In this document: positions 1-64,000 of the stretch, in pieces
Position numbering within the stretch: position 1 is the stretch's first letter
Layout: every line of letters starts with the position of its first letter
Assembly: GCF_963675165.1 (NCBI RefSeq)
Contig: NC_087382.1
Span: 4,193,963 to 4,257,962, forward strand
Length of the DNA stretch: 64,000 bases
Direction of reading: 5' to 3'
Source of the DNA: Halichondria panicea
Taxonomy: Eukaryota > Porifera > Demospongiae > Suberitida > Halichondriidae
Notes under the pieces: generated by a model
Seen by the model: the letters and a program-made list of their open reading frames with translations, nothing else
What the model was told of the DNA's origin: nothing
Database searches by the model: none
Program-made: the position numbers and the translations under genes

Positions 1-317
1 TGCTCGCAAAACATTCTAGCATTGTATATATTCTACCATATCTGCCTTCCTGTAATAATTATACTATGTGCATATTATTACCAATTAACTATTGCTTATA
101 AAATACCATCATGCCCCTCCCTCTTGCCCCTCCCTCTTACTTATTTCTCCACACAATTTCTTCACAAAATAACGACTGCACTAAATAAGCACATGCAATA
201 CAGAACCATGTGATTATCTATTATAAAGTACAGCTATATACACCTAACTATAAAAATGATAAAATTCCAGCTTTCTGTCTGTTCAGCTTAATTCTCACGG
301 ATGAGCTCCTATTTAAG

Positions 318-1281
318 TTACTCGCACGTTGGTGCCATACATGACTTAGCACGAACTCTCATCTCAGCATAATCGAAGGCCATGAAACCTCCAGCGCTTC
401 TTTGATGGAGCTGTGGACGAGGGTCTAATGATATACCAACGTTGTAGCAGTCGTCGACGTTGAACCACCACCCTCCATTTCTACGTGCAGCACATGGGTT
501 TTCGTTGTTTCTATCTTCTGTAGTAAATTTCAATGCATTGTGATAACCAAAGAAGTCGAATCCAGTGTGCTGTTGGTCAGAAACTTGCAGTGTGTAGCTT
601 GTGCCGGGTCCTTCAACTTGAAATTGACCATACGACAATATCAATTTTGTGCCGTTAATTTTGCTCACTTCAATTTCTACCTCCATTGGCTGTGCATTTG
701 TAAGACAGTGCATGTTCTTTAGTCCGTACCAGAACTCGCCACTCAGGTTTCCGAATCCATTCTCATAATCGACCCAATTTCTGTCGAAATATATTCTCTC
801 AGCAACGTTTGGTGTCCTTCGAACGAGAACGATCCATCCACCATCACCACTCTCCATGTTACAGCGTGCTTGCACTGGGGATAAGTCCAGGCCAAATGGC
901 GTAGTTGGGCAGAAATCTTTGATGTTATAGATACCAGATTCCAGGTTTTGGTCCAGTAATGTTTTGGAGACTTGTGCTATCTGCGAATGTGTACGGTGGT
1001 TAAGGCATTGTATAATTATACATGTATTTAATTTAATTTTGTTATCTATTTGCTTGCTATGTACATATCCATGTATATGCAGTGAATAGCTTTATTTCAC
1101 TTGTACAAAATGTATGTATTACCTGGCAACAGTCCTTGTGCATAGCCGTGGTACATGTTTTCTTTAGCTGTAGCGCTTCCGTAAGAGATTGTTGGAAACG
1201 ATCGGAGCAATCGCTGATTGGAGTACCAGTTGCAGTTGCCATGAGACCAGCAACTACTATCACCACTGCTTTCCACTCCAT
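318..1281 (-). CDS. Secreted fibrinogen-related protein, type A copy 1 (FReD-A1)
   Basis: Two exons, 1281-1123 and 980-318, joined at phase 0 (donor CAG|GTAATA, acceptor TTCGCAG), give 273 aa. Exon 1 holds a signal peptide (MEWKAVVIVVAGLMATATG) and a short helical, Cys-bearing linker ending DCCQ. Exon 2 starts at IAQVSK, enters the fibrinogen C-terminal domain at SGIYNI and continues with ARCNMESGDGGW, GFGNLSGEFWYGL, GGWWFN and the closing AEMRVRAKSC. FReD proteins are secreted lectin-like recognition or matrix proteins. The usual DxDND calcium loop is replaced by TEDRNNENPC, so calcium binding is uncertain. The linker Cys residues suggest disulfide-linked oligomers (inference). The ligand is unknown. 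First of four close tandem copies on the same strand. Confidence 0.9.
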
Positions 1282-3513
1282 GATTAAAATTCTTGACTAA
1301 AGATTTATTGATGTGAAGATTTCTTCTTAAAGCGTCTATTGTAATTATTTTTTGCCTCTCGCAAAACTCCTTTTATACTGTCTGATAGTCGATATGAAAA
1401 ACATGGCATAATTTTAACACTATATCACTGTTAGCATCCTCAGTGACTATACTCTATATGGTATCTCACTACATTGTCATTGTTCATAAAACTGCTGAGT
1501 CTACATGTCCTGTGAAGCCTTACAGGAATACAATGAGCTCGTTTAGCGTGTGATGTCTTGTGAACTTTGTATATATAGGCCTATACAGTGCATTATCTGT
1601 CACATCCTCTAAAGCCAACAACATGACTTCATCCATGTTGTGTACGGTAACGTACCGTTGCAAAGAAAAGTGTGTGACGGTTGACGAAGATTTTGTTTAA
1701 CTTTGCAAATTCGTAAAGTTAAGGCTTCGTGGTTTCATAATTATTAAACTCTTCAGGAAGGCCTTTCCAAACTTTTTTTTTCGAAGCAAGCGAACTTTTT
1801 CTTATGCAGCAGCCACATATGCGCCATCATGTGCAGTATTCCCAAATTACCCGAAGACTTCGCAAACTTTTTTTGCAACGTGTCGTACACATTTATTGCT
1901 GATGATGTGACTATACTTTAAATGTCTTATTGCCCGTTATTGACTGGTTGACTAGTAATTATGGCTTATAACCAACCTCAGCCTCGGGCGCACTAATTTC
2001 CTAATATACCGTATATTATGCTCGATCAGAGGCCGTCTTGTATAAAGGCCGCTCTCAATATCCCTCTATAACGCTTATATAGTGCAATTCAGCATAAACT
2101 TCCGAAATTGTATTTGCACTCCAAAATTGAGTATTCTACAACAGCTTCATTGAAGGCTCACTAGTGATTACTTACATTATTAGGAGTGTAGGAACTTATT
2201 TCTGAAAAAATTAATTAATGAAAGACGTTAAAAATGGCACAAAAGGTTGGTCCAAACGAATGTTAGGCCACGCCCACTCCTAAACTACCTCAGAACTTGT
2301 TCCCTGTACCATCTGCGCAAAATTTGTGAGCGTAACTTTTTTTTCATCCACTTATAATGCTATATATGAAGTTTTGATGTCTGTATGTGTACAGTGATTG
2401 ACTAGAATCCATTTATAGGAAAAACCCCTAAAAGTGACTTGTGGTTTACTGCATTGACATTTTTAAAATTCCTGAGCGTAGAATGGTTTGCAATGGAATG
2501 TAAGGCATGCATAACAAATTTGGTGTTGTAAAATTGAGCAGGGGAGGAGTTGAATCCTTTTGAAGCAAAATCAATCAATCAATCCAAATCAATTAGTGAG
2601 GCGTTAAGTGTATTCATGAACATTGAATCCATACAAAATGTAGGCCCACCACCTCTTAGTTGACCTGCATAGTTGAATAGTGGCCTTAGTGATTCATTAC
2701 TGAGTTATTATGTCTAATTGTAAAACAACATTTTGGAAGTTTATGCTGAATCGCACTATAATTGGCCCATAAAGATTTCTGTGTACTTGTTTACCACTAA
2801 CTCTTATATATAGCGCCAGTTTGACTAATTTCATCCCATTAACCAGCTGACTATTATTAATAAGAGCTAGATTATTTCTTAGACTGCCTACTCTAGCCTC
2901 TCGATCAGCATTTAACTGATATTATACTATACATGTACTGGATCATTGTTAAAAGTCCTTGATTGCTCAACCCTACAGCTGATATACTGTTTAAATAAGC
3001 GTGTGAGGTCTTGTACCGTATTACTAGATTATTTTGCGGGTGAAAAACCTTTGCGAATGAGCCAAATCAGCAGAAAATTTGATCATTTGCAATCTAACTA
3101 TTGCGTTCTGGCAAGGATCGTGTGTATTTACTAGTAATCATTGCTGACTTTATTGTTGCGAATTGATCAACCATCGCAAAGTTTGCAAATGTTTGATGCT
3201 CGCAAAACATTCTAGCATTGTATATATTCTACCATATCTGCCTTCCTGTAATAATTATACTATGTGCATATTATTACCAATTAACTATTGCTTATAAAAT
3301 ACCATCATGCCCCTCCCTCTTGCCCCTCCCTCTTACTTATTTCTCCACACAATTTCTTCACAAAATAATGACTGCACTAAATAAGCACATGCAATACAGA
3401 ACCATGTGATTATCTACTATAAAGTACAGCTATATACACCTAACTATAAAAATGATAAAATTCCAGCTTTCTGTCTGTTCAGCTTAATTCTCACGGATGA
3501 GCTCCTACTTAGG

Positions 3514-4476
3514 TTACTCGCACGTTGGTGCCATACATGACTTAGCACGAACTCTCATCTCAGCATAATCAAAGGCCATGAAACCTCCAGCGCTTCTTTG
3601 ATGGAGCTGTGGACGAGGGTCTAATGATATACCAACGTTGTAGCAGTCGTCGACGTTGAACCACCACCCTCCATTTCTACGTGCAGCACATGGGTTTTCG
3701 TTGTTTCTATCTTCTGTAGTAAATTTCAATGCATTGTGATAACCAAAGAAGTCGAATCCAGTGTGCTGTTGGTCAGAAACTTGCAGTGTGTAGCTTGTGC
3801 CGGGTCCTTCAACTTGAAATTGACCATATGACAATATCAATTTTGTGCCGTTAATTTTGCTCACTTCAATTTCTACCTCCATTGGCTGTGCATTTGTAAG
3901 ACAGTGCATGTTCTTTAGTCCGTACCAGAACTCGCCACTCAGGTTTCCGAATCCATTCTCATAATCGACCCAATTTCTGTCGAAATATGTTCGCTCAGCA
4001 ACGTTTGGTGTCCTTCGAACGAGAACGATCCATCCACCATCACCACTCTCCATGTTACAGCGTGCTTGCACTGGGGATAAGTCCAGGCCAAATGGCGTAG
4101 TTGGGCAGAAATCTTTGATGTTATAGATACCAGATTCCAGGTTTTGGTCCAGTAATGTTTTGGAGACTTGTGCTATCTGCGAATGTGTATGGTGGTTAAG
4201 GCATTGTATAATTATACATGTATTTAATTTAATTTGTTATCTATTTGCTTGCTATGTACATATCCATGTATATATGTGAATAGCTTTATTTCACTTGTAC
4301 AAATGTATATGTATTACCTGGCAACAGTCCTTGTGCATAGCCGTGGCACATGTTTTCTTCAGCTGTAGCGCTTCCGTAAGAGATTGTTGGAAACGATCGG
4401 AGCAATCGCTGATTGGAGTACCAGTTGCAGTTGCCATGAGACCAGCAACTACTATCACCACAGCTTTCCACTCCAT
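3514..4476 (-). CDS. Secreted fibrinogen-related protein, type A copy 2 (FReD-A2)
   Basis: Same two-exon structure as the first copy: exons 4476-4318 and 4176-3514, phase 0, 273 aa. Signal peptide, DCCQ linker and complete FReD are all intact. The large FReD exon reading frame is identical in protein to copy 3 and differs from copy 1 at one residue (T for I in the AER(T/I)YFDRN segment). Such identity between copies separated by 2.8 kb points to recent duplication or gene conversion. The copy lies in a tandem unit whose left edge starts the same way as base 1 of the window. Confidence 0.9.
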
Positions 4477-6283
4477 GATTAAAATTCTTGAATGAAGATT
4501 TATTGATGTGAAGATTTCTTCTTAAGCGTTGATTGTAATTATTTTTTGCCTCTCGCAAAACTCCTTTTATACTGTCTGATAGTCGATATGAAAAACATGG
4601 CATAATTTTAACACTATATCACTGTTAGCATCCTCAGTGACTATACTCTATATGGTATCTCACTATATTGTCATTGTTCATAAAACTGCTGAGTCTACAT
4701 GTCCTGTGAAGCCTTACAGGAATATAACAATGAGCTCGTTTGGCGTGTGATGTCTTGTGAACTTTGTACCGTTGCAAAGAAAAGTGTGTGACGTTTGATG
4801 AAGACTTTGTTTAACGTTGCAAAGGTTCGTAAAGTTAAGGCTTCGTGGTTTCATAATTATTAAACTCTTCAGGAAGGCCTTTCCAAACTTTTTTTCGAAG
4901 CAGGTGAACTTTTTAATGAAGCCTATACAGCAGCCACATATGCGCCATCATGTGCAGTATTCCCAAATTACCCGAAGACTTCGCAAACTTTTTTAGCAAC
5001 GTGTCGTACACATTTATTGCTGATGATGTGACTATACTTTAAATGTCTTATTGCCCACTAATTTCCTAATACCGTATATGCTCGATCAGAGCAGCTCTTG
5101 TATAAAGGCCGCTCTCAAATACCTTATTGTTACTATTATAAACGGGTACTAATTTTAGCGAATTTTAGTGAATTTGTAATTAACTCTAAATTAAGTATGC
5201 GCTAATAATAAAACACAATTCTATATACGTGACTATATCTACAACAAAGTTCACAAAGTTCAACAAGTTCGAAATTGAATTGAATTGATAACTTTCACAT
5301 TTGCAATTATTGTTGGTATAACATAATTATAAAAAAAACAAACATTTCATTCCATGTCAATAAGTGTGTGACCCCCCCCCCCCCAGAATCCCTGGACCCC
5401 CCCCTAGCTCTGGTCAACTACAATATAGTCTAACACGTACATAAAATAATGTATATAATTATACCACAGTTTGTGGACGATTATCCAATAATTATATATC
5501 CCTCTATAACGCTTATAATTGGCCCATAACGATTTCTGTGTACTTGTTTACCACTGGCTGTCTCACTAACTCTTATATAGCGCCAGTTTGACTAATTTCA
5601 TCCCATTAACCAGCTGACTATTATTAATAAGAGCTATAGATTATTTCTTAGACTGCCTACTCTAGCCTCTCGATCAGCATTTAACTGGTACTATACTATC
5701 ATGCACTGGATCATTGTTAAAAGTCCTTGATTGCTCAACCCTACACCTGATATACTATTTAAATAAGCATGTGAGGTCTTGTACCATATTACTAGATTAT
5801 TTTGCGGGTGAAAAACCTTTGTGAATGAGCCAAATCAGCAGAAAATTTGATCCTTTGCAATCTAACTATTGCGTTCTGGCAAGGATCGTGTGTATTTACT
5901 AGTAATAATTTAGATTTTGCGGATTTTATTGTTGCGAATTGATCAACCATTGCAAAGTTTGCAAATTTTTGATGCTCGCAAAACATTCTAGCATTGTATA
6001 TATTCTACCATATCTGCCTCCCTGTAATAATTATACTATGTGCATCAATTAACTATTGCTTATAAAATACCATCATGCCCCTCCCTCTTGCCCCTCCCTC
6101 TTACTTATTTCTCCACACAATTTCTACAAAATAATGACTGCACTAAATAAGCACATGCAATACAGAACCATGTGATGCTCTATATACTATAAAGTATACA
6201 GCTATACACCTAACTATAAAAATGATAAAATTCCAGCTTTCTGTCTGTTCAGCTTAATTCTCACAGATGAGTACCCATTTAAG

Positions 6284-7246
6284 TTACTCGCACGTTGGTG
6301 CCATACATGACTTAGCACGAACTCTCATCTCAGCATAATCGAAGGCCATGAAACCTCCAGCGCTTCTTTGATGGAGCTGTGGACGAGGGTCTAATGATAT
6401 ACCAACGTTGTAGCAGTCGTCGACGTTGAACCACCACCCTCCATTTCTACGTGCAGCACATGGGTTTTCGTTGTTTCTATCTTCTGTAGTAAATTTCAAT
6501 GCATTGTGATAACCAAAGAAGTCGAATCCAGTGTGCTGTTGGTCAGAAACTTGCAGTGTGTAGCTTGTGCCGGGTCCTTCAACTTGAAATTGACCATACG
6601 ACAATATCAATTTTGTGCCGTTAATTTTGCTCACTTCAATTTCTACCTCCATTGGCTGTGCATTTGTAAGACAGTGCATGTTCTTTAGTCCGTACCAGAA
6701 CTCGCCACTCAGGTTTCCGAATCCATTCTCATAATCGACCCAATTTCTGTCGAAATATGTTCGCTCAGCAACGTTTGGTGTCCTTCGAACGAGAACGATC
6801 CATCCACCATCACCACTCTCCATGTTACAGCGTGCTTGCACTGGGGATAAGTCCAGGCCAAATGGCGTAGTTGGGCAGAAATCTTTGATGTTATAGATAC
6901 CAGATTCCAGGTTTTGGTCCAGTAATGTTTTGGAGACTTGTGCTATCTGCGAATGTGTATGGTGGTTAAGGCATTGTATAATTATACATGTATTTAATTT
7001 AATTTTGTTATCTATTTGCTTGCTATGTATATATCCATGTATATGTGAATAGCTTTATTTCACTTGTACAAAATGTATATGTATTACCTGGCAACAGTCC
7101 TTGTGCATAGCCGTGGCACATGTTTTCTTCAGCTGTAGCGCTTCCGTAAGAGATTGTTGGAAACGATCGGAGCAATCGCTGATTGGAGTACCAGTTGCAG
7201 TTGCCATGAGACCAGCAACTACTATCACCACAGCTTTCCACTCCAT
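6284..7246 (-). CDS. Secreted fibrinogen-related protein, type A copy 3 (FReD-A3)
   Basis: Exons 7246-7088 and 6946-6284 join at phase 0 to give 273 aa. Signal peptide, Cys linker and FReD are intact, and the FReD exon is the same at protein level as copy 2. The upstream spacer of this copy, unlike the others, carries a LINE fragment with a poly-A end and a broken A/B fusion gene, so this unit is longer than the first two. Function as for the other type A proteins: a secreted recognition or matrix lectin by family, with unknown ligand. Confidence 0.9.
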
Positions 7247-7887
7247 GGTTAAAAAAATTCTTGAATGAAGATTTATTGATGTGAAGATTTCTTCTTAAAG
7301 TAAGCGTTGATTGTAATTATTTTTTGCCTCTCGCAAAACTCCTTTTATACTGTCTGATAGTCGATATGAAAACATGCATAATTTTAACACTATATCACTG
7401 TTAGCATCCTCAGTGACTATACTCTATATGGTATCTCACTACATTGTCATTGTTCATAAAACTGCTGAGTCTACATGTCCTGTGAAGCCTTACAGGAATA
7501 CAACAATGAGCTCGTTTAGCGTGTGATGTCTTGTGAACTTTGTACCGTTGCAAAGAAAAGTGTGTAACTTTGCAAAGGTTCGTAAAGTTAAGGCTTCGTG
7601 GTTTCATAATTATTAAACTCTTCAGGAAGGCCTTTCCAAACTTTTTTTTTCGAGGCAGGCGAACTTTTTAATGAAGCTTATACAGCAGCCACATATGCGC
7701 CATCATGTGTAGTATTCCCAAATTACCCGAAGACTTCGCAAACTTTTTTTGCAACGTGTCGTACACATATAATTATTGCTGATCATGTGACTATACTTTA
7801 AATGTCTTATTGCCCGTTATTGACTGGTTGACTAGTAATTATGGCTTATAACCAACCTCAGCCTCGGGCGTACTAATTTCCTAATAC

Positions 7888-8470
7888 CTTTTTTTTTTTT
7901 TATTTTATTATTTTTTTTTTTTATGAAAGATTTAGCAATTAATTGCAAGGATACACAAATAGCTACAAAGCTAGGGTGAAGTGAGTCCTATAACATACGT
8001 TTTAATAGTTACAACATGTCAACTAGATGTGAATACAGATGTGACTTAAATGAACTTATACTAGTACAGTCTACTAAAGTAAAGTCCTTGTGGCTAACCA
8101 GCCTATTCCATATTGTGATTGCATGCGGAAAAAATGAGAATTTATAAAAGGATGTTCTACATTGGTAGGGGACCAGAGTAAAACAGTTAACAGTTCTACT
8201 ACTGTACGTCATATTCTCTTGGTTGCTGGGTTGTTTGGGAAGTCAGTTAGATTGTATAGTATTTTGAAAAGGTGGCATAGCACCGCAGCAAGGCGCCTCA
8301 GCTGCAGAGAAGGAAGCCTGGTCAAGGTGAGCAATTCTTCACTTTTCAAATTCCATTTCTTCAGACAGACTCTCATAGCAAATCTCTGGACTTTTTCTAA
8401 ATTGTTTATTTCACACTTGTGAAATGGGTTCCATACAGAGGATGCGTACTCCAGATGTGGTCTCACGAAC
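7888..8470 (-). mobile_element. 5'-truncated LINE fragment, reverse transcriptase C-terminal end, with poly-A tail
   Basis: On the minus strand 8466-8209 reads RPHLEYASSVWNP, LEKVQRFAMRVC and LPSLQLRRLAA, and 8212-8009 continues with TYSSRTVN and KFSFFPHAITIWN. These are the familiar C-terminal blocks of non-LTR retrotransposon reverse transcriptase proteins. The two pieces are in different frames (frameshift near 8210). The element ends in a T-rich run at 7888-7921 on the plus strand, i.e. a poly-A tail at its 3' end. Flanks match an uninterrupted spacer sequence in sister FReD units (near 2012 and 5057), so it inserted after the duplication. The clade cannot be fixed from this piece. Confidence 0.85.
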
Positions 8471-8735
8471 GATGAGACAATATATTATGCTTGATCAGAG
8501 GCCGCTCTTGTATAAAGGCCGCTCTCAAATACCTTATTGTTACTATTATAAACGGGTACTAATTTTAGCGAATTTTAGCGAATTTGTAATTAACTCTAAA
8601 TTAAGTACGTGCTAATAATAAAACGCAATTCTATACAATTATAGTCTCTGATTCAGTAACTATATCTACAACAAAGTTCACAAAATTGTCATGTTCAGTT
8701 CTTTTCCCTTCTTTTCGTACTCACAACTATCAGGA

Positions 8736-9241
8736 TCATCATGCACCGAAAGCTGGGCAACCTTTGGGACGCACTCGTAGCTCAGCATAATCATAGGGAA
8801 TATAGTAAAATAGGTCATCGTGATATAGCTGAGGTTTCGGCGTGTCAGTTAGATATATGCCGTAGCAGTTATTAAACCAGAATCCGCCTTCGTTGAAAAA
8901 TTTTGAACAACTGCCGGAGTCTAGGTCATTATCTTGATCAAATGTGACGTCATAATATCCTATATCCTCACTCTAACACATTGGAATCTGCAAAGAAAAA
9001 GGAGCTGAAACTAAATGTCCACTTGAAGTGGCCTTATGTATGATTATATAATTATGTGCATATGTGCATGCATGTTACCTGGCCAGCAGTCCTTGTACAT
9101 AGCCGTGGCACATGTTTTCTTCAGCTGTAGCACTTCCGTAAGAGATTTATGGAAACGAGCGGAGCAATCATCACTGATTGGAGTCCCAGTTGCAGTTGCC
9201 ATGAGACCAGCAACTACTATCACCACTGCTTTCCACTCCAT
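8736..9241 (-). pseudogene. Hybrid FReD pseudogene: type A signal exon joined to a type B FReD C-terminus
   Basis: Exon 1 (9241-9079) is a type A signal-peptide exon (MEWKAVV...), but an extra base before the donor changes DCCQ to DCWP and shifts the phase. Downstream only the last third of a type B FReD remains (about 8942-8736: FDQDND, GGFWFNNCY, AELRVRPKGC). A good acceptor (TTTCTTTGCAG, near 8988) precedes it, but reading on from exon 1 hits a stop within seven codons, and the phase-0 frame also has a stop. The FReD N-terminal half is missing. It appears to be the scar of recombination between A and B units; it could still make a short secreted peptide of about 60 aa. Confidence 0.75.
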
Positions 9242-9560
9242 GATTGAATGAAGGAATTGATTTCTTGATATGAAGCTTTCTTCTTATAATTATATAGCGT
9301 CGATCACAATTATTAATTTTGTTTGCCTTCCCAAACTTCTTTTATACTGAAATTCGGTTATGTTAAGCATGCATAATAATATACTGTACTTGCTGTATGT
9401 TTTCTGTGTACCAATACCATGCATATGTTGTTTACCACTTGTTGTCTCCACTGATAGCATCAGTGTGGCTATATTGGTACTACACAGGTTCATCGTTAAG
9501 AGGACTTAATTGCTATCGTGTGTGAACTCTATGGCTGATTTTATTGAAGTAGTGTTTGAT

Positions 9561-9965
9561 GTCTTGTGAAATTTGTAGCATTCTGTACCCAGCGGTGTAT
9601 GTTATCCATCATCTGCCACATTGTGTACTGTAAAGCCCTGCATGGCTCCATGTGTTTGTGTATACAGCTATGCATGAGTTGGTATAGCGTGAGATGTCTT
9701 GTGAAATTTGTAGCATTCTGTACCCAGCGGTGTATGTTATCCATCATCTGCCACATTGTGTACTGTAAAGCCCTGCATGGCTCCATGTGTTTGTGTATAC
9801 AGCTATGCATGAGTTGGTATAGCGTGAGATGTCTTGTGAACTTTGTAGCCCTGCGGTGCATGTTATCCACCATCTACCACATACTGTATGCATGACTCTA
9901 GCGTACAGCAATAAGCAATAAGTTGGTATAATTATAGTGTGAGATGTCTAGTGAACTTTGTAGCC
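9561..9965 (+). repeat. 135-bp tandem repeat, about three copies with decay
   Basis: The word gtcttgtgaa recurs at 9561, 9696 and 9831, an exact 135-bp period. The first two copies are nearly identical; the third is shortened and a weaker fourth trace is near 9945. Because 135 is a multiple of three, open frames of about 110 codons appear on both strands; I treat them as a by-product of the repeat, not genes. Confidence 0.85.
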
Positions 9966-10342
9966 CTCTATACAGTGCATTTTCCACCATCGACCACTTT
10001 TGTGTACTGTATAAAGCCTTGCATGCATGACTCATATATATACAGCAATAAGTTGCTCTTGTGATGTGTAGCCCTATTTTCACTAATTCATTATATTAAT
10101 GACTGCACAAAATGCTAACTCGTGATTCTCTCTTCCTATTTGTTAAACGAGTGCATTTTTTTTAATCAACTCCAACTTTATTTTGTTATAAATGCTATAT
10201 AATTATAAGCACACGTAAATACAGAACCATGTGATGCTCTATACTATAAAGTATACAGCTATACACCTAATTATAAAAATGACAAAATTCCAGCTTTTTG
10301 TCTGTTCAGCTTAATTCTCACAGATGAGTATACCCATTTAAG

Positions 10343-11308
10343 TTACTCGCACGTTGGTGCCATACACGACTTAGCACGAACTCTCATCTCAGCATAATCG
10401 AAGGCCATGAAACCTCCAGCGCTTCTTTGATGGAGCTGTGGACGAGGGTCTAATGATATACCAACGTTGTAGCAGTCGTCGACGTTGAACCACCACCCTC
10501 CATTTCTACGTGCAGCACATGGGTTTTCGTTGTTTCTATCTTCTGTAGTAAATTTCAATGCATTGTGATAACCAAAGAAGTCGAATCCAGTGTGCTGTTG
10601 GTCAGAAACATGCAGTGTGTAGCTTGTGCCGGGTCCTTCAACTTGAAATTGACCATACGACAATATCAATTTTGTGCCGTTAATTTTCCTCACTTCAATT
10701 TCGACCTCCATTGGCTGTGCATTTGTAAGACAGTGCATGTTCTTTAGTCCGTACCAGAACTCGCCACTCAGGTTTCCGAATCCATTCTCATAATCGACCC
10801 AATTTCTGTCGAAATATATTCTCTCAGCAACGTCTGGTGTCCTTCGAACGAGAACGATCCATCCACCATCACCACTCTCCATGTTACAGCGTGCTTGCAC
10901 TGGGGATAAGTCCAGGCCAAATGGCGTAGTTGGGCAGAAATCTTTGATGTTATAGATTCCAGATTCCAGGTTTTGGTCCAGTAATGTTTTGGAGACTTGA
11001 GCTATCTGCGAATGTGTATGGTTGTTAAGGCATTGTATAATTATATATACATGTATTTAATTTAATTTGTTATCTATTTGCTTGCTATGTACATATCCAT
11101 GTATATGTGAATAGCTTTATTTCACTTGTACAAAATGTATATGTATTACCTGGCAACAGTCCTTGTGCATAGCCGTGGCACATGTTTGCTTCAGCTGTAG
11201 CGTTTCCGTAAGAGATTGTTGGAAACGATCAGAGCAATCGCTGATTGGAGTACCAGTTGCAGTTGCCATGAGACCAGCAACTACTATCACCACTGCTTTC
11301 CACTCCAT
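10343..11308 (-). CDS. Secreted fibrinogen-related protein, type A copy 4 (FReD-A4)
   Basis: Exons 11308-11150 and 11005-10343 join at phase 0, giving 273 aa. All type A features are present. This copy is the most diverged of the four: V for N in the RTP(N/D)VAER segment region (D instead of N), R for S in VEVEIEV(R/S)K, H for Q in the SYTL(H/Q)VSD segment, and T/Q changes in the linker. Splice sites are conserved. It stands next to the type B copies and marks the boundary between the two subfamilies. Confidence 0.9.
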
Positions 11309-12194
11309 GATTAAAATTCTTGAATGAAGATTTATTGATGTGAAGATTTCTTCTAAAGCGTCGATTGTAATTATTTTTTGCCTCTCGCAAAACTCCTTTT
11401 ATACTGTCTGATAGTCGATATGAAAAACATGCATAATTTTAACACTATATCACTGTTAGCATCCTCAGTGACTATACTCTATATGGTATCTCACTATATT
11501 GTCATTGTTCATAAAACTGCTGAGTCTACATGTCCTGTGAAGCCTTACAGGAATACAACAATGAGCTCGTTTAGCGTGTGATGTCTTGTGAACTTTGTAC
11601 CGTTGCAAAGAAAAGTGTGTAACTTTGCAAAGGTTCGTAAAGTTAAGGCTTCGTGGTTTCATAATTATTAAACTCTTCAGGAAGGCCTTTCCAAACTTTT
11701 TTTTTCGAAGCAGACGAACTTTTTAATGAAGCTTATACAGCAGCCACATATGCGCCATCATGTGCAGTATTCCCAAATTACCCGAAGACTTCGCAAACTT
11801 TTTTTGCAACGTGTCGTACACATTTATTGCTGATGATGTGACTATACTTTTAAATGTCTTATTGCCCGTTATTGACTGGTTGACTAGTAATTATGGCTTA
11901 TAACCAACCTCAGCCTCGGGCGCACTAATTTCGTATATTATGCTCGATCAGAGGCCGCTCTTGCATAAAGGCCGCTCTCAAATACCTTATTGTTACTATT
12001 ATAAACGAGTACTAATTTTAGCGAATTTTAGCGAATTTGTAATTACTCTAAATTAAGTACGCGCTAATAATAAAACGCAATTCTATACAATTATAGTCTC
12101 TGATTCAGTAACTATATATATCTTCAACAAAGTTCACAAAATTGTCATGTTCAGTTCTTTTCCCTTCTTTTCGTACTCACAACTATCAGGATCA

Positions 12195-13190
12195 TCATGC
12201 ACCGAAAGCTGGGCAACCTTTGGGACGCACTCGGAGCTCAGCATAATCATAGGGAATATAGTAAAATAGGTCATCATGATATAGCTGAGGTTTCGGCATG
12301 TCAGTTAGATATATGCTGTAGCAGTTATTAAACCAGAATCCGCCTTCGTTGAAAAATTTTGAACAACTACCTGACTCTAGGTCATTATCTTGATCAAATG
12401 TGGAAAATTTCATTCTGTTTTTACGACTAAAGAAATCATGGCCTTCATACTGTTTGTCCGACACATGCGGTGTGTAACTTGTATCAGGTCCATCCACTTT
12501 AAAGTTATCGTACGGAAGAACATTTTTTTGCCATCAGTCTTTTTCAATTCAATTTCAACCTCCATTAATTGGCTCTCGACTCATAAGACAGTGCATGTTC
12601 TTTAGTCCGTACCAGAACTCGCCACTTAGGTTCCCGAATCCATTCTCATAATCCACCCACGGCCTTTTGAATGAAACTCTCTCATCAACGTCTGGTGTCC
12701 TCTTCACTAGCACTGTCCATCCACCATCACCACTCTCCATGTTGCACAGAGTTTTCATGCTTGCTTGAGTGAAGGCTTCAGTACAGGGACAAGCATTTTT
12801 GATATCGTAGATCCCTGATTTTGGAGTGTATAGTTATCATTGATGATGATTATGGATGCTTCTGCAATCTGTGTAAATTTTTAATGTGATAACTGTGATT
12901 ATATGTAATATGATCATGCATACATAAATTATATAATCTCACCACTGTAGTTAATGTCATTAGTAGCTATAGTTGTATAATAATATAATGAATAGTAACT
13001 ATATATACGTGTATAATTGTTAGCATTTGGTATATAATATATCAATAATAATAATTATAGCATTAGCTATAATAATTATAGTAGATATAATTATCTTACT
13101 TGGCAGCAGTCTTGAATGTTAGCATCCACGCAGTACTTTTTTGCCGCTTTTTCGAACCTTGACATTGACATTGACGTTTTTGCTGTCGGT
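12195..13190 (-). pseudogene. Type B FReD pseudogene (FReD-B1), signal exon deleted
   Basis: The FReD exon runs from about 12870 to 12195 and resembles the intact type B gene downstream in order (14463-15467). Compared with that gene it has a 2-base insertion near 12826, a +1 insertion near 12568 that puts a stop at 12555, and a -1 deletion near 12522 that restores the frame. The first exon (13104-13160) keeps the donor end (QDCCQ-type) but has lost roughly 130 bp containing the start codon and signal peptide; the sequence jumps from the linker straight into the upstream leader. Three indels plus the deletion make a functional protein very unlikely. Confidence 0.8.
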
Positions 13191-13479
13191 GTGTGTGTGT
13201 GTGTGAATGCTGGTCCTAACTTGTTTCAGATTTGTAATACTACACTGGACCATACATTTTTGTATCACTGCATGTACTGGATCATTAATTGTATAGAGGG
13301 CGTGGTGTATCACCTGGTATATGTAATGGAAGTAAAGAAGCTTCCACTATTGGCGCCAGTTAGTTGTTGGCATGTATACTGGATCATTAATTGTTTAACG
13401 TGTCACTGTCACTGTCACAATGCGTGTAGCTTCCGGTATAATTATGCCTTGGTGCGCATGCGCAAGCGAGGTATGCTAG

Positions 13480-13840
13480 GAGCGTAGCCAGGATTTGCGC
13501 CAAAATTTTGACCGGAAGCCACGCCTCTTAAGTGTGACGTCATATTTGACATATCTATTTAGTTGCGTGTGGCCTGATATTTTATTTGCATACATGAAGA
13601 AGAAGCTAGTTTAATTAGCAAAGAACTATAGATTTAGACCAGAATAGCTCACAGTTTAGAGACTAAATTATTTTGCTTGCCTATACTAGCTAGCTAACTG
13701 CAGCAAGATTCAGAAGAAAAGTAGTGCTCAGGAAGATAATCAGATACGTACACTAACCTAGCTGAGCTGAGTAGTAGAGATCCAGAAAAAGGGGGGGGGG
13801 GGGCATTTGCCCCCTTTGCACCCCCTGGCTATGCCACTGT
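13480..13840 (+). mobile_element. MITE with CAGTGGCRTAGCCAGG-type terminal inverted repeats
   Basis: The left end reads gcgtagccaggatttg and the right end ccctggctatgccactgt, its inverted partner. The interior contains a G-run and gaagccacgcctctt. A related interior is found around 33489-34130, which begins acagtggcgtagcctgg. No coding capacity. The end sequence is of a kind common in non-autonomous DNA transposons of animals; the superfamily is not assigned here. Confidence 0.6.
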
Positions 13841-14462
13841 ATAGGGTAGTGTGTTTGTGCATGTGTCTCTGTGTCTGTGTGTCTATGTAGACTGCTACAG
13901 CTGCATGCTCAAGGATCAATCAAGTGCAAGTAAGAGTTTCTATTAGTCATGTTTACTTGGATTTTAATTAGTGGATAATGCTTCGTTCTCGAGTTATGCC
14001 TAGTCAGTTTTGCTCTTAATAATTGGAATGCCATTTGCAGCCTTTTCAGAAGAATGCGTGTATCAAAACTTGTCCATGGAGTGTTGCTACTCAGTTAGCT
14101 CTGCACTAGAATGCTATATAGCTATTGGCAGCTGCAACAGTGGGAAGAGAGCTGCAAGTTTTTACAGGATTTTCAGACCTTTGTACACAGTTTGTGGGAC
14201 GACTAACCTTATTAATTTTGGTTTATGAGGTTCATGCAGCATTCATGGGATATAGTTGTATTCATTATTCTACCTCAATTCTCATAATTGCGACACATCT
14301 TCTTTGATTTGCTAAAGTTCAGTTTGGATGTTTCTACACATCCATAATTACACACACTAATTAGTCCTCTGATTCAGTATCTATAATTATATCTACAACA
14401 AAGTTCACAAAATTGTAATGTTCGATTATTTTCCTTTTTCTTACTCACGACTATCAGGATCA

Positions 14463-15467
14463 TCATGCACCAATAAGAGGTGTGCAAGTTTTGGGACGCA
14501 CTCGTAGCTCAGCATAATCATAAGCGGTAGTGGTACGACTATAATAAAGCTGAGGGTTAGGCATGTCAGTGAGATGCATGCTGTAGCACCGATTAAACCA
14601 GAACCCGCCTCCGTTGTAATGTTGTGAACAACTATAACTCTTTTTCTTGTCATTATCTTGATCAAGCGTGGAGAATTTCATTCCATTATGAGCTAGAAGA
14701 AAATCAAAACCCTCATATTTTTTATCCGACACATGCAGTGTGTAGCTTGTATCAGGTCCATCCACTTTAAAGCTACCATACGAAAGAACTAGTTTTGTGC
14801 CATCAGTCTTTCTCAATTCAATTTCGACCTCCATTGACCCTTGTCGACTCGTAAGACAGTGCATTTTCTTTAGTCCATACCAGAACTCGCCACTCAGGTC
14901 CCCAAATCCATTCTCATATTCCACCCACGGCCTTTTGAATGAAACTCTCTCATCAACGTCTGGTGTCCTCTTTATTAGCACTGTCCATCCACCATCACCA
15001 CTCTCCATGTTGCACAGAGTTTTCATAAAGAGAAGGTTTGCTTGAGTGAAGGTTCCAGTACTTGAACAGGTATTTCTGATATCGTAGATCCCTGATTTTG
15101 GAGTGTAGTTGCCATTATCGATGATCTTGGATGCTTCTGCCATCTGCATACATTTTTTACTTTATGCCACAACTGTTTACAGTAAATATAATTATTGTTA
15201 TGATCATATCTCACCATGCACTGTAGTTAGTATTAGCTATAGTTGTATAGAATATCCAACAACTACATGTATAATTGTAGAATTTGGTAAATAAAAATAG
15301 CTTACTTGGCAGCAGTCTTGAACGTTAGCATCCACGCAGTATTTTTTCTCGTCCGTAATCTTCTTGAGTGATTCCTCGAACCTTGTCAAGCAGTTGCCAA
15401 CGCTCAGTATTGCTGTAGATCCCTCCAACAATACAGAGATGAGGAGAACTGCCAGTTGTAGCTTCAT
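14463..15467 (-). CDS. Secreted fibrinogen-related protein, type B, intact (FReD-B2)
   Basis: Exons 15467-15306 and 15143-14463 join at phase 0 to give 280 aa. The chosen start gives a clean signal peptide (MKLQLAVLLISVLLEGS); an upstream in-frame ATG at 15497 would only add a charged extension. The linker again ends in QDCCQ before the donor. The FReD has SGIYDI, LCNMESGDGGWTVL, GFGDLSGEFWYGL and GGGFWFNRC, and keeps DQDND at the calcium-binding position, unlike the type A proteins. The closing AELRVRPKTC is present. It is the only intact type B gene in the cluster; the neighbours on both sides are broken relatives. Confidence 0.88.
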
Positions 15468-15740
15468 CTTCTTTGCTCTTAGTTGATATGTTGACATTGA
15501 TGTTTTTGCTGTTGGTGTGTGTGTGTCTGGTCCTTTTATAGAAGCATGCATGCATGCACGAAAAACCTGTTTCAGATTTGTACATACCTGCTGTCTCACT
15601 ATATTAGCGCCAGTGTGGCTACTAGTATGGATCATAAACTTGTAGAAGGTTTAATGTATATCACTGTGTGTGCCAGTGTGGCTTCTGGTATGTACTGGAT
15701 CATTAATTGTAAAATTGTTTACAGGGATTGATGTCTCATT

Positions 15741-16495
15741 TTTGTGTAGCTTGTACTAGGTCCATCCACTTTAAAGTCACCATACGAAATAACTTTTTTT
15801 GTGTCATCAGTCTTTCTCAATTCAACTTCGACGCTCTCGACTTTAGTCCGTACCAGAACTCGCTACTCAGGTTCCTGAATCCATCCTCATAATCGACGCA
15901 AGGACGACTAATAAAAGTAAACTCTCTCTCATCAACGTCTGGTGTCCTCTTCACTAGCACTGTCCATCCACCATCACCACTCTCCATGTTGCACAGAGTT
16001 GTCATGCTTGCTTGAGTGAAGGCTTCGGTATTTGGACAGGTATTTCTGATATCGTAGATCCCTAGCTGATTTTGGAGTGCATGTAGTTGTCATTATCGAT
16101 GATCTTGGATGCTTCTGTAATCTGCATACATTTTTACTTTAATAACGTCGCTATACTGTTTCCATGCATGCAGTAAATGTTATTATCGTTAGCAATGATC
16201 ATACTTTACCATGCAGTAGTTAGTAGCTATATAGTTGTATAGAATGATCCAGTGGTGTACAGTCAACTATACATGTATAGTTATTAGCATTAGGTATCTA
16301 TACTATCATAATAGATATTTTACTTGGCAGCAGTCTTGAACATGCATATGCATGTACGCATTCTTTTTTGTTGTCTGTAATCTCCTCGGTGATTTCTCGA
16401 ACCTTGTCAAGCATTCTCAGTAATGCTACAGATCCCTCCAACAATACAGAGATGAGGAGAACTGCCAGTTGTAGCTTCAGTTGATATGTTAGCAT
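15741..16495 (-). pseudogene. Type B FReD pseudogene, truncated (FReD-B3)
   Basis: Exon 1 (16495-16324) is like the intact type B signal exon, but the MKLQL start codon has mutated, leaving only the upstream MLTYQLKLQL start, and extra bases shift the frame before the QDCCQ donor. Exon 2 (16121 downward) has the FReD N-terminal part (LCNMESGDGGWTVL, SSEFWYGL), loses the HCLTS block by deletion near 15845, and stops matching after VDGPSTSYT near 15741. The calcium site and C-terminal half are absent. Confidence 0.8.
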
Positions 16496-16916
16496 TGATG
16501 TTTTTGCTGTTGGTATATATAATTATGTGTGTGTGTGAATGCTGGTCCTTTTATACTGTAATTTTTTTACAGCATAATGCATGCGCGTGGATACACTATA
16601 TAGTAGTGTATTATGCTAACCGGATATGTGCATGCCCTTGTATATACAGTACTTACATAATTAATATCGTGTACAAATTAAAGATAAGGACTAATGCAAA
16701 TAACGAGTACATTACTCTTTAAAATAATGACAAAAATTGATGTGCTTTCCTGCAGCTCGAGTGGTAAGATATTGCATGTGGGAAAAAAGACTCGACATCG
16801 GTACATGACTGTACATGATAGCTGCAATTGTATTGGTATTGTATACTATTTTTAAAGAATTCCTTAAAAATGCTCAATTAACGTATGCAGTCAACAGGTT
16901 AATTATGGTCATTGCT

Positions 16917-17239
16917 ATAACCAATTGTTAACTCCCCCCCCACACACACACACACACACACACCACACAGCTGTTTGACAGAACCCTACGTGAGGTTAAA
17001 GACGCGCTCACCTTCTGGCTAGTCTAATGCTTCGATCCATCATGATAACGTAGACTGAAATGGCCGTCGGAATGGACCCCACGGCAACTCTAGCGGCGGC
17101 TATATGCTCACGGCTAGTGATGGCTTCTTCTTGAATCTGTCCTGGGTATTATTGAGATTGTGCGTACCGCTCAGTAGCCAAGGGGCTGGAGCTAAAGGAG
17201 TGCTTGCATCGCTAGTATTGACCCCACCTATATTTGCAC
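16917..17239 (+). pseudogene. Decayed duplicate of UBE4A exon 9
   Basis: This stretch aligns by eye with UBE4A exon 9 and its intron edge (21613-21950): a CA-rich run, cacacagctgtttgacag, then GATGGCTTCTTCTTGAATCT and the block encoding DGFFLNLSWVLLRLCVP, then IASIDPTY. It has a deletion near 16990, an in-frame stop (tctaatgcttc for tcgaatgcttc) and frameshifts, and no adjoining exons. It lies about 0.7 kb upstream of the UBE4A start on the same strand. Confidence 0.85.
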
Positions 17240-17268
17240 TATAATTATTATATAATAGAGACATTCGG

Positions 17269-17335
17269 AGACTGATCTAATATTTGGTGATATAGCAGGA
17301 AATTCCTGCTATATCACCAAATATTAGATCAGTCT
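17269..17335. repeat. Perfect 67-bp palindrome (33-bp arms, one-base centre)
   Basis: agactgatctaatatttggt... is followed, after a single central A, by its exact reverse complement ending ...attagatcagtct. All 33 base pairs match. It lies between the UBE4A exon relic and a FReD relic. No coding content. Confidence 0.95.
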
Positions 17336-17444
17336 GGTATATTCTAATGTGTTTGTTTGAGTTACAATTTTACCATGATATAATTTCAAAGGTATATTCG
17401 CGCCCATGCAGTTTAGTTTGTATAGCTGAGTCCCATCACTTCCC

Positions 17445-17527
17445 TTACTCACAACTATCAGGATCGGCATCACCGACAGTTGTATGCAACCTCCTTTGGG
17501 ACACACACTCACAGCTTAACATACTAA
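17445..17527 (-). pseudogene. FReD C-terminal relic (type B-like)
   Basis: The plus strand reads ctcacaactatcaggatc, then tttgggacacacactc and agcttaac, matching the 3' end of the type B FReD genes (for example 12175-12245: C-terminal RVRPKGC region, stop and 3' UTR). Only about 80 bp remain. It extends the former FReD cluster right up to the UBE4A promoter region. Confidence 0.6.
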
Positions 17528-17532
17528 GTCGT

Positions 17533-17657
17533 ACACTGTAAAAATAAAGTGCGGTGGGCACACTAAAACGGTCGCATATAGCACGCTCAAAAAAGTGTGC
17601 TGTTACATGCGACTGTTTTAGTGTGTCCACCGTACCGCACTTCATTTTTTACAGTGT
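17533..17657. mobile_element. 125-bp foldback MITE
   Basis: The sequence begins acactgtaaaaataaagtgc and ends gcacttcattttttacagtgt, and the inner parts pair almost throughout (aaaacggtcgcata with tgcgactgtttt). It is a near-complete hairpin typical of a small inverted-repeat element, sitting about 260 bp before the UBE4A start codon. Confidence 0.7.
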
Positions 17658-17919
17658 AGGGAGCAGTGTTATTAAAGGGTAGGCATATATTATCGGTAAT
17701 CAGTATAAAGATGCATGTGATACAAGGATATAAATTAAATCCACATTACTTTGTTGTTACCGGCCGCGTTGGTCATGTATCCCATTATGCATGAGTCTCA
17801 TAAATTAGCCGCCCTTTTTTTAGCTTCTTTCCACAAGGGAATTTCCCCAAATGTGGGCGTGCCTGACTCGTGGCTAAATAGAAGTTAGCTAGGTAAACAC
17901 AAGCTCAAGAAAAGAAGAG

Positions 17920-31552
<13,633 letters not shown>

Positions 31553-31987
31553 GACTGAAATAGTGACTGTAGTTCTGTGATCAATTTTCTGATAAATTTC
31601 TTATGCTTGTTTCAACCATGTAGGTGTTGAAATGTATGCATGTAGATACTTACTGCATGGGAATTGTGTGGCACTATAATAAACTAGTGTTCAAGCTGGC
31701 GCTGTGCTAATGCCTCTTGCCATGATTTGCTTTCGCTCAAAAGTATAGAAGAGGAAGTATAGAAGAGGAAAAAGTGTATAAAATAATCTGTCTAAAACTG
31801 ACTTGCATCTATTCAATTGTATAATTATGGTATCATTGTTGTGTAAATATACAGCCAAAAATAGTAATTCGCTACGATTGTATTACTATGTGAGTAGAGT
31901 ATGCTGACTCAGCAGGCTCTAAAAAGGCTCAACTTTAAATGTATGGTGATTATTGATAACGCGTGTCCAGCCTCCTCTGATTGTGCG

Positions 31988-32216
31988 CCGTATAGCGCGA
32001 AATTTTCGAGGCACTTATATTTCGTGGAAATGGCCTCTATAAAACATTCGTTGCACAATGGGGCCAGATAACTGCTTACCGGAAGCCACGCCTTATCTTT
32101 GCACATTATAGTAGATAATTTAAAGAACAATTTTTCATGGAATTAATTTTCATGTAGGATTGCTAACCCACAAAAACAGCGAAAATTAAGCCCCTTGAAA
32201 ATTTCGCGCTATATGT
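31988..32216. mobile_element. MITE, family 1, copy downstream of UBE4A
   Basis: ccgtatagcgcgaaattttc at the left and gaaaatttcgcgctata at the right, with the same interior blocks as the intron 15 copy but more decayed. A partial end of a related element (taccgtatagcgtgtaattt) follows at 32226. Confidence 0.75.
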
Positions 32217-32358
32217 ATAGTAAGTACCGTATAGCGTGTAATTTTCGTGGGGCAAATATTCGATTTTTCTGGTAGGGGTATACATGTACGTATCTTCTGA
32301 GAGTCATTCATACTGTACCATGGTTATCTCCAAGTACCCTTGGCTAACTCAAAAAAGT

Positions 32359-32590
32359 GAGGAGTTCATTGACTCGCTGATTCAGGAGCTGATAAGCGAT
32401 CCAAAAAATGATATGCATGGATTCAACTGCCCAACAGGCCCCAGAGGGGTTCCTTGACCCGCTGACTTAGGAGCTTAAAAGCAACCCTTCCAAAATTATA
32501 TTTGATAATACTGGCTCACAACCCCCCCCTCCCCCCCTCCCCCCCTCTGACTGTTAAACAGAACTCCACTGACAGTTGACATGGTATATA
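32359..32590 (+). pseudogene. Decayed duplicates of the UBE4A U-box exons
   Basis: 32359-32403 matches the start of UBE4A exon 24 (gaggagttcattgac, gagctgataagcgatcc). 32433-32487 is a second, worse copy that keeps the acceptor (acaggccccagagggg) and has a stop where the gene encodes Gln (acttaggagctt). 32551-32590 matches exon 25 (aacagaactccactgacag). These lie about 0.8-1 kb past the functional stop on the same strand and cannot encode a U-box. Confidence 0.8.
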
Positions 32591-32673
32591 TACAATATAT
32601 GGTATAATTATATACAATTGAATAATAAATTGTAAACTTCAGGAACTACTATAATGGTAATTTTGATCAGACA

Positions 32674-34426
32674 TCATTGATTCAGAGTCTTCCAACAGCA
32701 TATAGACACAAGACTGAAAAAAAAAATGTTTCAGTCACATGCGTGCTTGTCATATTGCACATATAATTTATCAACTCACCAGATAGCTAATACTACGGCA
32801 ACAATGAAAAAGACAACTGCAAGGCCAATGGCTATATTGCGATCTCTGTTATCACATGCGCATGGGCCTGTATATAATATATAGAAACAATAAATAATAG
32901 CACGCCACGGTGTCAGGACGTTAATTGGCTATAAAATTATGTCAGTGACTTTAGTTGATTTGAGATATTGAAACTGTCTATAATTATAATCCAACATGCA
33001 TGCGGACTCTATTAATTTATACCACATGGAGCCCATGCCATGAATGTGCTTTGTTTTTGTATGTGAAGATTGGACAGCTTTGAAAGCAGAAGATTATGTT
33101 GCTCAAGTTGAAGGCTTTGCCCCGAATGTGGGGTGATATGCTCAGCAGGGCTAGATAAGCTTGTATTTCTACTCGCATTTTGATAAAGAAGGCTATGCAC
33201 TCGGTAGTCTCCATGCAAGTGATAATCTGTAATCTGGTTTCTGATTCACCGTTTGCATTATATTTATTCCTTGATTTTACTCAGGTTACTGTTTCTATGC
33301 GCCCTATCGTCCACGTGGCGCAACATACGTATTGTGTAAATATTAATTATTTGCAAAAAATGATACTGGTAATTCAGAAACAAATAATGCAAGAAATTGG
33401 TTGCATGATGAATTCACTTGGAGTGGCCGAATGCCGAGCTGGGGCCTGCAGTTTTAAATTAGAGCTCTAGTATAGTGATTGCCTATAGTACAGTGGCGTA
33501 GCCTGGATTTTTGGAAGAGCAGGGCAACTCAAATCAGTTGAGCAAGACCAGAGCAGGCGCTGGAAAAAAAGTCATTACTCAGTTTTCCTTAGCAATCAGC
33601 ATGCGCATTAGATATGGCCCTGACCACATTTCAATTGCATGACATCATTCTATTATTATAATTATGCATACAGTATAGATTGACAGATCACGGTGATTCA
33701 AGCTAAGTTTAGAGAGTTCATGGGAGCACAAAAGGGGGGGGGAGCTCTAGCCCCGTCAGCCCCCCGATAATTTTTTTATGGCATGCATGAATAGAAAGTA
33801 GTTGGAACTTGACAATACAAAATAAATGTTTCCATGCAAGCGATGCTCTAAATATAGTTATATAAATAAAAGCACTGTAGGCGCCAAAGCTTTCTGGCAA
33901 CGAAATTTGCATCTGCATGCAGAAAAGAGTGGGAATTGATCGATCTATGATTGTACTAAAAAGGATTGCTAAAAACGGCAAAAGTTGAAAGTTTATAATA
34001 TTAATGGCTGCCTCATAAAAAACAGTGTGGCTGTGAAGCTCTTTTCTTACTGTGCATTTAGTGGTGACATTTTTTGACTGGAGGCCATGCCTCTTATTAT
34101 AATGACGCCATTTAACTTATCTGCCTAGTTGGCTGTGGCCCAATCTTCTATTACAATGGAACCTCGCTAATCCGAATAGAGTCAGACCAGACCCCATCCG
34201 AATACATAAAATTTCCGGATTAACGGATGTCATTAAGTGATCATTAACGAAGACACTTGTGTACATGTATTATGAGTATTACTGTGGCCAGAAGGGAAGC
34301 TGTTAGCTAGAATAGTCTTTTATTTCTCCAGTCTTGTGAGCTCTCTTCGTTTTCTTTGCAGTGGCCATTGTATTGAGCAAGGTATTAACAGTTTATTAAT
34401 AAAATTATTGCTGATTCAGCAAAGCA

Positions 34427-34472
<46 letters not shown>

Positions 34473-36223
34473 CCTTTATGGCGAAAAGAGTAGTTAAGGT
34501 AAGTACAAACGGGTAAGTTAGAGTGCGCATGCGCAGTAGTCTATTGATAGCCCCTCCTCTTTTTCAGATTGCGATTTTGTCCAAATTTGCGAGGTTTCGG
34601 ACTAAAGGAGTTCGTCTGGATTAGCGAGGTTCTACTGTATTGCATATAATAGAGAAGCTATTTATTTACTTTAGCTACGAAAGAGAACTGCAGTCATTTT
34701 CGAGCCCCACCCAGTAACCGGATGTCTATGTGATGAGAAATGACTCGTTAGCTAGCTAGAAAATCAACCCTATAACTAGATCTTTACATGTACATCATAA
34801 TAATACAGTTCATTTTGCAAAAACATTCAGAAAAAAGGGTCCGGGTCCACCTCATCTATATATCTCTCACATTCTCTCAGCACGATCAGACAAGGTAACA
34901 GCGTGCCCTTCCAGATAGATCATCATCACCAGCTATAAGGCTACCATGCACTGTACAAGCTAGCTAGCCATAGATAGACGAAACTATCTCACTACTATCC
35001 TTCGCATAATTATTGAAAAAGCGCTTCAATTCGAGTAAAAAACCTGCAGTTATGAGCATGCGCTTAAAATAAAGATACGCTAGCGCTTATAAATAAAGTA
35101 CTAAGCTACGGTAGCACCCTCGCTATAATTATGCTCAGGATACTACAATAATGCCTTTGGGCTTATAATTATATATAGGTCTACCCATGCCATCATTATA
35201 ATTTATAGACACCTCCAAACAGTGTTATATGTTGCAACTGAACTTACTAGGACTAGGAGTCGAAGTTGGGAAAGATGAAGATGGAGATGGAGTTGGGCAA
35301 GATGGATTATCTATAATGCATGTAGAAAATGATGGCTGTTATAATTATATGCATGAGATTACGATTTTAAAACTAAAATGTTGTGCTATAATTATTAACC
35401 AAGTATGAAGAAATAAATTAAAGAAAAATCGGCCTGGAACTGAGGTTAGGGCCAGACAAGAAATGTCAAGGTCAATGGCATGACAACTCACGTGGCATGA
35501 TGAAATCAATCATCAAAGTATTCATTGATACATCCATCATTCGTATACCATTCGTATACTGAGCAGTACATTGAACGTTCAGGCTCGTGTTTCCAGTCAC
35601 ACCGTATATGTGTATATTAGCCTCTAACAGAGTATTCTGAGGAGGTCTGCTAACCAACAACTTAAACTGTGAGAAGGTCTCATTTAGGACACATAAATCA
35701 TTAGGCGATACTATCTTTTTGTGTTCGCACTGTCCACCACCAGGGCAAAAATATACTTGAAGCATATTAGCCGTGTCTGAAGTATTGTGTAATCTACACG
35801 TTGAAGAAACATTTTTCCCAATAAAAATGTCATGCGACCCAGGCTGGGAACAGAGTTGAAACTCTAAAAAAATGATTAAACACATAATTATATAATGAAA
35901 TATACCAGTGCATAAACTGCTTACCCTTTGGGCAGCTACAGCTTGTACTCAAGTTAATGGTATTATTATTCATTTGAAACTCGTCCAGTACCCTCTCACA
36001 CTGCTGAGCACAGATCAGGCCTGATGAGACCTGCATGTCACAACCATGCAATCATAATACCTGCACCTATATACATTGTATTTCTAGATTATGCGATTAC
36101 CTAAATTTATGCAGCATTGACATTCATTCATGTAGAGTGAGTCTAAGATACTACAGTGTTATAGATCTATACGCACACACTTAAGCTTACCAGCAAAAAA
36201 CAGATAATTATTAGATATTGCAT
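32674..36223 (-). CDS. Small type I membrane protein with six-Cys ectodomain (R1)
   Basis: Six exons, 36223-36191, 36030-35925, 35863-35492, 35310-35248, 32867-32780 and 32713-32674, give 233 aa. Intron phases are 0,1,1,1,2. Residues 1-11 plus the start of exon 2 form a signal peptide (MQYLIIICFLL then VSSGLICA). Exon 2 is a short Cys-bearing segment; exon 3 is a roughly 120-aa Cys-rich domain also found in R3, R4 and R5 (FQLC, STCRL, VYFCP, GGQCEH, DLCVL, VQCTA). Then come a Ser/Thr/Pro stalk, a transmembrane segment (IAIGLAVVFFIVAVVLAIW) and a short tail ending CCWKTLNQ. No known domain recognised; an Ig-like fold is possible. It starts 443 bp from R2, in the opposite direction. Confidence 0.72.
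33489..34140 (+). repeat. Degraded MITE-like repeat in R1 intron 4
   Basis: Begins acagtggcgtagcctgg, like the ends of the element at 13480-13840, and near 34060-34140 shares its interior (gaggccatgcctcttattat, gacgccattt, gttggctgtggcc). The middle has a G-run (33736). No clean right end was found. Confidence 0.5.
34154..34637. mobile_element. 484-bp pogo/Tc1-mariner-like MITE in R1 intron 4
   Basis: The left end caatggaacctcgctaatcc and the right end ggattagcgaggttctactg are inverted repeats, flanked by TA on both sides as expected of TA target-site duplication. The interior has a T run of about 43 bases at 34430-34471. No transposase remains. The end sequence resembles pogo/Tigger-type ends. 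Confidence 0.8.
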
Positions 36224-36666
36224 TCTGAACTAACTAAACTGGAGTTCTTTGATTAGGCCAGGCAAAGTAGATTAGTAGTTTCTCGGTTTTTGTAAATTGA
36301 TGAGGCCCAAGGAAGGCTGGACTTAATTAAGTCATTAGGGATTCACTCTATGTCAGGAACGGAAGTTATTTAACCACAACACACCCTCGAATTCTTCACA
36401 CGTATATGTTGTGACAACTTTTTGAGGGGAAGGCTAAAGTGAAGCGGGGGCTGATGAGAAACTACTCTGTAGACTCGCGGTAAACATTTTCAATTGAGGA
36501 CCCCCGCGAGGATTGCATGGCTTTACGTACATGTAGTCTCAAGTCGAGTCATAATCAGTATTGCATCATAGTTCTATGAACCAAAAAGACATAGAAGGAT
36601 CAGAGCTAGCTAGCTTCTATAGCGCGCGCTAGTCATAGAAGATGTTGAGATAGCTCTAGATCCAAG
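36224..36666. promoter_or_regulatory. Bidirectional intergenic region between R1 and R2
   Basis: 443 bp separate the two oppositely directed start codons, so promoters and 5' UTRs of both genes must lie here. I see no obvious TATA box or repeated operator; ctagctagct words and a short gcgcgcgc-like stretch (agcgcgcgct) are near 36620. Co-regulation is an inference from the layout. Confidence 0.5.
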
Positions 36667-39447
36667 ATGAACCGATGCTGTACAAAGTTATTCCTCGTAA
36701 TATTTGCCTTAATTAATTCTCCTTGTTCTCTGCAACGGTGTCACTGGTAAGTCCAAAAACTAATATACAAAAACGAGCTTTAATTTCTAGGCTACTGCTT
36801 GATAGATGATCTATATTTTTTTCTATTCCAGCCGGTAGTTTTGTTTCTGTGCCTGAAAATGTGACTGTTTATTCTGGGGAAATGGCAAGACTTACATGTA
36901 AGGTAACTCAGAGTGGACAGAGCGGACTCTACTGGCTGATTACTGAGGAGCGTTTGCTACCAAGTAATCTCCCAGACTTCTATCAAGCAAGTAGATATAT
37001 CTGGAGTCCTGAAGGATTTGATGACCCATACACAACTTCCATAGCTTTGGAGATGATTGGAATATCTGAAACCGATAATACATCAGTGGAGTGTATAGGA
37101 CATTATTCGAATGCAGGATACATTCTCAGTGATAAAGTGTACCTAAGGGTACAAGGTAAAAATAGTTATAAGTACATGTACGTGTATATTTCGAGGTCCT
37201 GGTTAAGCATGTAGATCTACCGCACCCACGAATTTAATATCGTATGCTGCTGCTATTCCGCGAAAGTTTATATCCTTGAAATATACCCGCTATATGGTAT
37301 ATAGACACTAGTTGATAAGATCTATATGGAAAGTACATGGGAAAAGTGCCTCAGAGCAGGTATACTATGGGACTTAGTATACTAGTATTCTGTTGTCAAG
37401 TAATTGTATTGTAGTCAAGCCTCGAGGGCAAGGTTTGCGCGTGTGCACTAGATCTAGACACTGTTCTGTCGGTGTCCATGTGATTTACAAGCCCTCAGCC
37501 ACCCTCGCTATACACTCGGGATATTAAATCAGTGCCCATAGACAAAACAGTGTCTAACTACTATGTATAGGCGGACCATAACAAGTATGTGGAGCTAGAG
37601 CTTTATCTAGAAATGATTACCATGGACAGTGGAGTCATCTTTTAGCTTGTAGAAGTTGGTCTATATAAGTTTGTATCAGCACAATACACGAGAAATCGAG
37701 AGATTCTCTTAAAAATAGGGCTCCGAAAATGGTGTTCGTTTCAGTATTGCTACTGTTATTTTCCGGCAGGCGTTCATTTCCAAGGAGAGCATAACTTTTA
37801 CTATCTGCTGTTTATTTCGTACAAAGTACAAAAAATGATAACCATGCATGTCACTTGTGTGAATTAAAAGAAAAAAACGACATAAGTGTTCACTAAACAA
37901 CCTCTGATATTAGATTTGTTGCTCGTGTCACATTGTAGGAATTCTCAATGCTCCAAGTAATCTGGCAAGCTCTGCGGTAATCAATGACTCAGTGCTGATA
38001 ACCTGGACTCCTCCCTCTACTCTGCCGGGTACTACCATGAGCTTCACAGTCAACGCATCAGTCGAAGACCACTCAGAAACCTTTACTACCTCTCAACACG
38101 ACTTCCTTATCAGCCTATGTGATCTTGGTGTTAGCGGTTGTTACTCCAATTGTGAGCTGAGTGTGTCTGTGAGAAGTATCAACCAAGCTGGTGAAGGAGA
38201 ACCAACATCCATCACTGTTCCTGTCCAACCGTTCTTATGTGATGGAGCTGAACATGGTATAATATGTACATTTATGCAGTGTATTGTCATTGACTTTGTT
38301 CCTCTTAATTGTGCGTGTCTGTGCAGATAGACCAGGACTCCCTACAGACCTTGTAGCCAGTGCTCTGGACGACTCTCTATCTGTGTCTTGGTCACGCCCC
38401 TCCTCCAGTCACCCCATTTCCCACTATAGTGTGGATGTATGGGATACTCAGACAGAGTCCCTAATAGCCAATGGAACTGAAATTACTGATCTGCAGTATA
38501 CACTGGAGTACATGGCTGTGGGCATAGATACATGCAATAGAAGTTATAACGTTGTAATCAGTGTTTGTGGGGTGAATGTTGCTGGTAAAGGCAAGACTGC
38601 AAACACAACTATGGCAATACAACAAAACATGCAGTCGTGTCCTACTACTTCTGGTAATATCTTTGGCTATAATATTGTACATAATTCCCTGAATTGTTTA
38701 TGCCAGATTGTGGTAATCTTGATCTGTTATAGAATTAAGCATTGAGTTTTCTGGTACATACGTATGTATATACAAGGTACTTTGCCCATTAATATGTATA
38801 CTTAAATTCAAATAGTTAATTTTCATTTGTCTTTCTCATACAGTTGTAGAAAGTGTCACAACTCCACAAGTATCTGCCTCAACCCATTCGCCACATCATT
38901 TCCCCCAAGGTTTGTTGTGTCTGTATTATTGGCTGGTTAATATACACAAAACTTAGTGTATGTATTGACTCTTTGTTCTTTGAACTACAGATCTAGTGCC
39001 ACACCTCATGCCAATTGTTGCTGGTGGTGTAACAGCCGTAGTACTACTGATGATTTTGGCAGGTATACTGATAATAATTGTGTATAATTATAGCCTCCTT
39101 GCAATTGTCTCTTACTCAATTTAAACATTCTCCAGTTACTGTTGCAGTATGTATTTGTGTGAAAAGAAGAAACAAGATAGATGGTAAAGTTGCCGGCAAC
39201 ACTGTAATCCTATGAAATGTTTGCTTCCAACTTATTTTTTGCAGATGATTCTAAACGATCATCCTTTGAGACTGGAAAGAATCCATCATACGGATATTCC
39301 CCTCCTCTAACAAAGAATCCATGTTATGAAAAACCGCATCAGTACGAGTCAATTGACCCAGTTTACAGTACCGTAACTGAGGTTAAAGTTCAACCACACC
39401 CAACGGGTGTACCTTCCCAATTATACCCGGCTCATGAGAATGCGTAG
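36667..39447 (+). CDS. Ig + two FN3 transmembrane receptor with tyrosine-rich tail (R2)
   Basis: Eight exons, 36667-36746, 36839-37155, 37939-38256, 38327-38653, 38844-38909, 38991-39062, 39136-39183 and 39245-39447, give 476 aa; all introns after the first are phase 1. Residues 1-22 are a signal peptide. About 27-132 is an Ig-like domain (LTCKV, GLYWL, SVECIG). About 133-238 and 239-347 are FN3-like (NAPSNLASS/ITWTPP/GEGEPTS; PGLPTDLVA/VSWSRP/NVAGKGK). A Ser/Thr linker, a transmembrane helix (about 376-401, then KRRNK) and a 75-aa tail follow. The tail has PSYGYSPPL, NPCYEK, HQYESIDPVYSTV: several Tyr in SH2-type context. Exon 2 is joined at ccggtag; the other nearby acceptor (attccag) gives an immediate stop. 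Ligand unknown. Confidence 0.85.
37213..37301. mobile_element. Partial MITE, family 2, R2 intron 2
   Basis: cacccacgaatttaat...gaaatatacccgctatat, the right-hand end of the family whose complete copy is at 50103-50375. A similar partial left end is at 39745-39830 downstream of R2. Confidence 0.6.
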
Positions 39448-41725
39448 TACAACAAAACACAGAATTAACTGGCAGAATGGCCCAAACACAATAGCTTTTA
39501 TATTATAGCTGATTAACTCAAGTTTGTCACTTACAGCGGAACTGTTGCCATGTCATACCTAGAAGCCCTATAATACTCTCACTATCTTGTAATTTGATGT
39601 AATTAGACACATGCAGTGTATTATTATCTGTGACATAATAAGAAACTGCCCATATAAGGAAACAACAACTATTACGTGTATAGCACTCAGTTGGGGGGGG
39701 GGTTCAAAATCTTGATAGCATTGTGACAAGTGACAATAATTATGTACCGTATAGCGGGTATATTTTGAGGGTATAAATGTTTTAGTGTGGTTTTCGTATT
39801 AGGCATGAACCGCGAAAATGTATATACACAGAACACTAATGTATACAGTCTGGTATCACTGTGTTCATGTTGCTAGCCTACCGGTATTATTGCATGTACA
39901 TAACATAACATAACTGTGGGGAGGGGGCCAGTGTGCATGTGTTTACGGGGGACCCGGAGTGAGGGGGGGGGGCAGAATGGTAAAATGGTATAGCTATGGA
40001 GTCTTCCTAAGAATTGAGGTGAACAACTTTGTTTTACCACAACTACACATGTCATCTGTTTGTGGTGCATGCATGACACAACACAGCCAACAAATAATAT
40101 AGGGGCGTGGTGCAACAACATTGTGTGTGTGGGAGGTGGATATTTAAAATTCATTACCAATAATCATGGACAGTATTGATCACCGTACTAAAGACTTCAG
40201 TAAAGTGGGAGCAAAAAAATAATTATAGATATTCACAATTAGAGGTCACATTAATTGTTGAACTGAACATTGGCTATAATTAAAACAAGTCCTCTCGCTT
40301 CATTTAATTCAGTGGTCACTGTATCAACTATGTGTGTCCAAACTTCTCTCTAGGGAATTTCCTTAATTGCTTCTCCCAGGGATTTCTGTAATATGTGCAT
40401 GTATGAATCAGATTTCTGTGTCAATAAACAATAAGCAATGGTTTCTTGCTTATCAGCATTATTCACCATGCAGTCATGCAATGTATTCGTTACAAAGGAT
40501 ATACAGTCAAAAGTGTCTCATTGTACACTTGCTTATCAATTCTCACAATTCTTAGTATCAGTGACATCATAATGTACTTTTAACCGGCCATGTTGACAAT
40601 TGAAAATAAACGTTACTTTTCTTCATTATTATGCAATGCCATAATTATATAACAGGTTTCTCACACAATTAGAACAATAATTATTGTGAAGAAGTCTATA
40701 TACATGTGAGAATCTCTATGCCTTGATAGCAATGGGTTTGCTGAGAATCTCACCATGCATGTAGCAGTTGCAGCACTGTTTACATGCACATAGTGCAAGG
40801 GATGTTATTACGTTACGTATAATTATATACTCATCATTACAACTGCATAATATAATTTGCACATTGCAGTGTCAGTTAGCGAATTACAACAAGAGTTTCT
40901 TGCACACACAACTAATGATACAAAATCCACCATTTAGACGGTCTACTCTCTCCTCAGCCTCGATTCCAGGCCACATTATAATACGTATTTTAATCCTACT
41001 ATCTCCTGAGTGAGGTATTGCTCTCACTGCATGGGTGGAGCAACAATTCAGCTTCATGGGTGGAGAGATGTATACAGACTCACCATGCATCCATCAAACA
41101 AACTGTGAAGCGTCATGCTGTATATGTACTATGGTGGTGAGGGATTTATGGCAACGTAAATCAACTCGCCCTCGGGCGTTGCACTGAATGTAATAATAGC
41201 TACCCAACGTTCACTGTTATAAGTGAGTACCAGGCATATTAGAATCTATTTTATGATATCATTGATGACAGAGCATGCACATAGGGACCTAACCCTAACC
41301 TTATTATCTAGCTGAGGTGTGTGATGGGCGTTCTAGTGAATCTAACAATGCACATAGAGCAGCATTCACCAGTTGTTCTCCTAACCGTTATAAAAGCGAA
41401 AACTCGGCCTGGGATCGAGGCTACATTCACCCCACGTTAAGCAGGGGCAAAACTAACTTTTTACTGTAATGACCTTAGGCTTATCGTAAATAGGAAATGA
41501 TCATGAATTTATAAAGCAATGATTAGTTTTTTGTCACCTTCAAAGATGGCCTACAAGTTTCATTTTTCAACTACTGTCTCATCCGTGAGGTACTAGATCT
41601 ATTTCTAAAAATTCACATTTACAAATATAAGTAGTCTGAAATTATGCATGCATGATGGATAGATGATAACAATGTCATGGAAAGCTGAATTACTGTTGTA
41701 AGCCAAGAAGTATTGTCGATTTAAG
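39448..41725. other. R2-R3 spacer; no gene seen
   Basis: Convergent 3' spacer. It holds a partial family 2 MITE (39745-39830), a G-run (39964-39972), a 53-bp dispersed repeat (41371-41423) and a segment around 40330-40460 that is repeated near 45140-45260. No convincing coding sequence. Confidence 0.6.
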
Positions 41726-44113
41726 TCACACAATTTCTTCGTAAATGTGCAGTTCGTTATCAGAATTGCATCCATATGCATCATTAACTTTCATTGGTAA
41801 ACTTATGCCGTAGGCTTCATTTTCTCGCAGATTCACATTTTGATGTTCATTTGATCGCTGTCTCTTTTTTACAATCACAAGTATTTTGATGATTGCAACT
41901 GACACTCCTGCATTATGAATGAGACTAAAAATGTTTTGGCGGCATAATAGAAGTACATACCACATATTTGTGCTATTACAGCAGCAACAGGAGCAATCAC
42001 AGTCCACATAATTTCCGAATCTGTATCTGAATATGCATGCATGGTGTAATATATTATGACAGCGTAGTTGACGTTGGATACATACATACCCTGAGTAGTC
42101 CCGGTCGTAGTTTCCGTAGTTGCTTTTCTGGTGAATATATACATATCCTGAGTAGTCCCGGTCGTAGTTTCCGTACTTGTTTCTCTGGTGGATACATACA
42201 TACCCTGAGTATAGTCCCGGTCGTAGTTTCCGTAGTTGTTTCTCTGGTGGATACATACATACCCTGAGTAGTCCCGGTCGTAGTTTCCGTACTTGTTTCT
42301 CTGGTGGATACATACATACCCTGAGTAGTCCCGGTCGTAGTTTCCATACTTGTTTCTCTGGTGGATACATACATATCCTGAGTAGTCCCGGTCGTAGTTT
42401 CCGTAGTTGTTTCTCTGATGGATACATACATATCCTGAGTAGTCCCGGTCGTAGTTTCCGTAGTTGAGGGTTTTGTGCTCGGTCTGGTTGTTTTAATAGT
42501 TGTAGTGCCTAATGGATAAGTGATATTATTATAGTATTCACTGACTGCATTGCTCCATTCATACCTGCATCAGGGGTAGTGGGTATGACTGTACCTGTTC
42601 GGTCTTCAGTCACATGAAATAGAGATTACATTACATATGAAGCAAATGCACACCTGCATCATGCGTGTGCACAACTTGTGTAAAGAATCATGCAGTGAAC
42701 GTTTAGTGCCTCGAAAATAACCAGCTATTATGGTAAGTTACATTATAGAAGTGCAATAAATAGTGCAATATGTCTATATACGAGCTCTTCAACATACCCT
42801 GTTCATCGGTTAATTGAAGAAGAATCAATAAAGTTTGCTGACTATGAATAACCCGGCTACCATCAGATGACATTGTCAGCGCTAAATATTTCACTCGAGT
42901 ATTATTGTTGAACTTGCTTGGATTAGGAATATATATGTTGATCTGTCTATTTGTGATTCGTTCAATCCATATATTTGTCTTATTATCGTACCTACACTGA
43001 TGATAATATAATGAAGGCCTTTCACAATTTGAATCTGAACATAATTGTATATCAACAATGTTAGCGATGTCATTTACGATACAGCTAGCAAATCCCATTT
43101 GTTGAGTTGATCTAATAGTATAGCTACTCTCAGGACAGAGAACGAAATCTGCATGTAAAATAATGTATATAATTATGTAACAGTAACACAATTACTCTAT
43201 ACTATATATAATACATACCACAGAATACTGAGAACAAATGAACACTCTTCTCTCAAATTGGTGTCAACTGTCAACACACCAAAATTAACGAATAAGAAAT
43301 TACCACAATTGCGTCAGCATACCGGGTATATTTCGAGGGTATATGCATGTTTGTGGTTTTCGCGGATTAAGCATGTACCGCAAACATTTATAACTGTGAT
43401 TGAAATATAATATCGCATGCTGCAAAAGGCTGCTATTTCACGAAAATCAAGTCCACGAAAACCTTTCTAAAGGCATTTCCACGAAAATTTATATACCCTC
43501 GAAATATACCCGCTACACGATAACTTATAGGTGTGCAATGTCTGGATATAACAGGAGCAAATCCTCTAAACTATGTATGTACATTGCATGCATGCATGCT
43601 CATGCACACATAAAAAACTCACAATCTTCACAGCCCTCTGTGGTAGAAAAATTATTCCAGCCTTGAAATGGCCCGATTAAGCTATAGTACAACTCTCGTC
43701 TTGAGCGATACAGTAACAAGTTAGAGACTGCATGAAAGAGAAAAACACTCTGACACTGCATCACCATAGTAAACTAAACTATAATAAAGCTCGGCTATAG
43801 GTTGTGAATCACCAGTATATATATAAAATGTCTATAGTCTGTTAAGTCAGCATCTTATACAATGCTACCCAATCTATAAACTGCTCTGTTTATATGTGCC
43901 ATAATTATGGCAGCCAGTTCATGCAACTCTCATGTGCTGTAGAAGCTATTATACAATTATATGTAGTGAATAGTTAACCTCGTGCAGTCTGCTAGATCAC
44001 ATAGGTATACAAGTATAATTATAGATCTATATAATAATTATGGTCATATAATTATAGTATAAGCTTACCTTAAAAGACAGTATTGCCAAGATGTATGCAT
44101 AAAACTTCGCCAT
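41726..44113 (-). CDS. Repeat-stalk transmembrane receptor with NEAYGI/YEEI tail (R3)
   Basis: Seven exons: 44113-44069, 43755-43623, 43148-42798, 42594-42565, 42508-42263 (preferred), 42020-41961, 41907-41726; 348 aa. Phases 0 then 1 throughout. MAKFYAYILAILSFK starts a signal peptide; exon 2 holds WNNFSTTEGC; exon 3 is the six-Cys-type ectodomain shared with R1, R4 and R5 (FVLCPE, FASCIV, IQLCSD). Then follow a Thr-rich stalk with a 19-aa repeat, a transmembrane helix spanning the exon 6/7 junction, KKRQR, and a tail ending NEAYGISLP, NDAYGC, HIYEEIV. YEEI is the classic Src-type SH2 ligand form. The donor after stalk unit 4 (or 5) must be used: later donors lie beyond a 2-bp insertion and lead to a stop in the TM exon. 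Confidence 0.78.
42083..42475 (-). repeat. 57-bp minisatellite in the R3 stalk exon, seven units
   Basis: Units start with ctgagta at 42091, 42148, 42205, 42264, 42321, 42378 and 42435: all steps are 57 bp except one of 59 (unit 3 has a 2-bp insertion). On the minus strand a unit encodes MYVSTRETTTETTTGTTQG. Units 1, 3, 4 and 5 also contain a CAGG|GTATGT donor at the same place. Confidence 0.92.
43321..43520. mobile_element. MITE, family 2, in R3 intron 2
   Basis: accgggtatatttcgagggt at the left and ccctcgaaatatacccgcta at the right, with the ggttttcgcggatta interior typical of this family. Confidence 0.75.
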
Positions 44114-44444
44114 CGGGCTAGCTTGATAATGCAACACTAAGGTGTTTTGCACAAGTTTTAAAGTTGGGTAATTTTGGTTGAGCTTTCCTAAAAAACTTAG
44201 CTATGTGTATCTAGATCTAATTGCATGTAGTTAGCAAAATATAGAAATCTGAAGTGCATGGACTCAATTGACAATTTCTATATTTTACTGCTAGACTATA
44301 ACATAATTATAGTGCTGTGTCTGGCAGGCATTGTGTATAAAGCCTTATAAGTTTTCACTTGAGTCTTACTAAATTTAGCTAGTGCATGCATGGTATAATA
44401 TACATTTAGGTAAAAACTACAATAGCACCATACTTTAATTTTTA

Positions 44445-44640
44445 GTTCCAACTTGTTTTGCACAAGATTCTAAAACAATTATCCATTGCATGCATGAGAC
44501 TGGAAAGAATCCATCATATACGGAGATCCTCCTCCTCTAACAAAGAATCCATGTTATGAAGAGCTGCCACATTTGTATGAGTCAATTGACCCAGATTACA
44601 TGCTAAGGTTGTATACAAGCACTCAGTTGAGGGGCTCAAA
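44445..44640 (+). pseudogene. Relic of the R2 cytoplasmic-tail exon
   Basis: gagactggaaagaatccatc, tcctcctctaacaaagaatcc, atgttatgaag and gagtcaattgacccaga match R2 exon 8 (39240-39390) and the intron end before it. The acceptor is lost (tttgcacaag for tttgcagatg) and small indels break the frame. It is part of a segmental copy of the R2 3' end plus the R3-type gene, since R4 follows in the same relative place as R3 does after R2. Confidence 0.85.
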
Positions 44641-45791
44641 ATCCTAATAGTACAGCACTATGCAGTACTGTGTGCATGTGTGTATGCATATGTGCATGCA
44701 GGCTACCGATGGCCCCAGAGATTGAAGACCGATATAGAGGAACCGGGATATAGGGTCAGCTATGGAGATCAGTGGCTGCATGTGCAAGTATGTGTGTGCA
44801 TGTGTATGTGTGTGTGCATAATGTCATAAACAGAAAACTATACATACTTGCAAAGTGCTGGCGCATGTACATAGCTATAATATGACACAGCGAACGAAGC
44901 TATACGTTTTGCAACCACACAACGGTTATGGGGGACACAGTTAAAATTCTATATGCACCTCATGCTCATAATCATTATAGGCACATGTCAGAGGTATTGC
45001 ATGTGATCCCCGTTTCATGAGTATAATAATAATTATAGCATTCGTCATGCTTTCGTATACAAAATTAATATTCACTTTCATTGATATAAGATTGATACAC
45101 CAAAACATTTAGGCAGAATTATAATCGGTATAAAGAGTCATCAAACTTCTCTCCAGGGAATTGCTTCTCCCAACGATAATGTACGGGCATGTATGAATCA
45201 GATTTCCAGGTAAATAATAAACAATCAACAATGGTTTTCTTGCTTATCAGCAATATTCACCGTAAATATGTTCATATAATATAATAAACAGTCAACAGTC
45301 AACAGTCAGTATTGTGCGCACAAACAGTTCTTAGTAATTATGACATAACTAAGATTGATTGACTCACATCAGAGACCTGCAACATGAAATGCTGACAAAT
45401 TCTTAATTAATTTCCAAAATGCCTTCTTTTCGGCAGTATAATAGTTAGCTTGATAGAAGTATATATACCAGGGCATCCTGTACAGGGATCACCCCTACAC
45501 ACATTCATGCACACCCTCACACCGTCACACCTCATCCCAATACCTTACACGGCTCGTCCCCCCTGATATACATGTGAGTATATACGTCATTATATATGCA
45601 TGATGGGAGGGTTAAGGGTTACAACCTAACTATAGGTCTATCTAAAATAATAATTCTATCGCATGCAGCAAATTATTATGAAAAGTGGAGGTATACACTG
45701 AAACAGATGTGCATGTGATTGATTTGTATTTAGCTAAGTACTGAACAGTACTTCTTGGACTATAATTATGTATGAGCGTGCATGCTTCATT
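44641..45791. other. Spacer before R4; partial copy of the R2-R3 spacer
   Basis: Around 45140-45260 the words aaacttctctccagggaatt, ttgcttctccca, gcatgtatgaatcagatttc and gcttatcagcaatattcacc match 40340-40470. No gene seen. Confidence 0.7.
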
Positions 45792-48033
45792 CTATGCAGT
45801 TCCATGGGCTTCAAGTTCCACTCGACTTTCAAGTACAATTTCTTCATAGATGTGCTGTTCTTCATTGGAACTGCAGCCATATGCATTATTGATTTTCATT
45901 GATAAACGTATGCCATAGGCTTCATTTTCTTCCAGGTCTACATCAGGATCTTGATGAGGAGTTGACCTCCATTGTTGCTTCTTTATTATCAAGAGCACTA
46001 TGATCAATGTAGCTGACGCACCTATACAGATTGAAAGAGATCTGTAACTATTAGCAGTTTTACAGTATAAATATATAAGGCATCATATCTCGCTCGTACC
46101 CAATGTAAAAGCTATTACAGCAGGAGTTGTAACAGCAGCAATCGTAATTATCACGTCTGAATCTGCATGAGTAAATCAGTGTTGCCATAATAATATACAA
46201 TGCAGTGCAGGTGTATATATATATATATATATACCAGATTGTGTATGTCTAGTTGTCACAGATCCACTAGTACTCGGTGCCATGGATTCACTGGTAATCA
46301 GGGTCACAGATCCACTAGTACTCGGTGCCACGGATTCACTGGTAGTCAGGGTCACAGATCCACTAGCACTCGGTGCCACGGATTCACTGGTAGTCAGGGT
46401 CACAGATCCACTAGTACTCGGTGCCACGGATTCACTGGTAGTCAGGGTCACAGATTCACTAGTACTCGGTGCCACGGATTCACTGGTAGTCAGGGTCACA
46501 GATCCACTAGTACTCGGTGCCACGGATTCACTGGTAGTCAGGGTCACAGATCCACTAGTACTCGGTGCCACAGATTCACTGGTAGCCAGGGTCACAGATC
46601 CACTAGTACTCGGTGCCACGGATTCACTGGTAGTCAGGGTCACAGATCCCGGTTCATTATTCCCTATATATATACACGGGTGACTATATATACTGTAATA
46701 TACATAGTACAACTACCTGTCACCAATAATCCGGGATAGAGCAGCTTGTATTTACTCACTATAATTATACTTCTGACTTAGGTCAACCCTATACACAGCT
46801 TCGGTTCCAGGCCAATTTTTCTTGAAAAATCGGGCCGGGGCCGAGGCTAGGTCAACCCAATCTCTACTATAATTATATAAGCATGCAAGAATGCCTAGGA
46901 TTCCAGCCTAGATTAAACGACTTGCGTAAGCATGGTATTGAATTAAGAGCAAAAGAAAATAATAGATACATCACCCTCATTAATTTTTAGTCAGCATGCA
47001 GCTGTAAATATAGGATAACCTTATAATAATTATAGCCTAGACCCATGCATATATATAGCTGGTGGTTTGCACACTTAATTGTACAACTACGTGTAAATTT
47101 CATCATACATAACTATATGGAACTTACCGTATCTGACAATAAAATTAAAACGCTCTAGCTCTTTCATCATTAAAAATGTGGTCCCTGTGTACTATGCATT
47201 GAATCGAAATTTCACAACTATTTATCACATTGTAGTTCTCAATGTACACAGTTACATGTCGGTTAAAGTCTGTCACAGGTCTTACATACACTATATTAAT
47301 GCCTGGAATAGTAGTACTGCTCTGAAAACAACGGCTTAATCCTATGTTGTTAAATATAGCTCCTGGGCCACAACCACAGCCACATTCAGCTGTTCTCACA
47401 GAAACTGCTGCTCTTTCCTCTGCTTGGCATGTTACAAACAGAACATTACTATCGACGCCAATGGCTTGATTCACAACTTCCATCGGAGGGCAAAGTTTCA
47501 AGTCTGTAATAAAGAGCCATGGCAAGTAACCTAAGGAAGAATCAGATGCAATGGCAGTGTAGTAAATTATAAAATTATGGTGAGAAATCTCAGTATATTG
47601 GTAGTGGAGAGGGAAGTACTTATAATTATTAAATATAATTATTATTATAAGCCATAATTACTAGTCAACCAGTCAATAACTGTAACATATGGCCCACTGT
47701 AAGCAACGATTGGCGCAAGAAGATGCATGGATCCCATAAAAATGTAGCCGAACCTCCTGTACTGATATATAAGATAAAACTCACTCTGCTGAGTCCCCTG
47801 CTGACACTGATTTGTAGACTTGTTTATCGCACCAGTAAGACCAATCAGTTCATTTCCATTGCACAACAGCTCCTGTCCATGAACGGTAGAAACGTAAGCT
47901 AGTAGATCTACCTGTAGCCAATAGAACGTATGGTATAAATCTAATCATCAGCACATGATAAGAAAACAAATATACATCAATATAAATTTACTGAAGCAAA
48001 TAGTAGCAGCAGGTCTATTATTAATGTTGCCAT
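45792..48033 (-). CDS. Repeat-stalk transmembrane receptor with NEAYGI/YEEI tail, one frameshift (R4)
   Basis: Six exons: 48033-47992, 47911-47785, 47503-47128, 46663-46235, 46162-46100, 46021-45792. Signal peptide MATLIIDLLLLFAS; exon 2 Cys-bearing; exon 3 the shared six-Cys-type domain (LKLCPP, VTCQAE, SIQCIV); exon 4 a Ser/Thr stalk of 16-aa repeats; a transmembrane helix across exons 5/6; and a tail with NEAYGIRLS, NNAYGC and HIYEEIV. All phases fit the R3 plan except exon 3, whose 376 nt is one base too long: read straight it stops at ARAF*, while a one-base shift near 47150 restores the expected frame to the donor ATACG|GTAAGT. With that shift the product would be 421 aa. Either a young pseudogene or an assembly error. 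Confidence 0.68.
46254..46650 (-). repeat. 48-bp minisatellite in the R4 stalk exon, about eight units
   Basis: The plus-strand word cactagtactcggtgcca recurs every 48 bp. Each unit encodes 16 residues of the form ESVAPSTSGSVTLTTS, with few substitutions. Forty-eight is a multiple of three, so unit number can vary without breaking the frame. Ser/Thr density suggests an O-glycosylated stalk. Confidence 0.92.
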
Positions 48034-48177
48034 TAGCTGTATAGAGTTAACAATTATTCTAACTGCAGTAAGCGCAGCGACACCGTTGCACGATATTTGC
48101 TTTTGATACTCATGATCTTTACCTACTCTACTAAACGCTTACTTCTTCCTGACTCCTGATTTGCTTTTGATGTCATC
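48034..48177. repeat. Direct repeat, left copy, flanking a retroelement ORF
   Basis: 48099-48168 (ttgatactcatgatctttac, ctactctactaaacg, ttcctgactcctgatttgct) is repeated at 49188-49281, where it is itself partly doubled. The retroelement coding segment lies between the copies. Confidence 0.8.
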
Positions 48178-49117
48178 ATCGCTCAAAATCAAAACAAGCA
48201 ACTGGACACCTCCAAAGTGATTGAAATCAAAGCATCTGTAAGGCACTCGAACCGTTCACTTCAGGACCAACAAGCTGAGACAGTTTACGGCCAAAAAACT
48301 GTCTCCACAGTCGAAACGCCTTATTGACCTGGCCAAAGAGAAAGGTGCCTCATCGTGGCTTTCAGTTCTACCTATTGATGACCATGGTTTCTCCCTCCAC
48401 AAGGGCGCATTCAGAGATGCACTCTGTTTTCGCTATGGCTGGCCACTGCCATCGACCCCTACTAAATGCAACTGTGGCTCAGCCTTCTCAGCAAACCATG
48501 CAATGATTTGCCCAAAGGGCGGCTTCCCAACGATAAGGCATAATGAGCTACGTGATCTGACAGCTTCACTTCTCATCAAAGTCTGCCACAATGTTGCCAC
48601 AGAACCCCGACTACAACCACTAAGCGGATAGTCTTTATCCCACCGCTCAGCCATTACCACTGACAATGCCCGTCTTGACATCCGTGCGAGAGGGTTCTGG
48701 TCTGCTGCTCAAGACGCATATTTTGATGTGAGGGTTTTCCACCCGAATGCGCCCAGCAACAGTTCCAGAACCATCAAAGCTGCCTACAAGAAACATGAAG
48801 ACGAGAGAAAAAAACGGGCTTACGGCCAACGTGTCAGAGACATTGAGCAAGGAGTTTTCACCCCCCTAGTCTTCTCAACCACAGGTGGACTGGGACAAGA
48901 GGCCACCACCTTTTACAAAAGATTAGCAGACATGCTCGCCTGGAAAAAAGGAAAAAACTACTCAGTAGTAATCAGCTGGCTAAGATGCAAGCTATCATTC
49001 GCTGCTGTCCGATCATCAATCATGTGCATCCGAGGGACAAGATCATCAACTCATCGACCCCTACGTGACGCGGACATTACTCTCGCAACGGAAGAGGGCC
49101 TGATCCCTCAAATTTAA
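48178..49117 (+). mobile_element. Retroelement ORF 3' part with one in-frame stop
   Basis: One frame runs from about 48290 to the stop at 49115 with a single TAG at 48629-48631. It contains LAKEKGASSWLSVLPIDD, HKGAFRDALCFRYGW, a CxC...H...C cluster (CNCGSAFSANHAMICPKGG), RHNELRDLTASLL, ARLDIRARGFW then YFDVRVFHPN, FTPLVFSTTGG and FYKRLADMLAWK. I recognise this set as a protein segment repeated many times in aquatic invertebrate genomes as part of mobile elements. The D...FDVRV arrangement resembles a PD-(D/E)xK nuclease core (inference). Element class not assigned. The 5' end is missing. Confidence 0.7.
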
Positions 49118-49319
49118 TTAACTGTAACTGTTTCCAATAAATTTATGTACATGTATACATGCTATTATTATAATATTACTACTTTTGATACTCATGATCT
49201 TTACCTACTCTACTAAACGCGTACTTCTTCCTGACTCCTGATTTGCTTTTGATACTCATGATCTTTACCTACTCTACTAACGCGTACTCCTGGCTACGGT
49301 GGCCCAGAGAGTTCACAAG

Positions 49320-49655
49320 AGTACGATTGACCTTCGCTAGTGGACAGTACGATTGACCTTCGCTAGTAGAGAGTTGACCATCGCTAGTAGGGAGTTGACC
49401 ATCGCTAGTAGGGAGTTGACCATCGCTAGTAGAGAGTTGACCTTCGCTAGTAGAGAGTTGACCTTCGCTAGTAGAGAGTTGACCTTCGCTAGTGAACAGT
49501 ACGATTGACCTTCGCTAGTGGACAGTACGATTAACCTTCGCTAGTAGAGAGTACAAGTGACCTTCGCTAGTGGACAGTACAACCTTCGCTAGTAGGTAGT
49601 ACGATTAACCTTCGCTAGTAGAGAGTACGATTAACCTTCGCTAGTGGAGAGTTCT
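49320..49655 (+). repeat. 20-26 bp minisatellite (ttgaccttcgctagtagaga type), left foldback arm
   Basis: About 15 units built on accttcgctagt with spacers agagagttg, ggacagtacgattg or agggagttg. The inverted counterpart at 51535-51720 has fewer units. Confidence 0.9.
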
Positions 49656-50102
49656 TTTTTTCTAGTAAAAGCTCACCTTTTAGCTAAAAACCTTTACCTA
49701 GGTACGTAGGGGGGTGCTGACCTTATATTTGACCTTTGCTACACACAGATGCTGTATTAAAGAGCCATGCATAGCCTGCTTTGGACAGCAGGCATAACAC
49801 TAGCCTATAGTAGGTTACAGTTGAACAGTAAGTTGAGCTTGTTTGTGTGCTGTTGTTTGACATGTTCTAATACAGTCATTCCTACAGGCTACATGTTCTA
49901 CTCTGGACTTCAATCTGGCAAAAGAAAAATAGTCCACTCAACACTGAACAGCCCTAGAGTAGAACATGGAATTATTGTATTATTTAGCTACAACAAATCC
50001 TACATGTACTAGAAACATCAGCACACAAATAAGCAACCTAGCCTCGATCCCAGGCCGAGTTTTCGCTTTTATAACGGTTAGGCGAACAACTAGGCCTGGT
50101 AC

Positions 50103-50375
50103 TACCGTATAGCGGGTATATTTCGAGGGTATAAATGTTCGCGGTTTTCGCGGATTGAGCCTGTACCGCGAAAATTTATACCCACGAAAATTTATAATAG
50201 TAGGCGTGTTCAGTATTATGGATTCGAGGCTAACAGTGGAGTGGTACAGCTGCATGTTGATGTGCGCATGCGCCAAAAGGCTGGAACTCAGACCACGAAA
50301 ATAAAATCCGCGAAATCCTTTGTAATGGTCCATCCGCGAAAATTTATACCCTCGAAATATACCCGCTATACGGTA
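50103..50375. mobile_element. MITE, family 2, complete copy
   Basis: Inverted ends taccgtatagcgggtatatt and its complement (aatatacccgctatacggta) bound 273 bp with a cgcggttttcgcggattga interior. Relatives: 37213, 39745 and 43321. Confidence 0.85.
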
Positions 50376-51745
50376 TATAGTTGTCTGCCATGCGTCAAAT
50401 TTTCATTGTGTTTGTGGTCGGCAAAAATATTTCTAATCGAAATTTGTACACAGAAAATGCACAGAGTGAGTACACAAAAGATGCACATAGAGAGCTGCTT
50501 CACAAGGGCCTGGGGAGTTGCCAGTTGTGCTGCAGCACGATTACAGTGACCCAGGGCAACTTCAGGATGATTGAATGCCTTCAAATTACGTTTCAAAAAT
50601 ATTTAGCAGGCTGCTGGACTTCTCTGATTCTAGGCCCCAACTCGTAATTCTTGAGAAAACGTAGATTCTCTTGATGCCTCTGTCAGTCTGAGCTACCCAG
50701 CAACGCTCGAACGAGCAGGTCATACTCCAGTCCTGTAAGTATAGGACAATAATTACAAAGACGGTTAAACCCTTACCTCAAACTGTCCAGTCTCGTCCGT
50801 TAGTATAGCCAAGCGGAGCACTGTTGGGATAGCTGGATATTAGCCATTGCTCCTGTACAGAGAAATAGACATTCTAAATACGTGTAGATCTATATTAAAT
50901 TTCTCGTATTAAACAGGTTATAGTGTCATTGTCGACGAGCTGATGATGGCAGCACCAAGTTCTCTAGCTCACACTCTTCACTTGATCCACCATATTAATG
51001 ATGAAACTATAGTCTACCTAGATCTTGCCAAACATGAACAAGATTTGATAGCACAGGGCCCACACTGACCTTAACAAGCTTGACAAAGCTTTATACCTCT
51101 TCCCTTGTTGTTCAGTCTTCAGAGTAATGTTTTCTAAGCTTCAGAGAAGAGAGAAGCTTCAGCTAAGAGCCATTCCAATAATGATAAAACGGGAGCTGAC
51201 TTCTAGTACACGATAGTACACGAATATAAATGTCACAAAAGTGAACGAGAATATCCATTAGTCAGAACAGGCCTAGTTGTTCACCTAACCGTTATAAAAG
51301 CGAAAACTCGGCCTGGGATCGAGGCTAATAAGCAACCATGCAGCTTAATTGCTTACTGTTCAACTGTAGTCTACTAGGCTAGTGAGTCACTAGGACATCT
51401 AGTGTTGTGCCTGCTGTCCAAAGCAGGCCAACATGGCTCTTTAATATTTATGTGTGTAGCAAAGGTCAAATATAAGGTCAGCACCCCCCTACGTACATGG
51501 TAAAGGTCTCTAGCTAGAAGGTGAGCTTTTACTAGAACTCTCCACTAGCGAAGGTTAATCGTACTCTCTACTAGCGAAGGTTAATCGTACTGTCCACTAG
51601 CGAAGGTTAATCGTACTGTCCACTAGCGAAGGTCAATCGTACTGTCCACTAGCGACGGTCAACTCTCTACTAGCGAAGGTCAATCGTACTGTCTACTAGC
51701 GAAGGTCAATCGTACTCTGTGAACTCTCTGGGCCACCGTACCTGG

Positions 51746-53358
51746 CTTTACAAACAGCATATCCAGAGGAGGTTGGACGCGCGTCATCCACCGTCTGGTT
51801 TTATCACGTGCGCTCATAGAATCTGGCTGATTAGGCACCATTAGGCACCTCGATGCTCCACTGTTTTGTAGGCTGTACAGAGACACTGCAAGTAGCCAGA
51901 AGTGGTCTAGGAGCATTCCCACCGCCCTCTCACCTTCCCTACACTGCTGAAAAGATTCCAAGATGGATCTAGACTAGTATTTATATTTTTTTGACACTTT
52001 TCCAATTTTTGTTTAACAGGATTATGATCTATATGAGCAGAGGAGGTCAGAGCACCATTAATCTGTTTCTCTTCACTGTTCTCTAGCTCTTACTTACACT
52101 GATAAGCTTTACATTCTCACCTTTGACCTCAAAGGAATTCTATAAAGGTTTATAATTATCACATGACTGAAGGCGTCATGATGATGCATGTCCAACCTCT
52201 GCAGCATATCAGAGGGGCCTCTTTTTGTGCATTAGCTGTTGGGCGTGGCTCGACCGTCTCCTGACAGGAGGTAGTCTGGCCCAGACCACTCCCTTGCACG
52301 TGATCTGACATGTGCCAGGGAGAGAGGGTCTAGTCACTTTTCTTGGTTCAGATGTCAAAATTTGACATCTCCAATCAGATTCGCAAGAATGCAATTAAAC
52401 TGTCACATGATTCCACTTCACAGAGGAGGTTGATAGTACTTGACCTTTGTCATTTTTAAAACTATGCCAGTAGGCAATGGCTAACTTAAATTCCTGTATA
52501 CATCAACTAAAAAAGTTATTTCAAGTACAGAGAATCTTTCAAATCTCACTAAATCTGTATAGGAGTAGAGATAATAGCCACCCAGTTTTAGCATTGTCAC
52601 CACGCCCATTTCCGACACGCCCACTTTTGACTGTCTGAAAACCAAGAAAAGTGACTCTGTTTGCCAGACTCTCTCCCCTGGGAGGAGTCTGGCCTCGAGA
52701 CTAGACGGGAGGTCGGCAGAGGAGGTTGGTCACGAAGCCAAAAAGTTAATAATGACGTATATAGTCTTTATTAAAATACTTGAACCTTGAACCTACTTTA
52801 TCAAGCTCTTTTCTAGCCTCGACTCCAGCCCCTTGAATAGTGGGCCTGGTATTTACTGTTGGCGCGTGGGTGGACAATTAATTTATTATTTACCGTATTT
52901 TATCTCATTGAACGTTAAACAGTTATTGTGATAAAGAACAGAAAAAAGAAAAAGAAGAGGCTACCTCTCTGTATATACTGTAGACAGAGACAGCTAAGTA
53001 AAACATCAGCTCTGTAGATTTATTCATTAACTTGAGGCTCGGATCGGATACACACTCAGGTGACAAGTTAATCTCATAAGAAAATTAATTAGTTAAACCT
53101 GTGGGTAAAAAATAAATGTGGATAAGTACAGTGGCTGTGACGTAACATAATGTGAGGACTACTTATTGATTTACACAATAGATTTACCATTGAAAGCACT
53201 ATCCATTAATACACACTCAAGCAACAAGTCCGGATACACACTCAAGCAACAAGTCCCTCGGATCAGATACACACAAGTCCCTCGGATTGTAAACACATTC
53301 AGGCCACACAGTTCTCGGATCACCACGTACTTACTCTGTGACCAATTTTCGGCAAATG
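51746..53358. other. Repeat-rich spacer; no gene seen
   Basis: Contains scattered agaggaggt and tggcctcgaga words, and at 53040-53330 a degenerate run of cggatacacactcaagcaac / aagtccctcggat repeats. Open frames are short and unrecognised. Confidence 0.5.
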
Positions 53359-53704
53359 TCACAACAATACTTCCTTCCAGAGAGAATGGCACTGAACGTC
53401 GAACAGACACACCAACACTTTGAAGATGGCTTCACTCAGAGAAACAAGAGGAGAAATCACCATCACAACACTTCTTTCAGAGAGAGGTGCACTGGTCCTG
53501 TCAAGCTTCACATCAATCAAGAAAGGGAGTGTCTGGAAAGCAGATGGACTTGCTCTGGGACTTGCCATAGCCGGTCGGTACGGTACCCACATAAACACCA
53601 GCGTACAGACACTTTAACGCCTCCAGCTGCTTGTCTTTCACTAGACCTGGTTTTCCAACACAGGATAACGCGTACGCGAGAGCAGAAGAGAAGGTAGCAG
53701 CCAT
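53359..53704 (-). pseudogene. RecQ-like helicase 5' fragment with a frameshift
   Basis: From the ATG at 53704 the minus strand reads KDKQLEALKCLYAG (Q-motif region) and VGTVPTGYGKS (Walker A). Then the frame changes near 53570 and continues as AFQTLPFLIDV and VVMVISPLVSL (motif Ia), ending near 53400. These are successive N-terminal motifs of the RecQ-type superfamily 2 helicases. The DEAH box and all later motifs are absent within the fragment and I do not find them nearby. A truncated, frameshifted copy; multi-copy RecQ-like genes are often associated with mobile DNA in invertebrates (inference). Confidence 0.7.
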
Positions 53705-54125
53705 TACACAACTTGGACTAGATTTCTTTTTTCAATGACATCATTATAAATGAAACGGATATCAATGTTTTACAAACTAATGCGGAATAAGAATACTGAT
53801 AAATATACTGCAATTTACGATTACCCAGATTCTGGGTAATTCTGGCGCATGCGTAAACAGTGTATACCAGGCCGTCTTTCTCAGCGGCTTGGAATCGAGG
53901 CTAGCTCTTTTCTAGCCAGCAGGCCACCTTTTAGGCACTGCACGATTTCTCTGGAGGGGCGCAGTAGCTAAAAGTTGACTAATTTGCAGCAGCAATAACA
54001 TGAAGGGGCTACTTTATCACAAGAATCAGGGTGCGATGTGCAGTCAAACTTGCAAATTTACTGCACAAAACATAAGCTCACGTGATGATTCATTAGTGAC
54101 CTTTTGACCCTGTCCACCCTCCTCT

Positions 54126-54521
54126 AGGAGGTCGGGTTGCAAGCCTATCTGGGATTTGTTCTAGCGCCACTATAGTGGCGCCCTATCAGATTGCAGCATT
54201 TTTCACGTGCTTGGTTACACTTCCGTTTGCATCTAGTTGCGATATGCTGTGGTTTATCACGTCATCATGTCGGTTAACACCCACTTGAGAAGAAGAATAT
54301 TCATGGCAGTGTTACATAATGCTGTGCAGAACAAATCTCAGATAGGCTGACAGTAAAAACAGATACGTTATAACAACATAAAACATCTCAAATAAAATGC
54401 ATCATTTGAAATTTAATGTAGAAAATTTCTGTCATTTTAACACTAAAATACGATGATGCATCCCATATAACATATGTGTTTTTGCTGTGATATATATATA
54501 TATACTTGCAACCCGACCTCC
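54126..54521. mobile_element. 396-bp MITE-like element with GGAGGTCGGGTTGCAAG ends
   Basis: aggaggtcgggttgcaag at the left and cttgcaacccgacctcc at the right are inverted repeats; just inside, gcctatctgggatttgttct pairs imperfectly with agaacaaatctcagataggc. An internal palindrome gcgccactatagtggcgc is at 54165-54182. Confidence 0.75.
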
Positions 54522-56010
54522 CGTCAGGGAGATGGTCGGGCCACGCCCAACTATAGCTAACCGTTATAAAAGTGAAAACTTGGCCTGGGATCGAGGCTAA
54601 TCCATACATCTGCTTTTATGACTCTTTTGAGCTACATAACCTCTTCACCGGTTGTACGACTGCGGGGTGAATGGCAAACTCGTGGTGCCTTAGTATTCAA
54701 ACTCTTATATGTCTTGTGAAATTTTGGAATAGTTTAACTGACTCACTGACCAGCCGCGGAGTAAAGCAAGGATTAGCGTCGATTCTAGGCAGCCCTCACG
54801 GCCCCTCAGCGCCTTTCTTCTTCCCAGCGGCCTGGAAGGCTAAGCAAGGATCTTTTTCTATCACCCACTTACTAGTATGGACATACTCCTGCGTACACGA
54901 TGAGAGAAAGCAACATTGATCTATGTGTCCGTAGCCTATACACTGCAGTCCATACTGACGATCTCCGATCCACCGCTGCCTCGGTGACTGGCTTACGGCA
55001 ACAATCAGGTATGCATATTATCACCCAAAGACCCCTGAACCATCAAAGCCTATCAACATAATAAGGGATCAGCCTAAAGTCCACACCACCGAAGCTGTGG
55101 TGTAACTCTTCAATCTATGGTTCAACGGGGAACCCCTTTTTCACATGCAGTGAGTATTTTTGAAACCTGTGTCGTACCCAAACTATTATAGCTATGGATG
55201 CGAGACCTGGTTGCTGACACTTCCTGTCTCTCAAGCACATGTACATTTCTAACACAAAATTGGCCGTCATATTCTCCGCCTCGGAGATGCTGTTCGTATC
55301 GATCTCTATATATTGACCCTCTATGCATGGCCATGGCAGTCCCACCATAATTCTCTTAGTAAGAAAACTAGGTTCTTCTTAATGCATCTCGCACTAACAC
55401 TCTCAACTAAAAAGCGTTTGCTAGCCTCGCTATCGAAGATATATCTTGATATATACATCTATCATATATAATAATTATATTACAGTGTCGTTATTGTCGT
55501 ATGCTGCAGTCCCAAAACGAAGATTTTGTCCCCCCTCTAGTTATTGCAGCATTTGTAGTAGATCTATAGTGCATGGTAAGGTGGTTGTCTGCCTATTTAC
55601 TGTAATCCTATTGAGCATCATGCATGCATACATGGGGTGATGACCTCAAAGTATGTCAATATAATTATATGTCTGCATGCATGCTTAAAGTGAGAGGGTA
55701 TAGGTTAAAGCCAGCTTTTTGCTAGGACTGCATGATCCTTATATGAGACTAATTTTGTGTACATATTATATAGATTGAACACTAATCTCAAACACGGACA
55801 CCTCTCCCCCTCTCTTACCCGCCCGGCCAGATTCGATATACATAATTGTGACAGAACTTCACAACAATTAGGACAAAACTGAACATATACATGCAGGGTA
55901 CTTGCAGGTATACACAGAGACACGCATGCAGGGCCTCTTTAAGTATGAGAACAGTTAAAGACTATTGAGAGAGGCTCTTTTCCGGAAATCTTCCAGAGAT
56001 AATTACAAAA
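54522..56010. other. Spacer before R5; no gene recognised
   Basis: One 46-bp dispersed repeat (54555-54600). The rest has only short open frames on both strands without family resemblance that I can name. Confidence 0.5.
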
Positions 56011-59000
56011 CTATAGAGCAATACAAAAACCTCCAATAATTAACAGCCAGTTAATAGGGTAGGTTAAAGATGATGATGTAGAATCGGCAGTAGAATCGGC
56101 AGTAGAATCGGCAGTAGAATCGGCAGTAGATGCACCTATATAATTATAAGAAAAAACAGTACAATGTACATAATTTTATACGTAATTACCGTATATCTTC
56201 TAATTTATCGGACAGCAAAAAATAATTATTTTGGAAATTGTCCGGGTATAATTGGAACAGATTTTTATACAGCATGCGAAGTGTCCGGAATAATTAGAAC
56301 AAGCAAGCAGCTGCATGCGAGCTAGCTAAGTTTAATAGACCAGTGTGCGACTGAATAGTTGCACTAGCTATCTAAAACTAGCTACTCAAAGCTATCTAAC
56401 TGCAGCACTCTAAGTCTTGTCTTACTTGCCGTCTGTGAATGGTGAATGTAACTCAATATTGTCCGGATATTTAGAACAAATGTAATATTAAAGCACTGGA
56501 GTGTCCGTTGTATTAGAACAACGAAAATTGCCCAAAAGAGTGTCCGGGGTAATTAGAAGTGTCCGATAAATTAGAAGATATACGGTATATATAATTACCT
56601 GTGTCATCATCTAGCTCTACATAGATAATAGCAGATGTTGTATCCAAAGGAATTGGAGTATCTCCTGATGATGAAAAATGTTCTTCAATGCATTCAATCA
56701 TAGTTAGGCTTGTACTTAAAATCACGTCTTCGATAAAAATCTCAATTTCTCTTCTAATAGTTGATGTTCTAAAAAAAATATTTGAGTTCGATACTTGGTA
56801 GCAACTATTGTTACTTCGTATACCAATTATTTCGCAACTCTGATTTTGTGCACTAGTCGGAGGACAATACATTGCTGACACAATTCTCCCATTAAAATGC
56901 AGTGGTAGCCTGCAGACACCATAGGCTGACTGGGTTTCATTAAGATGAACACTCGGTTGTAAACAAATGAGGAAATCTGCAGAATTAAAAATTATATACC
57001 GCATAGCACGAAATTTTCAAGGCATTTAAATTTCACCCGGCTTGATTGCTTACCAAAAGTACTTCCAGGCCACGCCTTGCATGTTATATATATATAGCAG
57101 AAAATTGAAGAAATAATTTTTGTAGTTTTGCTAACCCATGAAAACAGCGAAAAATAATCTTTTTATTACCACTGTGCAAATTGTTGATCCTCTTTCATAG
57201 GGTGTTGAAGTCTTTCGAAAATTTCGCACTAATGATTCAGTATAATTATACTGAATTCAGTTTATATGCATGTATAATTATATAAATTCCCCTAATCTGA
57301 GTAAAATACCATTGGTGATGTTGGAGCCATTACAGTTGGGCGTGCTGAAGTTTCTCCACGTTGCATCTATTACTGGACATTCAACACTTTCTGCATTTTT
57401 AAATGCAAGTAGCTGGAACTGAAATTATATGACAAAGCAGTATAAGTGTATGAGTTGAGTGTCACTGTGTATATCATAGATTGTGTGAATGAATGTGTAT
57501 ATACAATCATAGATATAAGAAGGGAGAGTATGGTGAGCCTTTTGTTTCAAAATGGCGATACAAAATACCATGTGTTGGTCCCAAAAATCAACTCGATTTG
57601 TTTTATCAACTATCGACTTTATCTGGTAGGGATCGACTCGATGTGTTATATCAACTCCATTTCATCTGGTAAGGATCGACTCAATGTGTTTTATCAACTC
57701 GATTTCTTCTGGTGAGAGGATCGACTCGATTCCAGGCCGCTGGGGGAAAAGGCGAGTTTCGAGGGCGGCTTGATGTCGAGGCTATCTATGGCTGTACTCT
57801 TGCAACAAAGGCGCTAGGCTCAGACAAGGCACTGAGACTCTTGAGGCCACAGGCAGGCCTACAGCAGGTCAGAGTAGCTGACCTTCCAGGCACGCCTGCA
57901 GAAGGTCACAGCAGCTTACTTGTGCTGGATCACAGTAAATTAAATCACTAAATGCTTGTCTACTTGACTCTTGAGTTCATGACACATACCAAGTAGCTGC
58001 TGTGTGATCTCAGGCTCAGAAGGTCCCCATCTGAGCTACTCTGAGCTGCTGTAGGCATGCCTGTGGCCTCAAGAGTCTCAGTGCCTTGTCTGAGCCTAGC
58101 GCCTTCGTTGCACACTAGAGTACAGCGACTACAGCCATATCAGGCCGCCCTCGAAACTCGCCTTTTCCCCCATGGCCAGCGACCTGGAATCGAGTCGATC
58201 CTTACCAGAAGCAGTCGCTAAATCGAGTTGATAAAACACATCGAGTCGATCCCTACCAGATGAAGTCAATAAAATAGAGTTGATAAAACACATCGAGTCG
58301 ATCCCTACCAGATGAAGTCGATAAAATCGAGTTGATAAAACACATCGAGTCGATTTATCCTTCCAGTTTGGGACACCAACACATGGTATTTTGTATCGCC
58401 ATTTTGAAACAAAAGGCTCACCATAGGAGAGGGATGGGAAACGGAGCACGTGCGCACAATCACTTCTGTGTAATGCCAAAAGTTGATCCGCGTTTCGCCT
58501 TTAGACACCCCGCCAACCCAGTGGGAAATGTTATTACTATCATTCACAGCTCCCCACTGGGACTCTTAGTCCTGTGCTGAGCATCCACGCTCACCGAAAA
58601 CTTTCAAAGGCAGTTTTTTTAGTGTTGTATTATCGTTTTGGCTCTATCTAGTGGCTTTGTGCACCTTCTACAAGGAGAGGCTGTGACTACAGCCCAAAAT
58701 ATTAATGATTCCCTCTTTCTTAAGTAGCTGGGCATTGTATGCAAGTAAAATCAAAGCCACTTGGCTTTAGGTTGGTAAGTAATGTTCATTTTTGTCTTAG
58801 TAAGCTGGCTTTGACAAGCAGACTTTTTGTGTACCCATTTTTAGACAGTTATATCGAATGTAGGTAAATGTCTCTTTGTAATTCATTGATAGTTGGTTCA
58901 TCGTATCGGCACAATAATTTACGACAGAACTTTGCTACATTTCCATAATTCTCTATCATGTCTGTGACTGTACAGGAATACTCAACGGTACAGACAGAGC

Positions 59001-60145
59001 TCCTCTCAAGAATTTGCCTGTCCAAGCTGCTTTTTACTGCTTGGAGGGGTCTCACTAACTATTGCTGCTACCTTGTTGTGACTGTTCCACTAGCCATTGC
59101 TAATACATGGAGCTCAGTAGCTAGTTTATAGCCTAGTACTAGCTAAAAGCATGGGCTGGAGGAAATATAAAGAAGAAAACATTGACCGAAACCAGGATCG
59201 TCAATGCTAATTTACGTAGCGTTTCCCATCCCTCTCCCTTCTTATATCTATAAGTTGGTGACAGCAAGTTGGAAGTTGCCATACTCAAAGGATATGAAAT
59301 AACAGTTGACCTTTTTTTTAGTAAAACATTTTCAGTTGTTATTTTGCCACTCCTGCAAACCTAAGCTATCTACGGCCCTGTATAATCTGATATGGCGCTA
59401 TATATGCACTATATATGTACTGGCGACAGGACAATCCCAGAATAGCTTGCCCCAGTCCTAACGGAGGTTGGGCCACGCCTAGCCTCGAGACCACACCGAT
59501 TAACCGGCGTGGTCTCGAGGCTAGGCCACGCCCAACTAACCCACTCGTTGTTTGGACTCCGCCCAACTTTTTATCTCATTATTGGATTCTGTCTATACTA
59601 TATATACGCATGCGCAGGATGGTCCATGCATGCATGTATAGTACAAAATAGTGCAAAATAATGATATTCAAAAGGTGAAACCAGCAAATAATGAATGACA
59701 AAAGTCGCCCGCCCGCATGCAATTAGGAAACTTCAGGACCAGAAACCAGAGTATCACTTGGAGTGGCCATAGGTTATGCAGCCAGCTCTTTCCCCGGTGC
59801 ATGCATGCAGGCCTCCAGTATAATCTAGCCATCCATGAAATTTATTTGCAAAGTTGTGCACTATACACATCATAGTAGCCCCCCAGGCCAAAAACGGCAG
59901 ATTTATAATAGATCTATGAGCTTCTAGATATAAATACACATAATTATGTATATAGCTACGTATCAGTATTATAAATTTTATACATGTATAGGCTATTATA
60001 TATTATAGAAGTATATGATTATACAGAAGTACATAGAAGTATGTCTACTGATATAGGCTATATAGAAATCTATAAACATACATGCATGCATGCTTACCAT
60101 TGCAGCAAGTATGGCTACAGCCTTTACCATAAGAAGAGCTCCCAT
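56011..60145 (-). CDS. Six-Cys ectodomain protein with STAD repeats and GPI-like C-terminus (R5)
   Basis: Four exons, 60145-60098, 57418-57310, 56976-56599 and 56135-56011, phases 0,1,1, give 219 aa. MGALLMVKAVAILAAM is a signal-peptide start; exon 2 has VECPVIDATWRNFSTPNC, like the WNNFSTTEGC of R3 exon 2; exon 3 is the shared roughly 120-aa Cys-rich domain (FLICLQ, YGVCRL, AMYCPP, QSCEII, NSCYQ, MIECIE). Exon 4 has STAD repeated four to five times, SSSLTYPIN, then WLLIIGGFCIAL and stop. A hydrophobic end with no tail after small residues is the form of a GPI-anchor signal. Intron 1 contains a 1.7-kb foldback element and intron 3 is almost wholly a MITE. R5 starts 218 bp from R6, divergently. 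Confidence 0.72.
56187..56587. mobile_element. 401-bp MITE, family 3, filling R5 intron 3
   Basis: Inverted ends taccgtatatcttctaattt and its complement (aaattagaagatatacggta) bound the element; the interior repeats gtccgg(g/a)(t/a)a(a/t)aattagaac-like words. It occupies nearly all of the 463-bp intron. Confidence 0.85.
56997..57233. mobile_element. MITE, family 1, degraded copy in R5 intron 2
   Basis: taccgcatagcacgaaattt at the left and cgaaaatttcgcact at the right; the interior accaaaagtacttccaggcc corresponds to the ccggaagccacgcc block of the better copies. Confidence 0.7.
57509..59252. mobile_element. 1.7-kb compound foldback element in R5 intron 1
   Basis: The outer ends share tagatataagaagggagag in inverted orientation (57510 and 59230-59251). 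Inside, 57527-57900 is an inverted copy of about 58020-58430: both arms carry ggtgagccttttgtttcaaa, gcgatacaaaataccatgtg, two to three copies of a tcgactcgatgtgttttatc-type repeat, ggaaaaggcgagtttcgagg and aggcactgagactcttgagg. The 58435-59230 part begins and ends with agagggatgggaaacg in inverted orientation, as if a second element is nested or joined. No transposase. Confidence 0.8.
59468..59535. repeat. Imperfect 68-bp palindrome with cctagcctcgagaccac arms
   Basis: cctagcctcgagaccac and gtggtctcgaggctagg flank a 13-bp loop, with weaker outer pairing (gggccacg / cacgccca). Confidence 0.85.
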
Positions 60146-60363
60146 CGTGCCACAGTTTTGTACTGAGATCTGCTGTATAGATAGCCATGCATAAGATCTA
60201 GGTCTCTGATGTGAGGCGGATATATGGTCTCATGAATGATTTTGACTTCATCGGAATGTCATTGAATTTCGGCCCTCCTGACCATGCAGTAGGGCGTGGA
60301 TCTATAATTGAACATGCGCAAACAACCCTTCTTCTCAAGAAGCTAGTTTGAATTGTTGAAAAG
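60146..60363. promoter_or_regulatory. Bidirectional intergenic region between R5 and R6
   Basis: 218 bp between two oppositely directed start codons, the shortest such gap in the window. Both promoters must lie here or overlap the neighbouring 5' ends. No clear TATA box. Confidence 0.5.
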
Positions 60364-61457
60364 ATGAGCAAGTTTTCTCTACTTTGCTTCATGTTAATCT
60401 ACTTGTCAATGATTGACCTTACTGCAGCTGAACATGAGTGTAAATAAATTCCCAAGTTCTGAATGATATGCTAAATAATTATAACAGCAATGTTACAGTT
60501 ACATAATTATTATATAGTCTAGTTGAAGGCTGACTAGTGTGGAAATCTAGATCTGTAGTATAGATGATCATTCTAGCTATATAGACCTATTGAGGCTACG
60601 TAATCTATTAATTGTGCCCATGTATAGGTTATGTGACTCAAAAACCCACTGTCAATATGGATTTTCAAAACCTGCAGCAAGCATCCATATCTATAAAAAT
60701 GATTTGTACCAACCTTATAAACTTGCTATGGATAGTAGATGACAAAGATACAATATCTACGACAGAATATCTACATGCTGTGGTCAGCATACATGTAGAG
60801 GAAAGTCTTCAAGGCGAGAACGCAATTGAAAGCAAGCTCATGTTCATACCAGCTCCAAATGAAAGACACACTATATACTTTAAAGCACTATACGAGGCAG
60901 ACAATAATGAACGGAGAATATACCGCAGTGAGTCCGTCACTGTTAAACTCTTACAAAGTAAGTGTATAAGTATCATCAAAATAATGTACTAACTCTCTTC
61001 CAATAGATAAGTTGAGTGCTCCAAGATTTACATTTTATGACGATTCCATCACGATATCGTTTGCCAGTCAATCAAGAAATATGCACCTAGAAATTGAGGC
61101 CACTGACAAAACTCGTACTCAGGGTGATTTTGACTGGATATGCAAACCAAAAAAATCTAAAATGCCGGTTAACCTGAGCAACACAACTAAACAATCTGGG
61201 AGGCATGTCCTTTTCCTTGACTTCTGTGAGCCTAACGGGACGTTTTCTCTAATGCATAGTACAGGTGTTGACGTCGAACTCCCGTCAGTGATAACATATC
61301 TGTCTAGTGCTGCTCAACACCGTAAGTTATAGCCTGCATAATTATTATATATAACTGACTATAATATCTTTATGATTATATAGGTACGCTGCTCACACAT
61401 TGGTTGCTACAGGTGATGGTACTAGTCCTTCACATTGCCTATTTCGAATTCTGGTAA
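60364..61457 (+). CDS. Ig/FN3-like surface protein with hydrophobic C-terminus (R6)
   Basis: Exons 60364-60439, 60628-60957, 61007-61321 and 61384-61457, all introns phase 1, give 264 aa. Signal peptide MSKFSLLCFMLIYLSMIDL; an Ig-like exon paralogous to R7 (both have WIVD and D(T/S)IS followed by an SKLMF or SRLSF strand, with a closing VTVKLLQ or ITIPVQ) but missing the second Ig cysteine; an FN3-position exon (SAPRFTFYDD, ITISF) with WICK and FCEP; then HWLLQVMVLVLHIAYFEFW and stop. The end is hydrophobic with no cytoplasmic tail: a GPI signal or a tail-less TM. It is divergent from R5 and convergent with the ITAM-bearing R7, so R6/R7 look like an anchored/signalling pair. Confidence 0.75.
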
Positions 61458-61594
61458 TAAGGGCTGACGGATAATTATAATGACAATTATAAATAAACAT
61501 GCATGCATCAGAACGAATGGACGTATATATAATTATACGTGATCTATAGATCTATAGCTAATTAATTTTTGTTTTCAGCTTATTTTTATTCGAG

Positions 61595-63113
61595 TTATTT
61601 GATGGTTTCATAAATGTGTTGCGTGCCAGGCAACGAAGCATAGGCTTCATTTTTCACTATTAGTTGTACTTCTCCATAAGCACTGTTCTTGCAGGTTGGA
61701 ATGCACTCCGGGGGGTCTGTTTTGATAATCATGCATGATCACTGACAGACATAGCAAAGTTATAATATTATATCTAATGCATGCATGCATACATGTATAC
61801 TGATTTTCACATAACTCACGCTCAACCGTCTGCTGTTTGCTTTGATATTGTCTCCACTTCCAAACCATAATGGAAATTATCATCAAAATAGTAGCTGTCA
61901 GGCATGCATGCACAATAAAAAAAATTATTGCAGCTTACATTACATGTATGTACTACAACGTACATTGAGGCAACATGCCACAATTATTCACTTACTCACT
62001 ATTGCAGTTACAGGGGCACAAATGTAAGCCACAAGACCTGCACGCGTGTATGTGTATATAATTTGTCATGTATGCATGCATGCATGTGCATGATGCATAG
62101 CCTTTTTAATTCGCAAGTTTCTGACATTATACCTAAATCATAATCTCTTGTTGTATCAATCGTAGAAGCAATGGGCACTGTGAAAGTGAAACGAAGGCTG
62201 TTTTGAGTTGAATTGATTGCAGAGGTGAATTTTACAACAGTGTTTCTTAAAGTTGTACTTGGTGTAATAACACAACCAGCTATGAGGACAGTCATGTTTG
62301 AGAAATTTCCAGCACCAGCAGGATTGTCAGCACGAACGCCAAATTCAACTTCCATGTCTTCACAACCACTATAGTTGTACTTGTATTCATAGAGAGGTTG
62401 GTGTATTAAAATGAGTTCAAAGCTACTATTGATACGAACTGCAACACTGTAAAGAGATACAGTGACCAGACTAGGGGGTGGATCCCACATAAGATTGATG
62501 ATGTGAATATTGCGAAATATCGTCGTATTCACATGAAAGTTAGGAGGAGAACTCAGTGCACCTATATAATTATGCACAGCAAAAATATAGAAAACAGTGA
62601 CTCAGAATCAACTCGTACATTTATACATGTCATAATTATAATTATCGAGTTACCTTGTACTGGTATTGTTATTGGGTCACTCCGCTCGATCATTCGATCA
62701 GGTCCATAAACCACACATTGAATGGTGTGGTTAGACTCAGAAATTGCAGTAAATGACAAACGACTATTCAGTACACTAGGTGATACTTGAAATAATTCAT
62801 TTTGAGCCATTAATTGGGTGTCTGCCAAACTAATTGAATCCATGCCATCCACAATCCAAAAAACAGTGATACTGCCAGTGCAAAGAGAACAGTTTAAGGA
62901 TATTCTTTGTCCAGAAAATCCCACTACAGGCTCAGGGGGGGATAAAAGACCTGCATTGGTGCATGCATGATCACATCATATTAATATAACTACAGTTATA
63001 CGTGCATGCAGACGCCAGCAGCTTATAATGATACACCTACATGCTTCCATCACAATGAACTTGTTAAAGTATTGTAGAAGAAAAAGTATGGTCAGGTACC
63101 AGCACTCTTCCAT
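61595..63113 (-). CDS. Ig + FN3 transmembrane receptor with ITAM- and ITIM-type motifs (R7)
   Basis: Exons 63113-63041, 62950-62654, 62561-62133, 62037-61996, 61894-61820 and 61716-61595, all phase 1, give 345 aa. Residues 1-24 are a signal sequence; 25-123 an Ig-like domain (LNCSL, VFWIVD, IQCVVYG); about 124-225 an FN3-like domain (SSPPNFHV, NLMWDPPPS, ADNPAGAGNFS) with a Ser/Thr-rich stretch to about 266; about 268-290 a transmembrane helix (VAYICAPVTAIVTTILMII), then KWRQYQSK. The tail has SAYGEV (Y319), NEAYASL (Y331) and HIYETI (Y341). Y331 and Y341 form YASL-PGTQHI-YETI, an exact YxxL-x6-YxxI; SAYGEV fits the ITIM pattern. The tail is related to R3 and R4. The tandem donors near 61996 (ATAGTGAGTAAG) leave two options; only GTAAGT keeps the frame. 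Confidence 0.82.
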
Positions 63114-64000
63114 TTTTTTTAGTTTTAGTACTGAGTCCGATTTCTGACCAACAGATAATAATTATAGCAAGCTGCAGACTGAATGTTAAGCTAGTTAGGT
63201 GATTATATTATGTGCATAGGCCATAAACTTATGGAAAATTGTCACAGAGTTCTATATACATGATTGCATAACAGTATATTGTGGAAAAGGTTAATGTTTT
63301 ACAAACTTGCAGGCTGGTTATATGCATGTGCATAATAATATACATGATTTTCAAAAATAATATTTACAGACAAACTAGTAAATAATAAGTGCATGCATAC
63401 ATGCATGCGTGTGTTTGCCGTCACAATCATGCTCATGGAGCAGTATTAGCTCCATTGCTTCCATGCATAGTATGCACTTGTTCCGTATAAGGTTTCATAC
63501 ATCTGTTTTTTTGTCTGCCGGCAAAATTACAATCATGAGTATGACATATATACATGGCACATCTGTTTGACAATATAATTATATTCATTTTACACAACAC
63601 CCAATTAAGGTTGAAGTATATAGACAATTGACGCAAGAAAATCTCTCATACTTTATAACATGTACATTGCTATAAGCCTCGATCCCAGGCCGAGTTTTCG
63701 CTTTTATAACGGTTAGGTGAACAGGATCTAGAAACCTGTATAGTGTGCAAAAGTCAAACATTCCGTCCACGTGGAATGTCTAAAAATAATAACAGATGGA
63801 AAGTGCTGATTCTGAGAATAGCCCCGAGTTGCATGCCTTCTTCTCTTTATAAGCCCTTGGCACAACAAAGACTTAGAGTTCATTCATCCTTTGAACTCTT
63901 AATATAATTATAATAGAGCTTGGTACAACACATGCAGTCATGTCATAATGATAGCGCAATTATTTAGTGTACGTGACCTAGTTTCAACATATTCAATTGC
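63114..64000. other. Right edge; no gene seen
   Basis: AT-rich spacer upstream of R7 with one 46-bp dispersed repeat copy (63675-63724). The R7 promoter must be in its first part; no element recognised. Confidence 0.5.
63675..63724 (+). repeat. Short dispersed repeat (gcctcgatcccaggccgag type)
   Basis: Reads gcctcgatcccaggccgagt, tttcgcttttataacggtta, ggtgaaca. Copies in either orientation at 41371-41423, 50039-50092, 51270-51327 and 54555-54600. Too short to be an element with coding capacity; it may be the conserved end of one. Confidence 0.85.

Follow-up and report, generated by a model that had tools for sequence, protein, structure and literature searches.

Our data indicate that R7, a receptor gene of the sponge Halichondria panicea with an exact ITAM consensus in its predicted cytoplasmic tail, is best explained as a diverged member of a receptor family that expanded by tandem duplication, as judged by comparison with its neighbours. 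The family has a common module, a split transmembrane (TM) helix followed by a short tail with three tyrosines; the outer parts differ, and the tyrosines are retained despite saturated synonymous sites. We consider it probable that the module is a conserved SH2-docking tail and that the full ITAM consensus was reached in one gene, rather than representing the function from which the family started. The origin of ITAM signalling, a central switch in vertebrate immunity, is debated. The stretch of DNA analysed here (the window) comprises 64,000 nucleotides of contig C6 (NC_087382.1), positions 4193963-4257962, and the genome searched comprises 131 Mb in 39 contigs.

Gene model and predicted domains of R7

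R7 is a six-exon gene on the minus strand. Its exons, joined from genomic DNA, give a predicted product of 345 aa with no internal stop and a predicted layout of a signal-peptide-like start, an Ig-like domain, an FN3-like domain, a TM helix, and a short tail. The exons and tail features are as follows (positions in the window).

63041..63113, minus strand: exon 1, start codon and signal-peptide-like MEECWYLTILFLLQYFNKF (signal peptide by eye), donor GTAGGT
62654..62950, minus strand: exon 2, Ig-like domain (Pfam matches under cut-off; relatives on contig C1)
62133..62561, minus strand: exon 3, FN3-like domain and membrane-proximal stretch (relatives on C1)
61996..62037, minus strand: exon 4, first half of the TM helix (hydropathy peak ICAPVTAIVTTILMIISIM across exons 4 and 5)
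61820..61894, minus strand: exon 5, second half of the TM helix and basic juxtamembrane stretch (gene model)
61595..61716, minus strand: exon 6, cytoplasmic tail with Y319 (SAYGEV), Y331 (YASL), Y341 (YETI), and the stop codon
61640..61687, minus strand: part of the tail from NSAYGEV to NEAY, with the Y319 site and Y331
61601..61642, minus strand: ITAM match YASLPGTQHIYETI, found only in R7 among eight tails

All five introns are bounded by GT...AG and all five are in phase 1, and an AATAAA lies 4 bases past the stop codon. The tail exon falls in an open frame at 61595-61738 on the minus strand, and plus-strand translation across the exon is interrupted by stops. The original prediction had placed a tail exon at 61595-61716; our analysis confirms it there, on the minus strand, as the end of a clean six-exon model. 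Since the hydropathy peak precedes the last exon, this exon is cytoplasmic, provided that exon 1 is a signal peptide, as judged by eye. The gene model and hydropathy also support the earlier view that the ITAM motif faces the cytoplasm in a plausible receptor, with the topology read by eye.

Exon 2 matched the Pfam models Ig_3 (E 0.037) and C2-set_2 (E 0.029), both under the curated cut-off, and its single-sequence structure model is all-beta and of low confidence (pLDDT 53.5). Fold searching with this low-confidence model gave 0 of 913 PDB matches at E <= 0.001; the weak matches included LILRB4, LAIR-1, and SIRP, but unrelated proteins too. The single-sequence model of exon 3 was too poor for use (pLDDT 39.7), and R7 itself has no Pfam fn3 match. 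Exons 2-3 share 24-30% identity with receptor exons on contig C1 (best E 7e-8, at 27% identity). One of these relatives matched fn3 (E 7.5e-6; 26.5 bits against a cut-off of 25), and the same relative matched no Pfam Ig model at E <= 0.01. These relatives belong to a further group of Ig/FN3-type receptor genes at C1:10913782-11095303 (L053-L057), 24-30% identical to the outer part of R7.

Tyrosine motifs in the R7 tail and their chance levels

The R7 tail reads SAYGEV...NEAYASLPGTQHIYETIK and, in addition to its three tyrosines, there is a juxtamembrane tyrosine, Y297. Regular-expression searches bore out both motif matches of the original prediction. The stretch YASLPGTQHIYETI fits YxxL/I-x6-8-YxxL/I, with YASL and YETI forming an exact YxxL-x6-YxxI, and SAYGEV fits the ITIM expression [SIVL]xYxx[IVL].

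Chance levels were estimated from 200,000 shuffles of the 41-residue R7 tail. A strict ITAM arose in 0.6% of full shuffles, in 4.1% with the tyrosines fixed, and in 14.3% with the tyrosines and YETI fixed. Within 154 kb around the locus, read in six frames, a strict ITAM was present in 21 of the 1627 stop-to-stop fragments that were 40 aa or longer, the R7 open reading frame included. The R7 ITAM is unusual for a random tail and not very unusual given these tyrosines. It could equally be a derived, selected feature.

The ITIM expression was matched by 11.7% of full shuffles and by 14.9% with the tyrosines fixed, and the SAYGEV match is weak evidence. If SAYGEV were a true ITIM recruiting a SHP-2-like phosphatase, R7 would be a dual activating and inhibitory receptor, and the genome does hold an SH2-SH2-PTP gene on C3. 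However, an ITIM-type site occurs at the SAYGEV position in 0 of 7 paralogues (P83738 carries ISYPTL elsewhere), which together with the shuffle frequency makes a true ITIM very improbable. The earlier description of the tail as both activating and inhibitory was built on this expression and is not supported.

A family of tails in one tandem cluster

Searching the genome with paralogue tails placed relatives of the R7 tail only at C6:4235670-4312106, in one tandem cluster. One neighbouring tail used as a query matched at seven positions, every one of them on C6 between 4235691 and 4312061, and a second matched at eight, likewise confined to this cluster, the additional one being a frame-broken fragment of a tail exon (C6:4276741-4276860; cluster position 82779-82898, minus strand). 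This fragment is probably a pseudogene and was excluded from the seven paralogues used here. Two of the paralogous tails are the following.

41726..41869, minus strand: paralogous tail NEAYGISL..NDAYGCN..HIYEEI
45792..45977, minus strand: paralogous tail NEAYGIRL..NNAYGCS..HIYEEI

In two paralogues, at 42054-42569 and 46176-46712 (both minus strand), minisatellites with TTTETTTGTTQ and TLTTSESVAPSTSGSV units encode Thr/Ser-rich stalks that are open in more than one frame.

When used as a query, the R7 tail matched itself only, so its homology to the paralogues rests on a profile of the seven paralogues. Against this profile, the TM-tail region of R7 scored 15.9 bits, where 5000 shuffles reached at most 11.3; for the tail by itself the score was 12.2 bits (shuffle best, 9.8). 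Because the profile score lies above all 5000 shuffles, the frame of the last R7 exon is independently supported. The TM helix also appears to be split by an intron in the paralogue regions examined, with splice points read by eye. We considered whether the R7 tail might be a chance open frame and ruled this out from the splice sites, intron phases, poly-A signal, and paralogue homology.

Across the family, six of the seven paralogues retain the first tyrosine (Y1), with Cys in P98961; all seven retain the second (Y2), and six the third (Y3), P95037 having neither Y3 nor a YEEI site. The first site reads YGIS, YGIR, or YGVS in the paralogues. At Y2+3, R7 has L, whereas the paralogues carry N, S, H, or T and therefore fail the ITAM expression; the consensus is found in 0 of 7 paralogous tails and in R7 only (1 of 8). 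In contrast, every tail except that of P95037 has Y-E-x-I (7 of 8; YEEI in six and YETI in R7), and the family-wide end is HIYEEI or HIYETI, a Src-SH2-type site. The earlier ITAM/ITIM interpretation is partly supported: it gains from the receptor-like model and from candidate readers in the genome, described below, and loses from the lack of the ITAM consensus in the paralogues.

The tail tyrosines might instead act mainly as endocytic sorting signals (YxxPhi, bound by AP-2 mu) and not as phosphotyrosine sites. YGEV, YASL, and YETI in R7 all fit YxxPhi, but in the seven paralogues the third is the sole aligned site to fit it (6 of 7). After the other two conserved paralogue tyrosines come G-I/V-S/R or G/H-C-N/S/H/T, and a further YxxPhi match in P83738, YPTL, falls outside the aligned sites. 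Acidic EE after the tyrosine is atypical of AP-2 sites. We regard a mainly endocytic role as improbable.

Constraint on the tails

P95037, which is without the HIYEEI end, was omitted from the alignment and codon test and was counted among the eight tails and in the seven-paralogue profile. Over the aligned core, comparison of R7 with six paralogues gave pS of 0.83-0.95 and pN of 0.35-0.43, meaning that synonymous sites are saturated and at least a third of nonsynonymous sites have changed. Among the paralogues, the most diverged comparisons, those of P103178 with the other five, gave dN/dS of 0.08-0.19, and P41726 against P45792, P83738, P98961, and P117971 gave 0.25-0.34. The closest pairs gave 0.50-1.40 on few differences, or undefined values. 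These ratios support protein-level constraint on the older branches, a conclusion that does not extend to every young copy.

Candidate SH2 readers in the genome

There are 71 Pfam SH2 matches in the genome. Kinases were sought near the SH2 matches of loci L019-L048 and L061 (30 of the 71 matches and one further stretch), and the kinase domain search scored 129 of 1749 candidates. Since the kinase check covered 30 of 71 matches and one stretch, other tandem-SH2 genes may be missed. We found a canonical Syk at C4:4842437-4850857 (plus strand), with SH2, SH2, and kinase exons and no ankyrins. The best PDB match of its second SH2 (C-SH2) is SYK (E 3.5e-38), and the best single-domain matches of its kinase fragment are ZAP-70 and SYK; the top-scoring chain for that fragment, 9p9u_A, is named EGFR, with a score that sums two stretches. 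A second gene, at C9:5255024-5259199 (minus strand), reads SH2-ankyrin-SH2-kinase. Its first SH2 is nearest in PDB to ZAP-70/SYK, and we rejected it as a canonical Syk since ankyrin repeats lie between the SH2 domains (Ank_2, E 1.6e-28), which makes it HTK16/SHARK-type, a layout described in PMC9486129 and PMC10253181.

Other candidate components were also found. In the SH2-SH2-PTP (SHP-2-like) gene on C3, the second SH2 matches PTPN11 (E 5e-50). The region C9:1002000-1008400 contains two SH2 domains, an SH3-like stretch, and a C2 domain nearest PLC-gamma-2 (PLC-gamma, E 1e-30). C7 carries an SH3-SH2 matching Csk (E 1.7e-37) with a kinase, and C2 carries three single-frame SH2-kinases, of which the one compared matches Src (E 2.9e-159). 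Thus, it is possible that the genome also encodes the readers of R7-type tails, and these candidates are presented as new here. Separately, receptor-type tyrosine phosphatase-like domains form a very large run at C4 96577-2605514, a possible expansion.

These kinases bear on whether R7 carries a working ITAM, in which a Src-type kinase phosphorylates Y331 and Y341 and a Syk or SHARK-type tandem SH2 binds both. The consensus and spacing are exact in R7, a canonical Syk and a SHARK-type kinase are both encoded, and the Y2-Y3 distance, 10 in R7, is kept at 11 in the six other tails that have both tyrosines (ITAM range, 10-12). An axis of this kind is described in fly, where Draper signals via Src42A, its ITAM, and Shark (PMC4503800). 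Against this stand the consensus in just one of eight homologous tails and its 14.3% chance level once the tyrosines and YETI are in place. A working ITAM in R7 appears rather unlikely, albeit the strongest of the competing accounts of this tail.

Proposed function of the tail family

The account we favor, a conserved SH2-docking tail, would operate as follows. Ligand engagement would lead a Src-type kinase to phosphorylate the tail, and the C-terminal Y-E-x-I site might then hold a Src-type SH2 and so retain the Src-type kinase. The two upstream N-x-A-Y sites may recruit further pTyr-binding proteins. In R7 the second site would have changed to YASL, 10 residues before YETI, completing the ITAM consensus, and in R7 alone a tandem-SH2 kinase (Syk or SHARK-type) might be recruited as well. 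pYEEI is described as the best Src-SH2 ligand (PMC7337045). Counting against this account, R7 has YETI instead of YEEI, P95037 is without YEEI, P98961 has Cys for Y1, a ninth copy is the broken fragment, and the close paralogue pairs have high dN/dS on few differences.

A broader proposal is that the whole cluster consists of proto-ITAM receptors, in which Y2 and Y3, 10-11 residues apart in all seven tails having both, are read by Syk or SHARK after Src docks on YEEI. We judge this unlikely. If true, a germline Ig-receptor/ITAM/Syk pathway would exist at the base of animals, in a sponge, R7 would be the member with a complete vertebrate-type ITAM, and neighbouring tailless receptors would be possible partners.

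Comparison with known receptor systems

R7 resembles vertebrate ITAM receptors of the CD3 and FcR-gamma type in having YxxL-x6-YxxI in a short tail after the TM helix and a Syk in the same genome. It differs from vertebrate receptors that use Syk/ZAP-70 in that its consensus is not kept in homologous tails and its family keeps YEEI. Compared with Drosophila Draper-I, R7 is likewise an ITAM-bearing receptor in a genome with Src-type and SHARK-type kinases, but its ectodomain differs, and the ITAM-Shark interaction was shown experimentally for Draper, whereas for R7 it is a prediction.

Huene in 2022 reportedly found ITAM/ITIM motifs on candidate genes of the Hydractinia Alr family. Like Alr, the R7 family is a cluster of putative Ig-type receptors in a non-bilaterian, with ITAM/ITIM regex matches in some members; unlike Alr, it has a predicted Ig+FN3 outer part and YEEI-type tails, and the likeness is one of description. 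ITAM/ITIM motifs on Hydractinia allorecognition candidates are described in PMC12065747, so that finding an Ig receptor of ITAM type outside the bilaterians is no novelty in kind. The same source describes ITIM and hemITAM motifs on the IgSF receptors of Botryllus fuhc, which, like the R7 family, are clustered invertebrate receptors using tyrosine motifs, but which belong to a tunicate, have other domains, and are polymorphic. Oyster CgIgIT2 is described as having five Ig domains, a TM helix, and a classic ITAM, with microbe recognition reported (PMC11999971). Like CgIgIT2, R7 is an invertebrate receptor with an ITAM match and a putative Ig-like domain, but CgIgIT2 is bilaterian and has five Ig domains.

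In the literature searched, with most subscription journals beyond its reach, we found no sponge receptor with an ITAM. Syk itself is reported in sponges and hydra (PMC9486129), while another survey ties vertebrate-like invertebrate Syk, within cnidarians and bilaterians, to the presence of CARD-CC/Bcl10 (PMC5978004). The H. panicea genome combines an exact-ITAM tail with seven natural variants, described here as lacking only the hydrophobic residue at +3, and with both candidate tandem-SH2 kinases and relatives of Src, Csk, and SHP-2. R7 and these variants allow a test of whether the ITAM grew from a Src-SH2 docking tail.

Other genes in the window

The convergent neighbour of R7 at 60365-61457 (plus strand) has a signal-peptide-like start, an Ig-like exon with LLWIVDD, and a second domain; its first domain matched Pfam ACT_9 only (E 4.7e-5, under cut-off). 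Its C-terminal end is a hydrophobic stretch that looks GPI-signal-like by eye and is followed by no tail, so that a tailless gene lies beside the tailed R7. Another receptor, at 36810-39447 (plus strand), matches Ig weakly, carries two FN3 domains (Pfam fn3, E 1.7e-7 and 8.2e-8), and has a different tail with NPSY, NPCY, YESI, and YSTV. A tandem array of fibrinogen-domain-like genes, named by eye and several of them near-identical, occupies 318-16089 (minus strand).
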